In this document: positions 1 to 41,975 of the stretch, piece by piece
Numbering within the stretch: the stretch's first letter is position 1
Layout: the number at the start of each line of letters is the position of its first letter
Source of the DNA: a virus
Reading direction: 5' to 3' (one strand)
IMG/VR virus record: IMGVR_UViG_3300025400_000035
Coordinates: 1 to 41,975 of that record
Length of the DNA: 41,975 bases
Position numbers and translations under genes: made by a program
The notes under the pieces: generated by a model
The model's input: the letters and a program-made list of their open reading frames with translations, nothing else
Databases searched by the model: none
Told to the model about the DNA's origin: nothing

Positions 1-1
1 T

Positions 2-1426
2 ATTACTCCAGGTACAACCACTAATGTATCTTTACAGCTATTAAACAATAGCGCTGGTAATGTGGGTATTAATGGTAATACAGATTTCCCGGTAAATACT
101 AACCCTTGGTTCGAAATACAGGTAGCTGGTCAAGGTGGTATATCTGGTTTTTCTGGTAACAGTACTTCTGGTTATTCTGGTTTTTCTGGTACTAACGGAA
201 CGAGCGGTTATTCTGGCGGGGCAGGTATAGGTGGTGTTGTAACCACTACAACTAAATTACTTGATACCGCTAGTGGTCCTGCTTCTAATTGGACAGCAAG
301 TTATACTGCATCAGGCGGGGCTATTGTAGTTACCGCGTTTCCTACAGCTTGGAAAGCAACAGGTCTTGGAGTGGCCGGACTTGCATTAACAAGAGACGGG
401 GTAATAGTTGAAACGACTTCGTATTTCTGGAATATTAATAACACTCACTTAACATTACCACCAATGGTGTATACTTCACCAAATGAAACAGGCACTCATA
501 CTTGGGCAGTATCTGCTGGACCAGGTATAACAACAGATTTTTATGACAACTGTACAATAGTTGTACAAGAAAGTACATACAGTAATTTTAGAGGTATATC
601 AGGTTTCTCTGGTATAAGCGGTTTTAGTGGCAATAGTACTTCTGGATATTCTGGTATATCAGGCTTTAGCGGTATTTCAGGAGTAAGAGGGTCAGTGTGG
701 TACACAGGTTCAAGTAACCCATTAGGTAGTATACCCGGGTTACAAGATATGGATATGTACTATCAAACCAGTAATGGACAGATATGGCAATATAGTGCTG
801 GTACTGCAACCTGGTATAGTATTTCAAATGTTAGCGGTATATCAGGCTTTTCCGGTATAAGTGGTTATTCTGGTTTTAGTGGCCCTGGCGCCAATCAAAC
901 ACTTAATACGACAAGTAATGTAACATTTCAGAGTGTATCCGCCTCGAGTATAACAGTAACTAACCCAATAACATCTCCAACGGTTTCTAGCTCATATGTT
1001 ACTGTGGCTACGTTGAGCGGAGACATAACCACCCCGGCCGGTTCAGATGTATTGATGCCTTGGCAAACAGTTGTAGCCGATCCTAACAGTTGGTTAAATA
1101 CTTCAACATATTGTTTCACACCAACAATACCTGGTTTTTATCACGTAGAGTTTCAAGTTTGGTGGCGTGCTGCATCTCCTGCTAATGCTTGGGGTCAGAA
1201 TAATTTACAAATTAGAAAAAATGGTTCTACTCAAGCCATAACACAGACAAACCCACTATCGGGTAATGGTTACAGTCAGATTACATCAAAAGTTATATAC
1301 TTAAACGGCTCTGGAGATTATTTAGACTTTACTGCTTATAGTAATCAATCTGGTGGGCAAGGTATACAGTATGGTGGTGGTGTGGGTCAAGGCACATACT
1401 TTAGTGTGTTCTTAATAAGTAGATAA
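2..1426 (+). CDS. Collagen-like repeat fibre/adhesin protein, 5'-truncated by window edge
   Basis: The frame is open back to base 2, and the GTG at 62 lies inside continuous coding sequence, so I read this as the C-terminal part of a longer protein. Counting from that GTG, three blocks of short Gly-Xaa-Ser-Gly type repeats (residues about 25-57, 178-210 and 259-276) separate folded stretches. The C-terminal 140 residues (312-454) are aromatic and beta-rich with spaced phrases such as GFYHVEFQVWW, LQIRKNGS and GDYLDFTAYS, which resembles the C1q/TNF-like jelly-roll that often caps collagen-like phage fibres. Such proteins are usually trimeric tail fibres or head decorations that contact the host. 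The position just upstream of the portal gene fits a virion protein. The repeats and cap-like end are visible; adsorption is inference. Confidence 0.72.
   Translation: MTPGTTTNVSLQLLNNSAGNVGINGNTDFPVNTNPWFEIQVAGQGGISGFSGNSTSGYSGFSGTNGTSGYSGGAGIGGVVTTTTKLLDTASGPASNWTASYTASGGAIVVTAFPTAWKATGLGVAGLALTRDGVIVETTSYFWNINNTHLTLPPMVYTSPNETGTHTWAVSAGPGITTDFYDNCTIVVQESTYSNFRGISGFSGISGFSGNSTSGYSGISGFSGISGVRGSVWYTGSSNPLGSIPGLQDMDMYYQTSNGQIWQYSAGTATWYSISNVSGISGFSGISGYSGFSGPGANQTLNTTSNVTFQSVSASSITVTNPITSPTVSSSYVTVATLSGDITTPAGSDVLMPWQTVVADPNSWLNTSTYCFTPTIPGFYHVEFQVWWRAASPANAWGQNNLQIRKNGSTQAITQTNPLSGNGYSQITSKVIYLNGSGDYLDFTAYSNQSGGQGIQYGGGVGQGTYFSVFLISR
134..889 (+). repeat. Three blocks of GFSG/GISG/GYSG-coding repeats
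   Basis: Short degenerate repeats with a six- or nine-base rhythm, coding for Gly-Phe-Ser-Gly, Gly-Ile-Ser-Gly and Gly-Tyr-Ser-Gly, lie at about 134-232, 593-691 and 836-889. The phrase SGNSTSGYSG occurs in both of the first two blocks, which suggests block duplication inside the gene. Confidence 0.75.
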
Positions 1427-1472
1427 TAGTACTGGCATTTTAATAAATCCAGTATATAATAACAACCTACAG

Positions 1473-1480
1473 TGTAAATA
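1473..1480 (+). promoter_or_regulatory. Late-promoter-like octamer before portal gene
   Basis: TGTAAATA, one base from the T4 late promoter TATAAATA, ends 6 nt before the portal ATG. No Shine-Dalgarno sequence is obvious. Confidence 0.5.
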
Positions 1481-1486
1481 TTAACA

Positions 1487-3331
1487 ATGGCTCAGCAACC
1501 TCAAAACTATTTCAGTAAAGCGTTTAACAATTTCGTTAATAAGCTGCCATACACCGGCAACTCTACAGTTATAGATAATATTGCTGAGATTAATCCAAAG
1601 TTTGAAACTTTTTATAAAATAGGTAGCACTCAACAAGAAAGAAACTTAAGACAAGCAGTTTCCGTTGTACAAGATCCTAATAACCCTCAAAGCAACTTAA
1701 ACGGGGTTATTATTGATAAAGGTTACCATGACTATCTTTATGCCTTAATTGATACTGATAAAGCAAAGAGAGTAGCTGATTACCGTATTATGGCTTCTTA
1801 TGCAGAAATCAGTCATGCATTAGATGAAATCTGTGATGAAGCTTTAGTAAAAGACGATAAAGGCAAATACGGAGTATTGCTTTTAAGTGAAAAACTAGAA
1901 GAGAGTCAAAAGAAAGAACTTCAAAAGAATTACGATTATGTAATGGACTTATTCAACCTTGATAGCAAGGGGTGGGAGTATTTTAGAACTCTTTTGATAG
2001 ATGCAGAAATATTTTTAGAAAACGTAATTAACGAAGATAATAAAGAAGCTGGTGTTATTAGTTTAGTACAAATACCAACTGAACATATTAACCCTATTTA
2101 TGATAATGTTCAAAACATGATCATTAAAGGTTACTTGCTTCGTAAGCCAGTACCTAAGGATGATAAGGGTGGTGGTATGAACGTTAATAGTAGAGGTCCT
2201 TCTGGTGGTCCAAAGAAAGATGGTATGGAGCTTATACCTCTTGAACGTCATCAAGTAACTTATTTCCATTCTCACACTTGGAACGAAAACAAAACGATTC
2301 GTTTACCTTACCTTGAGGTGGCTCGTCGTGCATATAAACAACTAAGCTTGATTGAAGATAGTATTGTTGTTTATCGTTTAGTTCGTGCACCAGAGCGTTT
2401 AGCTTTTTATGTTGACGTTGGTAATATGCCTGCTGCAAAAGCAGAAGCATACTTAAAACGTTTAATGCAAAACTATTGGTCAAAACGTACCTACGATTCT
2501 GATCAAGGTGGTAGTGTTAACGTTTACGATCCACAGTCAATGTTAGATAGTTATTGGTTTGCTCGTCGCAACGGACAAGACGGTACGGAAGTAAAGACTT
2601 TAAATGGTGGTCAAAACTTAGGTAAGCTAGACGACTTAAACTACTTTGTAAACAAACTATATAAAGCATTACGGGTACCTGCAAGCAGATTAAACCCAGA
2701 TACAAAGTTTGCAGATGGTGGTGAAATTTTGCGTGAAGAGTTAAAGTTTGCTAAACTAATCATTAGATTACAAAGACATTTTTCTACCACTATTAAAGAC
2801 ACTTTTATTACTCACCTCAAACTTAAAGGTTTGTGGAAAGAGTATCAGTTAAGAGAGAATGATATAAACGTTACTCTCAACCCGCCTTCACATTTCTCAG
2901 CTGTTAGAGATCAACAGTTACTACAGATTAGATTTGATAACGTAAAACAAGCCACTGCAACAGATAATCTAGTATCTAGATCGTATGCCTTAAAGAAGTA
3001 TATGAACTGGACTGATGATGAATTACTTGCTAATAGAGAATGGCAGCGTAAGGATGCTGCTTTAACCTTTGAGTTAGATAAGATTGCTACACTTGGTAAG
3101 AACTGGGAAGAAGCCTTAACTCAAGGTGGTCAACCTGGTGCTGGTGCTCCTCCAGGTGGTGGTGGTGGCGGAATCGGTCCTGGTGCTGGTGCAGCTCCTG
3201 GTTTTGGTCCTGGACCTGGTGGTGGAGCGCCTGAAGCTGGTGGAGAAGAAGGTGCAGCGCCTGGTGCTGGAGCCGCTCCTGCTGCTGGGGCAGCCGGTGG
3301 TGCTGGTGGAAGTGCTTTACCTCCAGAATAA
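1487..3331 (+). CDS. 20: Portal vertex protein (T4 gp20-like)
   Basis: This 614-residue protein forms the dodecameric portal at the unique head vertex through which DNA is packaged and the tail is attached. The length is close to the roughly 520-residue T4 gp20 plus a tail. Family-like stretches include MASYAEISHALDEICDEAL near residue 105, the HSHTWNENK region, and RLVRAPERLAFYVDVGNMP near residue 305. The last 70 residues form an unusual low-complexity tail of Gly, Ala and Pro after the folded core. The gene precedes protease, scaffold and capsid genes in the standard T4 order, although a leftward insert separates it from the protease. Its TAA directly abuts the stop of the convergent gene, with no base between them. 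Confidence 0.93.
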   Translation: MAQQPQNYFSKAFNNFVNKLPYTGNSTVIDNIAEINPKFETFYKIGSTQQERNLRQAVSVVQDPNNPQSNLNGVIIDKGYHDYLYALIDTDKAKRVADYRIMASYAEISHALDEICDEALVKDDKGKYGVLLLSEKLEESQKKELQKNYDYVMDLFNLDSKGWEYFRTLLIDAEIFLENVINEDNKEAGVISLVQIPTEHINPIYDNVQNMIIKGYLLRKPVPKDDKGGGMNVNSRGPSGGPKKDGMELIPLERHQVTYFHSHTWNENKTIRLPYLEVARRAYKQLSLIEDSIVVYRLVRAPERLAFYVDVGNMPAAKAEAYLKRLMQNYWSKRTYDSDQGGSVNVYDPQSMLDSYWFARRNGQDGTEVKTLNGGQNLGKLDDLNYFVNKLYKALRVPASRLNPDTKFADGGEILREELKFAKLIIRLQRHFSTTIKDTFITHLKLKGLWKEYQLRENDINVTLNPPSHFSAVRDQQLLQIRFDNVKQATATDNLVSRSYALKKYMNWTDDELLANREWQRKDAALTFELDKIATLGKNWEEALTQGGQPGAGAPPGGGGGGIGPGAGAAPGFGPGPGGGAPEAGGEEGAAPGAGAAPAAGAAGGAGGSALPPE

Positions 3332-4504
3332 TTAACCTAAGAAGAACAGTGGAGGTTCTTGAACCTCTGAATGACCACTCTTTAGCTCATCTTCAAGAGC
3401 TTTCTTTTCTTCTTTACCTTGATTCATTAACTCTTGGTACTGTATAGTACCGCTACCGAATAGCTGTGTACCGCCAAACTTACCACGAGTATTGGCAATG
3501 GAAATCTTCATTAGTGCTTTAGCGTATTCCATTACCCAACGTTCCTTGACTAGATCTTTAATAGGTCTTTCAAGATAAACACCAATAGCACCAAAATAGC
3601 GAGCAGATTTGTTTAAAGTAGGATCAGGTGTAATGCGTAGTACTTGTGTGCGTGGGTCAAACCGGCAGTACTGTTTCATAGCAAATAACTTTTCACGGGT
3701 CTTTAACCAGTCTTTTAATACGTGCCAAGTTATTAAGTCAAATGCTTTACTACCTAAAGAGTATGCAAAATGCATTTGTTGCGCCATTGATTGTTCAATA
3801 GTAAACAACGTATTAACACCTTCATTAGTACCTTCCTGGAAGTTATAAATGTCTATAACCTTTCTATAATCATTTAAATCATAATCCCAACCAGTTTGAA
3901 ATGTAGAAGTAGCTGATGAAAGCTCTGGTGTATAGTTAATAAGAGTGTCAAGCTTGATACCTTGACCACCAGTATACAAGTTAGAATCAAATATTAATAT
4001 TTCTTCTGTACCAGGTGTAAAGCGTGTAAAAACTTCTATAGCATACGCAATCATGTCATATGCAGCTACACACGCTATTTCAAGATTAATAAGAGGTGCA
4101 CCTAACTGAAAGAAAATACGTTCAGCTAGCATATCATAACTCTTAATACGATTGTTTAAGTTAGTAGATAAAAATGCTGCTGGTCCAACCACTGGTTCAG
4201 CGCTTGGTGCAACAAAACGGTTTTGGGAAAAAGTGTACGAACTACCTGGTTGTGCATTTGACTGATCTATTTGTACAGTTACGTAAACGTTATTCTGTCC
4301 AGACAAGCCTTGTACTCTGCCGTTATTAACTCCGTTACCGTTTACATACCATCCAAGTTGTACATCATTAATACTAGGGGTTTGATTAATCGGAAAAGAA
4401 CTACCAGACAAAGGAAACCCGGTTGGGCTATACACACCTATAATGTTACCCGGTGTAGAGTTAACATCTGTATAAGCTGGGGTTGGATAGTATGGATACG
4501 CCAT
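3332..4504 (-). CDS. Putative virion structural protein next to portal
   Basis: This 390-residue protein has a Pro/Tyr/Gly-rich N-terminus (MAYPYYPTPAYTD), a beta-rich first third and a helical remainder. The C-terminal third has the phrases KERWVMEYAKALMKISIANT and RGKFGG, followed by a Glu/Lys helix and a PPLFFLG end. I associate that pattern with structural proteins of aquatic T4-like phages but cannot assign a T4 gene number; a neck or head-completion role is possible. There is no signal peptide or membrane segment. The ATG at 4504 is supported by a late octamer 5 nt upstream. The gene sits on the opposite strand to the head genes and converges on the portal gene. A virion role is inference from location and composition. 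Confidence 0.5.
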   Translation of the reverse strand: MAYPYYPTPAYTDVNSTPGNIIGVYSPTGFPLSGSSFPINQTPSINDVQLGWYVNGNGVNNGRVQGLSGQNNVYVTVQIDQSNAQPGSSYTFSQNRFVAPSAEPVVGPAAFLSTNLNNRIKSYDMLAERIFFQLGAPLINLEIACVAAYDMIAYAIEVFTRFTPGTEEILIFDSNLYTGGQGIKLDTLINYTPELSSATSTFQTGWDYDLNDYRKVIDIYNFQEGTNEGVNTLFTIEQSMAQQMHFAYSLGSKAFDLITWHVLKDWLKTREKLFAMKQYCRFDPRTQVLRITPDPTLNKSARYFGAIGVYLERPIKDLVKERWVMEYAKALMKISIANTRGKFGGTQLFGSGTIQYQELMNQGKEEKKALEDELKSGHSEVQEPPLFFLG

Positions 4505-4509
4505 ACCTA

Positions 4510-4517
4510 TACTTAGG
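4510..4517 (-). promoter_or_regulatory. Late-promoter-like octamer CCTAAGTA
   Basis: The octamer lies 5 nt before the ATG at 4504 and overlaps the end of the upstream gene. The same CCTAAGTA form precedes the gp25-like gene. Confidence 0.45.
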
Positions 4518-5010
4518 ACGACTTAAGCACTGGTAACACTATCTTTAACACTTCTTCTGCACTTAGAAATGCTTCATCATTAGGTACTACATTCCACCAA
4601 AATCCGAATTGGTCAGGACGTAAATACTTGCGATCTTTAAGGATATTGGTATTTTGTTTATAACCGTATATCTTTGGATCAGACAAACCAAACATTATAA
4701 AACCATTAGGTATTTTGTAATAAGTTGCAAAGTGTTGGAAAAAGTTATCTACTGAAAACCAAGCATTACACCCTTTAATAAGGTCTAGTAACTCTTGTGG
4801 TGGTAGATTATGCTTAATCGTGGTTACACCCTTTAGTAGCTTCTCTCCCGCCACTCCAATCTGTACTATCTCTATATCAGGTATTTCTTGTTTAAGTAAA
4901 GTTATTAACTGCTCCCAATAAGGATAGTTTTTAGGGTTAGTACCGTTATGACCGGCACAAAGTTTTTCTTTAGGAAGCTTTTGGGAATATGGGCTAATGA
5001 CTATTTTCAT
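4513..5010 (-). CDS. GT9-like glycosyltransferase C-terminal domain, stand-alone
   Basis: This 165-residue protein looks like the C-terminal, nucleotide-sugar-binding half of a family 9 (heptosyltransferase-like) GT-B enzyme. It opens with a strand (MKIVISPYSQ), continues with a Trp-rich helix (NYPYWEQLITLLKQ), then VQIGVAG, PPQELLDLIKGCNAWFSVDN and a late glycine/phenylalanine loop (FIMFGLSDP). Full GT9 enzymes have about 330-350 residues, so this is half-sized and lacks an N-terminal domain. The upstream gene overlaps it by an ATGA junction and ends with a region like the missing half, which suggests the two products work together. A role in sugar transfer is established for the family; the substrate is unknown. 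Confidence 0.6.
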   Translation of the reverse strand: MKIVISPYSQKLPKEKLCAGHNGTNPKNYPYWEQLITLLKQEIPDIEIVQIGVAGEKLLKGVTTIKHNLPPQELLDLIKGCNAWFSVDNFFQHFATYYKIPNGFIMFGLSDPKIYGYKQNTNILKDRKYLRPDQFGFWWNVVPNDEAFLSAEEVLKIVLPVLKSS

Positions 5011-6059
5011 AGATATACCTTTCTCATTGCATCAACTAGTTCGTTTTTCCAGTTTGTTTCAAACATGTACTTGTAAACGTTTTGAGATTCTTGATTAACA
5101 AATGGAGCTGCATCTACTAAAGAGCATAGTATAATGTTTTCGTCTTTAATGTCCCAGAAACAATCTGGCCAACAACAACCAATAACAATTTTATGCCCTT
5201 TATACTTTTTAAGTATGTCTGGTAGTAGTTGTTTAAATGCATAATGATCTCCTCTACCACTATCCAAGAAAAAGAACTTGTATTTGCTTGGCTTAATCTT
5301 CCATTCTTCTAGTTTGCCACGGAAACGGTTTTCATCGTTAACTAACATCTTATCATCTCTCTCACTACGTATACCACCAGTTTGATAATGGAAATGCCAT
5401 GTAGTTAAGCCAAGCACCGCCACCAACTTCCACCCAGCTTTAAACATTTCATATGTAAAAATAGTTTCTTCTCTGTGACCTTTTCTAGAAAGACCTAAAT
5501 CGTAACCATGTGTGGCAGCCGCTACTCTATATAAAAAGGTACTACCTTGCAAGTGTTCTACTTCTTTAAGTGTAATACCTTTCCTTAGATTCCATTGTTC
5601 ATTTACACCCAAATAAATGTCATCCATTTTATTTGAAGCAAGCGAGTTACCTAATGGATTTTTTGGGTCTACTATTGACGGACCAACAGCCCCTATCTTT
5701 GAATCAGATGTAATAGTTTTATAAAGTGTTTCTAAAGTATCCGGAAGTAATATATTATCATCATCAATACGCCACAAGAAAGGCGTTTCACAAGTCTTTC
5801 GTGCAGTTTCATGATTGTATATCTGCCCTGACCTTGCTCCAGGTATCCAATACCACTGGATATTTGACAGTGATAATGCACTCAACATATTGTTAAGTAC
5901 ATCATTTTTACGTGGATCGTCAAAACTATCATTATCATCGTATATTACGACTTTAGCAGGTTTAGCGTTTTGACTTAATAAAGACTGCAACACTAGTGGT
6001 AAAGTAGTAGCAGAACGTCCGCGAGTTGAAATTGTTGCTGTTACGTCGCTTAAAATCAT
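5007..6059 (-). CDS. GT2 glycosyltransferase fused to GT9-like N-terminal domain
   Basis: Residues 1 to about 235 form a family 2 GT-A fold: the opening TATISTRGRSATTLPLVLQS, the VVIYDDNDSF strand, the metal-binding IDDDN at 98-102, and the acceptor-side GHREETIFTYEMFKAGW. After a short linker, residues 260-350 contain DSGRGDHYAFKQLLPDILKK, like the Gly-Asp entry loop of GT9/GT-B N-terminal domains. The protein therefore combines two transferase types, and the next gene carries the matching GT9 C-terminal half. The genes overlap by ATGA, suggesting translational coupling. A CATAAAATA stretch about 8 nt upstream is a degenerate late-promoter candidate. Family membership of the first part is secure; that of the second is an inference from motif and context. 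Confidence 0.7.
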   Translation of the reverse strand: MILSDVTATISTRGRSATTLPLVLQSLLSQNAKPAKVVIYDDNDSFDDPRKNDVLNNMLSALSLSNIQWYWIPGARSGQIYNHETARKTCETPFLWRIDDDNILLPDTLETLYKTITSDSKIGAVGPSIVDPKNPLGNSLASNKMDDIYLGVNEQWNLRKGITLKEVEHLQGSTFLYRVAAATHGYDLGLSRKGHREETIFTYEMFKAGWKLVAVLGLTTWHFHYQTGGIRSERDDKMLVNDENRFRGKLEEWKIKPSKYKFFFLDSGRGDHYAFKQLLPDILKKYKGHKIVIGCCWPDCFWDIKDENIILCSLVDAAPFVNQESQNVYKYMFETNWKNELVDAMRKVYL

Positions 6060-6137
6060 TTAGTATATTTTATGCTAACTCTTTAAAAATACAAGAGCTT
6101 ACATAGTTTTTTTATACCATTGGCATAAGTATAGTTA
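6060..6137. other. Divergent intergenic region between GT2 and gp21 genes
   Basis: This 78-bp region separates two divergent units. On the plus strand CATAAGTA (6124-6131) lies 6 nt before the gp21 ATG and is a late-promoter candidate. On the minus strand there is a degenerate CATAAAATA. Confidence 0.4.
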
Positions 6138-6797
6138 ATGTTTTACAAACTTATAACTCAGACCCCCATCACCGAGGGCCTAGATTATTTAATCGAAGAG
6201 GGCAACAAAGACAAGCCAGCCAATGTTTACGTATCTGGTGTTTATATGGTAGCGGAAGAAAAAAACCGTAACAACCGTATTTATAGCCGCGAAGAAATGG
6301 CTCGTGAAGTAGAACGTTACAATAATGAATTTGTTAAAACAAACAGAGCTTTAGGTGAACTTGAACACCCAAACAGCGCTAATGTTAGCAGCGAAAGAGC
6401 ATGCCATTTGATTACTGAACTCCGTATGGAAGGTAATGTAGTAAGAGGTAAAAGCAAGGTACTACGCACTCCACTAGGAGAAATCATGAGATCTCTAGTT
6501 ATGGATGGTGTTAAAATGGGCATGAGCTCGAGAGCTTTAGGAACAGTAGAAGACAGAGACGGTACCAACTATGTAAGCAATATGAAGCTTATTACTGTTG
6601 ATGCTGTTGCTGATCCTTCTGCTCCAGGTGCATTTGTTAACGGTATTCTTGAATCCAAAAACTTTATTATCAAGCAAGATGGACGATATGAAGAGTGTTA
6701 CGATAGTTTCGAAAACAAACTTAGCTCATTACCTAAGAAGGATGTAGATCTTTACTTAAGAGAGCATATCATCCACTTTATTAACTCCCTTAAATAA
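6138..6797 (+). CDS. 21: Prohead core protease (T4 gp21-like)
   Basis: This is the maturation protease that digests the scaffold and trims capsid proteins inside the prohead. The 219-residue length matches T4 gp21 (about 212). Visible family motifs are GELEHP with the likely catalytic His77, GMSSRALG with the catalytic Ser at 130 or 131, and TVDAVADPSAPGA (residues 153-165). The start context is NRNNRIYSREEM, typical of the family in which the prohead protease recognises replaceable 'nonnatural' region edges. It is followed after one base by a small ORF, then the scaffold gene, the order of T4 gene 21 and its core-protein neighbours. A CATAAGTA octamer 6 nt upstream indicates late expression. 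Confidence 0.92.
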   Translation: MFYKLITQTPITEGLDYLIEEGNKDKPANVYVSGVYMVAEEKNRNNRIYSREEMAREVERYNNEFVKTNRALGELEHPNSANVSSERACHLITELRMEGNVVRGKSKVLRTPLGEIMRSLVMDGVKMGMSSRALGTVEDRDGTNYVSNMKLITVDAVADPSAPGAFVNGILESKNFIIKQDGRYEECYDSFENKLSSLPKKDVDLYLREHIIHFINSLK

Positions 6798-6798
6798 T

Positions 6799-6960
6799 AT
6801 GAACGAAAAAGATCAAATCAAACGCTTTATTAGTCACATAGTGGATAACAACTACGCAGCTGCTAATTCATCTTTACAATCAGTTGTTAACGAAAAACTC
6901 AAAGAACGCATTAAAAAAGCGGATTCTGAGTTGGTAAACAAAACACCCAAAAAATCCTAA
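6799..6960 (+). CDS. Small charged protein between protease and scaffold (53 aa)
   Basis: An ATG one base after the gp21 stop opens a 53-codon frame ending at 6960. The product starts MNEKDQIKRFISHIVDNNYA, has a short amphipathic helix, a Ser/Asn stretch, a second helix VVNEKLKERIKKADSEL and a Lys-rich end. T4 encodes small prohead core proteins (gp67, gp68) just upstream of gene 21; the size, charge and location here suggest an equivalent, although no sequence match can be claimed. The tight spacing with gp21 and the open frame on the coding strand make it a real gene. A role as a minor core or scaffold component is inference. Confidence 0.65.
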   Translation: MNEKDQIKRFISHIVDNNYAAANSSLQSVVNEKLKERIKKADSELVNKTPKKS

Positions 6961-6976
6961 TAATAACATCAATTTT

Positions 6977-6984
6977 ACTAAATA
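6977..6984 (+). promoter_or_regulatory. Late-promoter-like octamer before gp22 gene
   Basis: ACTAAATA, with the core TAAATA intact, ends 11 nt before the scaffold ATG. Confidence 0.4.
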
Positions 6985-6995
6985 TTTAATACGAT

Positions 6996-7931
6996 ATGAG
7001 CCAAGACATTCAAACAATTCTTAAAGAGGCAACCAAAGACCTCTTATCCGAGGAATCGCTAAAAGCAGTTTCAGAAGCTGTTCAAACGAAAGTTAACCTC
7101 GCTGTTGAAGCTGCCCTTGTACAACAAGACGAGGAGTACTCAACTAAACTTGAAAAAGTTTTAGAAGCTATTGATGCTGATCATACAGCAAAGCTTGAAA
7201 AAATCGTGACTCGTATCGATGAGACTCACGCAGCTCAATTTGCCACAGCAATGAAGAAGCTTGATGATGACACTACCGGTAAACTCAAGAATGTTATTAA
7301 GATGTATGAAAGCCAAATCAAGAAAAACGCTGACTACTTCAAGAACACAGTGGTAGAAAACGTTTCTTCTTACTTAGAACTTTATCTTGACAAAGCTATT
7401 CCAGCACAACAGATTCAAGAAGCTACACAAAACACTCGTAACTCAAAGATCGTTGATGAGATTAAGCGTTTAGTAAGCTTAGATGAAACATTTATTAATG
7501 AAAGCGTGAAAGAAGCTTTATTAGATGGTAAAAAGCAAATTGACGAAGCTAATGCTAAAGCTGCTGCAGCACAAAAGAGCGCTCAACTGTTAAATGAAAA
7601 AGTTGAAGCATTACAAGCTAATCTATTATTAGAAAAGAAAGCAGCTACTTTACCTGCTAACAAAAAGAACTACGTAACACGTGTTCTAGCAGAAAAGAGT
7701 ACACAATACATTAATGAGAACTTTGACTATGTAGTTAATATGTTTGATAAGAAAGAAGAAGAAAATCTTCAAACTCTTAAAGAATCCACAAAGCCAAAAT
7801 CACAAGGTATTGATGTATTAGTTACAGAAAACAAAAAGCAAGTATCCAAGTCCTTTACATCTGCAAGTGATGATGGAGACAAGTACGTAGCTGAGTCTTA
7901 TGTATCGTTACTTAAGAACAGACTTGCTTAA
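6996..7931 (+). CDS. 22: Prohead scaffold/core protein (T4 gp22-like)
   Basis: This 311-residue, highly charged, almost entirely helical protein is the main scaffold around which the capsid assembles. The composition (Lys, Glu, Ala, Gln), absence of Cys and Trp, and long heptad-like stretches such as residues 45-110 and 190-215 fit gp22 of T4-like phages. The C-terminal 70 residues include RVLAEKSTQYINENFDYVVNM and end VAESYVSLLKNRLA, a pattern I associate with gp22 of aquatic T4-like phages. It lies between gp21 and gp23 and is followed by a strong hairpin terminator. The protease gp21 is expected to degrade it during maturation. The assignment rests on both sequence character and order. Confidence 0.88.
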   Translation: MSQDIQTILKEATKDLLSEESLKAVSEAVQTKVNLAVEAALVQQDEEYSTKLEKVLEAIDADHTAKLEKIVTRIDETHAAQFATAMKKLDDDTTGKLKNVIKMYESQIKKNADYFKNTVVENVSSYLELYLDKAIPAQQIQEATQNTRNSKIVDEIKRLVSLDETFINESVKEALLDGKKQIDEANAKAAAAQKSAQLLNEKVEALQANLLLEKKAATLPANKKNYVTRVLAEKSTQYINENFDYVVNMFDKKEEENLQTLKESTKPKSQGIDVLVTENKKQVSKSFTSASDDGDKYVAESYVSLLKNRLA

Positions 7932-7953
7932 TAAATAAATCAGATTTTTATCC

Positions 7954-7981
7954 AAAAGCCCGAGAAATCGGGCTTTTTTTT
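7954..7981 (+). terminator. Rho-independent terminator after gp22 gene
   Basis: A perfect 10-bp stem (7954-7963 with 7968-7977; arm AAAAGCCCGA) closed by a GAAA tetraloop runs into a T tract. It separates the scaffold and capsid transcripts. Confidence 0.88.
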
Positions 7982-7988
7982 GTAAGTA
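7981..7988 (+). promoter_or_regulatory. Candidate late promoter for major capsid gene
   Basis: TGTAAGTA directly follows the gp22 terminator. It is 61 nt before the gp23 ATG, much farther than the 5-12 nt seen elsewhere, so the capsid mRNA would have a real leader. Confidence 0.35.
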
Positions 7989-8001
7989 TATCTACACGTT
8001 G

Positions 8002-8019
8002 AAGTACTGTTAAGTACTT
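8002..8019 (+). promoter_or_regulatory. Hairpin in gp23 leader
   Basis: A perfect 7-bp inverted repeat (AAGTACT, loop GTTA, AGTACTT) without a T run lies between the candidate promoter and the gp23 start. It could stabilise the 5' end of this abundant mRNA; this is inference. Confidence 0.45.
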
Positions 8020-8049
8020 GAGGTATTGTTAGTTAAAAATTATTTAGTT

Positions 8050-9483
8050 ATGAAACAAATTAAACCTTCACAATCATACATCGATCGTGATCGCGCTGGC
8101 CAACTTTTAAAGAAGTGGGCACCATTGCTCGACCACTCCGATGATAATACTCCAGAAATCGTAAACGAACACACTCGTTTGAACACAGCTATCCTTCTTG
8201 AAAATCAAGAAAAGTGGTGCTTTGAAGCAGCTAACGTCGCTGGCAATGCTGGCGTATTCGGCACGCTACAAGGTAACCCTGGTCAAGGCGGTCTTCAATC
8301 AAGTGACTTCTACGCACAAGGTGATGCTCGTCTACCAAAGATCCTCATTCCGATGATCCGCCGTACCTTCCCAGAATTGATCACAAACGAAATCGTTGGT
8401 GTTCAACCTATGAGTGGTCCAGTTGGTCTAGCTTTTGCATTACGTTATAAATACGATGCAGATCCACTCGGAAATACACAAGTTGACAACGGCGGCGGCT
8501 ATAGCCAATCAGCTCAAGGTCAACAAGGATGGACACATGCTTCAGATGGTAATGAAGTAGGTTGGAACTATCTCAATACTCGCTTCACGGGTATTTCTTC
8601 AACGTTCCTTTCTGGTAACGCTGACTTCAACGTATTACCAACAGATGGTGGTATTGCACAATTCTTAAGCAATTTTGAATTAACAAGCAACATCCCACAG
8701 ATGGTTGTAAGCTTCGAAAAGACAGCAGTTGAAGCTGGTACACGTCGTTTAGCAGCTCGTTGGTCCGTTGAACTTGAGCAAGATCTCAAGAACATGAACG
8801 GTATCGACATTGACAATGAATTAACGAACGCTATGTCGTACGAAATTCAAGCTGAAATCGACCGTGAAATGGTAATCCGTATGTGCCAAGTTGCTCTCAA
8901 CGCTGGTGCAGGCCAAGGTTATTCATTCTGGAACGCAGCTTCAGCTGATGGCCGTTGGTTAGGTGAACGTAACCGTGACTTCTTTGCACGTGTTATTGTT
9001 GAAGCTAACCGTGTTGCTATCCGCAATCGCCGTGGCGCAGCAAACTTCATCATTGCAACACCTCGTGTTTGCGCAATGTTTGAAATGCTTCCTGAGTTCC
9101 AATGGTTCTCAGTTAACGGTAACGTAAACACACAACCAGTTGGTATTGCTAAAGTTGGTACAGTCGGTGGTCGTTTCACGATCTACCGTGATACACGTAC
9201 AGAAGCACAATATCAGACAAATCAACGTGGTACAATACTTGAGTACGCTTTATTAGGCTACAAGGGTGCTGAATACTATGATACTGGTATTGTTTACTGC
9301 CCATATATTCCAGTGTTAGTACAACGTACAATCGGACCTAACGATTTCAGCCCACGCGTTGGTTTAATGACCCGTTATGGCGTTATTGACCACATCTTCG
9401 GTGCTGCGTTATACTATCACCTCATCATCGTTTCCGGCCTCGGTCAGGCATTCGTTCCTGGTACCGCTGCAACAATGCTGTAA
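8050..9483 (+). CDS. 23: Major capsid protein (T4 gp23-like)
   Basis: This 477-residue HK97-fold protein forms the head lattice. I start at the ATG at 8050 rather than the in-frame TTG at 8026, because the product then begins MKQIKPSQSYIDRDRAGQLL and the extra residues look non-coding. LNTAILLENQEKW followed by AANVAG is typical of gp23 in T4-like phages, and LLE at 49-51 is a candidate LxE-type cleavage site for gp21. Other family phrases are PMIRRTFPELITNEIVGVQP (near residue 100), ELEQDLKNMNGIDIDNEL and NFIIATPRVCAMFEMLPEF. Codon use is richer in C-ending codons than in the neighbouring genes, as expected for a very highly expressed gene. A terminator follows. Confidence 0.96.
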   Translation: MKQIKPSQSYIDRDRAGQLLKKWAPLLDHSDDNTPEIVNEHTRLNTAILLENQEKWCFEAANVAGNAGVFGTLQGNPGQGGLQSSDFYAQGDARLPKILIPMIRRTFPELITNEIVGVQPMSGPVGLAFALRYKYDADPLGNTQVDNGGGYSQSAQGQQGWTHASDGNEVGWNYLNTRFTGISSTFLSGNADFNVLPTDGGIAQFLSNFELTSNIPQMVVSFEKTAVEAGTRRLAARWSVELEQDLKNMNGIDIDNELTNAMSYEIQAEIDREMVIRMCQVALNAGAGQGYSFWNAASADGRWLGERNRDFFARVIVEANRVAIRNRRGAANFIIATPRVCAMFEMLPEFQWFSVNGNVNTQPVGIAKVGTVGGRFTIYRDTRTEAQYQTNQRGTILEYALLGYKGAEYYDTGIVYCPYIPVLVQRTIGPNDFSPRVGLMTRYGVIDHIFGAALYYHLIIVSGLGQAFVPGTAATML

Positions 9484-9517
9484 TAAGTATTGTAACGGTA
9501 AAACGTTTAAAACTAAG

Positions 9518-9548
9518 AACCCGACTAGCAATAGTCGGGTTTCTTTTT
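9518..9548 (+). terminator. Terminator after gp23 gene
   Basis: A 10-bp stem (AACCCGACTA, 9518-9527, with 9532-9541), loop GCAA and a T-rich tail stand between the capsid gene and the convergent gene ending at 9550. The stem may work in both directions. Confidence 0.85.
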
Positions 9549-9549
9549 G

Positions 9550-10599
9550 TTAATTTTCTATAAAGTTTAGTATTTTGTTGATAAGATTATCTAACTCTCT
9601 CTGATACACCCCGGGACGATTGTTAACATTATGAACAAATCTATCTTGGTTTTTAATACAATATTGTTTTATATCTTCTAAAGAGTAGTTGCACAGTCTA
9701 TGTAGTTCTCCATATACTGCTGACATTTTTAATAAAGGATCTGTTACCTTATCGTATGAATGATCAATAAAATCATCAAACATATCAAACCCACAATCTC
9801 TTAAATACTGTACATGCCCGTCTACTGTAAAGAATAGAGGTAACTGGTGCATGCAAAAAGCTTTAATAGTTTTTTCAGTTACAAATACTCTATTCCAATG
9901 AAAAGGATACTTGAAGCCGTCAGTATTTGACCAATATTGATTGTTGTACGTAAAGTAAGACGATTCTGTAACAACATGTATTAAAGCATTTTTTCCTAAA
10001 CTATTATACTGCCTGAAATGCACTGCAGGGTCATTCGGATCTCCAATCAAATCAATTTTTATTTCCTTTAAACCTACATCGTGAGAAGGATCTTTACTTA
10101 TACTGTTAAGGGTAACTATTCCTTTCTTATCTAGTCCTGATGAAACTAACAACTTAACTAATGCTGTTCTAGTTTTGCGGGGTTGTCGGTTTAAACAAGC
10201 ATAATATTGATCTCTTTCATTAAACGGTACAGGGTTAAACCCGGTACTTTCTTGTATTGATGCTGAAAAAAAAGTTGATGCAGTAATATGTCTTGGATGG
10301 TAAGAATCCTTACCAGAATCTATATAAATAGCATTTTCGTAAGTCTGTAAAAGGTATAATATATGTTCTTTAAAAGGAGCTTCCTGTATTGCTGAAAAAA
10401 TAAACTTAATATTCTTTTCATTATGTTTATCAACGCATTTTTTTATTACTTCTTCCCACTTATCTACTGTACCTTCTCTAGTTACTTCAAGATAGACTAC
10501 TTGTACGTTTTTTTCAACGCTGTGTGTTTTTACACGTTCTAATAATATACCGCTTAGTATAGTACCGTCATAACTATAATCTATTAAGTTTACTGGCAT
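9550..10599 (-). CDS. Putative glycosyltransferase, VTEKT type (paralogue 1)
   Basis: This 349-residue protein is a paralogue of the gene immediately upstream. The C-terminal half carries RVFVTEKTIKAFCMHQLPLF, then HVQYLRDCGFDMFDDFIDHSYD and TDPLLK. This resembles the EKT/K...P signature of GT10 (fucosyltransferase-like) GT-B enzymes and related proteins in phage and bacterial surface-sugar clusters. The N-terminal half has IKFIFSAIQEAPFKEHIL and AIYIDSGKDSYHPRH, which both copies share. There is no signal peptide, so it should act in the cytoplasm. It is separated from the upstream copy by one base (TAATATG), suggesting coupled translation. The transferase call is an inference from the C-terminal signature; the sugar is unknown. 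Confidence 0.55.
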   Translation of the reverse strand: MPVNLIDYSYDGTILSGILLERVKTHSVEKNVQVVYLEVTREGTVDKWEEVIKKCVDKHNEKNIKFIFSAIQEAPFKEHILYLLQTYENAIYIDSGKDSYHPRHITASTFFSASIQESTGFNPVPFNERDQYYACLNRQPRKTRTALVKLLVSSGLDKKGIVTLNSISKDPSHDVGLKEIKIDLIGDPNDPAVHFRQYNSLGKNALIHVVTESSYFTYNNQYWSNTDGFKYPFHWNRVFVTEKTIKAFCMHQLPLFFTVDGHVQYLRDCGFDMFDDFIDHSYDKVTDPLLKMSAVYGELHRLCNYSLEDIKQYCIKNQDRFVHNVNNRPGVYQRELDNLINKILNFIEN

Positions 10600-10600
10600 A

Positions 10601-11686
10601 TTAGCTTTCTAATAAGATTTTAATTTTATTGAGAGCTGTATCAAGCTCCTTAGCATATACTATATCACAGTTATTTACATTATATAAAAATCTTTCTTTG
10701 TTCTTTTCACAATACGCTCTTATTTCATCTATTGTATATTCATTACACAATCTATATAGTTCGCCAAATACAGCTGTTGTTTTTAAAAGCGGATCGGTTA
10801 TACTATCATAAGAATGATTAATAAAATCTTCAAATAAATCAAATCCATTATCTTTTAAATATTGTACGTGTCCGTCGACAGTAAGAAATAAAGGTAACTG
10901 ATGCATAATAAATGATTTAACGGTTTTTTCTGTTACAAATACTCTATTCCATGGATTAACATATGTGGGGTCTGTATTATAAAAAAAAGACGTCTCATTA
11001 ATCATATTAATAAGAGCGTTGTCTCCTAAGTTATTAAAAATAGGTGAAATAGCTAAAGACACTTTAAACTTTTCATTATTACTTAAATCAATAGTAACAG
11101 GAGACATTACTTTGTCGCCTTGATTATAAAGCTTGTAACCATAACCAGGTGGTGGAACCTGATTACCTGCGGTGCTTGTTATTTGATGGTTTAAAGTTAT
11201 TATACCTTTACTATTTAAACCAGTAATATGTAATAACTTGACAAACGCTGTTCTGTGTATTTTGTACTTTCGGTTTAAGCATACAAAATATTTGTCCCTA
11301 TCGAAAAAAGGTATAGGTGTAAAATCTTTATTTTGCTCTCTAATATTTGCTTCAGCTCTTATTTTAAAACTAAAAAAGTAAGACAAGTTTACATGTCTTG
11401 TATGAAAAGAATCTATTCCAGAATCAATATAAATAACGTTCTCGTCAAAGTTGATTACTCTTAACACATCTGTTTTAAATGGTGCTTCCCCTACCCCGGA
11501 TATTATATACTTAACCCCTATTCGCTGATTTTTCTTTATAAAGTTTATAGCATCTGTTGCCCAATCTAGACCACCATTAAACTTTATATGGTAAAATACC
11601 GCATCAATATCTTTAACATCTAACATAGATATTCTCCATTTTATATCGAGTTTTTCTGCGTTAGTGTCTATATATCTTATAGGCAT
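10601..11686 (-). CDS. Putative glycosyltransferase, VTEKT type (paralogue 2)
   Basis: I start this 361-residue protein at the ATG at 11686, not the in-frame TTG at 11719. The product then begins MPIRYIDTN, aligning with MPVNLIDYS of the paralogue, and a TATAAGTA late octamer lies 5 nt upstream. Shared blocks with the downstream copy include GEAPFKTDVLR, NVIYIDSGIDSFHTRHVN, FDRDKYFVCLNRKYK, NRVFVTEKTVKSFIMHQLPL and FINHSYDSITDPLLKTTAVF. The pair therefore arose by tandem duplication, followed by strong divergence of the N-termini and of the middle segment (an extra 20 residues here). A role in sugar transfer to virion or host surface is inference from the VTEKT signature and from the many other transferases nearby. 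Confidence 0.55.
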   Translation of the reverse strand: MPIRYIDTNAEKLDIKWRISMLDVKDIDAVFYHIKFNGGLDWATDAINFIKKNQRIGVKYIISGVGEAPFKTDVLRVINFDENVIYIDSGIDSFHTRHVNLSYFFSFKIRAEANIREQNKDFTPIPFFDRDKYFVCLNRKYKIHRTAFVKLLHITGLNSKGIITLNHQITSTAGNQVPPPGYGYKLYNQGDKVMSPVTIDLSNNEKFKVSLAISPIFNNLGDNALINMINETSFFYNTDPTYVNPWNRVFVTEKTVKSFIMHQLPLFLTVDGHVQYLKDNGFDLFEDFINHSYDSITDPLLKTTAVFGELYRLCNEYTIDEIRAYCEKNKERFLYNVNNCDIVYAKELDTALNKIKILLES

Positions 11687-11691
11687 ATCCG

Positions 11692-11699
11692 TACTTATA
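11692..11699 (-). promoter_or_regulatory. Late-promoter-like octamer TATAAGTA
   Basis: It lies 5 nt before the ATG at 11686 and decides the start of the upstream transferase paralogue. It drives the two-gene unit leftward. Confidence 0.5.
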
Positions 11700-11756
11700 A
11701 ATAATACCTTTACATGCAAGTTTGTTAAATAAAAGCATATATTATTCTTGTTTTTG

Positions 11757-11764
11757 GGTAAATA
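11757..11764 (+). promoter_or_regulatory. Late-promoter-like octamer before phoH
   Basis: GGTAAATA ends 7 nt before the phoH ATG at 11772. It is the weaker GG form also seen before the GT2 gene at 31222. Confidence 0.35.
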
Positions 11765-11771
11765 TAAACAG

Positions 11772-12551
11772 ATGAGTAAGAAAAAACGCCTGCAAAAACA
11801 GAAGTTAGCTCAACAAAGTCAAAATAATACACCTGCTACTAAAGACAAGAGTCTTTTAGTACATCAGGCCGATAAGTTAGAAAGACCGGTACAGATTCGA
11901 CAAAGGCCGGATTTAACAAACAGGCAAAAAGAGTTTCTTAAGTTAGCTTTAGATAATCACACTAAGATTGTTTTTATTACTGGCCCTTCTGGTAGTAGCA
12001 AGAGCTTTCTAGCAACATTGGTTGCTTTGGAATTACTAAACCTAAAAAAGGTTTCTGACTTAATATATATTCGTAGTATAGTTGAGAGCTCAGATAATAA
12101 AATGGGATATCTTCCGGGCGACGCTAATGAAAAACTGACACCCTATCTTGAACCATTAATGGAAAAGCTTGATGAACTACTCTGTAAAGCTGATATTAAC
12201 ATGTTAATGAAAGAAGGACGGGTAGACGGTAAACCAACAGGATATCTTCGCGGTCTTTCTTGGAACGCTAAAGCTATTATTATGGACGAAGCTCAAAACA
12301 GCACGTTCAAAGAGCTCACAACTTTATTAACACGTGTAGGTCAGTTCAGTAAACTATTTATCTGCGGAGACCCGATGCAATCCGACATTAACGGTAAGTC
12401 TGGGTTTGAGAAAATGTGCAATGTTTTTAATGACGCTGAAAGCCGAGATAAAGGTATCCATGTTTTTACGTTAACAGAAGCAGATATTGTACGCAGTGAA
12501 ATTGTACGATACATTGTAAAAAAATTAGAATTATATAATAAGAAAAACTAA
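11772..12551 (+). CDS. phoH: PhoH-like P-loop ATPase
   Basis: This 259-residue ATPase has Walker A GPSGSSKS (71-78), Walker B AIIMDEAQN ending at residue 176 and the CGDPMQ sensor at 198-203, the order of the PhoH domain. The family is a common auxiliary gene of aquatic T4-like phages; its role is unsettled (phosphate stress, RNA handling and ribosome-associated functions have been proposed). I use the ATG at 11772 because the product then begins MSKKKRLQKQ and the extra upstream codons from the TTG at 11748 look non-coding. The first 45 residues are a basic, disordered lead. It is followed by nrdB on the same strand after 110 bp. The domain is certain, the function open. Confidence 0.92.
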   Translation: MSKKKRLQKQKLAQQSQNNTPATKDKSLLVHQADKLERPVQIRQRPDLTNRQKEFLKLALDNHTKIVFITGPSGSSKSFLATLVALELLNLKKVSDLIYIRSIVESSDNKMGYLPGDANEKLTPYLEPLMEKLDELLCKADINMLMKEGRVDGKPTGYLRGLSWNAKAIIMDEAQNSTFKELTTLLTRVGQFSKLFICGDPMQSDINGKSGFEKMCNVFNDAESRDKGIHVFTLTEADIVRSEIVRYIVKKLELYNKKN

Positions 12552-12661
12552 CTTTTGTAACTCAGTCCAGCGCACTGGCGAGAAAAAAATATTTTTTTTC
12601 TTATAGATAAAAACGTAAAAACGTTTACAATACGTAAATAATATTCCCTGTAACTAAAACT
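12552..12661 (+). other. Intergenic region phoH-nrdB with A/T hairpin
   Basis: A CCAG-CGCA-CTGG mini-hairpin (12567-12578) is followed by an A7/T8 self-complementary run (12582-12600). This could form a weak terminator for phoH. CGTAAATA at 12633-12640 is 21 nt before nrdB, too far to match the late-promoter spacing with confidence. Confidence 0.35.
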
Positions 12662-13633
12662 ATGATATTCGACGAACAAATCTCTCGTAAACCTAATCGC
12701 TATCCTTGGACAGAGGAATTTATCGAATCCATGCATAATGGTTTTTGGACTCACAAGGAGTTTAGTTTTAAATCAGACGTACAACAGTTTAAAGTTAAGT
12801 TAAATGATCAAGAAAGAGAGATTATCATCCGTACTTTATCCGCTATCGGTCAAATCGAGGTAGCGGTAAAAACGTTCTGGGCTAAGCTTGGGGAAAACTT
12901 GCCACACCCTTCATTACAAGACTTAGGTTATGTAATGGCTAATACAGAGGTGATTCATAACAATGCTTATGAAAGACTACTCACTGTACTCGGTCTTGAA
13001 GATATATTTGAAGAGAACCTTAAACTGGAATGGATACAAGGTCGTGTAAAGTATCTTAAAAAGTACACACACCGTTATTATAAAGACTCGAAGAAGCAGT
13101 ACCTCTACGCTCTTATACTTTTTACGTTATTCGTAGAGAACGTTTCATTGATGAGTCAGTTCTATATTATTAACTGGTTTGCACGCAACAAGAACGTACT
13201 CAAAGATACTGACCAGCAAGTCAAGTATACCCGTAATGAAGAACATATTCATGCACTAGTTGGCATAAAGATTGTTAATACCATTAGAGAAGAGTACCCA
13301 GAGCTTTTTGATAAAGAGCTTGAAGAGAGAGTTCTTGCCGAGGCTAAAGAAGCATACGAAAGCGAAGCAAAGATTATCGATTGGATGGTTAACGGTATTA
13401 AGGAAGACGGATTAACTGCGGCTCATCTTAAAGAGTTTGTAAAAGACCGTATCAATGAATCTCTCAGAGGTATTGGCTTCCCAGAGGTGTATGAAACGGA
13501 TTCTAAGCTTCTCAAAGATATTTCCTGGTTTAACGAAGAATTACTTGGTAACAATATGACCGATTTCTTCCATTCTCGTCCTGTGGAGTACTCTAAAAAG
13601 TCACAAAGCTTTTCAGAAGACGATTTATTTTAA
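12662..13633 (+). CDS. nrdB: Ribonucleotide reductase class I beta subunit
   Basis: The small subunit houses the diiron-tyrosyl radical that starts reduction of ribonucleotides by NrdA. The 323-residue protein retains all expected ligands: Glu66 (where E. coli has Asp84), Glu96 and His99 in EVIHNNAY, Glu159 in FVENVSLMSQF, Glu194 and His197 in NEEHIHAL, and the radical Tyr103 seven residues after Glu96. The C-terminus ends SFSEDDLF, the acidic, Phe-ended tail that docks on the alpha subunit. The gene precedes nrdA by 26 bp; beta before alpha is the reverse of the E. coli order. It supplies deoxynucleotides for phage replication. The enzyme appears intact. Confidence 0.96.
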   Translation: MIFDEQISRKPNRYPWTEEFIESMHNGFWTHKEFSFKSDVQQFKVKLNDQEREIIIRTLSAIGQIEVAVKTFWAKLGENLPHPSLQDLGYVMANTEVIHNNAYERLLTVLGLEDIFEENLKLEWIQGRVKYLKKYTHRYYKDSKKQYLYALILFTLFVENVSLMSQFYIINWFARNKNVLKDTDQQVKYTRNEEHIHALVGIKIVNTIREEYPELFDKELEERVLAEAKEAYESEAKIIDWMVNGIKEDGLTAAHLKEFVKDRINESLRGIGFPEVYETDSKLLKDISWFNEELLGNNMTDFFHSRPVEYSKKSQSFSEDDLF

Positions 13634-13659
13634 TAAAAAGTATAGTATAATATATAAAA

Positions 13660-15312
13660 ATGAGTAACAAAAACATTTACTGGCTGAATAGCGACTCTCG
13701 CAAGTTCCTTGAACGCGGTTATCTCCTAGACGGAGAGACTGCTGAAAAGCGTATAAGAGATATAGCTGAGACAGCTGAAGATTACCTCAAGTTAAAAGGC
13801 TTTGCAGATAAGTTTGAAAGCTATATGCATCAAGGCTTCTATTCCTTGGCTTCTCCTATTTGGTCAAACTTTGGCCGTAATCGCGGTTTACCTATCTCGT
13901 GCTTCGGTTCGTATATTGACGATGATATGGATGCTATTCTGTATAAGATTTCAGAAATAGGTACTATGTCAAAAGCAGGCGGCGGTACATCAGCTTACTT
14001 TGGTAAAATTCGCCCTCGCGGTGCACCTATCTCATCTGGTGGTGAATCTACTGGTGTACATCATCAGTTAACAGTATTTGAATCTTTAACGGATTACATT
14101 TCACAAGGTAATGTACGTAGAGGTTCTTTTGCTGCATACCTACCCATTGACCATAAAGACATAGAAGAGTTTTTAAAGATCAGAGGTGAAGGTGATGATA
14201 TTCAAAACCTTTCTATCGGTGTTTGTGTAACTGATGAATGGTTGAAGTCTATGCTTGACGGTGATAAGGAAAAACGTCGCATCTGGGGCTTAGTTATAAA
14301 GAAGCGCTTTGAATCTGGTTATCCTTATATCTTTTTTACTGATAACGCTAATAACCAGGCACCACAAGTATACAAAGATAAGAACATTAAGATTAACCAA
14401 AGCAACCTTTGTACGGAGATTATGTTATCAAACGACAATGAAGAATCGTTTGTTTGTGATTTGTCATCTCTTAACTTTGAACAGTGGGACAACTGGAAGA
14501 ACACTGATGCAGTAGAAACATTAGTATACTTCCTCGATGCTGTAATGACCGAGTTCATTAATAAGACTGAGAAGATGAAGTTTATGGTACACCCAAGAAA
14601 CTTCGCTATTAATCAGCGTGCACTTGGTATTGGTGCTCTTGGTTGGCATACATATCTTCAATCTAAGATGATTGGGTTTGAGACAATGGAAGCAAAGCTG
14701 CTCAATACTCAAATATGGAGTTTTGTTCGTAAGAAAGCAGATGCTGCTACCGCACAAATGGCTGTAGAGTACGGTGAACCACCTCTACTTAAAGGTTATG
14801 GCCGTCGTAATGTAACTACACTTGCTGTAGCACCTACCACCTCTAGTTCGTTTATTCTCGGCCAAGCTTCGCCTTCAGTTGAGCCTCTTAACTCTAACTA
14901 CTTTGTGAAAGACTTAGCTAAAGGTAAGTTTACGTATAAGAACCCTTATCTAGAAGCTTTACTTGAAACAAAGAAAAAGAATACTGAAGGTGTTTGGAAG
15001 TCTATACTTGTAAAGGGTGGCTCGGTACAGCATCTTGAGTTTCTTACTATAGAAGAAAAAGCTGTGTTCAAGACATTCGGCGAAATTAGTCAAAAGGAAA
15101 TAGTAATTCAAGCTGCGGCTCGCCAAAAGTACATTGATCAAGGTCAATCATTAAACTTAATGATTCCACCTAACACCAAGCCAAAAGACGTTAACGAACT
15201 AATAGTATTTGCTTGGGAGAACGGTATTAAGAGTCTTTACTATCAGCGTTCAGCTAACCCAGCTCAAGTACTTGCTCGTTCCATATTGACCTGCTCAACT
15301 TGTGAGGCGTAA
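13660..15312 (+). CDS. nrdA: Ribonucleotide reductase class I alpha subunit, short form
   Basis: This 550-residue catalytic subunit is much shorter than E. coli NrdA (761). The N-terminus runs directly into the core, so the ATP-cone that gives overall activity control is absent. The catalytic set is present: Cys81 (ISCFGS) and Cys266 (FVCDLSSLN) as the redox pair, and Asn249, Cys251 and Glu253 in SNLCTEI. The phosphate-binding loop APTTSSSFILGQASPSVEP follows, and two Tyr (LYYQRS) lie near the C-terminus for radical transfer. The C-terminal CSTCEA gives the CxxC pair reduced by thioredoxin or glutaredoxin. It is co-transcribed with nrdB. Loss of the cone would let the enzyme work at high dATP. 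Confidence 0.96.
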   Translation: MSNKNIYWLNSDSRKFLERGYLLDGETAEKRIRDIAETAEDYLKLKGFADKFESYMHQGFYSLASPIWSNFGRNRGLPISCFGSYIDDDMDAILYKISEIGTMSKAGGGTSAYFGKIRPRGAPISSGGESTGVHHQLTVFESLTDYISQGNVRRGSFAAYLPIDHKDIEEFLKIRGEGDDIQNLSIGVCVTDEWLKSMLDGDKEKRRIWGLVIKKRFESGYPYIFFTDNANNQAPQVYKDKNIKINQSNLCTEIMLSNDNEESFVCDLSSLNFEQWDNWKNTDAVETLVYFLDAVMTEFINKTEKMKFMVHPRNFAINQRALGIGALGWHTYLQSKMIGFETMEAKLLNTQIWSFVRKKADAATAQMAVEYGEPPLLKGYGRRNVTTLAVAPTTSSSFILGQASPSVEPLNSNYFVKDLAKGKFTYKNPYLEALLETKKKNTEGVWKSILVKGGSVQHLEFLTIEEKAVFKTFGEISQKEIVIQAAARQKYIDQGQSLNLMIPPNTKPKDVNELIVFAWENGIKSLYYQRSANPAQVLARSILTCSTCEA

Positions 15313-15321
15313 AAAAATGTT

Positions 15322-16017
15322 TTGAAAAAGCTAGAGAAAACGGATAGTTGGTTAATACTGAGCCCGGGACGCACTGGTAGTTTTCTCGTGGCTACATTTA
15401 TACAGGAGCTTTACTTTACATTAGGTTTAAAGCTAAAACTTGAACAACATTATGAAATTGAGTTAACAGACTTAACACCCATAAAGCCTGGAGTAATATA
15501 TCATAGTCATAACTCTGAACATTTAAAAGTAACCACAGAAAATACAAACGTTGTTTATATTACTAGAAATGTTGCTGAAGCTGCTTTAAGTAACGTTATA
15601 GCTAATAAACTAAATAAATGGCATTACAATACAGTTGGAAAAACTAATCCATGGATAAGCACGTATAAAAAAGCAGTAGTAGATGAAATCGTTAAAACTA
15701 TTGATGAAAGAGAAGAAAATGAAGGCAATCAAGTAGAACCGTTTAAGATAGAAATAAATGAAATATATAAAGAGATTGATAGAATAAATTTATTTCAAAA
15801 TAAAGTTAACGAAATAAGCTTACCGCCAGGCGCTATAAAAATAGATTATAAAGAGTTCGAAAATGATTGGTGTGTATTATACGAAAAGTTAAATTTTAAC
15901 GAATATAAAAACGTAAAAGTGTGTATACCTTTACGAAAAACGCCAAAGACAATAAAAAACCGTATAACTAATTGGGAAGAGATATCTAACATTATCAAAG
16001 GTTTAGATAACATTTAG
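15322..16017 (+). CDS. Sulfotransferase-like P-loop protein
   Basis: This 231-residue protein has an N-terminal SPGRTGSFLVATF (14-26), like the 5'-phosphosulfate loop of PAPS-dependent sulfotransferases, and NVVYITRNVAEAALS (76-90), like the 3'-phosphate-binding strand and Arg. The middle is Lys/Glu-rich and the C-terminus contains GAIKIDYKEFENDW, as in the family. The start is unusual: the only nearby in-frame initiator is TTG at 15322, which overlaps a two-codon frame (ATG TTT TGA) at 15317. It lies 9 bp after nrdA on the same strand. Sulfation of a sugar or surface polymer is possible, given the nearby transferases. The fold call is moderate and the substrate unknown. Confidence 0.62.
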   Translation: MKKLEKTDSWLILSPGRTGSFLVATFIQELYFTLGLKLKLEQHYEIELTDLTPIKPGVIYHSHNSEHLKVTTENTNVVYITRNVAEAALSNVIANKLNKWHYNTVGKTNPWISTYKKAVVDEIVKTIDEREENEGNQVEPFKIEINEIYKEIDRINLFQNKVNEISLPPGAIKIDYKEFENDWCVLYEKLNFNEYKNVKVCIPLRKTPKTIKNRITNWEEISNIIKGLDNI

Positions 16018-16049
16018 CACTAATTTGTTGATTATAGCAAAATATATGA

Positions 16050-16057
16050 TATAAATA
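16050..16057 (+). promoter_or_regulatory. T4-type late promoter TATAAATA before hsp20
   Basis: An exact match to the T4 late consensus, 8 nt before the ATG. This is one of the two exact copies in the set. Confidence 0.65.
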
Positions 16058-16065
16058 TTATTGCT

Positions 16066-16479
16066 ATGAATAAACTAACTAACTACAATCCTAGCGCGTA
16101 TCGTAATCCATTCTCACTCTTAGACACTGTCTTAGAGAGAGAATTTAACCATCCTTTCTTTTGGGGGGATGTTAGCCGTACAGGAGATACTGTTCGGTTT
16201 AAAGAAGGGGATGAACTCACCGTAGAGGTGGATCTTCCTGGTGTATCCAAAGATAAAACAAATGTTACTGTAGAAGGTAGAGTGGTAACGATTGAAGGCA
16301 CTCGTAAAGTGATCCATAAAGGCGGCACACAAGAAGAGACCTTTAGTCGTAGCTTTAACGTCGGTAACTCGTTTAACTTGGATAAAGCTAAAGCTGTTCA
16401 ACAAGACGGTGTTCTTACATTAACATTCCCGAAAAACAAAGTAGAGAATGGTGGTAAGAAAGTTATTGATATTAACTAA
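16066..16479 (+). CDS. hsp20: Small heat shock protein (Hsp20/alpha-crystallin)
   Basis: This 137-residue chaperone binds unfolding proteins without ATP. The N-terminus (NPSAYRNPFSLLDTVLERE) is the flexible arm. The alpha-crystallin domain covers about residues 40-125: TVEVDLPGVSKDKTNVTVEG, the strand VVTIEGTRK, and DGVLTLTFPK at its end. A C-terminal VIDIN gives the I-x-I type contact used in oligomer assembly. Such genes are common in aquatic T4-like phages and may protect capsid assembly or the host during infection. An exact late promoter suggests expression with virion genes. It is followed by a hairpin. Confidence 0.95.
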   Translation: MNKLTNYNPSAYRNPFSLLDTVLEREFNHPFFWGDVSRTGDTVRFKEGDELTVEVDLPGVSKDKTNVTVEGRVVTIEGTRKVIHKGGTQEETFSRSFNVGNSFNLDKAKAVQQDGVLTLTFPKNKVENGGKKVIDIN

Positions 16480-16506
16480 ACAAATATAAAGGTAAATAAA
16501 TGAAAC

Positions 16507-16535
16507 CACAGGGGAGGAATAGATCTTCCCCTGTG
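16507..16535 (+). terminator. Hairpin after hsp20
   Basis: An 11-bp stem with one G-U pair (CACAGGGGAGG, loop AATAGAT, CTTCCCCTGTG) lies between hsp20 and the next late octamer. It has no strong T run afterwards, so it may act as a weak terminator or an mRNA end stabiliser. Confidence 0.6.
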
Positions 16536-16539
16536 CTTG

Positions 16540-16547
16540 TATAAGTA
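16540..16547 (+). promoter_or_regulatory. Late-promoter-like octamer TATAAGTA
   Basis: It lies 5 nt before the ATG of the transferase gene at 16553. Confidence 0.5.
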
Positions 16548-16552
16548 GGGGT

Positions 16553-17521
16553 ATGAGAGAACGAGACGACTTAGCGGTTATTATATGCCACTTTAATTGG
16601 TGTGGGTATAGAAGAACTGATCAAAACCTATTTAGATTTTTACGACAAATGGCGTCTCTGGGTATAGAGGTATACGGAGCTGAAGCCTCCTTAACTGGAG
16701 AATTTGTAACTCAAGGCCTTGAAAACTGGAAGCATATTAAAGCTAAGAGAGAAAACGTTTGTGTACAAGAAGAAGCATTACTTAATATTGCAGAAACTTT
16801 AGTACCAGAAAAATATACTAAGTTAGCCTGGATAGATCATGATATATTATTCATGAACCCTAACTGGTATGATGTTGCCTCTCTTGCATTGGATGAAGTT
16901 AATATTATACAGTTGTTTGAAGACTGTTATTGGACAGATAGCCGTGGTAAAGCATTTTTAGGTGCAAAATCTATGCTTAGTATAGGAGAGTTAACAGAAG
17001 AATTAGTTGATACACGTAAGCCTATTATACCTGGTTATGGAGCTGGTCCACAAACAGGTTTTGCATATGCAGCAAGAAGAGAGCTATGGCAAGAGGGTGG
17101 TAAGCTTTGGCCGTATAACTTTTGGACTGGAGGCGATAGAGCTCAACTATTTGGTATTGTAAGTCCACACCCTACAGAAGCTTCTTTAGTCAACTCCTAC
17201 CTTAAGGACTCTCCTAACTTTGGTCCTTATTTGGAATGGAAAGAAAAGTTTTATAACTTTGCAGAAGGTAAAACTGGTTTTGTAAAAGGTACTGTTTATC
17301 ATGAATACCACGGAGAGCTTGCAAATCGTGGTTACGGAACTGGTCAAAAAAGAAATAGTGAAGCAGGGTTTGACATGGAAAAAAACATCTATATAAATGA
17401 ATCCGGTTTATTAGAGTTCTGTAATCCGCCGCATTGGTGGTATGAAAACATAGAACAGTATTTTAAGGATAGAAAAGAAGATACTTTTGAATCGGATAAA
17501 ATAAAGATAGTAGACTTTTGA
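16553..17521 (+). CDS. GT-A fold glycosyltransferase-like protein
   Basis: This 322-residue protein resembles nucleotide-diphospho-sugar transferases. The first strand (LAVIICHFNWCGYRRTDQNL) leads to KYTKLAWIDHDILFMNPNW, where Asp95-His-Asp97 is a DxD metal site. A later acceptor segment includes GYGAGPQTGFAYAARRELW, FWTGGDRAQLFG and an aromatic stretch near the C-terminus (NPPHWWYENIEQYF). No signal peptide is present. It is preceded by a late octamer and followed 15 bp later by the spanin-like gene. Its acceptor is unknown; a surface or virion glycan is suggested by the presence of several other late transferase genes in the window. Confidence 0.68.
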   Translation: MRERDDLAVIICHFNWCGYRRTDQNLFRFLRQMASLGIEVYGAEASLTGEFVTQGLENWKHIKAKRENVCVQEEALLNIAETLVPEKYTKLAWIDHDILFMNPNWYDVASLALDEVNIIQLFEDCYWTDSRGKAFLGAKSMLSIGELTEELVDTRKPIIPGYGAGPQTGFAYAARRELWQEGGKLWPYNFWTGGDRAQLFGIVSPHPTEASLVNSYLKDSPNFGPYLEWKEKFYNFAEGKTGFVKGTVYHEYHGELANRGYGTGQKRNSEAGFDMEKNIYINESGLLEFCNPPHWWYENIEQYFKDRKEDTFESDKIKIVDF

Positions 17522-17523
17522 AG

Positions 17524-17531
17524 CATAAATA
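17524..17531 (+). promoter_or_regulatory. Late-promoter-like octamer CATAAATA
   Basis: It lies 5 nt before the ATG at 17537 and overlaps the end region of the upstream transferase transcript. It is mirrored by the same octamer before the convergent gp16-like gene. Confidence 0.5.
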
Positions 17532-17536
17532 TTAAT

Positions 17537-18481
17537 ATGAAAAGATTCGGATTACTATTAACAATATTTTTAACTAGCTGTACTATCGGATTAAAAACAC
17601 CTGATGCATTTAGTAACAGTCCTACCACAGAAATAGGTAAGAAAGCAGTTGCTGTAGTTAAGGCTGAAGATAGTCAAAAACAAGTTGACCAGTTAGCTGA
17701 AGCTAATAAAAAAGTTGAAGCTGCTCGTCAAGAAATGGAAATGAAGTATAATGCTGCAAGAGAGCAGCTGCAAAAATCATATGATGATTTAAAGAAGAAG
17801 GACGACGAAAACTTTGCAAAGATTGGGGAATTGAACTATGGTGTATATATGGTTACTCAAGAGAAAAAGAAACAAGACATGAATACTCTTGTTGCACATT
17901 TACGCGCTAAAGAGATAATGAATCGTACCGATAAGTTAACACCAGAACAAAAAGCTGTTATTACAACAGAGATTAATAAAGAGAAAGCTTTAACTATTGA
18001 TCAACTTTACACCAAATATAATGGTGCGGTTGAGTTAGCTATTGTACAAAAACAAGCTTTAGATAATGCTCAAACAGTAATCGATCAACAAGAAAGAGAA
18101 AAGGCAGCTTTAAGAGAAGCTGAAAAAGTAACACTTAATAAACTACAAGCTGAAAGAAATGCTGAAATAGAACAGATTAAAAAACAAGCTGCTGATCAGT
18201 TAGCACTAGCTAAAGCTGCTCAAAAAGCAGAACTCATTGCTTTAATGGTGAAGGCGTTAATCGGTGTCGGGATACTATTCTTAGTACTTGCTATACTTTT
18301 AAAGAATATTACAATGGGTATTGGTTCAATACTATCTCTTGGTCTAGCCTATGTTGCTGCTACTATTGAAATGTGGATAGTAGGTGCTTCTTTAGGTGGT
18401 ATTGTACTAATAGCTATATTAATAGAAGTACTTAAGTCGAAGAAGAAGGCGGCTGCAGCTGCGAATCAGAAATCTCAATAA
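17537..18481 (+). CDS. Lipoprotein with coiled coil and C-terminal TM segments; candidate u-spanin
   Basis: The 314-residue product begins MKRFGLLLTIFLTSC: a basic start, hydrophobic core and LTSC lipobox, predicting cleavage before Cys15 and lipidation. Thr follows Cys, so there is no Asp-type inner-membrane retention signal. Residues 40-235 are charged and helical, with heptad stretches at 45-92 and 175-230. Two or three hydrophobic segments follow (about 239-256, 259-280, 283-299) before a Lys/Ala tail. A lipidated N-terminus plus a C-terminal membrane anchor is the architecture of unimolecular spanins, which join outer and inner membranes in the last step of lysis. Known examples are shorter and have one anchor. 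Late promoter use fits. The function is inference. Confidence 0.5.
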   Translation: MKRFGLLLTIFLTSCTIGLKTPDAFSNSPTTEIGKKAVAVVKAEDSQKQVDQLAEANKKVEAARQEMEMKYNAAREQLQKSYDDLKKKDDENFAKIGELNYGVYMVTQEKKKQDMNTLVAHLRAKEIMNRTDKLTPEQKAVITTEINKEKALTIDQLYTKYNGAVELAIVQKQALDNAQTVIDQQEREKAALREAEKVTLNKLQAERNAEIEQIKKQAADQLALAKAAQKAELIALMVKALIGVGILFLVLAILLKNITMGIGSILSLGLAYVAATIEMWIVGASLGGIVLIAILIEVLKSKKKAAAAANQKSQ

Positions 18482-19022
18482 CTTCATTAGTTACATTAGC
18501 GGTCTTGTTCTTAACTTTGCCGGTTAACTGTGCTATCATTTCTTCTCTGGTAGCAACTAGTATATTGGTGTTACCAGCTGGCAAGTTAAGGTAACCGTCA
18601 TTCTTGAGGCGTTGTATTTCTTTTTTACCTTCTATTTCTAGTTTTTTAAGCTCTCTTGCAGTTTCAGCTTTTTGATTTTGTAAATGCATTTTGTTTACTG
18701 TTTCAATAGCTCCGGTACTAGCGGCTATTAAACTTGCTAAACTAGCCATCATTTCTGGGTCTCCGGTGGCAACAGTTAGCTTTTGTAGTTCCATTATGCT
18801 CTTTACACTATTTTGCACAAGCTCAGCTGAATGCTTTGCTACAAACTCTTTCATCTCTTCATTAGTCTTTGGGATAGTTACTTTTACTTCTTCAACCTGT
18901 GCAGAGTTCTTACTAACTAGTTCCTTATCTTCATTATTCAATCCTTCAAGAAACGAATCGATTTTATTTAATACGTCTTGATTGTTATCTGCAGTGTTAT
19001 CCGGTAAAGGTGGTTGATTCAC
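18432..19022 (-). CDS. 16: Small terminase subunit (T4 gp16-like)
   Basis: This 196-residue protein is likely the small packaging subunit that recognises DNA and stimulates the large terminase. By memory comparison with T4 gp16, SIMELQKLTVATGDPEMMASLASLI parallels its [24 protein letters not shown], a conserved helix pair follows, and the later NTNILVATREEMIAQLTGK parallels NATVFMGSPTELMDEIG. The first 75 residues are acidic and the centre is a coiled coil, as in the family. The start codon is GTG at 19022, with CATAAATA 5 nt upstream. Its 3' end overlaps the spanin-like gene by 50 bp in the opposite direction. The order differs from T4, where gene 16 directly precedes gene 17. Confidence 0.66.
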   Translation of the reverse strand: MNQPPLPDNTADNNQDVLNKIDSFLEGLNNEDKELVSKNSAQVEEVKVTIPKTNEEMKEFVAKHSAELVQNSVKSIMELQKLTVATGDPEMMASLASLIAASTGAIETVNKMHLQNQKAETARELKKLEIEGKKEIQRLKNDGYLNLPAGNTNILVATREEMIAQLTGKVKNKTANVTNEVIEISDSQLQPPSSST

Positions 19023-19027
19023 TATAA

Positions 19028-19035
19028 TATTTATG
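19028..19035 (-). promoter_or_regulatory. Late-promoter-like octamer CATAAATA
   Basis: It lies 5 nt before the GTG start of the gp16-like gene and supports that unusual start. Confidence 0.5.
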
Positions 19036-19042
19036 GCAAGCG

Positions 19043-19070
19043 TTGATTTATCAATATTATACGTTATACT
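19043..19070 (+). promoter_or_regulatory. Sigma70-like promoter for dUTPase-gp44 unit
   Basis: TTGATT (19043-19048), a 16-bp spacer and TATACT (19065-19070) lie 8 nt before the dut ATG. It has no late octamer, consistent with early or middle expression of replication genes. Confidence 0.6.
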
Positions 19071-19078
19071 ACCTCATT

Positions 19079-19636
19079 ATGTTTCCTGTTACTATTAAAT
19101 TTGTTAAAACACATGAACTAGCTGTGTTACCGAAGTTTAATCATGCTGACCCTTATACAGGGGATTCCGGTATTGATCTTACAGCTGTAGAGCAAGTCAC
19201 TGTACCTGCTAAAGGTTATGCTGTAGTGCCTGTAGGTCTTAAGTTAGGTTACTTAACACCAGGCTATTGGATCCGGGTAGAGGGCCGTTCTGGTGTAGGT
19301 TTTAAGAAGCATATCTTTCCTCATTTCGGTATTATTGATAACCCTTATAGAGGAGATATGGGTATCAAGCTTTATAACTTCGGTACAGAAGACCAAACGT
19401 TTAAGGCTGGGGACAAGATTGCACAGCTTATTGTTTACCCTCTTATACAAGCCGATATTGAGTGGACAGACCAAGTAAGTGAAACTACACGTGGTGAAAA
19501 AGGTTTCGGTTCATCAGATAAATCAGCCAAAGCTGATGAAGTGTATAATAAGAAAATGGGTAGTGTTACACCAACTGAAGTTGAAATAGTAGCAGATCCA
19601 GATGGCGGCTTTTCAGTAAAACCAAAAAAGAAATAA
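19079..19636 (+). CDS. dut: dUTPase
   Basis: The trimeric enzyme hydrolyses dUTP to dUMP and pyrophosphate, keeping uracil out of DNA and feeding dTMP synthesis. I choose the ATG at 19079 (185 aa); the upstream in-frame TTG at 19043 overlaps the promoter. All five family motifs are visible: DSGIDL (29-34), EGRSGVG (68-74), GIIDNPYRGDMGI (84-96), GDKIAQLIV (111-119) and RGEKGFGS (138-145). About 40 residues follow motif 5, longer than usual, ending in a Lys-rich tail. Its TAA overlaps the gp44 ATG by one base (TAATG), so the two replication genes form a unit. Confidence 0.95.
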   Translation: MFPVTIKFVKTHELAVLPKFNHADPYTGDSGIDLTAVEQVTVPAKGYAVVPVGLKLGYLTPGYWIRVEGRSGVGFKKHIFPHFGIIDNPYRGDMGIKLYNFGTEDQTFKAGDKIAQLIVYPLIQADIEWTDQVSETTRGEKGFGSSDKSAKADEVYNKKMGSVTPTEVEIVADPDGGFSVKPKKK

Positions 19637-20580
19637 TGTCAATCAACGAACAGTTAATGAATATATGGGTAGAAAAGTATCGGCCAACTAAACTGGCCGA
19701 TATGGTTTTATCTGAGTCTTTGCGTGCGTACATAGAAGAATGTAAACGTAAAGACGAAATACCTAATATGTTGCTAGTAGGTAATGCTGGTACTGGAAAG
19801 ACCACATTAGCGAAAGTGATTATAAATGAAATACTAGATGCACAGTACCTTTACATTAACGCAAGCGAAAAGAACGGTATCGACGAAGTCCGTACCTCTA
19901 TTCTTACATTTGCTCAAACTAAAAGCTTGGATGGCAAAATTAAGGTTATCTTTCTCGACGAGTTTGACAACTTTACTGATGCGGGTCAAAGAGCTCTGCG
20001 TAATGTTATGGAAGAATATGCCGGTAATACCCGTTTTATCCTCACTGGCAACTACCTACATCGTATTATTCAACCGATCCAATCCCGCTGTCAAGTTTTT
20101 ACTGATTTTACTCCTCCTATTGGAGAATACGCTAAGCGAGTAGGTCATATACTTCGTACCGAAAAGATACAAGTGGGTAAAGATCAGATAGAAAAAATTA
20201 AAGAAGTTATTCGTTATCATTACCCAGATCTACGTAGGATTATTAACTATATTCAACGTAGCGTGGTTGATAGTGTATTGTCTATTAGTAATACGATTAA
20301 TAACGAGGGATTCGCACAGGAGATCTTGGATAAAACTGTGAACAAAGAAGACCTTACGTCTATACGTAAATTCGTTATAGAGTCGGAACAAACCTTTGGA
20401 AACGACTATCCTAAGTTAATGAAAGATCTGTTTAATGCAGTATACAAGAGCTCTATTTCAGAAGATAAAAAAAGACTTGCATTGCTGCAAGTCTCTGAAT
20501 ATCTCTATCGAAGCGCTTTAGTAATGGATCAAGAAATTAACTTTTTTTCTTGTCTTATTGCTTTAGCTTCCGTGGTGTGA
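19636..20580 (+). CDS. 44: Sliding clamp loader ATPase (T4 gp44-like)
   Basis: This 314-residue AAA+ protein loads the replicative clamp onto primed DNA together with gp62. It begins in typical fashion with IWVEKYRPTKLADMVL, then Walker A GNAGTGKT (49-56), Walker B FLDEFD (106-111), sensor 1 FILTGN and the SRC motif at 150-152, whose Arg acts in trans on the neighbouring subunit. T4 gp44 has 319 residues, nearly the same. The C-terminal helical collar domain follows. The gene is coupled to dut by a one-base overlap and shares its sigma70-like promoter. Its last 18 bp overlap the convergent gene. No gp62-like gene is visible in the window. Confidence 0.94.
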   Translation: MSINEQLMNIWVEKYRPTKLADMVLSESLRAYIEECKRKDEIPNMLLVGNAGTGKTTLAKVIINEILDAQYLYINASEKNGIDEVRTSILTFAQTKSLDGKIKVIFLDEFDNFTDAGQRALRNVMEEYAGNTRFILTGNYLHRIIQPIQSRCQVFTDFTPPIGEYAKRVGHILRTEKIQVGKDQIEKIKEVIRYHYPDLRRIINYIQRSVVDSVLSISNTINNEGFAQEILDKTVNKEDLTSIRKFVIESEQTFGNDYPKLMKDLFNAVYKSSISEDKKRLALLQVSEYLYRSALVMDQEINFFSCLIALASVV

Positions 20581-21912
20581 GTGTTTAGCTTTAATTTGCT
20601 CTTTTTTCTTAGCATCATGCTCTCTACCAGCTTGTTGTAAAGCTTTGAAATCAGCACCGTATTTCTTTTTACCGAGGTAAGCTTGAAGTCCGGATTCATC
20701 TTTCATTTTCATTTTAGCTTCTTTCATTGTATCGCATTTACAAACATTTTTACCGCAGATAGGACATACTTCTTCTGCAATAGGACCTGTGGTGTTAATC
20801 ATTTTTTTACCACCAACCTCTATTTCATCTCCCTTTTTAGAATTATGTAAAGCGCCTGTCAATGCATTACCGCCTTCTTTTTCTGTGGATTGACTACCAG
20901 GGAAATGACCGAATACTGCTTTGTAATCCTGCCCTGCTTCGGCTGGAAACTCTCCGTCATCCATATACCACATTTTATTATCCGTTGCGGTTTTTGCTCT
21001 ACGGGGATCATTATTATACTGTTTTAAATTATGAGCATAAAGATTGTGCCAGAGCTTATCTTGAAACTCTTCCCAAGACAATCCTGGTTTCATTCCAGTT
21101 AAGCAATCTTTGAAAAACGGTTTATTATAATTTGCTGGTAAAGAATTTACAAATGCATCAATCTTAGCTTCGTCATCATTTGCTACATTTTCTTCCTCAG
21201 ATTGAATTGGAGGATTACCTGTTGATTGATCCCCACCATCTCGGGAACCAACACCACCGCTCATTACACCTACGTCTTCAGTAAGAATATTAAAATAAAG
21301 ATCTTCTAAGAGAGCTTGTGACTCGTTAATAGTTTTGGCTTTTTGCATGCCTTTTACTTTTGGTGGTTGCATATCATTATGTTTGTTAGAGTGGGCAAGC
21401 TTTGTATTTTTTGTAGCTAACTCGTAATCGCCTTTTTCAACGCGAGTTTGCTTTTTCATTGACTTAGTTTGTTCGTTAGTTGCTTTACTTTTAAATTCTT
21501 TTTTGCCTTCAGCTGTACGGTCTCTCATATCTTTTTGACCTTCTGGTACAGGGGGTAAGTTTGCTCCGGTCTTTACTTCTTCTAAACAATCGACGGGAAC
21601 CGTGACTAAGTTACGCCAAAAACCTGGAGAAACTTCTTCATAGCAATCAGCAAGACCAGCTGGTGCTTTATCTGCACCTTCAGCACTATATCTTGCACCA
21701 GCACTATAGCTGTGTAGTTTACCCACTCTAATGTTATTACCAGTACTGATAATATCTTTAACACGTTGTTTAATGTTTTCACCCAGCTGCTTAAAACTAT
21801 CCATATTTTCATAGCCGGTTTTTAATTTAACCACGTCGCCTACGAGAAATCCATTGCCTTGAGTTTCGCGGTAGGCCTCCTGGAATAAAGAGTCAAACTT
21901 ACTGTTTTTCAT
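20563..21912 (-). CDS. Phage protein with CPICGKNVCKC cysteine cluster
   Basis: I do not recognise this 449-residue protein. It opens FDSLFQEAYRETQGNGFLVGDVVKLKTGYENM, a small beta-rich region reminiscent of an SH3-type barrel, and contains a Lys/Thr-rich disordered segment (about 120-200). Further on is an acidic/Asn stretch, a globular patch rich in aromatic residues (FFKDCLTGMKPGLSWEEFQD), then CPICGKNVCKC near residue 385, a possible zinc-binding cluster. The C-terminus is a basic helix with HSHHGS at the end. It is convergent with gp44 (18-bp overlap) and divergent from the baseplate unit. AGTAAGTA lies 10 nt before the start, suggesting late expression. A virion or core protein is possible. 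Confidence 0.6.
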   Translation of the reverse strand: MKNSKFDSLFQEAYRETQGNGFLVGDVVKLKTGYENMDSFKQLGENIKQRVKDIISTGNNIRVGKLHSYSAGARYSAEGADKAPAGLADCYEEVSPGFWRNLVTVPVDCLEEVKTGANLPPVPEGQKDMRDRTAEGKKEFKSKATNEQTKSMKKQTRVEKGDYELATKNTKLAHSNKHNDMQPPKVKGMQKAKTINESQALLEDLYFNILTEDVGVMSGGVGSRDGGDQSTGNPPIQSEEENVANDDEAKIDAFVNSLPANYNKPFFKDCLTGMKPGLSWEEFQDKLWHNLYAHNLKQYNNDPRRAKTATDNKMWYMDDGEFPAEAGQDYKAVFGHFPGSQSTEKEGGNALTGALHNSKKGDEIEVGGKKMINTTGPIAEEVCPICGKNVCKCDTMKEAKMKMKDESGLQAYLGKKKYGADFKALQQAGREHDAKKKEQIKAKHSHHGS

Positions 21913-21922
21913 ATAATGATAT

Positions 21923-21930
21923 TACTTACT
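21923..21930 (-). promoter_or_regulatory. Late-promoter-like octamer AGTAAGTA
   Basis: It lies 10 nt before the ATG at 21912, in a 38-bp divergent gap shared with the gp25 promoter. Confidence 0.35.
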
Positions 21931-21935
21931 CCCTC

Positions 21936-21943
21936 CCTAAGTA
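21936..21943 (+). promoter_or_regulatory. Late-promoter-like octamer CCTAAGTA
   Basis: It lies 7 nt before the gp25 ATG and probably drives the baseplate unit through 28.4 kb. Confidence 0.4.
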
Positions 21944-21950
21944 TTTTACA

Positions 21951-22388
21951 ATGCCATCCATAAGTTTTACAGGTTTACAAAAGGTAAATGTAAGCAATAA
22001 CTATACTTACTCGGATTTACATCTAGACTTTAGCAACCCTATTAATAAAGATTTAAAAGCAGATTATGATGAGGCTGCTATTAAGAACTCCATTTATTCA
22101 TTATTTAACACATTACCCGGTCAAAGCTTATTAAATCCTACTTACGGATTAAACTTAGTTAAATACTTGTTTGAGCCAGTGACAGAAGACAATGCTAGAA
22201 ATATAGGTAATGATATAGTTACGGGATTGTCTTTGTACGAACCAAGAGTTAAGGTATCTAATGTTAATATACGTTTAAACTCTGACGAGCAAAGTTATTA
22301 CATTGAATTAAATATAATAATGCCATACCTTAATAAAGTCATTAACGTACCTGGCACCCTAACTAGAACCGGATATACTATTTTATAA
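21951..22388 (+). CDS. 25: Baseplate wedge protein (T4 gp25-like)
   Basis: This 145-residue protein belongs to the gp25/W family that forms the inner baseplate wedge and nucleates the sheath. T4 gp25 has 132 residues. The family features here are an N-terminal strand, the helix AIKNSIYSLFNTLPGQSLLNP, the glycine-rich NPTYGLNLVKYLFEPV, and the conserved YEPRV (near residue 98) followed by alternating hydrophobic strands. It begins the baseplate unit gp25, gp6, PKD protein and nucleotidyltransferase fusion, with very tight spacing (one base to gp6). gp25 next to gp6 is a common arrangement in aquatic T4-like phages. Confidence 0.9.
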   Translation: MPSISFTGLQKVNVSNNYTYSDLHLDFSNPINKDLKADYDEAAIKNSIYSLFNTLPGQSLLNPTYGLNLVKYLFEPVTEDNARNIGNDIVTGLSLYEPRVKVSNVNIRLNSDEQSYYIELNIIMPYLNKVINVPGTLTRTGYTIL

Positions 22389-22389
22389 A

Positions 22390-24231
22390 ATGTCAACAAC
22401 CTATACAGATGCATCAGCTCTAAACATTCAACCGAACGAATACGTTGCGTTTGATGCTACAAATCTTAGAGACTTCATGCGTACCCGCTTAACACAAAGC
22501 GGCTTGTTTACAGATCAGTATCTAGAAGGTTCTAATCTTAATGCAATAAACAGCGTTATTGCATATGCTTTCCATACGTTTATGTTTTACCTAAACAAGA
22601 CTTCTTCAGAGTCTATGTTTAGTGATGCCCAGATTTACGAAAACATTAACCGTGTAGTAAAGATTATAAACTACTCCCCTATAGGCATACAAACCTCTAC
22701 AGTCACGTTTGATTGCTCTGCAACAGCTGATCTACCAATAGGCTCATATACAATACCTCGTTACTCTTTTGTCAGGGTTAATAACTCACCTTATACATTT
22801 AATACAGATGTTACTTTTACAAAAACTTTATCAACCGATCAATATATACCTAATGTAGGCAATCAGGTTATAATGTATCAAGGTAAGTGGACGGAGTACC
22901 CGCTTTATATAGCTCAAGGCACAGTAAACGAAACAGTATTCGTTGCACCTGGTAGTGCGGTGTATGTAGATCACTTTAATATTGATGTATATGTACAGAG
23001 TGCTGCAACTGGTAAATGGACACAATGGATTCGTACAGAATCGTTGTACCTACAAGGGGCAACAGATACAACTTATGAAGTAAGGTATAATGAAAGTCGT
23101 AACTACGAACTTAAGTTTGGTAATGGTATAAACGGTCAAAAGTTAAACCCTAACGACGTAGTTGCAGTTTACTATCTACAGTCTTTAGGTACAGGTGGTC
23201 AAATCGCAGCTAATGCTCTAGCAGGTTTACCTGCAGTACTATACAATACTGCTCAGTTTAATACTATAAGCAATGATGTATTTAGCCCTGATTTACAGTA
23301 CTTAGATGATAATAGCATCACTTACCTCAAGCTTAGTAACGCTAATCCATCTACAGCTTATACGGCTGCTGAAAATGCAGATAGTATTCGTGCCAATGCT
23401 CCTGCAGCTTACAAATCACAATATAGACTAGTAACTGCAAACGATTATAAAAACTTTGTAAAGAGTACATTTAGCGGTATCATACAAGATGTAGTGGTGT
23501 TTAACAATAATGATTATGTTAACAACCATTTACGTTATTTGTATAATATTGGTTTAACTAACCCAAATCAAGATAATAGAGTACTATACAATCAAGTTGC
23601 GTTCTCTACTTCGTGTAACTTTAACAATGTATACATTTATGTATTACCTCGTGCTACACAAGCCAATACTAACAGCTACATCAACTACTTAACACCTGCA
23701 CAAAAGTCTCTTATTACTAATGCTGCATTAAACAAAAAGACTCTTACTTCAGACATTATAGTAATGGATCCAGTTTATAAAACAGTTACTATAGGTTATA
23801 GCAGTAAGACTGGTGAAGATATTAACACTATTATTAATAATACAAGATTGACAGTTACGTTGGAACGCACAGCAAAGATTTCTACCCAACTTCTACAAAA
23901 TCAAATAACTGGTATTATTACCGCGTTTTTTGATCCAACAAAGCTAACATTAGGTTATAATATAGACTTAATAAGTCTAGCTGCTCAAATCGAAAGTATA
24001 CAGGGTGTTAACCAAGTATATACACAGAGATTAGATACTGGAGAGATTGTACAAGGGGTATCTCTAGTGATATGGAATCCTTCTTATCCGGACAACGATA
24101 TTTCTATTGCTACTAAAAACTATCAGTTATTAGACTTCCAAGCTCTGTATTTAAATGATATTAACAATGTAACCAATCGCATTATTGTATCGACCGATGT
24201 TTCTCAAGATACATCAGTTATTAACATTTAA
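22390..24231 (+). CDS. 6: Baseplate wedge protein (T4 gp6-like)
   Basis: This 613-residue protein matches T4 gp6 (660) in size and context. It forms the wedge ring that joins the hub and the periphery and transmits conformational change. The N-terminal region has FDATNLRDFMRTRLTQSGLF and a helix AINSVIAYAFHTFMFYLNKT typical of gp6/J-type wedge proteins. The middle has ESRNYELKFGNGINGQKLNPND, the phrase found in this family, and YRLVTANDYKNFV. The C-terminal half includes repeated beta segments. It starts one base after the gp25 stop. The family assignment is strong. Confidence 0.9.
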   Translation: MSTTYTDASALNIQPNEYVAFDATNLRDFMRTRLTQSGLFTDQYLEGSNLNAINSVIAYAFHTFMFYLNKTSSESMFSDAQIYENINRVVKIINYSPIGIQTSTVTFDCSATADLPIGSYTIPRYSFVRVNNSPYTFNTDVTFTKTLSTDQYIPNVGNQVIMYQGKWTEYPLYIAQGTVNETVFVAPGSAVYVDHFNIDVYVQSAATGKWTQWIRTESLYLQGATDTTYEVRYNESRNYELKFGNGINGQKLNPNDVVAVYYLQSLGTGGQIAANALAGLPAVLYNTAQFNTISNDVFSPDLQYLDDNSITYLKLSNANPSTAYTAAENADSIRANAPAAYKSQYRLVTANDYKNFVKSTFSGIIQDVVVFNNNDYVNNHLRYLYNIGLTNPNQDNRVLYNQVAFSTSCNFNNVYIYVLPRATQANTNSYINYLTPAQKSLITNAALNKKTLTSDIIVMDPVYKTVTIGYSSKTGEDINTIINNTRLTVTLERTAKISTQLLQNQITGIITAFFDPTKLTLGYNIDLISLAAQIESIQGVNQVYTQRLDTGEIVQGVSLVIWNPSYPDNDISIATKNYQLLDFQALYLNDINNVTNRIIVSTDVSQDTSVINI

Positions 24232-24239
24232 AGACATTT

Positions 24240-26513
24240 GTGAACGTTTCTGATTACATACTACCATCAGGTTTTACTATAAGCCCTGTTAATAGCGGGT
24301 TTACATATGCTACTCCTATTACATGTACTGTTAGTACAAAGCAAGGTGTACAACCAGCTGCAGTACTAAACTCTTTAAACTTATTCGTACAATACGGAGA
24401 TGGTACTGAAACAGAGATAACACAAGTAACTGATAGTGCCATTGTTGCACCCGCTCACACATACAAATGGCCTGGTGCATATGAAGTAAAGTTAGCTGTT
24501 ATACCTAAAGATGGTAGTTTGTTGCAAAGTTATTCTAAAACATTTTCTGCATTTAACTATATTACAGACTTCATGCAATGGAACTACGGTCAGTGGCCGG
24601 AGTTAACTACCGTTAATAGAAGTCATGGAGCGGTGTTTCACGGCTTTCAATCTTGCCCCCCTGGACCTCTTTATAGTGCTACTCCGTTGTCATTTACGTT
24701 TAGTGTATCTAACCAGTTAAGTAGTGATGTTGTGTTTGAGGTATATGCAGATAGTTCTTTATCTCAGCCCTGGGAAGTAGTAACCCCGGATAATAAGTTT
24801 GCACAGTTAAGACCACGTTGGAGGTTCACCGATACAAGCGGTAACGTTGTCACATCTATATCTGCAACAAACATTACCCCGGTTTATATTAAACCTGATG
24901 GCACTCAAACTACAGCAGTAAATGGTATATTAGTAGGCTATTATGGTACTATAGACTTTTACTACATTGACGATATACCCTCTCTAGTATATAGCACTAA
25001 CACATTTACAGCTAACTTACCAACAGTATGGGTAACATACAATACTAGTTTTGTACCAAACTTACAAGATAGAAATGATGGAAGTGCTCCTTCCTATTCA
25101 AATAGCAATGTGCTACTATCTTCTTATTTTTATGTAAAAGCTTTATCTGCAGATCACTTTAATGTTACAGTTAACGGTGGCAATATACCTTTACCTAAAA
25201 CGCTATGGGCTGATACAGATAATCAGTTTATAGTTACGCTTAATAGCCCGGTACTTTCTTCAGCTGATTTTAGTAATAAAGTACTATTAAACTACCCTCT
25301 AGTAGGAACTACTAATAGTATTTCTGCAACAGTTGCGCCCGCTTCGGCCGCTACAACATTTACCCCTGTTTTTAGTTTAAGTAGATATGATAGTATAAAC
25401 AGAGATACAGGAGGGTTCTATAAAAACATTCTTAGTACTTTACCATTATCCGCTGTTACTCAAACAACTAATGTTAGTGCTTCTTTAGTTGTAGGCACAT
25501 ATGCATTAACTACAATAAATGAACCACATGTAAGTTATTATTCTAAGGCTAATGGTTTAGCCGGTGCTACAACAAGTGTAATAGCAGTGTCTAGTGTTTA
25601 TAACTTTGATGTAGTTAACTATTACAACAAGTATTTTGTACGTAAAATAAACGAAAACTTCAACTACGGTGCTTTATTACAATCGTATATGTTACAGCCG
25701 TTTATGGCTGATAATGTAAACCTGATTGGTTATCTCTCAGCCGTAGGTGGTGATAGTTTTCAATATAACGAAAACTTCGGTACATTAGCATATGAAAAGA
25801 CCGCTAACTTTGTTGCTAATAATGCCGATCCATTAAATAGCGGAGTAGATCAGTTATATTCTCTTGCTGCATTGGTTGATACGGAGTTTGATAACTATAA
25901 CTACAACCCACCGCCAGTACTAAAGAGACAGTTTGATTTATATTCAACCCCTCATGAACGTTTATGGGGTACAAGAGAAAAATACAATACAGACTTTAAC
26001 AATAGAGGATACCATGTTAATCTAGGTGGTACTTTAAGCGCTTATGGTATTAGTACTACTACAGTGTCTGCGGGTCAAAAAATAGTAGTTAATGATATTT
26101 TTGATTCTAGCTTTTTTGAGTTGTTAGAGGTACCCGCTATAAACTCTTATACAAGTATTTCTGCAAACAACATGCAGATGTATTTTCCGCCAGCTTCATC
26201 TTTAACTTTCCCATTAACAGCTTACCCTTTAAGTGCGTTTTATGGTTGGGGATTGAGAACACCTGTAAATGGTAACTATAAGTTCTTTGTATTTAATGAT
26301 GAATATACCAACACACCTGTAAACAATCTTATTGATTGGAACACTCGTACAGATGGTTTATCTACAACTTTAACTGAAACCGCTTCTTCTGTAAAAGACT
26401 GGTATGCAGATGGTGGTATACTTGAAAACATATACAGTTTCTATTTAACTAAGGGACTAAACTTCATAGGAAGTAAGTATTACCAGCTCACAGGCACTAT
26501 ACCTCAATCATGA
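24240..26513 (+). CDS. PKD-domain baseplate-associated structural protein
   Basis: This 757-residue protein starts at GTG (24240), 8 bp after the gp6 stop. Residues about 25-105 show a PKD/Ig-like pattern: FVQYGDGTETEIT, then HTYKWPGAYEVKLAVI, the YGDG...HTY...PG.Y signature. The rest is beta-rich with many Ser, Thr and Asn and almost no charged helices, except for a helical stretch in QFDLYSTPHERLWGTREKYN near residue 570. The position after gp6 suggests a wedge or peripheral baseplate protein, possibly taking the place of T4 gp7, gp8 or gp10, although I cannot match any of them. PKD domains mediate protein or carbohydrate contacts. Its stop overlaps the next gene by ATGA. Confidence 0.62.
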   Translation: MNVSDYILPSGFTISPVNSGFTYATPITCTVSTKQGVQPAAVLNSLNLFVQYGDGTETEITQVTDSAIVAPAHTYKWPGAYEVKLAVIPKDGSLLQSYSKTFSAFNYITDFMQWNYGQWPELTTVNRSHGAVFHGFQSCPPGPLYSATPLSFTFSVSNQLSSDVVFEVYADSSLSQPWEVVTPDNKFAQLRPRWRFTDTSGNVVTSISATNITPVYIKPDGTQTTAVNGILVGYYGTIDFYYIDDIPSLVYSTNTFTANLPTVWVTYNTSFVPNLQDRNDGSAPSYSNSNVLLSSYFYVKALSADHFNVTVNGGNIPLPKTLWADTDNQFIVTLNSPVLSSADFSNKVLLNYPLVGTTNSISATVAPASAATTFTPVFSLSRYDSINRDTGGFYKNILSTLPLSAVTQTTNVSASLVVGTYALTTINEPHVSYYSKANGLAGATTSVIAVSSVYNFDVVNYYNKYFVRKINENFNYGALLQSYMLQPFMADNVNLIGYLSAVGGDSFQYNENFGTLAYEKTANFVANNADPLNSGVDQLYSLAALVDTEFDNYNYNPPPVLKRQFDLYSTPHERLWGTREKYNTDFNNRGYHVNLGGTLSAYGISTTTVSAGQKIVVNDIFDSSFFELLEVPAINSYTSISANNMQMYFPPASSLTFPLTAYPLSAFYGWGLRTPVNGNYKFFVFNDEYTNTPVNNLIDWNTRTDGLSTTLTETASSVKDWYADGGILENIYSFYLTKGLNFIGSKYYQLTGTIPQS

Positions 26514-28378
26514 TAAGTTTTAAAAAATATTATACAGAAAGCATTATACAAGAGGCAGCTGTGGACGATACTCTCAAAAAGCATTTGTCTCATATGGAAG
26601 ACCTTGCTATAGAAGAAGGTAAAAAAGGATTTAATAAGTTCGTTGAACAAGTAGAGAACTTTACATCTTTGCTAGAAGGTTTTAACAGCAAGACAACTGT
26701 TAACTTTAAGATAGATGGTGCACCTGCTCTATTTTGGGGTATAGATGAAACTCAAAATCCTGAAACCGGGGAATATAATAATCAGTTTTTTATCTCAACC
26801 AAGTCTTTCAAACGAGTACACAGTGAACAGGAAGCGGATGAAATATATAAAGAAGCTCCTGGTTTAAGAGAGGTTATTAGAACAGTATTTCCTTATTTAA
26901 AAAATGGGTACGATAACTCAGGTTTAACATATCAAGGCGATTTATTATTCTCTCCAGCTAGACCACCTACAGTAAAAGACTTAGGGGGTAAACAATGTTT
27001 AACATTTCAACCTAATCTTATAACTTATGCTATACCAGTTGATCCTGCTTCTGAACTATATAATATAGCTTCAAAAGCACCGGTTGGTATAGTAGTACAT
27101 GCTGCATTTAATGCTGCAGGTCAAATGCAAAGCAGAGACACCGCTCGAGTAGTATATAGTTTAAAGAAAGCAGGCGTGTTTGCAGAAGGTTCAAATATTA
27201 AGAGTCTTAATATACAGATTGATCCTAACTTAAAAAATACTTTACACGGTCTACTAAATGACGCAAAAAGACAAGTATCTACCGTAGATAACGCATTTGA
27301 TGCAGAATATAGTACAGGCGGGTTTATTACTACTAAATTAAAGGAGTACTTAAACTATATGGTGCGCGAGACAGGCGGTATATTTAAAGCTGCTGAACAA
27401 GGAGAGTCGTTTGATATTAATAAGTTCTTAAACGGTTTTTATACATTCGTAAACAACAAGCTTGTAACAAAAGCTGCTACAGGTAGTGCTAGAGTACAAG
27501 CCAATGCTAGAACAAAATCAGAAGATATAAAAAAGTATCTTATAGAACACAAGAAAGACTTTGCAGGCTTAATAGGTGCTACATATGATATGTTACGTAT
27601 TAAGCTTATATTTCAGCATTTATTAGCTAACACTGAACACAAGCTCAATGGTATGCTGTCTTATATACCTGTAGGAGATGAATGGATATATGCTCCTGAA
27701 GGTGAAGGTAAGGTATTATATATTGGGGACACTCCTAACCAAGTAAAGATAGTAAACCGTAGCAAGTTTAGTAAACTTAACTTTTCATATTCAGGGGAAC
27801 GTGGTAGAAAACCTGCTACTGTAACAGAAGAAGGGCCGGCAACTGAACAAGAAGCACAAAGCATTGGCTTCTTCGGTGGTGGTTTTAATCCTCCTCATAT
27901 CGGTCATTTTAATACAGCTCTAGAAGCTGCTAAACAGAATAATGATCTTTATATTGTGGTAAGCCGTAAAGACAGAGACAATACTGGCATTGATATTAAT
28001 AAAAAGTTAGCATTGTGGAAACTTTTTGTACCTTTACTAGAACGTAATAAAGCTAAAATACATATAGTAGAAGCAGATGTATCTCCTATTGCTACTATTT
28101 ATGGCTATGTTAATGACATAAACCAATCTCCTCTAGCAAATGAAATAACAGTTAAAGCATATGTTGGTCAAGACCCGGTTGACATGAAAGCATATGAAAG
28201 ACTAAACCATAATAGCTATCCTAATGTAGGTAAGATTGAAATAGTACCTATACCAAGATCAGCAAGTGGTACAGATTTTAGAAACTTATTAGCTGCAGGT
28301 GATATTAAGAGCGTAATGAACTTAATACCACAGGGTGTAGATAAATCGATGTATTTAAAAATACTAACCGGTCAATAA
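26510..28378 (+). CDS. Fusion: KxDG ligase-like domain + HIGH-family nucleotidyltransferase
   Basis: This 622-residue protein joins two nucleotide-handling regions. Residues 60-425 resemble a covalent nucleotidyltransferase (DNA/RNA ligase, capping enzyme): VNFKIDGAPALFWG with Lys67 in KxDG, TYQGDLLF (140-147) like motif III, PEGEGKV (396-402) like motif IV, and QVKIVNR (411-417) like motif V. Residues 452-622 resemble NMN adenylyltransferase or cytidylyltransferase: IGFFGGGFNPPHIGHFN with GGGFNPPHIGH at 456-466, and SASGTDFR (584-591) like the ISxTxxR motif. The gene overlaps the PKD protein by ATGA. I infer two active sites, both of which could use ATP; the natural substrate is unknown. Related single-domain proteins occur in cyanophages. 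Confidence 0.65.
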   Translation: MISFKKYYTESIIQEAAVDDTLKKHLSHMEDLAIEEGKKGFNKFVEQVENFTSLLEGFNSKTTVNFKIDGAPALFWGIDETQNPETGEYNNQFFISTKSFKRVHSEQEADEIYKEAPGLREVIRTVFPYLKNGYDNSGLTYQGDLLFSPARPPTVKDLGGKQCLTFQPNLITYAIPVDPASELYNIASKAPVGIVVHAAFNAAGQMQSRDTARVVYSLKKAGVFAEGSNIKSLNIQIDPNLKNTLHGLLNDAKRQVSTVDNAFDAEYSTGGFITTKLKEYLNYMVRETGGIFKAAEQGESFDINKFLNGFYTFVNNKLVTKAATGSARVQANARTKSEDIKKYLIEHKKDFAGLIGATYDMLRIKLIFQHLLANTEHKLNGMLSYIPVGDEWIYAPEGEGKVLYIGDTPNQVKIVNRSKFSKLNFSYSGERGRKPATVTEEGPATEQEAQSIGFFGGGFNPPHIGHFNTALEAAKQNNDLYIVVSRKDRDNTGIDINKKLALWKLFVPLLERNKAKIHIVEADVSPIATIYGYVNDINQSPLANEITVKAYVGQDPVDMKAYERLNHNSYPNVGKIEIVPIPRSASGTDFRNLLAAGDIKSVMNLIPQGVDKSMYLKILTGQ

Positions 28379-28836
28379 TCACACTCTTCAATACACTCTC
28401 TCAAGTGACGTATAGCTTCAAGAACTAATGGTGCGTGTGGGTGATTGCTATCAGCAGCCCAACCATGACCACATTCTTCAGCAAAATGTAAATGTTGTTT
28501 AAGTAGAGACAAATGCGGGCTTGGTTCCTTTTCTTCTGCTGCTAGACTTTGTCCTTGTTGAGTACCACCGAAATCTGCATTAGGACCAGCTGCTCCAATA
28601 TTACCGGAGTTGTTTACATCTCCAGTAGGCTCTTCCATTACTGGTTGTTCATAACCTCTCTTACACTCTTCTTTAAGTGTACCATCTTCATTAAAGCAAT
28701 GGGATACTGGATGTTGGGTTTCTTCATCCCAGCAACCCTCAGCAAGGTCTTCTTTTTTAATCTCTACAAAGTAACGCTCTGTCAGTACTTGATACTTGTC
28801 TGTTAAACTGCTTTTTGTGTAATCGTACTTTTTCAT
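28372..28836 (-). CDS. Small acidic protein with Cys/His-rich C-terminus
   Basis: I do not recognise this 154-residue protein. I start at the ATG at 28836 rather than the upstream in-frame ATG at 28875, because the gap to the upstream gene is then 4 bp (TAATTTTATG) and the extra codons would overlap that gene. The first 60 residues are polar with VEIKKEDLAEGCWDEETQHPVSHCF, the middle is Gly/Asn-rich and disordered, and the C-terminus has LLKQHLHFAEECGHGWAAD and HLRECIEEC. Several Cys and His are visible (CFNEDGT, EECGHGW, REC), but they form no clear metal-binding pattern. It is convergent with the nucleotidyltransferase fusion (7-bp overlap). Confidence 0.65.
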   Translation of the reverse strand: MKKYDYTKSSLTDKYQVLTERYFVEIKKEDLAEGCWDEETQHPVSHCFNEDGTLKEECKRGYEQPVMEEPTGDVNNSGNIGAAGPNADFGGTQQGQSLAAEEKEPSPHLSLLKQHLHFAEECGHGWAADSNHPHAPLVLEAIRHLRECIEECDY

Positions 28837-28840
28837 AAAA

Positions 28841-29257
28841 TTAAATTCGGCCGTTAACACCATCCATACCATCAACCCCTGTACCGCCTGTACTCATACC
28901 GTAACCACCAGTTGTTTTTTCGCCTTCTAGTTCTTCGTATGAAGATTCATCTTTAACTGGCTCGACGTCAGGGCTTTCAATTTCTTCTTTCAACTTAGCT
29001 AACACGTCTTGTAACATATCAGCTGATTGAGTTACATGGGTAACCATCCAAGCCATAATAGGGTGCTCAGCTGGAATCTTTTCCAAGATTTCATGCAACT
29101 CTGCAGATACTTCAGCTGCTTGACGAGCTTTAGTACGAGTCATTTCAACATTGTGATCAGACTTATGAGTACCGCCTGGTTGGACTTCTGTTTCCAAAGG
29201 ATTCTCTTGTACTAAGGAATATTTTTCTGCTAATAGTTTAAATGTGTTGCGGCCCAT
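28841..29257 (-). CDS. Small helical protein with Gly-rich tail
   Basis: I do not recognise this 138-residue protein. Residues 30-95 form a charged helical region (MTRTKARQAAEVSAELHEIL and WMVTHVTQSADMLQDVLAKL), with a short acidic segment and a Gly-rich tail (GGYGMSTGGTGVDG). Similar helical small proteins with a KARQA...ELHE start occur in cyanophages, where their role is unknown. It is the first gene of a leftward pair, with TGTAAATA 5 nt before the ATG, so late expression and a virion or assembly role are plausible. Confidence 0.65.
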   Translation of the reverse strand: MGRNTFKLLAEKYSLVQENPLETEVQPGGTHKSDHNVEMTRTKARQAAEVSAELHEILEKIPAEHPIMAWMVTHVTQSADMLQDVLAKLKEEIESPDVEPVKDESSYEELEGEKTTGGYGMSTGGTGVDGMDGVNGRI

Positions 29258-29262
29258 ACATA

Positions 29263-29270
29263 TATTTACA
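29263..29270 (-). promoter_or_regulatory. Late-promoter-like octamer TGTAAATA
   Basis: It lies 5 nt before the ATG at 29257, the same octamer as before the portal gene. Confidence 0.5.
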
Positions 29271-29296
29271 CAATCCGAATAAAAAATATATAGTAG

Positions 29297-29324
29297 TTGC
29301 TTTAATAAATAACACCGCTATACT
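29297..29324 (+). promoter_or_regulatory. Sigma70-like promoter TTGCTT-16-TATACT
   Basis: The -35 hexamer is at 29297-29302 and the -10 hexamer at 29319-29324, 9 nt before the ATG at 29334. The -10 and the 16-bp spacing match the dut promoter. Confidence 0.55.
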
Positions 29325-29333
29325 ATTAAAACT

Positions 29334-29840
29334 ATGGGAATGTACGACATAATAACAGTTGAAGACAAGCTACCTTGGACGGATGAAATGTGGGAAGAGG
29401 GATTGCCTAATACTTGTACAGAGTTTCAAACTAAAGGCTTAGACGAGTCTATGTCCAACTACAAAATTGAGAATGGTAGACTGTTATTGCAACAATCCGA
29501 AAAAAACTGGGAAGATACAAATTATCATGGTTTGCTTAGTTTCTATGATTATAAACCAAACGATAAACCAGGTAATAATGATTGCTGGATAGAGTTTACT
29601 GCAACATTTACTAATGGGCAAGTAGATAAGATTGTGGTAACTGGATTCGAAAAAACTAGCAACACAACCCGTTTAGAGGCTATAAAAGTATTAACTGAAG
29701 AAATACTTCGTAATAGAAACCGTTGGTACAATAAATACTTCAACTACACCAGACCTGTAAGTTGGTTCCGTAGACAGGTATGGGACGGGTTTTGGTATCA
29801 AGCTAGTCGGTTTTGCGACAAAATGCGTTTATTGTGGTAA
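29334..29840 (+). CDS. Conserved-type phage protein MGMYD (168 aa)
   Basis: I cannot give a function. The N-terminus MGMYDIITVEDKLPW and NTCTEFQTKGLDESMSNYKI are of a kind I have seen in unassigned phage proteins. A central beta-rich part (DCWIEFTATFTNGQVDKIVV) precedes a helix (LEAIKVLTEEILRNRNRWYN) and a Trp/Arg-rich basic end (RPVSWFRRQVWDGFWYQASR). The only plus-strand gene in this part, it has its own sigma70-like promoter and no late octamer, so early expression is likely. Its end overlaps the convergent GT2 gene by 12 bp. Confidence 0.7.
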   Translation: MGMYDIITVEDKLPWTDEMWEEGLPNTCTEFQTKGLDESMSNYKIENGRLLLQQSEKNWEDTNYHGLLSFYDYKPNDKPGNNDCWIEFTATFTNGQVDKIVVTGFEKTSNTTRLEAIKVLTEEILRNRNRWYNKYFNYTRPVSWFRRQVWDGFWYQASRFCDKMRLLW

Positions 29841-30533
29841 CGGGCCATCTGAATAAGGCCCGTACCGTTGTTCTACTATTTGCATATTACGTGCAAATAT
29901 TTTAGCTTGTTCAGGGTTACGATTTACAGTAACCCCTCCGTCGTGATATATAGGAAAATGCCCTGACATTTTGTTTGTACCATCAATATGTACTAGCACT
30001 TGCTCTGGTACTTGATGTATAGTAAAGCCCTTTGAATAAGCTTTCATACAATAGTCTATATCTTCCCCGCACCCTGGAGTAAAAATCTCATCTAATAAAC
30101 CGATAGTGTTAATAACTTTACGACTAATAGCAGCACAAAAGAACAAGATCCAAGGCTTACCGCCTTGATAACGTTTAATAACACCAGTAACACCAGCAGT
30201 AGGGGTAGTATTAAAAGGTTCTGTTAATGTCTTGTACCAGTGATCAGCTAGAAAAACAGTATCGTTGTTTAATAAGATAACTATATCACCGGTAGCAGCT
30301 GACATACCCATATTAACTGCTTTAGGGTAGCCTAAAGGTTTATGCCAATATATACACTGTACAGGGTAGTTTTTATACTCGTTAAGCACATTTATAGGTG
30401 TGCCATCTGTACACCCATTTGATACTATAATCACCTCTCCATCGGTTAAATCAGTATTTTGTATAATACTGTCTACACATTTTTTAACCAAGTCCCAACG
30501 ATTTAAAGTCGGTATTACAATAGAGAACTTCAT
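29829..30533 (-). CDS. GT2 family glycosyltransferase (paralogue B)
   Basis: This 234-residue GT-A transferase begins KFSIVIPTLNRWDLVKKCVD and has VIIVSNGCTDGTP (nucleotide-binding), the metal-binding NNDTVF near residue 93, and the acceptor/catalytic CGEDIDYCMKAY near residue 153. These are the classical GT2 features. Its closest relative is the adjacent gene upstream (same MKFSIVIPT-NRW opening, same SNGCTDGTP), indicating tandem duplication. The two overlap by 4 bp. It is short for GT2 and has no membrane segment. It is probably a soluble transferase acting on a phage or host surface glycan, expressed from the late octamer at 31229. Confidence 0.85.
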   Translation of the reverse strand: MKFSIVIPTLNRWDLVKKCVDSIIQNTDLTDGEVIIVSNGCTDGTPINVLNEYKNYPVQCIYWHKPLGYPKAVNMGMSAATGDIVILLNNDTVFLADHWYKTLTEPFNTTPTAGVTGVIKRYQGGKPWILFFCAAISRKVINTIGLLDEIFTPGCGEDIDYCMKAYSKGFTIHQVPEQVLVHIDGTNKMSGHFPIYHDGGVTVNRNPEQAKIFARNMQIVEQRYGPYSDGPLPQ

Positions 30534-31222
30534 AAAATGCGAACCCTTCCATAACGGTTTTCAAGTATCTTAGCACATACTTCTTTGTGTTTAACCTTTT
30601 CGTAGCTTTCACCACCTCTGTGCATTTCCGGTTCATGAAAGAGAGGAAATGATTCTTCCATATTAGGACCTACCATTACTGCACGGTGCACGGTGTAACC
30701 AGCTTTTATAGCTCTAATGCTAAAGTCTGTATCTTCTCCACCTCCGTTGTTAAACACCGGGTCTAAGAAACCTATTCTATTAAATACTTCTCTTTTAATC
30801 ATTGCACAGAAGAACACTATACAGTCTGCTGCATAAACACTTTGATCTCCTACTGGTACCATCGATGGCCCAGAAATACCTGCTGTAGGGTATTTTAAAA
30901 ATGGTTCAACTAAGTTATTCAACCAAGTAGGTCCGAGTACCACGACATCTGAATCTAAACGTACGATGTAGTCACCTTTCGCTACATTAAAACCTACATT
31001 ACCAGCGCCTGAATATCCTAGACGTTCCGGCCAATGTATTACTTTTACAGGGTAATTCTTATAAGTGCTTGTTACTAGTTCAGGTGTACCATCAGTACAA
31101 CCATTTGACACCACTATAATCTCTACAGAAGATAAATCAGCAGTATTGCTTATAACACTATCAATACAGCGTTGTAAAAGTGGCCACCTATTACAAGTGG
31201 GTATTACAATAGAAAACTTCAT
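30530..31222 (-). CDS. GT2 family glycosyltransferase (paralogue A)
   Basis: This 230-residue protein opens MKFSIVIPTCNRWPLLQRCI and has EIIVVSNGCTDGTPELV, RLDSDVVVLGP (DxD) and the late catalytic GGGEDTDFSIRAIKAGY. It is paralogous to the next gene downstream; the phrases VKVIHWPERLGYSGAGNVGF and VQCIYWHKPLGYPKAVNMG align. Differences in the middle suggest different sugar or acceptor specificities. It is the first of the pair, and an 8-bp hairpin and a GGTAAGTA octamer lie directly before its ATG. GT2 is secure; the substrate is not known. Confidence 0.86.
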   Translation of the reverse strand: MKFSIVIPTCNRWPLLQRCIDSVISNTADLSSVEIIVVSNGCTDGTPELVTSTYKNYPVKVIHWPERLGYSGAGNVGFNVAKGDYIVRLDSDVVVLGPTWLNNLVEPFLKYPTAGISGPSMVPVGDQSVYAADCIVFFCAMIKREVFNRIGFLDPVFNNGGGEDTDFSIRAIKAGYTVHRAVMVGPNMEESFPLFHEPEMHRGGESYEKVKHKEVCAKILENRYGRVRIL

Positions 31223-31223
31223 T

Positions 31224-31246
31224 ATTACTACTTACCCGGTAGTAAT
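31224..31246 (-). promoter_or_regulatory. Hairpin with late octamer GGTAAGTA before GT2 gene
   Basis: ATTACTAC and GTAGTAAT form an 8-bp perfect inverted repeat with a 7-nt loop that ends 1 nt before the ATG region. GGTAAGTA (31229-31236) lies inside it, 6 nt before the ATG, so a structure may overlap a late promoter. Confidence 0.45.
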
Positions 31247-31258
31247 ATTTTTCCAACT

Positions 31259-31459
31259 TTAAGCGTAGGTATTAGTTGTAACCGATTCTTTTGTTTCAGA
31301 ATGTATTACACTTCCGTAACCATCAAGTACTTTGACGTGATCGGCTTTGTTGTTTTTAGCAAAATGAAATGCATCGAACTTAGTTCCAAACACGTGCTCG
31401 GTAAACTTGAGCACGCCGTTTTCCCATTTATGAAGTTGTACTGTGTGGTGTTTCGACAT
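31259..31459 (-). CDS. Small protein (66 aa), unknown function
   Basis: I recognise no domain. The protein MSKHHTVQLHKWENGVLKFT continues with EHVFGTKFDAFHFAKNNKAD, a pattern of two short strands, a helix, then VKVLDGYGSVIHSETK and a Thr-rich end. It could be a small alpha/beta fold of a kind common in phages. It overlaps the upstream transferase gene by 32 bp in a different frame on the same strand, which is longer than the usual ATGA coupling. The gene is real on the basis of its clear codon pattern and tight packing, but the function is open. Confidence 0.6.
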   Translation of the reverse strand: MSKHHTVQLHKWENGVLKFTEHVFGTKFDAFHFAKNNKADHVKVLDGYGSVIHSETKESVTTNTYA

Positions 31460-32522
31460 TTTGTTTAAAGTATTTAATCCAGATTTTTTCTGTTTTGTTA
31501 GTATACTTAGTCAAATTGTGTTGATTAATCCGCACATTTAATCCAGGTAAATAATAAGAGTTACGTAAAGCTTTGCTTATACTATCACTACTATTTGGAT
31601 CAGCATTAAACAAACAACTAGCCCAAGGTACCTCTTTTGTAGCAACTAAAGGCACCCCTTGACTGATCAAATCAGCTCCAACAATATTAAATGTTTCTGA
31701 AAAGTTACATTGCATACCCACGTCCATATTACGACATAATTCCAAGAACTGCTCCCTTGGTGTCCATTCATGCATTACTAGTTCATGCCTGGTGCCTGCT
31801 AACTGCATAAACATAGCCTTAAGATTGTGAAACACTGGTTCGCCTTTCATTTCATTACGACCAATATTAATATGAAACCGTAGCTTTTTGTTAACAGATT
31901 CAGCAAACTTTAATGCACCATAAGCCTGTAATAAATGATTCTTTAATAAACGTATAGCTCCAAAGCACCCTACATCAACTGTATCTAGCTTACGTACTAT
32001 ACCTTTTACACTCCAATAAGATTGAGGGTAATAGTTTGGCAAGTAAACCACTCTATTGTTAGTTTCTTGTTTTGCCCAACCATATTTTATACGAGCATAG
32101 GCGCGTATTTCATCTAACATACGCGGTGCATTAACCCCGACACTTATTTGAGGGTAAGATAAATAATCTGCAATCCAATCCATTGCCATACCCTCTCCTG
32201 CCATAAAAGGCATTTCAGAGTGCAATCGTACAACCCATTTAACTGTTGGGTGTAAAGCGGTTAACACAGCAAACTTAGATGGCACCACCCACAATGCTTC
32301 AATAATAACATATGTAGGTTTGTATTTAGTGACTAACCGATCTATACAGTTGTTATCAATAGCTACCTCAATGTTGGCTGTAACACCAGCCTTATTGAGC
32401 ATATCAACCATAAAAGAAGCGGAATTAAATAATCCAGTACTTAATCCCTTAGGGCTATGGACAATGTCATTATAATCCTCTCTACGTTTAAGAATGAAAA
32501 GTATGTTAGTGTTAGTAGCCAC
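31428..32522 (-). CDS. GT4-like glycosyltransferase
   Basis: This 364-residue protein resembles GT-B glycosyltransferases of the GT4/GT1 clan. The N-terminal domain has NILFILKRREDYNDIV and VVRLHSEMPFMAGEG. The C-terminal domain has VDVGCFGAIRLLKNHLLQAYGA (the usual 'G...R..K' donor loop), then HELVMHEWTPREQFLELCRNMDVGMQ and ETFNIVGADLISQGVPLVAT. The last matches the E-x7-E donor motif in position, but the second Glu is replaced (here Asp), so donor binding may differ. It starts at GTG (32522), with TATAAGTA 8 nt upstream. It acts probably in the cytoplasm on a surface or virion acceptor. Confidence 0.72.
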   Translation of the reverse strand: MATNTNILFILKRREDYNDIVHSPKGLSTGLFNSASFMVDMLNKAGVTANIEVAIDNNCIDRLVTKYKPTYVIIEALWVVPSKFAVLTALHPTVKWVVRLHSEMPFMAGEGMAMDWIADYLSYPQISVGVNAPRMLDEIRAYARIKYGWAKQETNNRVVYLPNYYPQSYWSVKGIVRKLDTVDVGCFGAIRLLKNHLLQAYGALKFAESVNKKLRFHINIGRNEMKGEPVFHNLKAMFMQLAGTRHELVMHEWTPREQFLELCRNMDVGMQCNFSETFNIVGADLISQGVPLVATKEVPWASCLFNADPNSSDSISKALRNSYYLPGLNVRINQHNLTKYTNKTEKIWIKYFKQNVETPHSTTS

Positions 32523-32530
32523 GGCACAGG

Positions 32531-32538
32531 TACTTATA
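32531..32538 (-). promoter_or_regulatory. Late-promoter-like octamer TATAAGTA
   Basis: It lies 8 nt before the GTG start at 32522 and supports that start. Confidence 0.5.
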
Positions 32539-32566
32539 TCCGGACTTAAAATAAACTAGTTTAAGA

Positions 32567-33871
32567 TTATATTAATTTTACCGTAACCGTATTATTAGTT
32601 ATTCTGAACAACTTTACTTTGCTCCCTAGTTCATTATAGGGTACAAACTCGTATGTCGAGTCACCTATCACAAACACTACACCACCAGTATCTGTCTTTT
32701 CAAAAATAAGACCTAAAGCTGTAGCAGCCACTTCATTTTCAGGTTCAAAATAACCCCCTACCCTAGCCTGAAAAGTAGCACTATCTTTATACACAGTTTC
32801 TTTTACCATAGTAAGAAAGTCAGATAATTTTGATCCACTTTGAGAACCGATATAATCTCTAGCTCTCATGTCTATGACTTTAGCTCTATGATTGTCAGTC
32901 TTGTAAATGTTTTTTACTGCTGCTGCAGTACCGGTTAACGGTGTTTTGTCTACATTAGCAGTGTCTGGAGAAGTGAGTTGACCTAACCATTCCGCTATTA
33001 AGTAAAGTTTAGGAGTACCTTCTTTAGAAGAAGTATTCTTACTAACTGCACCGCCTGGTAACGAAGTACTATACTCTGTAAAGTAAGCACGAGCTTGTTC
33101 AAGCTCTTTTTTTAAATCTTTACTAAACACTTTTTGTTCTTCAGGAGACAGTCTACGGAAGGCATTAGATATGGCTAGTATAGCTTTTGTTTGATTGAGT
33201 ATATCTGCTGCAACTTTAGCTCCATGTACTCCTGTAGGTACATCTGCTGTACGAGTTTTTATTTGCTTTACTTCAAATGTTTTACCATTGTAGCTTACAT
33301 CTAAAGAGTCCCCACCACCAGTAATCATTTGCTTCTCAAGTATAATGTTTTTAATGGCTTGGGGTTCACTTTTCTTTTTTTCGTATTCGTTTTTATCTTC
33401 CGGTACCGAACTACTAGCTAATAAAAGTGCAGCAACAGAAAACTCTCCATTACCTTGACCAGTACGAGAGAGCTTACTTGCATTGGTTTGTATGCGTTCG
33501 TAAAATAGAGCTTTTTGAGTTTCATCCCATTTACCAACTAAAGGTAAACCGTATTCAGTGACTGTTGGTTCATGGACTTGTGGTGCTGCTGGTTGTTCAG
33601 GTTGTGCTGCTGGGGTAATAGGTACTGGGTTAGGTACTACCGGTTGACTTGCTTGTGCACGACGAGCATCTATTGCTGCTTGTGCTTTAACTAAGGCTTC
33701 TTGATCTTGATTTGAGTCTCTATACCCACTCATCACCTCGTTGTACAAGCTCACCACACTCTTTTTAGGCTTATAAGATTCTTTATTAAGATACACATCT
33801 ACTAAAGTTTTCTTAGCGGAAACTTTTTCACCTTTTATTAGTTTATTGTATAAGTCTGGTAGTCTAGCCAC
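32567..33871 (-). CDS. PD-(D/E)XK nuclease-like protein with disordered N-terminus
   Basis: This 434-residue protein begins with a helical region (1-70), followed by a Pro/Gln/Ala-rich linker to about residue 105. Then GQGNGEFSVAALLLAS (Glu143) and GGGDSLDVSYNGKTFEVKQIK follow, in which Asp188 or Asp191 and Glu200-Val-Lys202 match the D...ExK core of PD-(D/E)XK nucleases. Some T4-like phages carry proteins with this pattern; their role is unknown. The C-terminal half has mixed helices and strands. Start is GTG (33871), with AGTAAATA 8 nt upstream. A nuclease function is an inference from the spaced core and not confirmed by context. Confidence 0.5.
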   Translation of the reverse strand: MARLPDLYNKLIKGEKVSAKKTLVDVYLNKESYKPKKSVVSLYNEVMSGYRDSNQDQEALVKAQAAIDARRAQASQPVVPNPVPITPAAQPEQPAAPQVHEPTVTEYGLPLVGKWDETQKALFYERIQTNASKLSRTGQGNGEFSVAALLLASSSVPEDKNEYEKKKSEPQAIKNIILEKQMITGGGDSLDVSYNGKTFEVKQIKTRTADVPTGVHGAKVAADILNQTKAILAISNAFRRLSPEEQKVFSKDLKKELEQARAYFTEYSTSLPGGAVSKNTSSKEGTPKLYLIAEWLGQLTSPDTANVDKTPLTGTAAAVKNIYKTDNHRAKVIDMRARDYIGSQSGSKLSDFLTMVKETVYKDSATFQARVGGYFEPENEVAATALGLIFEKTDTGGVVFVIGDSTYEFVPYNELGSKVKLFRITNNTVTVKLI

Positions 33872-33879
33872 GGTAGATA

Positions 33880-33887
33880 TATTTACT
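33880..33887 (-). promoter_or_regulatory. Late-promoter-like octamer AGTAAATA
   Basis: It lies 8 nt before the GTG start of the PD-(D/E)XK-like gene. Confidence 0.45.
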
Positions 33888-33891
33888 ACGT

Positions 33892-34704
33892 TTATAAGAT
33901 TTTATCGTGTATGGTATCGATTAATAAATCTATACCTTTATGATGAGGATGTAAGTCATTACAATAACCCAAGTAGTTTGGTATATCTTTAGTAGCCCCG
34001 TCTATACTAGCTATTGCGCACCACTTTTTTTGTATTTTAAATATTTGCTGCATTCCTTCGTACATTTCCTTAATAACTGGATTGGTGCCTGGCTGTATAT
34101 CTATTATTGAAGTAATAATGTTTGAAGGGTTGTATTCTGGATCAATCAACTGAAGCCAAGAGTTTACCAGCACATTTATATTTTTGTATTTAGTTACACA
34201 AGGTTGTACCGCTCCTAACCCTCCGACAAGGTTAATAGTTAACCTATATTTTTGCGCCACTATAGACAATGAATGATAAAAAAACTCTATATTAAACCTT
34301 AATATACTCAACAAATCATAATGATCGTTATTTTTAAAAAAATCCCAAACATAATACATGTCCGATTGTGTGGACTGGTTAATACGATAAAAAAGAGTAG
34401 CTGAAGGTATATCCCTAAGCGGGTCGGTTTGTAAAATTAAAATTTTATATTTAGACAAATCTTCTTTTGCACGAAGTTTATCTTGTATAAAATTAATTAA
34501 TCTTTCAACGTTCGTACTATTACTACGACCCCCTTGAGAGTGATTTTCTACAGTTTTATAGTATTGACGGAACTTAGCGGTAAAGTACTGATCCGGTAGT
34601 AGTCCTTTTGCAGGTGTGTTATCTCGTTTAAAACCGTTGAAGTCTGTATACGCTCCACACCCCCAACTGTCGCCTATTATTACTAATGTGTCTGTCTTAT
34701 TCAT
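33892..34704 (-). CDS. SGNH-type hydrolase
   Basis: This 270-residue protein has block I VIIGDSWGCG with nucleophile Ser13, a GGRSN block near residue 58 (oxyanion Gly), QTDPLRD around 93 in place of the usual GxND, and DLHP (Asp250, His252) near the C-terminus, where the catalytic Asp/His lie in the family. SGNH enzymes hydrolyse ester bonds, often O-acetyl groups on polysaccharides. There is no signal peptide. It starts one base after the stop of the radical SAM gene (TAATATG), and a second SGNH gene lies divergently beyond it. Whether it removes or transfers acyl groups on a host or virion glycan is unknown. Confidence 0.72.
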   Translation of the reverse strand: MNKTDTLVIIGDSWGCGAYTDFNGFKRDNTPAKGLLPDQYFTAKFRQYYKTVENHSQGGRSNSTNVERLINFIQDKLRAKEDLSKYKILILQTDPLRDIPSATLFYRINQSTQSDMYYVWDFFKNNDHYDLLSILRFNIEFFYHSLSIVAQKYRLTINLVGGLGAVQPCVTKYKNINVLVNSWLQLIDPEYNPSNIITSIIDIQPGTNPVIKEMYEGMQQIFKIQKKWCAIASIDGATKDIPNYLGYCNDLHPHHKGIDLLIDTIHDKIL

Positions 34705-34705
34705 A

Positions 34706-35914
34706 TTAATATCCCATTGCTGTGGCTATTTCTTTATGGGTGGACATAAAGCTCTGATTTCTGCGTGCATCTGTTTTTTTAATATAGCTTATAAACTCTG
34801 TCCCGTCGCTCCCTGCTCCGTTATTAATGAACTGTATAACATTGTTTACATCTCTTTTGTAACAATCTTTCCAGTTAATAGAGTTAAACTTATTGATAAT
34901 AAGTTCCTTGGCTTGTGGTGTCAAGAAGTGTATACACATAAAAGAGGGTACATGTAGCATGTTAAAATAAATATTACCGAAGTTTTTAGTTTCAGCCCAT
35001 TGCAGTAGTTCATCAATATAGTAAACGTTTTGTATATTAATAGTGAAGCATAGCTGAGTAGAAATGTTAGTTTGAGTGTCTCTCAACCGGTGCACCTTAT
35101 CAATATTGTCATTAACAACATTCCATTGTGCTCCGTAGCGCTCGTACTCATACCTCTCTCCAACATTATCTATACTAAAAGCAATGTCAACGTGTTTAAA
35201 GTTAGTCCACAGTTCCGCTAGTTTGGAAGGCGTTTGAGTGGCGTTAGTATTGTAATGTATCTTAATGTTCTTAGAATAACCCTGCTCCACTGCAAACTGT
35301 AACAAGTTGACGTGTTCTTTTATAAGCCAGGGCTCTCCGCCTGTAAACTCAAAGTACTTAACATTAGGTAATAGTTTTTTTAAGTTGTCCCAAAACGTCT
35401 GGGTCTTACGCGGCCAGGCCCCCTGCTTTAGCATACTATAAGAAACGGTGCTAGTTCTGTCTTTGTTGTCTGGTAAAAAATCCATATCCTCTTCCGCCCA
35501 CTTACTACTTGCATAAGCACTACAGATCCGGCACCTCAGGTTACAGATGTTCCCAAGTTTTAAATCTAAGAACCACAACTGATTAGGTTCATCATTGTAC
35601 CAATCTATTTGCTCGTACATTTCCCCAATGATAGGTTTACTATAAATGCGTTTGCTGGGTTTACCGGCTTTCTCTTCATCCCAGCACCTCTTGCACGTGG
35701 CAGGCATTACACCCTCTCTAAACTGTTTACGCAACTCCTGCATATACTTGCTATTGTACACAGTTTCTAAAGTGGTGGTGTTTAGGTCGTATTTGTTGCC
35801 ATTTTCGTCCACTATTTCGTCCTGGGCCATGCAGCACGGTTTCAGTGCCCCTAACGGCCCGGCCTCAATGCTAATCCACGGTAATGCGCATATTGTTTTT
35901 GGTAAATCCGACAT
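34706..35914 (-). CDS. Twitch-type radical SAM protein
   Basis: This 402-residue enzyme has a radical SAM core with GNICNLRCRICS (Cys124, Cys128, Cys131, the CX3CX2C that holds the 4Fe-4S cluster) and TGGEPW (191-196), which binds SAM. The N-terminal region has an additional cysteine set, Cys9 (ICALPWISIEAGP), Cys27-Cys28 (LKPCCMAQDE) and Cys74/Cys77 (TCKRCWDE), as in twitch-domain proteins that carry a second cluster. It is followed by an SGNH hydrolase gene with one-base spacing. Proteins of this type occur in aquatic phages, where the substrate is unknown; peptides or nucleotide sugars are possible. A late TATAAATA octamer 12 nt upstream suggests expression with virion genes. Confidence 0.85.
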   Translation of the reverse strand: MSDLPKTICALPWISIEAGPLGALKPCCMAQDEIVDENGNKYDLNTTTLETVYNSKYMQELRKQFREGVMPATCKRCWDEEKAGKPSKRIYSKPIIGEMYEQIDWYNDEPNQLWFLDLKLGNICNLRCRICSAYASSKWAEEDMDFLPDNKDRTSTVSYSMLKQGAWPRKTQTFWDNLKKLLPNVKYFEFTGGEPWLIKEHVNLLQFAVEQGYSKNIKIHYNTNATQTPSKLAELWTNFKHVDIAFSIDNVGERYEYERYGAQWNVVNDNIDKVHRLRDTQTNISTQLCFTINIQNVYYIDELLQWAETKNFGNIYFNMLHVPSFMCIHFLTPQAKELIINKFNSINWKDCYKRDVNNVIQFINNGAGSDGTEFISYIKKTDARRNQSFMSTHKEIATAMGY

Positions 35915-35926
35915 TATATTTAAGTT

Positions 35927-35934
35927 TATTTATA
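35927..35934 (-). promoter_or_regulatory. T4-type late promoter TATAAATA
   Basis: An exact consensus match, 12 nt before the radical SAM ATG. Confidence 0.55.
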
Positions 35935-35944
35935 ATAACCTCCC

Positions 35945-35952
35945 AATAAGTA
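35945..35952 (+). promoter_or_regulatory. Late-promoter-like octamer AATAAGTA
   Basis: It lies 8 nt before the ATG at 35961 and, with the octamer at 35927 on the other strand, forms a divergent late promoter pair. Confidence 0.45.
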
Positions 35953-35960
35953 AAGTCAAC

Positions 35961-36758
35961 ATGATTAATGGTAGGTTATTTGTTTTTGGGTGCTCGTTTA
36001 GCAATCACATATGGCCAACGTACGCGGATCTCATTTCCCCAAACTTTAAACAGTACTACAACTTGGGCTCCGGAGGAGCCGCCAACCAAGTCATCCACCA
36101 CCGCCTCACCCAGGCCGCTTCCGCCTACCACATCACCCATGGTGACTACGTCATACTGCAGTGGGCGGGAGTGGAGAGGGAGGGCCGTTTAATAGACGGA
36201 ACCCTACCGCACGATCTGTTTGGTAACACCATAGATGATGTGTATGGGGGGTACGGGAACTGGTACGGTACGGGGTTTATCGGGAATAGATATAGTAAGG
36301 AGTTTATGGAAAGGTACTCCAGTTGGAGGGGCATAGTGATGAGTTCATTGAGTTTGTTTGCTTCTGGGGAAGCACTACTTAAGTGCACAGGCGCCACCTA
36401 CCACATCTTCGGTTCCCAGGATTATGAAGTCATTAAAAACAACTACAAACAATACGAAGATACGGTAACCCTGTACAGGGATGTGTTTAGTACGTGGCTA
36501 CCTAGACCGTTAAGCATCATTACCATGTCCCCTCAAGTAGAGATCATTAAATCAGATGGCACAAGTTATAAAGACCTACACCCCACTCCAAATGACTACG
36601 TAAAGTACGTTTCTACCGTACTACCTCGGTACCCAGTACCAGAACATATGCTAGAACATGCGCACCAAATAACGACGGATATAACAAGAGCACCCATTAA
36701 AGAACAACTCTATGGTAGTAGGGGTAAGAGAGAGATAATAGACAAAAGAATCTATTAA
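35961..36758 (+). CDS. SGNH-type hydrolase (divergent copy)
   Basis: This 265-residue protein starts at the ATG at 35961, since translation from further upstream would overlap the divergent gene and lose the promoter. Block I is RLFVFGCSFSN with nucleophile Ser12, followed by GSGGAANQ (oxyanion block), then DLHP (Asp205, His207). It resembles the SGNH gene on the other strand in plan, with low sequence similarity. Base composition is clearly richer in G and C between 36061 and 36250 than in its neighbours, which suggests a more recent origin. It is divergent from the radical SAM gene, with a shared promoter gap, and overlaps the next convergent gene by 3 bp at the stops. Confidence 0.7.
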   Translation: MINGRLFVFGCSFSNHIWPTYADLISPNFKQYYNLGSGGAANQVIHHRLTQAASAYHITHGDYVILQWAGVEREGRLIDGTLPHDLFGNTIDDVYGGYGNWYGTGFIGNRYSKEFMERYSSWRGIVMSSLSLFASGEALLKCTGATYHIFGSQDYEVIKNNYKQYEDTVTLYRDVFSTWLPRPLSIITMSPQVEIIKSDGTSYKDLHPTPNDYVKYVSTVLPRYPVPEHMLEHAHQITTDITRAPIKEQLYGSRGKREIIDKRIY

Positions 36759-37171
36759 CAGTGCCACTTACGCAGAGCTAATGCCTTACGTGTCGGTTCG
36801 CCATTAGGCTTTTTCATCGGACCCTTTACTCCAGACATCCGTGCACAGAAGCTCTTTCTTCTATTAGCCGCTTTTGACCCAGCCTTCAACTTACTGGGCT
36901 TTGTAGTGACAGCCATCGATAAATGCGACCCTGGATGACTACGACGGTAACTGTTAATACCCTTTTGGTTTAAACCACCACTTGGGGATTTCCCAGCCTT
37001 CTTCTGCCACGTAGGTGCATGGCCTTCCTTAGGCACGCAGTTAGGAACGGTCTTACCGTTCTTCTCTTTTGTACCTACCGGATGGTACCCTTTCCAACAA
37101 GGATTGTCTTTTGGGTTCTTTAACCCCTCGAGTATTAAGTTAGCTGCCGCATTAAACTTGTTGAAATACAT
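36755..37171 (-). CDS. Basic DUF6321-like protein
   Basis: This 138-residue, very basic protein has KDNPCWKGYHPVGTKEKNG, PNCVPKEG, KSPSGGLNQKGINSYRR and a C-terminal RRKSFCARMSGVKGP...LRKWHC. I recall this Cys-Lys-Gly pattern as a domain of unknown function (DUF6321) present in phages and some bacteria. A DNA-packing or nucleic-acid-binding role is possible from the charge. An AATAAGTA octamer (37178-37185) 6 nt before the ATG suggests late expression. The stop overlaps the stop of the convergent SGNH gene by 3 bp. Function is not known. Confidence 0.72.
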   Translation of the reverse strand: MYFNKFNAAANLILEGLKNPKDNPCWKGYHPVGTKEKNGKTVPNCVPKEGHAPTWQKKAGKSPSGGLNQKGINSYRRSHPGSHLSMAVTTKPSKLKAGSKAANRRKSFCARMSGVKGPMKKPNGEPTRKALALRKWHC

Positions 37172-37177
37172 ATACCA

Positions 37178-37185
37178 TACTTATT
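37178..37185 (-). promoter_or_regulatory. Late-promoter-like octamer AATAAGTA
   Basis: It lies 6 nt before the ATG at 37171, at the edge of the early region. Confidence 0.45.
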
Positions 37186-37444
37186 ACCATTTGTACGGAT
37201 ATGCCAAGCTATATATAGGAAAAGTACCTAAAAAAAATTCGCGCAAAAAAATTCTGAAGTCCCCGGTTTCGTAAATCCCGTGAAAGGGGTCTTATATACT
37301 TTTTTGCTTAAAAAATCTGGCAAAAGTTTGGCATGCACATACCACGGTGTTGCACGTTGAATCTCATATTCAACAGATTTCTGCCCCTAGTGTGTGTTTT
37401 TACGTTGCACTCTTATACACCATTGCCTATAATGTACTGTGCTC
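37186..37444. other. Noncoding region between late and early leftward units
   Basis: No ORF with good coding signs is present. It contains an imperfect G/C hairpin (37261-37289), T-rich on the minus side and perhaps a weak terminator for the early unit, and a perfect 7-bp hairpin GTTGAAT/ATTCAAC (37356-37374). A plus-strand sigma70-like promoter lies at 37405-37433. TTGCAC also occurs near 37349 without a matching -10. Confidence 0.5.
37405..37433 (+). promoter_or_regulatory. Orphan sigma70-like promoter, antisense to early genes
   Basis: TTGCAC (37405-37410), 17-bp spacer, TATAAT (37428-37433). It points right, into the 3' end of the leftward gene at 37445, with no plus-strand gene beyond it. 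Confidence 0.5.
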
Positions 37445-37807
37445 TTAGCCGCGCCATCTATCTAAGCGCTGCTTCATCCATCCTATCTCAGCTGCTGATG
37501 CATTAGCCTCTTCTAATGCTTTTACTTTAGCTTCATAATGCTTTACATACTCTTCATTCGACATATGCTTAGTTGATAAAGATGGAGCTAGCTTCACTCC
37601 TTCTTCTAAGATGCTCTTCATTAGATCTACTTCACCATCTTTCAATAAGCTGCTCTTCACTTTAGGCTTCTTATTAGCACCTCTACTCACATATGCTTTC
37701 TGGAATGCTTCTAATGATCCATACTCAGCTACTTTAGCATCAATGATCTTTTGATTAGACCATTTCACTTGCTTACCCGTTACGTTACATGTTAGTATTA
37801 TACTCAT
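37445..37807 (-). CDS. Small phage protein with CNVTGKQVKWSNQK start
   Basis: I do not know its function. The first 40 residues, MSIILTCNVTGKQVKWSNQ then KIIDAKVAEYGSLEAFQKAYVSR, form a pattern seen in small proteins of T4-like phages. The rest of the 120 residues is a charged helical region, with a C-terminal WMKQRLDRWRG. It has a sigma70-like promoter (37830-37858) and a good Shine-Dalgarno sequence (AAGGA, 7 nt before ATG), so it is an early gene. It is the last gene of the early leftward region in this window. Confidence 0.65.
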   Translation of the reverse strand: MSIILTCNVTGKQVKWSNQKIIDAKVAEYGSLEAFQKAYVSRGANKKPKVKSSLLKDGEVDLMKSILEEGVKLAPSLSTKHMSNEEYVKHYEAKVKALEEANASAAEIGWMKQRLDRWRG

Positions 37808-37829
37808 ATTGGTTCCTTATTGTTATATG

Positions 37830-37858
37830 ATAATGGATTACTTTATGATAAATGGCAA
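37830..37858 (-). promoter_or_regulatory. Early promoter TTGCCA-17-CATTAT
   Basis: The -10 is at 37830-37835 and the -35 at 37853-37858. A partly duplicated TTGCCA plus spacer lies just upstream (37861-37879). Confidence 0.6.
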
Positions 37859-37860
37859 CT

Positions 37861-37879
37861 CTTAAATGATATATGGCAA
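37861..37879 (-). repeat. Repeat of promoter -35/spacer segment, copy 1
   Basis: CTTAAATGATATATGGCAA (plus strand) is identical to 38396-38414, where it forms the -35 and spacer of the promoter for the 38345 gene. Here it is followed by a second related copy at 37841-37858 and lacks its own -10. Confidence 0.6.
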
Positions 37880-37883
37880 TACT

Positions 37884-38345
37884 TTATTCTGTCTCCCATT
37901 TATCTTTAAAGAAGTGTATTATGGTATCGTAATGATCAAGTTGGTTCTTACTAATGCATGTCTTCTTAATCCTGTTCATCATACTCTCTTTGGATATCTT
38001 TCTATTGTACCACAATTGTAGGTACCTCCCATACCACCACCTACACAATTGATCAATCTGTTGTACCCTCTCCAGTTCATCTTGTATCACTTGTTCCTCT
38101 TCAGTTAAAGTGTGACTGATGTTACTTCTTATGAAATGTATCCTGACATCTTCATATATGTCTGGGTTGTGCTTCTCCACAATCTCCAGTACCTTACAAT
38201 AAGGATTGTTCAATTGATATGTGATCAGCTTTTGTGCCACATCATGTATCTTTAGCTCTTTAACCATCTTAGGGCTCAAAGGGCGTGGGTATGGATCCAG
38301 GTCATCATAACTACTACCACCAAATCCCATCCATGATTCACTCAT
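37884..38345 (-). CDS. Early phage protein (153 aa), unknown function
   Basis: I do not recognise this protein. It starts MSESWMGFGGSSYDDLDPYP, has a helical region HDVAQKLITYQLNNPYCKVL, a TEEEQVIQDELERVQQIDQL segment, then a Trp/Tyr-rich RWWYGRYLQLWYN and a basic end. The aromatic helix could mediate protein binding. It has its own early promoter at 38386-38414 and a long leader of about 35 nt with an AGGAAAG element 14 nt before the ATG, so its translation signals are weaker than those of its neighbours. Confidence 0.6.
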   Translation of the reverse strand: MSESWMGFGGSSYDDLDPYPRPLSPKMVKELKIHDVAQKLITYQLNNPYCKVLEIVEKHNPDIYEDVRIHFIRSNISHTLTEEEQVIQDELERVQQIDQLCRWWYGRYLQLWYNRKISKESMMNRIKKTCISKNQLDHYDTIIHFFKDKWETE

Positions 38346-38385
38346 ATGTATTAGTTCTTTCCTGTTTATTAAGTTTCATACCAAT

Positions 38386-38414
38386 AGTATGAGTACTTAA
38401 ATGATATATGGCAA
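38386..38414 (-). promoter_or_regulatory. Early promoter TTGCCA-17-CATACT
   Basis: The -10 is at 38386-38391 and the -35 at 38409-38414. Within it, CTTAAATGATATATGGCAA (38396-38414) is the second copy of the repeat at 37861. Confidence 0.62.
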
Positions 38415-38447
38415 CTGTATTAGTCCTCAGCAGGGCCTCTGAAAGTA

Positions 38448-38777
38448 TTATACTTCTCTATCATGGTAAGAGTACTCTGCTAAGTTACCATAAAAATCGC
38501 CTATGTACCTCTCATAATTTGTAGTGTTTAATTGATTCTTATTGCGTACTTGTCTGTATAGCTTTTCAAAGTTTGGATCATTTGATAGAGCTTTAATTGC
38601 TTTAAAGATGTCGTTGATCTTACTTGCATAGGCCTGTACAGAGGCTCTGTACTGCTGTGCAGCTGCAGCTCTGTCACCGCCTGGAGCAGGTGCTGGTGTA
38701 CGGGCTGGAGCTTCACTCATAGCAGGGTTCATGGTTTCAAATAACTGAACAAGTTTGTTAAAGCTTTTATCACGCAT
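38448..38777 (-). CDS. Small protein with Pro/Ala linker (109 aa)
   Basis: I start at the ATG at 38777, because an AATAAGTA late-like octamer lies 7 nt upstream (the in-frame TTG at 38795 would overlap it). The product begins MRDKSFNKLVQLFETMNPAM, then has a Pro/Ala linker (EAPARTPAPAPGGDRAAAAQ) and a helical C-terminal part with NTTNYERYIGDFYGNLAEYS. The linker resembles that of the small protein at 39952, although no common domain is seen. Late-type expression inside an early block is unusual. Function unknown. Confidence 0.58.
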   Translation of the reverse strand: MRDKSFNKLVQLFETMNPAMSEAPARTPAPAPGGDRAAAAQQYRASVQAYASKINDIFKAIKALSNDPNFEKLYRQVRNKNQLNTTNYERYIGDFYGNLAEYSYHDREV

Positions 38778-38784
38778 AATGTAA

Positions 38785-38792
38785 TACTTATT
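38785..38792 (-). promoter_or_regulatory. Late-promoter-like octamer AATAAGTA in early region
   Basis: It lies 7 nt before the ATG at 38777. It is the only late octamer seen in the early block. Confidence 0.35.
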
Positions 38793-38812
38793 CAATCCCG
38801 TTACATTTTCTA

Positions 38813-39031
38813 TCAGTTCTTTCCAGTTAATTTGAGCTGGATGTGTTCCATGAGCTCTCTCAATATCAGCTCATAGCTCTGCTTGTGACCTGTAACATAC
38901 GCTTGTCTGGCTTGAATGAGTAACACTTGCTGCTCCATTGTATTGACTAGATCAACTGGTACATTGTGGGTGGTAATGCTTGATAGCTGGTCATGAAGGT
39001 GCATCAAGCTTTCGTCAAATCTATTGATCAT
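38813..39031 (-). CDS. Small helical early protein (72 aa)
   Basis: Unknown function. MINRFDESLMHLHDQLSSI and MEQQVLLIQARQAYVTGHKQ suggest two helices, followed by a helical LRELMEHIQLKLTGKN end. It starts one base after the stop of the upstream gene (TAATATG), so it is probably translated by coupling from the promoter at 39294. Confidence 0.65.
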   Translation of the reverse strand: MINRFDESLMHLHDQLSSITTHNVPVDLVNTMEQQVLLIQARQAYVTGHKQSYELILRELMEHIQLKLTGKN

Positions 39032-39032
39032 A

Positions 39033-39287
39033 TTAGTAATGGTCTTTATGTCTTACATCATTTACATTATCTGAAGTGCAATCATATGTGGATGTATTTT
39101 CATATGATATGGTTACAGGATTACCTTCTTCAATACTGGTAATGTGATTGACTTGTTGAATGACAGCATCAATTAAGCCATCAGCTTCTATGATTTCATT
39201 AGCCAGGTCATATGACTCAGCTGTGCAATATACTGTATCACTTGCTGTAAAGATAATGTAGGTTTGTTTTAAGTCTCTCATTTTCAT
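39033..39287 (-). CDS. Small early protein (84 aa)
   Basis: Unknown function. MKMRDLKQTYIIFTASDTVY followed by CTAESYDLANEIIEADGLID indicates a beta-alpha unit, then a Ser/Thr-rich acidic stretch (ENTSTYDCTSDNVND). The ATG lies 6 nt after the -10 of an early promoter, so the mRNA would have almost no leader. Confidence 0.65.
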   Translation of the reverse strand: MKMRDLKQTYIIFTASDTVYCTAESYDLANEIIEADGLIDAVIQQVNHITSIEEGNPVTISYENTSTYDCTSDNVNDVRHKDHY

Positions 39288-39293
39288 AATACT

Positions 39294-39322
39294 ATTATGG
39301 TAACTTTATTGATTGAGTGCAA
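39294..39322 (-). promoter_or_regulatory. Early promoter TTGCAC-17-CATAAT
   Basis: The -10 is at 39294-39299 and the -35 at 39317-39322. The spacer ends AAGTTAC, as in the next two promoters. Confidence 0.65.
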
Positions 39323-39324
39323 CA

Positions 39325-39537
39325 CTATAATGTCACACAACATTCCACTTCATCTCTCACTTCAATACAATTCATTTTTGAAACTACACAATCACCTTCA
39401 ATGATTGGATGATCTACCAAGTAGCCAGTCTGACCTTCCTTCCTTACCTCCATTACAGTACCCACCTTCAAGTCAATCCAGGTTGGGAATTCAGCTGCCA
39501 GGAATGTATTAGTTGGTTTGGTTATCATTATTTTCAT
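39325..39537 (-). CDS. Small beta-rich early protein (70 aa)
   Basis: Unknown function. The protein MKIMITKPTNTFLAAEFPTW has IDLKVGTVMEVRKEGQTGYL and IIEGDCVVSKMNCIEVRDEV, a pattern of short strands like a small SH3-like barrel. Its first 12 codons are identical to the leader ORF at 39749-39793, which is an incomplete copy. The only GAATTC site I found in the window (39487-39492) lies inside this gene. The ATG is 6 nt after the -10 of its promoter. Confidence 0.65.
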   Translation of the reverse strand: MKIMITKPTNTFLAAEFPTWIDLKVGTVMEVRKEGQTGYLVDHPIIEGDCVVSKMNCIEVRDEVECCVTL

Positions 39538-39544
39538 AATACAA
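39502..39544 (-). repeat. 43-bp direct repeat, copy A (with gene start)
   Basis: Bases 39502-39544 are identical to 39758-39800. The repeat covers the region just after the -10 element, the ATG and the first 12 codons of the 70-aa gene. Confidence 0.85.
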
Positions 39545-39572
39545 GTATGGTTACTTAATGAGATGGTTGCAA
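39544..39572 (-). promoter_or_regulatory. Early promoter TTGCAA-17-CATACT
   Basis: The -10 is at 39544-39549 and the -35 at 39567-39572; spacer ends AAGTAAC. Confidence 0.65.
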
Positions 39573-39575
39573 GCC

Positions 39576-39752
39576 TTATTCAATCTTCAAGTAAAGATGT
39601 CCAGTATCAAGAACATCATCTTCATTATCTGCGATACCACAATCGGTTACTGGGTACCATTCATCGTCGTGAGAGGTGTGTACAGTAACCGCATCATGTT
39701 GACGTTCTGGTGGAAGACTCTGAATGCGTTTAAGTAATTGGAGGTAAGTCAT
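39576..39752 (-). CDS. Small acidic protein MTYLQLLKRIQSLPPERQ (58 aa)
   Basis: This short gene is below common length cut-offs but is well supported. Its ATG at 39752 overlaps the TGA of a 14-codon leader (ATGA), and it ends at TAA 39576. The product MTYLQLLKRIQSLPPERQHD continues as AVTVHTSHDDEWYPVTDCGI and ends with an acidic DNEDDVLDTGHLYLKIE. The opening is like a family of small phage proteins with MTYxxLL and a DDEWYPV segment. Its function is unknown. Expression probably depends on the promoter at 39800 and translation of the leader. Confidence 0.7.
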   Translation of the reverse strand: MTYLQLLKRIQSLPPERQHDAVTVHTSHDDEWYPVTDCGIADNEDDVLDTGHLYLKIE

Positions 39753-39793
39753 AAGAAGAATGTATTAGTTGGTTTGGTTATCATTATTTTCAT
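39749..39793 (-). CDS. 14-codon leader ORF from duplicated gene start
   Basis: ATG at 39793 opens MKIMITKPTNTFFL, then TGA. The first 12 codons duplicate those of the gene at 39537. The stop overlaps the ATG of the 58-aa gene, so ribosomes could reinitiate. It is a remnant of a duplicated gene start, possibly kept as a translation leader. Confidence 0.55.
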   Translation of the reverse strand: MKIMITKPTNTFFL

Positions 39794-39800
39794 AATACAA
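39758..39800 (-). repeat. 43-bp direct repeat, copy B (leader ORF)
   Basis: Identical to 39502-39544, with the adjacent promoters related but not identical. The two copies are 256 bp apart in the same direction. Confidence 0.85.
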
Positions 39801-39828
39801 TAATGGTAACTTATTGTGTCAAGTGCAA
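39800..39828 (-). promoter_or_regulatory. Early promoter TTGCAC-17-CATTAT
   Basis: The -10 is at 39800-39805 and the -35 at 39823-39828; the spacer ends AAGTTAC. It drives the 14-codon leader and the 58-aa gene. Confidence 0.63.
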
Positions 39829-39832
39829 CTAC

Positions 39833-39955
39833 TTAATCGTAGAAACCATTTTCCCTTAACCATTTAATGGTCCTGGAATGATCCCACAACAAGTACAGGA
39901 TACCTAGTAATGGTACTACCAAGATGCCAAATACAATGAGGATGATCTTAATCAT
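39833..39955 (-). CDS. Small single-span membrane protein (40 aa)
   Basis: ATG at 39955 overlaps the stop of the upstream gene (ATGA), and the frame runs to TAA at 39833. The product MIKIILIVFGILVVPLLGIL is a membrane span, followed by YLLWDHSRTIKWLREN and GFYD: a short cytoplasmic tail. Small membrane proteins of this size in early phage regions often affect host membrane functions or superinfection, but no specific role can be given. The overlap with its neighbour makes it credible as a gene. Confidence 0.6.
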   Translation of the reverse strand: MIKIILIVFGILVVPLLGILYLLWDHSRTIKWLRENGFYD

Positions 39956-40152
39956 TTCTTTCTATTGATGGCTACAAACTGGTCGTACAAACTCTTGCTA
40001 GCTGGGGCTTTAGGAGTGGCTGGAGTAGGAGCTGGTGTAGCTGCTGGTGGTTGATTGTTATTGTCTAGTCCTGAAGCCTCGTAAAACTTCCATAGCTTAA
40101 AGTCAATGGCCTTTAGTAACTCAATCATCTGTGTAGCTTGTTCGTTAGTCAT
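39952..40152 (-). CDS. Small protein with Pro/Ala linker (66 aa)
   Basis: Unknown function. MTNEQATQMIELLKAIDFKL and WKFYEASGLDNNN form a helical N-terminus, then a Pro/Ala/Thr linker (PPAATPAPTPATPKAPASK), then a short SLYDQFVAINRKK end. The helix-linker-peptide form suggests an adaptor. It is coupled by ATGA to the 40-aa membrane protein. Confidence 0.62.
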   Translation of the reverse strand: MTNEQATQMIELLKAIDFKLWKFYEASGLDNNNQPPAATPAPTPATPKAPASKSLYDQFVAINRKK

Positions 40153-40171
40153 ATGTTTAGGTTATATGTAT

Positions 40172-40199
40172 ATTTTATAACTTTCTACATTATTATCAA
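40172..40199 (-). promoter_or_regulatory. Candidate early promoter TTGATA-16-TAAAAT
   Basis: The -10 is at 40172-40177 and the -35 at 40194-40199. The spacer has AAAGTTA at its end, as in the other early promoters, but the -10 match is weak. Confidence 0.4.
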
Positions 40200-40235
40200 A
40201 TGAAAAAGGTGATATAATTTCTTTATAACCCTTTA

Positions 40236-40409
40236 TTAAGTTATCTTAGTATCTTCAGCCACATAGGTTAAGTCATCATGCATTACACTTGTAAACACCC
40301 TTTTTAAGGTCTGTACATCATAAAGAATGGTGCCATCCTGTAGTTCAAAGATACCAATGATTTGTCCAACTTTGTCATTGTAGTTTACTAAATCGCCTAT
40401 TAGGTACAT
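40236..40409 (-). CDS. Small early protein (57 aa)
   Basis: ATG at 40409 lies 7 nt after the stop of the upstream gene and the frame ends at TAA 40236. The product MYLIGDLVNYNDKVGQIIGI continues FELQDGTILYDVQTLKRVFT, SVMHDDLTYVAEDTKIT. The beginning is like an SH3-type barrel (GDLVNYNDKVGQI), seen in small phage proteins. Function unknown. It is below common length cut-offs but in the same leftward series. Confidence 0.62.
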   Translation of the reverse strand: MYLIGDLVNYNDKVGQIIGIFELQDGTILYDVQTLKRVFTSVMHDDLTYVAEDTKIT

Positions 40410-40416
40410 ATGTTGT

Positions 40417-40605
40417 TTATAATAAATAGATTCCCATTTCTTCTGCTACATTTTCCACCGCCTGGTCCCAAGCCTCATCATATTGGTCTTCGGTAAACAC
40501 CTTAGCGCCAATCAAATATTCCGTTTCCCATTCAATGGCCTGTTGGTGTATCTTTTCAAATGCCTTTGCGGGCATTTGATTGCTTAGGGGTTCATTGCTT
40601 TTCAT
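40417..40605 (-). CDS. Small acidic protein downstream of the EcoRI-like gene (62 aa)
   Basis: Unknown function. MKSNEPLSNQMPAKAFEKIH and WETEYLIGAKVFTEDQYDEA, then WDQAVENVAEEMGIYLL. The product is helical and acidic. It follows the restriction endonuclease gene by 12 bp, so it would be made from the same transcript. An inhibitor or partner of the nuclease is a possibility that only the location suggests. Confidence 0.6.
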   Translation of the reverse strand: MKSNEPLSNQMPAKAFEKIHQQAIEWETEYLIGAKVFTEDQYDEAWDQAVENVAEEMGIYLL

Positions 40606-40617
40606 TATGTTATTATG

Positions 40618-41298
40618 TTAGGTACTTAACACGGTAGGTGCAAGCTTCTTTTGTTTAAGTGTATTGAAATATTGTCTTTGTTTGTTCTTGTGAGTATCCA
40701 CTTGACCGATGAAAGGTATTAAGTCTTGGTAGTTCATGGATAAACCCAAAGTGCTCTTGAAGATCCCAAAGATCTCCTCTCTACTGAACCCGCCTGGTGA
40801 GTAATAGAACACGGCATTGGGCTTGATCTTGTGCATGGTAGTACCAAATGAATGGAGCACGTTGCCTTCCACCGCTCCTTCCCCGGTCATGAATGTAACA
40901 TACTTGACTGCTGGATTGATATACTCACATACCATAAAGTTCTTGTTCCACCTTTCATAAGCATTACCGGTCTTGCCTTGGTACTTGGCTTCAAAGGCGG
41001 CGAGGAGCTTTCTCGTACCGTCTGGTTGTCTTTCAAACCACATCCCTCCATCTGGCACCACTCCTATAGTGTCGCCCAAGTGGGAGAGCTCTTGTAACCG
41101 GTTCTTTTCTACAGCCTTCTCTCTTGAACCAGCATTGGAGTGGCCTCTCTCATACAGGAGCACGGTGCCTATAGGCACGACAAGCCACTTCAAGTACTCT
41201 TTAATGGCTTCTGATACTACTTTCACTCCATCATCAAGTTCCTTGGATTGGATGCTTGTTGCGGAAGTGCCTGGTTGAACTCCTATTTGTTTGCTCAT
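40618..41298 (-). CDS. EcoRI-family type II restriction endonuclease
   Basis: This 226-residue protein matches the core of EcoRI as I recall it. VPDGGMWFERQPDG (Asp83, equivalent to Asp91), LAAFEAKYQGK (Glu103 and Lys105, equivalent to Glu111 and Lys113) and GNAYERWNKN (111-120, like GNAIERSHKN, whose Glu144/Arg145 read AATT) appear in the right order. EcoRI has 277 residues; the present protein lacks the roughly 25-residue segment between the catalytic Lys and the GNA motif. It should cut at GAATTC or a related AATT-centred site. No methyltransferase gene is visible in the window. It has a strong sigma70-like promoter overlapped by an inverted repeat. G+C is higher than in its neighbours. 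Confidence 0.85.
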   Translation of the reverse strand: MSKQIGVQPGTSATSIQSKELDDGVKVVSEAIKEYLKWLVVPIGTVLLYERGHSNAGSREKAVEKNRLQELSHLGDTIGVVPDGGMWFERQPDGTRKLLAAFEAKYQGKTGNAYERWNKNFMVCEYINPAVKYVTFMTGEGAVEGNVLHSFGTTMHKIKPNAVFYYSPGGFSREEIFGIFKSTLGLSMNYQDLIPFIGQVDTHKNKQRQYFNTLKQKKLAPTVLST

Positions 41299-41307
41299 TT
41301 CTTTATT

Positions 41308-41325
41308 GTTCTATCATTATAGAAC
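41308..41325 (-). promoter_or_regulatory. Inverted repeat (operator candidate) over endonuclease promoter
   Basis: GTTCTAT and ATAGAAC form a perfect 7-bp dyad with a 4-bp centre. The -10 TATAAT of the endonuclease promoter (41316-41321) lies inside it. Confidence 0.5.
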
Positions 41326-41343
41326 CGTATTGAATAAAATCAA
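41316..41343 (-). promoter_or_regulatory. Sigma70-like promoter of the EcoRI-like gene
   Basis: TTGATT (41338-41343), 16-bp spacer, TATAAT (41316-41321), 17 nt before the ATG. It is the closest match to consensus in the early region. Confidence 0.65.
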
Positions 41344-41349
41344 CATAAA

Positions 41350-41389
41350 AAGAGCGGTAGGGTGAAAATAAAAAAGCCCTACCGCTCTT
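41350..41389 (-). terminator. Terminator after AP2-like gene
   Basis: A perfect 13-bp stem (AAGAGCGGTAGGG, 41350-41362, with 41377-41389), 14-nt loop, and a T run on the minus strand. It separates the gene at 41433 from the endonuclease gene. Confidence 0.85.
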
Positions 41390-41432
41390 GTGTTGATATA
41401 TTATGAATAATCCCCTCTGAGGGGGAAATGGA

Positions 41433-41714
41433 TTAGTTCTTAATGAGACGACGTCCAAAGAACTCGTGCTTAGCTGGACGACCTACACGACGGTAAGCAG
41501 CTTTGAACTGGCGTGGTGTGGTTTCTTGTTTTAGGTATGCTACATATTCACGTGCTTTGCGAAGTGCATTGAAATAGCCACCAAACTTGCTTATTAAGAA
41601 GCTACGGGTCTGCCTGGTACCATTCCTGGATACTCGTACCATTAATGAACCGACGTGCTTTTTGTATACTACATTTGCTGCTACTGTGTTATAACTTGGT
41701 TTAATCTTTTTCAT
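41433..41714 (-). CDS. Basic AP2-like DNA-binding protein (93 aa)
   Basis: The product MKKIKPSYNTVAANVVYKKH has GSLMVRVSRNGTRQTRSF and YFNALRKAREYVAYLKQE: three strands then a helix, the plan of AP2-type DNA-binding domains often found in phage and mobile nucleases. The C-terminus is basic (AAYRRVGRPAKHEFFGRRLI) and contains an AT-hook-like GRPAK. No nuclease domain is attached. It is the first gene downstream of the right-hand promoters, with its own terminator, so it is probably an early DNA-binding regulator. The function is inference; the composition and pattern are clear. Confidence 0.62.
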   Translation of the reverse strand: MKKIKPSYNTVAANVVYKKHVGSLMVRVSRNGTRQTRSFLISKFGGYFNALRKAREYVAYLKQETTPRQFKAAYRRVGRPAKHEFFGRRLIKN

Positions 41715-41886
41715 ATATTATCTAATGTTGTTTATTATTATCATTTACTTTACTAAAAAGTCAAGCACTATTTGTTATTATTTTTGTTATCTGTTGTAAG
41801 GTTGTGTTCCTTATTGATAAGACAAGTATGGTTACTTTTACCCAAACGGTCAAGCTTTATTTTTAACACGCGTCCTTTTTTCTAAC
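41715..41886 (-). promoter_or_regulatory. Tandem early promoters and leader before AP2-like gene
   Basis: There are two promoters in the same direction: TTGACC-17-CATACT (41825-41853), with the spacer ending AAGTAAC, and TTGACT-16-GATAAT (41737-41764). The leader between them has no ATG-initiated frame of note and contains AATAAGGAAC, like the 37807 leader. Confidence 0.6.
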
Positions 41887-41900
41887 ACACTACGTAGTGT
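41887..41900. terminator. Palindromic hairpin ACACTACGTAGTGT with T/A tracts
   Basis: A perfect 14-bp palindrome with a T run on the plus side and an A/T-rich side on the other. It may terminate transcripts arriving from either direction; the lack of a loop makes this uncertain. Confidence 0.45.
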
Positions 41901-41975
41901 TTTTTATTTAAAAAAAGTACCTTATTATGCGAACTTTATTAATAAACGGCAAGTTTATTTTTATTAAAATATAAT

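Follow-up and report, generated by a model that had tools for sequence, protein, structure and literature searches.

Radical SAM cassettes accompany glycosyltransferases (GTs) in the variable island that forms the host recognition cluster of pelagimyophages (PMC7029224). In the part of that paper available, the radical SAM enzymes are merely mentioned, whereas in the locus described here the ortholog of one such enzyme is linked to SGNH genes and is traceable to a cluster whose gene order is fixed. Going by the same part of the paper, radical SAM cassettes in T4-like variable islands are already in print, and the present locus is a variant of them. T4-like host recognition clusters, which include tail fibres, are located between VrlC and gp14; in the present locus the anchor gene matches only phrog_455 and a cytidyltransferase, and no gp14 was identified. 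A marine T4-like genome has 12 radical SAM genes (PMC5332604), likewise a case of many such genes in one T4-like phage, but the accessible text discusses them under Fe-S metabolism, without linkage to SGNH, GT or fibre genes. Glycans are found on mycobacteriophage virion proteins (cited in PMC12619734); these are unrelated phages, and the text available describes the modification without radical SAM or SGNH enzymes. No paper stating the role of the radical SAM enzymes of T4-like phages, numerous as they are there, was found in the literature surveyed.

Layout and enzymes of the block

The sequence is IMG/VR virus record IMGVR_UViG_3300025400_000035 from a freshwater T4-like phage; its whole length of 41,975 nt is referred to as the window. 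The block genes placed by the initial annotation are intact open reading frames at the coordinates below. In a separate computation of overlaps between neighbouring ORFs, the sizes are overstated because the start was taken as the first ATG, GTG or TTG.

9550..10599, minus strand: VTEKT protein 1 (family also in R1 clusters)
10601..11719, minus strand: VTEKT protein 2 (family also in R1 clusters)
26510..28378, plus strand: conserved anchor gene (phrog_455 and cytidyltransferase-like), which precedes the island in the clade
29829..30533, minus strand: GT2a, family 2 glycosyltransferase (PF00535; clade relatives)
30530..31222, minus strand: GT2b, family 2 glycosyltransferase, paralog of GT2a (PF00535)
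31259..31459, minus strand: small conserved ORF between GT2b and the GT4-like gene (clade homologs)
31428..32522, minus strand: GT4-like (GT-B) glycosyltransferase candidate (PHROG, clade profile, alignment)
32567..33871, minus strand: 434-aa protein without family match (fast-evolving homologs, same place in relatives)
33892..34704, minus strand: SGNH1, putative SGNH-type hydrolase/acyltransferase (profile alignment, motifs, clade homologs, spacing)
34706..35914, minus strand: R1, radical SAM (rSAM) enzyme with an N-terminal twitch (half-SPASM) domain (NF033640, SPASM, invariant cysteines)
35927..35934, minus strand: TATAAATA, possible T4-type late promoter 20 nt upstream of the rSAM gene (not above chance)
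35961 (ATG)..36758, plus strand: SGNH2, predicted SGNH-type hydrolase/acyltransferase, divergent from the rSAM gene (alignment, structure matches)

R1 is a twitch-type radical SAM enzyme, as had been proposed. It scores 337.7 bits (cut-off 170) against NCBIfam NF033640, "twitch domain-containing radical SAM protein", and 32.6 bits (cut-off 29.5) against PF04055, while the SPASM family PF13186 matches N-terminal residues 9-78 at 24.2 bits (cut-off 21.5). The CX3CX2C motif (C124/C128/C131), the GGE motif (G192, G193, E194) and the auxiliary-cluster cysteines C9, C27, C74 and C77 are invariant across 69 aligned phage sequences. R1 is alike to the NF033640 N-twitch proteins by score and cysteine pattern; the family description names no substrate, and the R1 ortholog group was found here only in uncultured phages. 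The structure model has a pLDDT of 95.1, and its comparison is well tested over residues 58-366. A substrate class was sought from this comparison and rejected, the best matches being ties (BlsE, Z 13.7; viperin and anSME, 13.2; DesII, 13.0) among enzymes that act on sugar nucleotides, peptides and nucleotides. BtrN matches the N-terminal twitch region weakly (E 0.085). Q6WHP4 of Vibrio phage KVP40, a cultured phage with a twitch-type rSAM gene, is another fold match.

Neither SGNH protein has a family match, and the two assignments have different grounds. The SGNH2 model (pLDDT 69.6) matches SGNH/GDSL structures, namely E. coli TesA (VIA-align Z 11.1, 3.8 A over 157 residues) and YxiM (Foldseek E 4.5e-4), so the predicted structure bears out the proposed class. 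Its S12 and H207 are nearly invariant in an alignment with 24 phage relatives. Block V of SGNH enzymes usually has the spacing D-x-x-H; in SGNH2 it is D-x-H. SGNH1 is a probable member of the class by motif and profile alignment: it aligns with an SGNH profile over blocks I-II (E 1.1e-4, probability 57), and its GDSW, G59/N62 and D250-x-H252 (D-x-H-P) are kept in one or more clade relatives. The SGNH1 gene begins one base past the rSAM stop.

Both GT2 calls hold, with PF00535 matching GT2a (234 aa) at 83.1 bits and GT2b (230 aa) at 101.8 bits (cut-off 23.3). They have the GT2 domain in common with GtrB-type O-antigen conversion (PHROG labels). In Gtr O-antigen conversion, GtrB is membrane-anchored; unlike it, GT2a and GT2b are without a TM-like segment (hydropathy maxima 1.66 and 1.39). 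Such segments are found in 0 of the 7 block proteins, and by hydropathy the block enzymes look soluble. The GT4-like call is weaker, with a PHROG glycosyltransferase match at E 0.0012 and a clade profile that reaches a "glycosyl transferases group 1" chain at E 0.17. The 434-aa protein has no match above cut-off in family scans. Outside the block, the count of about ten surface-modifying candidates in the window was borne out by Pfam only for a GT2 gene at 5007-6059 (31.2 vs 23.3 bits); the genes at 4513, 9550, 15322 and 16553 have no Pfam match at E 0.1, in a scan of the candidates other than gene 10601.

Late promoters had been assigned to the block. The exact TATAAATA occurs 7 times in the window against 6.79 expected, and copies with one mismatch number 144 against 135 expected. 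Within the block, an exact copy lies at most 80 nt upstream of the rSAM gene only, and the GT4-like gene has a one-mismatch copy. This signal is no better than chance and the label "late" is unsupported by the counts; a window-wide late-promoter signal was dropped.

A variable island in the phage's own clade

Among the phage's own relatives the island is variable but syntenic. GT2a (about 75% identity), the GT4-like gene (70-74%) and the 434-aa protein (homologs 26-36% identical) are typical of the clade, and the small ORF at 31259..31459 has 40-55% identity in eight clade loci. Several clade relatives also carry SGNH genes in the island. In locus L173, for example, the island is the same and both SGNH genes are there, divergent, with no rSAM gene between them. 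The window rSAM is found in 0 of 26 anchored clade loci, and none of 30 clade records has an N-twitch rSAM above the family cut-off. The island persists in the clade without this rSAM gene, and a pathway driven by the enzyme is unsupported there. Like T4-like host recognition clusters, the locus is a hypervariable island with GTs and an rSAM gene. The block is best read as a variable accessory island, in which R1 is one extra gene between divergent SGNH genes.

The assembly was compared with related contigs. Locus L180 is 99-100% identical to the window through the 434-aa gene and then ends. An exact search yielded no second contig across the rSAM/SGNH1 junction, and so no independent assembly support for it.

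R1 has a raised GC3 of 0.45, and the three highest values among 22 genes computed belong to SGNH2, gene 36755 and R1. Gene 36755 has clade homologs, so that high GC3 alone is no proof of foreign origin. Searching IMG/VR with the rSAM and the two SGNH proteins as single sequences gave no match, whereas profile scans did. A set of 50,697 phage records yielded no R1 ortholog.

The R1 cluster of large uncultured phages

R1 is the ortholog of one rSAM of a widespread phage cluster (identity 51-63%, best paralog 42%). The window protein nests within the R1 tree with support 0.923, on a long branch (0.56), and all cluster ligands are kept. Orthologs are found in 80 phage loci, which are the best matches per scan and not a random sample; 50 of these are non-redundant, and since they represent related phages the counts are not independent events. 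The contigs reach 374 kb, and some R1 phages share source samples with phages of the window clade. No description of an rSAM/SGNH/carbamoyltransferase/fibre cluster was found in the literature surveyed, most of it available in less than full text.

The gene order is fibre, Ser/Thr-rich protein, two GT8-like genes, a conserved protein, 4-9 rSAM genes including R1, a conserved uncharacterised protein (X363), SGNH genes and a carbamoyltransferase. Among the 50 loci, X363 is present in 47, the carbamoyltransferase in 46, the L006_4068 family in 45, GT8-like genes in 37 and a VTEKT HMM match in 35; SGNH genes are present in 44, with families iterated on the same loci as were counted, which favours near genes. 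Each of these six is found in 0 of 26 own-clade control loci (the PhoH control is a single clade). GT8 lies upstream of all rSAM genes in 37/37 loci, and X363 precedes the carbamoyltransferase in 46/46, with an SGNH gene between them in 42. The gene directly after R1 is an SGNH gene in 7 of the 50 loci and VTEKT in 10. The SGNH1 family also has members in the R1-cluster loci L261 and L263. The label GT8-like rests on a glycogenin match (E 0.0076), the GT labels of the cluster being weak matches or none, and the names VTEKT and L006_4068, for which PDB sequences yielded no relative, were given by motif or by eye.

The initial annotation had proposed to check whether rSAM and SGNH genes co-occur in related phages. 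They do so both with the R1 ortholog itself, as counted above, and more broadly, SGNH genes being present in 16 of the 38 rSAM loci that are non-redundant; in those loci, 26 of 27 SGNH genes are at most 3 genes from an rSAM gene. The window has one rSAM gene, fewer than the at least four of the cluster arrays. GT8, L006_4068, X363, the carbamoyltransferase and the fibre-like families have no HMM match at E 0.01 in the window, which is a fragment. The window is possibly too short, and further cluster genes could lie outside it.

A virion protein, perhaps the collagen-like fibre, had been suggested as the target. Synteny in relatives points to a fibre, with a Ser/Thr-rich fibre-like protein at most 3 genes upstream of GT8 in 31/31 R1 loci that have GT8 and upstream genes. 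An IMC autoproteolysis domain was recognised in one scanned fibre-like protein (28.1 bits, cut-off 25). The window itself gives the suggestion no support; the block lies about 28 kb from the collagen-like gene and no fibre gene was recognised within it. The collagen-like G-x-S repeat is unsupported as the substrate: it occurs in 0 of 38 rSAM loci, and in two control loci (L096, L109) whose records are without an N-twitch rSAM above cut-off.

Pfam matches near rSAM genes were sampled for 123 of 261 genes (every second gene, minus seven of L002 and one long gene). The top 25 include no glycosyltransferase family, and the commonest match is Asp/Asn beta-hydroxylase (8/123). Comparison with 123 of 172 far genes, a set without the genes of L002, of L075 onwards and a few others, gave no glycan signature.

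Possible roles of the enzymes

The explanation favoured here, and held tentatively, is that a solo R1 with its SGNH genes forms a module in the variable island, probably derived from the cluster, that tailors a glycoconjugate. R1 would most likely have been acquired by transfer from large phages with the conserved R1 cluster. Soluble glycosyltransferases would build a short cytoplasmic glycan on a phage structural protein or a carrier, R1 would modify this sugar, or a side chain, by radical chemistry, and the SGNH enzymes would add or remove an acyl group. We infer the partnership of R1 with the SGNH enzymes, the glycoconjugate substrate and the virion target. Points against this reading are the absence of cluster-only families from the window and of R1 from clade relatives, the lack of a GT signature among near genes, the ties among R1 folds and the weak GT labels in the cluster. 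A broader form is doubtful; in it, the large phages would use the cluster enzymes (GT8-like, rSAM, SGNH and carbamoyltransferase) as a dedicated radical pathway of several steps, acting on a glycan or side chain of the upstream Ser/Thr-rich fibre-like protein. This would amount to radical post-translational modification of virion adhesins, of which the window phage would have a reduced, transferable unit.

It is rather unlikely that the enzymes alter the host surface polysaccharide during infection, blocking the entry of other phages. The GTs of the pelagimyophage island, where they and radical SAM cassettes lie beside fibres, are read in this way, although in the accessible part of that paper the reading is a proposal without experiment (PMC7029224). 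Fibre and surface-change genes may also travel together, as both concern the receptor. The hydropathy results argue against this role, with no TM-like segment in the block proteins and one in 755 genes from nine families of the R1 loci.

R1 as a recent passenger, acquired alone and now decaying or otherwise used, is unlikely. Its absence from clade relatives, the lack of other cluster-only genes in the window, the long branch and the single rSAM gene against 4-9 in R1 loci would fit such a history; the frame is intact, however, with every cluster ligand retained, the spacing to SGNH1 is one base, and an SGNH gene adjoins R1 as it does in 7 of 50 R1 loci.

Quite improbable is the production of a small molecule or modified peptide by natural-product-like tailoring, which is suggested by the Asp/Asn hydroxylases, methyltransferases, aminotransferases, nitroreductases and carbamoyltransferases near rSAM genes and by the RiPP maturases among the best R1 fold matches. 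Against it, GT8-like genes and SGNH genes recur across R1 loci, and no precursor peptide was identified, the 104- and 120-aa proteins inspected in four loci being unlike short leader peptides. Hypermodification of phage DNA is very improbable: some viral GTs do glycosylate DNA (a title cited in PMC12619734), but the thymidylate-synthase/hydroxymethylase family PF00303 is found in only 4 of 37 rSAM records and is absent from five records of 172-340 kb, and the close link is to fibre-like genes instead.

With its fixed gene order behind a fibre-like gene, the cluster makes the role of these radical SAM enzymes a question that can be tested, and it names a candidate substrate. The conserved cluster is a hint at possible chemical tailoring of phage fibres or of the host surface. 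If true, this would be a phage route to chemically diversify adhesins or the host surface, with a bearing on host range and phage competition, and would offer radical chemistry that is as yet unstudied.

The glycosyltransferase and SGNH block

The window that carries the block is a linear fragment from IMG/VR, 41,975 bases long, and its translations read as T4-like gene content. It contains the following open frames:

29829-30533, family 2 glycosyltransferase (GT2a)
30530-31222, family 2 glycosyltransferase (GT2b)
31259-31459, small open reading frame
31428-32522, GT4-like protein
32567-33871, protein of 434 residues
33892-34704, minus strand, putative SGNH protein (SGNH1)
34706-35914, minus strand, radical SAM enzyme
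35961-36758, plus strand, predicted SGNH protein (SGNH2)

The initial annotation was mostly right in what it observed here. The seven block genes are intact at the stated coordinates, and curated models bear out the two family 2 glycosyltransferases and the N-twitch radical SAM enzyme (337.7 bits, cut-off 170), which has an N-terminal SPASM-type domain (residues 9-78). As for the SGNH pair, assignment of SGNH2 is supported by predicted fold: the model is of middling quality (pLDDT 69.6), its top Foldseek PDB matches are GDSL/SGNH esterases, and VIA-align superposition on E. coli TesA gives Z 11.1 at 3.8 Å over 157 residues. Motifs and profiles suggest the same family for SGNH1. The GT4-like call is weak, and the proposed late promoters did not hold up, since motif counts in the window are at chance level; within the block only two copies are suitably positioned, an exact one before the radical SAM gene and a near one before the GT4-like gene. 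Terminator-like sites in 28300-38500 number 10, with 5.8 expected. The small gene at 36755-37171 has a high GC3 (0.47), and its C-terminal part aligns with the ends of numerous PHROG families.

A PhoH scan recovered 80 loci of this phage's clade, and the anchor gene at 26510-28378 as query recovered 26. Clade relatives carry the island at the same position, with GT2a (~75%), the GT4-like gene (~73%) and divergent homologs of the 434-residue protein. SGNH-family genes are detected by HMM in 7 of the 26 anchored loci (L183, L184, L185, L188, L189, L192 and L193), several of the 26 stopping short of that point. In L173/L183 homologs of SGNH1 and SGNH2 are divergently oriented, with overlapping starts and no radical SAM gene between them. 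The window's radical SAM protein has no match at E 1e-5 in the 26 anchored loci; a broad radical SAM profile gives weak matches in two (L201 and L205). The cut-off of NF033640, the N-twitch model, is reached by 0/30 PhoH-found records versus 20/20 found by radical SAM (2-15 matches each). The radical SAM gene is therefore the most variable of the block. Taken as a whole, the block is a variable island of a common type into which an unusual gene has been inserted.

The pair of motif-named VTEKT genes (9550-11719) occupies another variable site, flanked by the major capsid gene and phoH; relatives keep both flanks, with other genes or none between. At 62-1426 is a fibre-like protein with collagen-like (G-[FIY]-S)n repeats. 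Similar repeats occur in clade relatives L096 and L109, and none in the 38 radical SAM loci.

Radical SAM relatives and the origin of the insertion

A first profile scan found at least 590 phage relatives of the radical SAM enzyme. The best 80, with Vibrio phage K566, form 38 non-redundant groups with 216 radical SAM genes. The 27 SGNH genes are spread over 16 of these groups; 17 adjoin a radical SAM gene, and 26 are no more than three genes away from one. The expected co-occurrence in related phages is thus borne out, SGNH making up 26/290 near genes versus 1/225 far genes (Fisher 3e-6). Neighbouring radical SAM/SGNH pairs share a strand in 18 of 20 cases.

Several loci have further features. 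K566 (L002 12729-30096) has five N-twitch-like enzymes among proteins that look, by eye, like glycosyltransferases. One family of large proteins near radical SAM genes (L077 5757-7715) has an Asp/Asn beta-hydroxylase domain at the C-terminus, fused to a long uncharacterised N-terminal region, and its BLAST cluster covers 14 of the radical SAM groups. At 15219-21077 of L013, next to a radical SAM-SGNH-carbamoyltransferase run, a reading frame of 1,953 residues, truncated by the locus, matches the L006_4068 family. Bacterial contigs L224, L206, L220 and L222 (Chloroflexi, Chitinophagales, Elusimicrobia) have 6-10 radical SAM genes within ~20 kb, L206 also a carbamoyltransferase gene.

In a second scan, queried with the window's enzyme and its two closest kinds, the best 80 matches were orthologs (50 non-redundant), a group here named R1. 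They are 51-63% identical to the window's enzyme; the best paralog in their loci is 42% identical. The window's copy has a long branch inside the R1 tree, in a group of 33 tips with support 0.923. Bacterial genomes gave 43 relatives, the best 31% identical; among 50,697 phage records there were three matches, at 22-26% identity, and no R1 ortholog. Several samples contain both R1-cluster and window-clade phages; sample numbers 3300025430 and 3300013094 are common to both.

Order and content of the R1 cluster

Across the 50 R1 loci one order repeats: fibre (FIB), Ser/Thr-rich fibre-like protein (STR), ~104 residues, two GT8-like proteins, ~120 residues, L006_4068 family, radical SAMs, R1, VTEKT/SGNH/radical SAM, radical SAM, X363, two SGNH proteins, carbamoyltransferase.

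Occurrence of cluster families (50 R1 loci; 36 other radical SAM groups; 26 PhoH control groups); many R1 loci end before FIB
SGNH: 44; 14; 0
VTEKT: 35; 5; 0
L006_4068: 45; 16; 0
Carbamoyltransferase: 46; 9; 0
GT8-like: 37; 5; 0
X363: 47; 2; 0
STR: 31; 3; 0
FIB: 18; 1; 0

GT8 precedes every radical SAM gene in 37/37 loci, and X363 precedes carbamoyltransferase in 46/46, with SGNH between them in 42. In all 31 loci that extend upstream, STR (mean 17% Thr, 11% Ser) lies at most three genes before GT8. The single FIB protein scanned scores 28.1 bits for an IMC autoproteolysis domain (cut-off 25). Each locus has 4-9 radical SAM genes; R1 is followed by another in 25, by VTEKT in 10, SGNH in 7 and others in 8. 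The window shares with these phages R1, both SGNH kinds (SGNH1 relatives are in R1 loci L261 and L263) and two VTEKT genes, and none of the remaining families. The GT8-like label has weak sequence support, from glycogenin, and the L006_4068 family has none for a glycosyltransferase call.

Clues to function

R1 retains every ligand needed for two iron-sulfur clusters, and its predicted model is confident (pLDDT 95.1). Fold comparison with this model ties between BlsE and DesII, anSME and SkfB, and viperin, which act on sugar nucleotides, proteins or peptides, and nucleotides, respectively; it does not single out a substrate. Full-length fold matches occur in uncultured phages, weaker ones in Vibrio phages KVP40 and phi-pp2.

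The initial annotation proposed a late pathway decorating virion proteins or altering host glycans. A TM-like segment was seen in just one of 755 genes in nine cluster families and in none of the block proteins. This argues, from sequence, against a Gtr-like membrane system and for enzymes that would act in the cytoplasm, for instance on components or precursors of the virion. Among 123 genes sampled near radical SAM genes in the 38 groups, Asp/Asn beta-hydroxylase is the most frequent Pfam family, with 8, which counts against a purely glycan reading; DUF6071, matched by some SGNH proteins, and then methyltransferases follow. Hypermodification of DNA by a hydroxymethyl route is weakened, PF00303 occurring in 4 of 37 radical SAM records.

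Passages of two papers describe a pelagimyophage host recognition cluster with radical SAM cassettes and glycosyltransferases (PMC7029224) and 12 radical SAM genes in a marine T4-like genome (PMC5332604). Searches of open-access papers turned up neither the R1 cluster in its fixed order nor its tie to SGNH genes. The inserted radical SAM gene leads to a conserved, fibre-linked cluster of several such enzymes, and it is there, outside the window, that the idea of a surface-chemistry pathway has a better footing than inside it.

Follow-up and report, generated by a model that had tools for sequence, protein, structure and literature searches.

An EcoRI-like nuclease gene in T4-like phages is associated with depletion of AATT in the genomes that carry it

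The restriction systems of chloroviruses and marseilleviruses protect the viral genome by methylation and are not known to do so by erasure of recognition sites. One of the Chlorella virus enzymes is CviAII, whose specificity is CATG. The Chlorella virus enzymes CviAI and CviAII and the GATC system of marseillevirus each combine a virus-encoded restriction enzyme with a methyltransferase (PMC7253447, PMC4081073), as do most relatives of the gene described here. These systems belong to eukaryotic viruses, however, and have other specificities (GATC). The host DNA of marseilleviruses is not degraded, and a role in co-infections has been suggested (PMC7253447); the giant-virus systems are likewise suggested to take part in competition between viruses. 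On bacteriophages, restriction enzymes are reported to be rare (PMC4081073). Our literature search, outside which most subscription papers lie, found no precedent for phage-encoded restriction enzymes with self-avoidance, and none for AATT.

The closest described enzyme is EcoRI (with RsrI and LraI; type IIP, G/AATTC), with which the fold, the PD...ExK residues and the GNAxER motif of the phage protein are in register. EcoRI has 277 amino acids, whereas the members of the phage-encoded family mostly have 165-230 and have no insert between EAKxQG and GNAxER; the predicted site of the phage enzyme is AATT instead of G/AATTC. MunI (CAATTG) recognises a site that shares the inner AATT with that of EcoRI (PMC5896346), but it is absent from the profile matches and from the listed fold matches of the phage family. 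EcoRI-family enzymes themselves are classical. In the literature that we searched, we found no description of a phage branch of the family whose site is apparently shortened and whose genome is purged of AATT.

The stretch of DNA analysed here (the window) comprises an entire virus record, a linear fragment of 41,975 bases. Matches to PHROGs for the portal, the major head protein and a baseplate wedge identify the phage as T4-like. The window also encodes PhoH, ribonucleotide reductase subunits, a clamp-loader-type AAA ATPase and glycosyltransferases, and its capsid protein is ~35% identical to those of the best-matching named phages, mostly cyanophages. A first-pass annotation had proposed an EcoRI-family endonuclease gene at its right end. 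The reading frame is present and intact (226 amino acids, with the ATG at 41298 and the stop ending at 40618), and the strand is corrected to minus. The features of the locus are as follows:

40618 to 41298, minus strand: EcoRI-like restriction endonuclease, predicted AATT cutter (profile of 39 relatives, structure model, PHROG_2400)
41050 to 41055, minus strand: codons of P82-D83, predicted first catalytic acidic residue, EcoRI D91 (translation, family alignment, profile alignment)
40984 to 40992, minus strand: codons of E103-A104-K105, predicted active-site ExK, EcoRI E111-A112-K113 (translation; E and K invariant)
40951 to 40968, minus strand: codons of G111-N-A-Y-E-R116, GNAxER motif, EcoRI 140-145, predicted to contact the AATT core (translation, alignments, PMC4081073)
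41316 to 41343, minus strand: possible sigma-70-like promoter, TTGATT-16-TATAAT, immediately 5' of the nuclease gene
41350 to 41389, minus strand: perfect inverted repeat of 13 bp, a hairpin, in the interval between the nuclease gene and its upstream neighbour

The promoter-like sequence overlaps an inverted repeat, GTTCTAT-CATT-ATAGAAC (41308-41325); promoter-like matches in this region are no commoner than in shuffled sequence. Elsewhere in the window, the sequence AAGTWACCATWMTWGTMTTAT occurs four times, always on the minus strand, at 39286-39306, 39536-39556, 39792-39812 and 41817-41837, in a cluster of small genes. The chance expectation is 0.1 copies, and these are candidate early promoters.

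As a single query, the window protein gave no convincing match in Pfam, NCBIfam or the PDB sequences, and none to EcoRI; the Pfam EcoRI model did not match it either. Its sole match was PHROG_2400, a family of unknown function, and an initial scan of IMG/VR with this protein as the only query found nothing. Using tblastn, we detected relatives in S-RIM2, S-BM1 and S-CREM2. The S-CREM2 relative (gp11) belongs, like PHROG_2400, to the same protein family as the window nuclease and carries the annotation 'restriction endonuclease EcoRI'; this is an annotation only, and EcoRI is not mentioned in the main text of the S-CREM2 genome paper (PMC10665884). The gene just upstream of it in S-CREM2 (L003 17287-19896) is annotated as CRISPR-associated endonuclease Cas9/Csn1 and as a virion protein. 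With a four-member alignment as the query, relatives were recovered at 80 IMG/VR loci. No relative was found among 84,980 prokaryote genomes searched with a few patterns.

A profile built from 39 family members had five matches among the PDB sequences up to an E-value of 10, all of them EcoRI (best E-value 3.2e-5), and its alignment to EcoRI places PDGG, EaKxQG and GNAIER in register. An AlphaFold2 model of the window protein (mean pLDDT 86.5, pTM 0.81) gave the same result: the only PDB matches below an E-value of 1e-3 in Foldseek were five EcoRI entries (best 1.4e-5), at modest TM-scores of 0.46-0.48. By profile and predicted fold, the window protein is thus a divergent EcoRI-family endonuclease. 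The family profile and the structure model were needed for this link because the Pfam and single-sequence searches had failed, so the family assignment of the first-pass annotation holds by a route other than the Pfam EcoRI model. Its description of the EcoRI core residues, in order and with a short loop, agrees with the alignment. The residues invariant in all 39 members include P82, D83, E103, K105, Q107, G111, N112, A113, E115 and R116, and the phage proteins lack the ~21 residues that separate EAKHQGK from GNAIER in EcoRI. An EcoRI fold put to another use that needs no sequence specificity, such as recombination or genome processing, might be considered, since overall similarity to EcoRI is weak and the assignment comes from sequence and a model. 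The conservation of GNAxER and the site-specific depletion of AATT described below make this highly improbable.

The motif that is kept and the segment that is lost both bear on specificity. EcoRI wedges A142 into the AATT core and bonds to the AT pairs through this residue, N141 and R145; under star conditions the enzyme cuts N/AATTN (PMC4081073). With GNAxER kept and the preceding segment missing, the window enzyme would most likely read AATT alone, making permanent the specificity that EcoRI shows under star conditions.

The sequence of the window itself points to the same four bases:

1 to 41975, no strand: AATT-depleted stretch, nearly the whole window, 95 sites against 282 expected (composition counts, codon shuffles)

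The expectation is derived from trinucleotide composition, and the resulting O/E of 0.34 (z -15.8) is the lowest of all 4-mers in the window. In 1000 synonymous-codon shuffles, which preserve proteins and codon usage, coding sequences contained 321.5 +/- 12.4 AATT; the real ones contain 86 (z -19). Under the same shuffles GATC and TATA are near expectation and CATG is slightly low, while GAATTC, CAATTG, AAATTT and TAATTA are all reduced. The first-pass annotation had counted one GAATTC (at 39487), 15 AATTC on the plus strand and at least three CAATTG near 38 kb; we obtain the same numbers, the three CAATTG lying at 38013, 38046 and 38211. It had also linked the enzyme to a depletion of its site. 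The link stands, but codon shuffles and flank ratios favour AATT over GAATTC as the depleted unit. Depletion ratios by flanking context range from 0.10 to 0.39. AATT was preferred to GAATTC (0.13) as the unit, AAATTT (0.15) and TAATTA (0.10) being as low, and a site restricted to RAATTY or to YAATTR was rejected with every flanking context of AATT depleted.

Depletion is uneven along the window. AATT is absent from two baseplate/tail genes at 22.4-26.5 kb, with one copy in the next gene, and from the nuclease gene and its neighbours at 40.4-41.7 kb. The capsid gene and several of the small genes at 38-39.5 kb have near-normal numbers. By position, AATT is close to its normal frequency in several genes in 8026-9483, 20563-21912 and 38448-39537, and hardly occurs in the tail genes at 22.4-28.4 kb. 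As AATT is near normal in some genes and almost missing from the tail genes, some window genes appear to have been exchanged recently; the patchiness suggests import by recombination with phages that lack the nuclease. The nuclease gene could alternatively have survived by chance while decaying or already inactive, with AATT depletion as the fossil of past activity. The 95 sites in a window with no partner methyltransferase in view would fit such a remnant. The open reading frame, the intact invariant residues and the lack of AATT in and around the gene do not, and we consider a remnant quite improbable.

AATT depletion is associated with the nuclease gene across many phages. Relatives of the nuclease occur at ~80 phage loci. 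Among the 47 carrier loci of at least 8 kb, the median AATT O/E is 0.36, 70% are below 0.5, and AATT ranks first for depletion among all 4-mers in 24. For 52 loci sharing the capsid gene of the window, the median is 0.95 and 2% are below 0.5. Even the nearest capsid kin of the window (93-96% identical capsid protein) have values of 0.82-0.90, against 0.34 in the window. In two carriers AATT is missing entirely: the 304 sites expected in 100.5 kb of G028 and the 194 expected in 60.5 kb of G030 are all absent. Other carriers show intermediate values (S-RIM2 0.27, G031 0.38, G032 0.43, G037 0.65, S-CREM2 0.66), and depletion is weak in the jumbo phages G033 (0.82) and G034 (0.92) and in L078 (0.95). 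Sixteen complete cyanophages, in which a whole-record profile search found no nuclease gene, range from 0.71 to 1.01 (counted over 40-80 kb of each). The difference between carrier genomes and these 16 has a Mann-Whitney p of 5e-4, an optimistic value that ignores the relatedness of the genomes, which are not independent. Depletion recurs on branches that lie far apart in the nuclease tree. Cyanophage control fragments anchored on gp6 are bimodal, about a quarter being AATT-poor, and no nuclease was found within the AATT-poor fragments searched, which are short and may be exceptions to the association.

Phage avoidance of restriction sites is usually read as defence against hosts. The phages might be evading an AATT-specific restriction enzyme of their hosts, in which case their own gene would be incidental or would have come from such a host. 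Phages are known to avoid the sites that host enzymes cut (PMC6286503), and the same kinship group misses other palindromes (CTAG, TCGA, CATG; GTAC in S-SM1) for which no enzyme was identified. However, depletion tracks the gene across differing phages as well as among close kin, and an incidental gene would not predict that every catalytic and AATT-contacting residue is kept. The lack of relatives in the prokaryote genomes, within the few search patterns used, is a further point against this reading. Host restriction as the explanation is therefore improbable in our judgement.

The first-pass annotation had spoken of a lone restriction enzyme; this description fits the window and a small number of its relatives, not the family as a whole. 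A D12 (DpnM/Dam-like) methyltransferase gene directly follows the nuclease on the same strand at 57 of 68 informative carrier loci, and the two often overlap, as in S-BM1; in S-RIM2 the nuclease is SWTG_00030 and the adjacent methyltransferase SWTG_00032. The nearest PDB matches of the D12 enzymes are the DpnII and Dam methylases, and the nuclease-adjacent D12 genes group apart from the other D12 genes of the same phages (SH-aLRT 94). We found no methyltransferase of the D12 (PF02086) or N6_N4 (PF01555) type in the 42-kb linear record of the window, in agreement with the first-pass annotation. The same search of G028, G029 and G030, incomplete records of 74-112 kb, recovered neither type, and the stretches read in these three contain no AATT. 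G036 lacks an adjacent methyltransferase and has two D12 genes elsewhere. AATT depletion does not differ between loci with and loci lacking an adjacent methyltransferase (p 0.48), and no trade-off of methylation against erasure is apparent; the idea that carriers without one are more depleted fails as a general rule, though the zero-AATT genomes have none.

These observations bear on whether the locus is a conventional phage restriction-modification pair, in which a Dam-like partner methylates AATT, the copy belonging to the window lies outside the 42 kb, and depletion reflects imperfect methylation. The adjacent methyltransferase of most relatives, its separate grouping among phage D12 enzymes and the distant D12 genes of G036 are in its favour. 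On the other side are the three nuclease carriers with neither methyltransferase type and no AATT where read, and the resemblance of the D12 enzymes to DpnII and Dam methylases, which makes AATT no more than a candidate target. We regard a conventional pair as rather unlikely. No result spoke against the first-pass reading in the ways which that annotation had named (no match to EcoRI-family profiles, a misplaced catalytic residue, or normal GAATTC frequency together with a methyltransferase elsewhere), and a methyltransferase may still lie elsewhere in the incomplete genome.

Judging from sequence, the gene probably encodes an AATT-specific phage restriction enzyme that would attack the DNA of hosts or rivals, the phage itself being spared through loss of its sites, through methylation or through both. 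The protein would be a compact type II endonuclease of the EcoRI family, with PD...ExK and an AATT-reading GNAxER, made during infection and cutting host or competing DNA at the frequent AATT sites. The phage would tolerate its own nuclease by selection having removed AATT from its genome, wholly in some carriers, and in most relatives the dedicated Dam-family methyltransferase next door is likely a second protection. Two uses would fit such a nuclease: breakdown of host DNA, or exclusion of rival phages. The 95 AATT sites retained in the window are a counterpoint, since a phage with so many sites and no visible methyltransferase would be expected to suffer from an active enzyme that cuts AATT. 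Either a methyltransferase lies in the missing part of the genome, or the enzyme is late, weak or compartmented, or purging is still under way.

Close relatives without the nuclease gene wholly miss other 4-bp palindromes. CTAG is absent from the 191-kb S-SM2 genome (299 expected; W13: L327, L211, L328, L329, L212, L330-L334) and from the 316-kb record of the jumbo phage G034 (594 expected; L011, L237, L238, L338-L351), which also carries an EcoRI-like gene. It is likewise missing from G068 (L321, L322), G071 and L324. Single lineages wholly lack TCGA (ACG-2014d L201/L202, L248), GTAC (S-SM1 L209/L210) or CATG (L251). Other enzymes used in the same way, or restriction by hosts, may explain these absences. 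Genes common to S-SM2, G034 and G068 were searched for a CTAG enzyme, and none of them was convincing as a candidate nuclease. Two further word biases were observed in this material. CCGG is absent and AGCT/AGCC (RGCY-like) strongly depleted in most marine cyanophages, with or without the nuclease (for example L002, L014, L181-L184, L209), and the non-palindromic GAAC is strongly depleted (O/E 0.13-0.24) in the related cyanophages syn9 (L205/L206) and S-MbCM6 (L199/L200).

We tentatively suggest that T4-like phages of marine and freshwater habitats carry exchangeable 4-bp cutters, and that each lineage erases the site of its own cutter, with or without methylating it as well. The EcoRI-like enzyme and AATT would then be the first solved case. 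If the proposed role of the nuclease is correct, the total absence of a palindrome from a phage genome would predict an enzyme possibly encoded by the phage itself, the family would provide a compact set of predicted AATT enzymes, and phages with unmodified DNA could selectively attack the DNA of hosts or rivals. Site erasure in place of methylation would then be a second route by which the bearer of a restriction enzyme protects itself.
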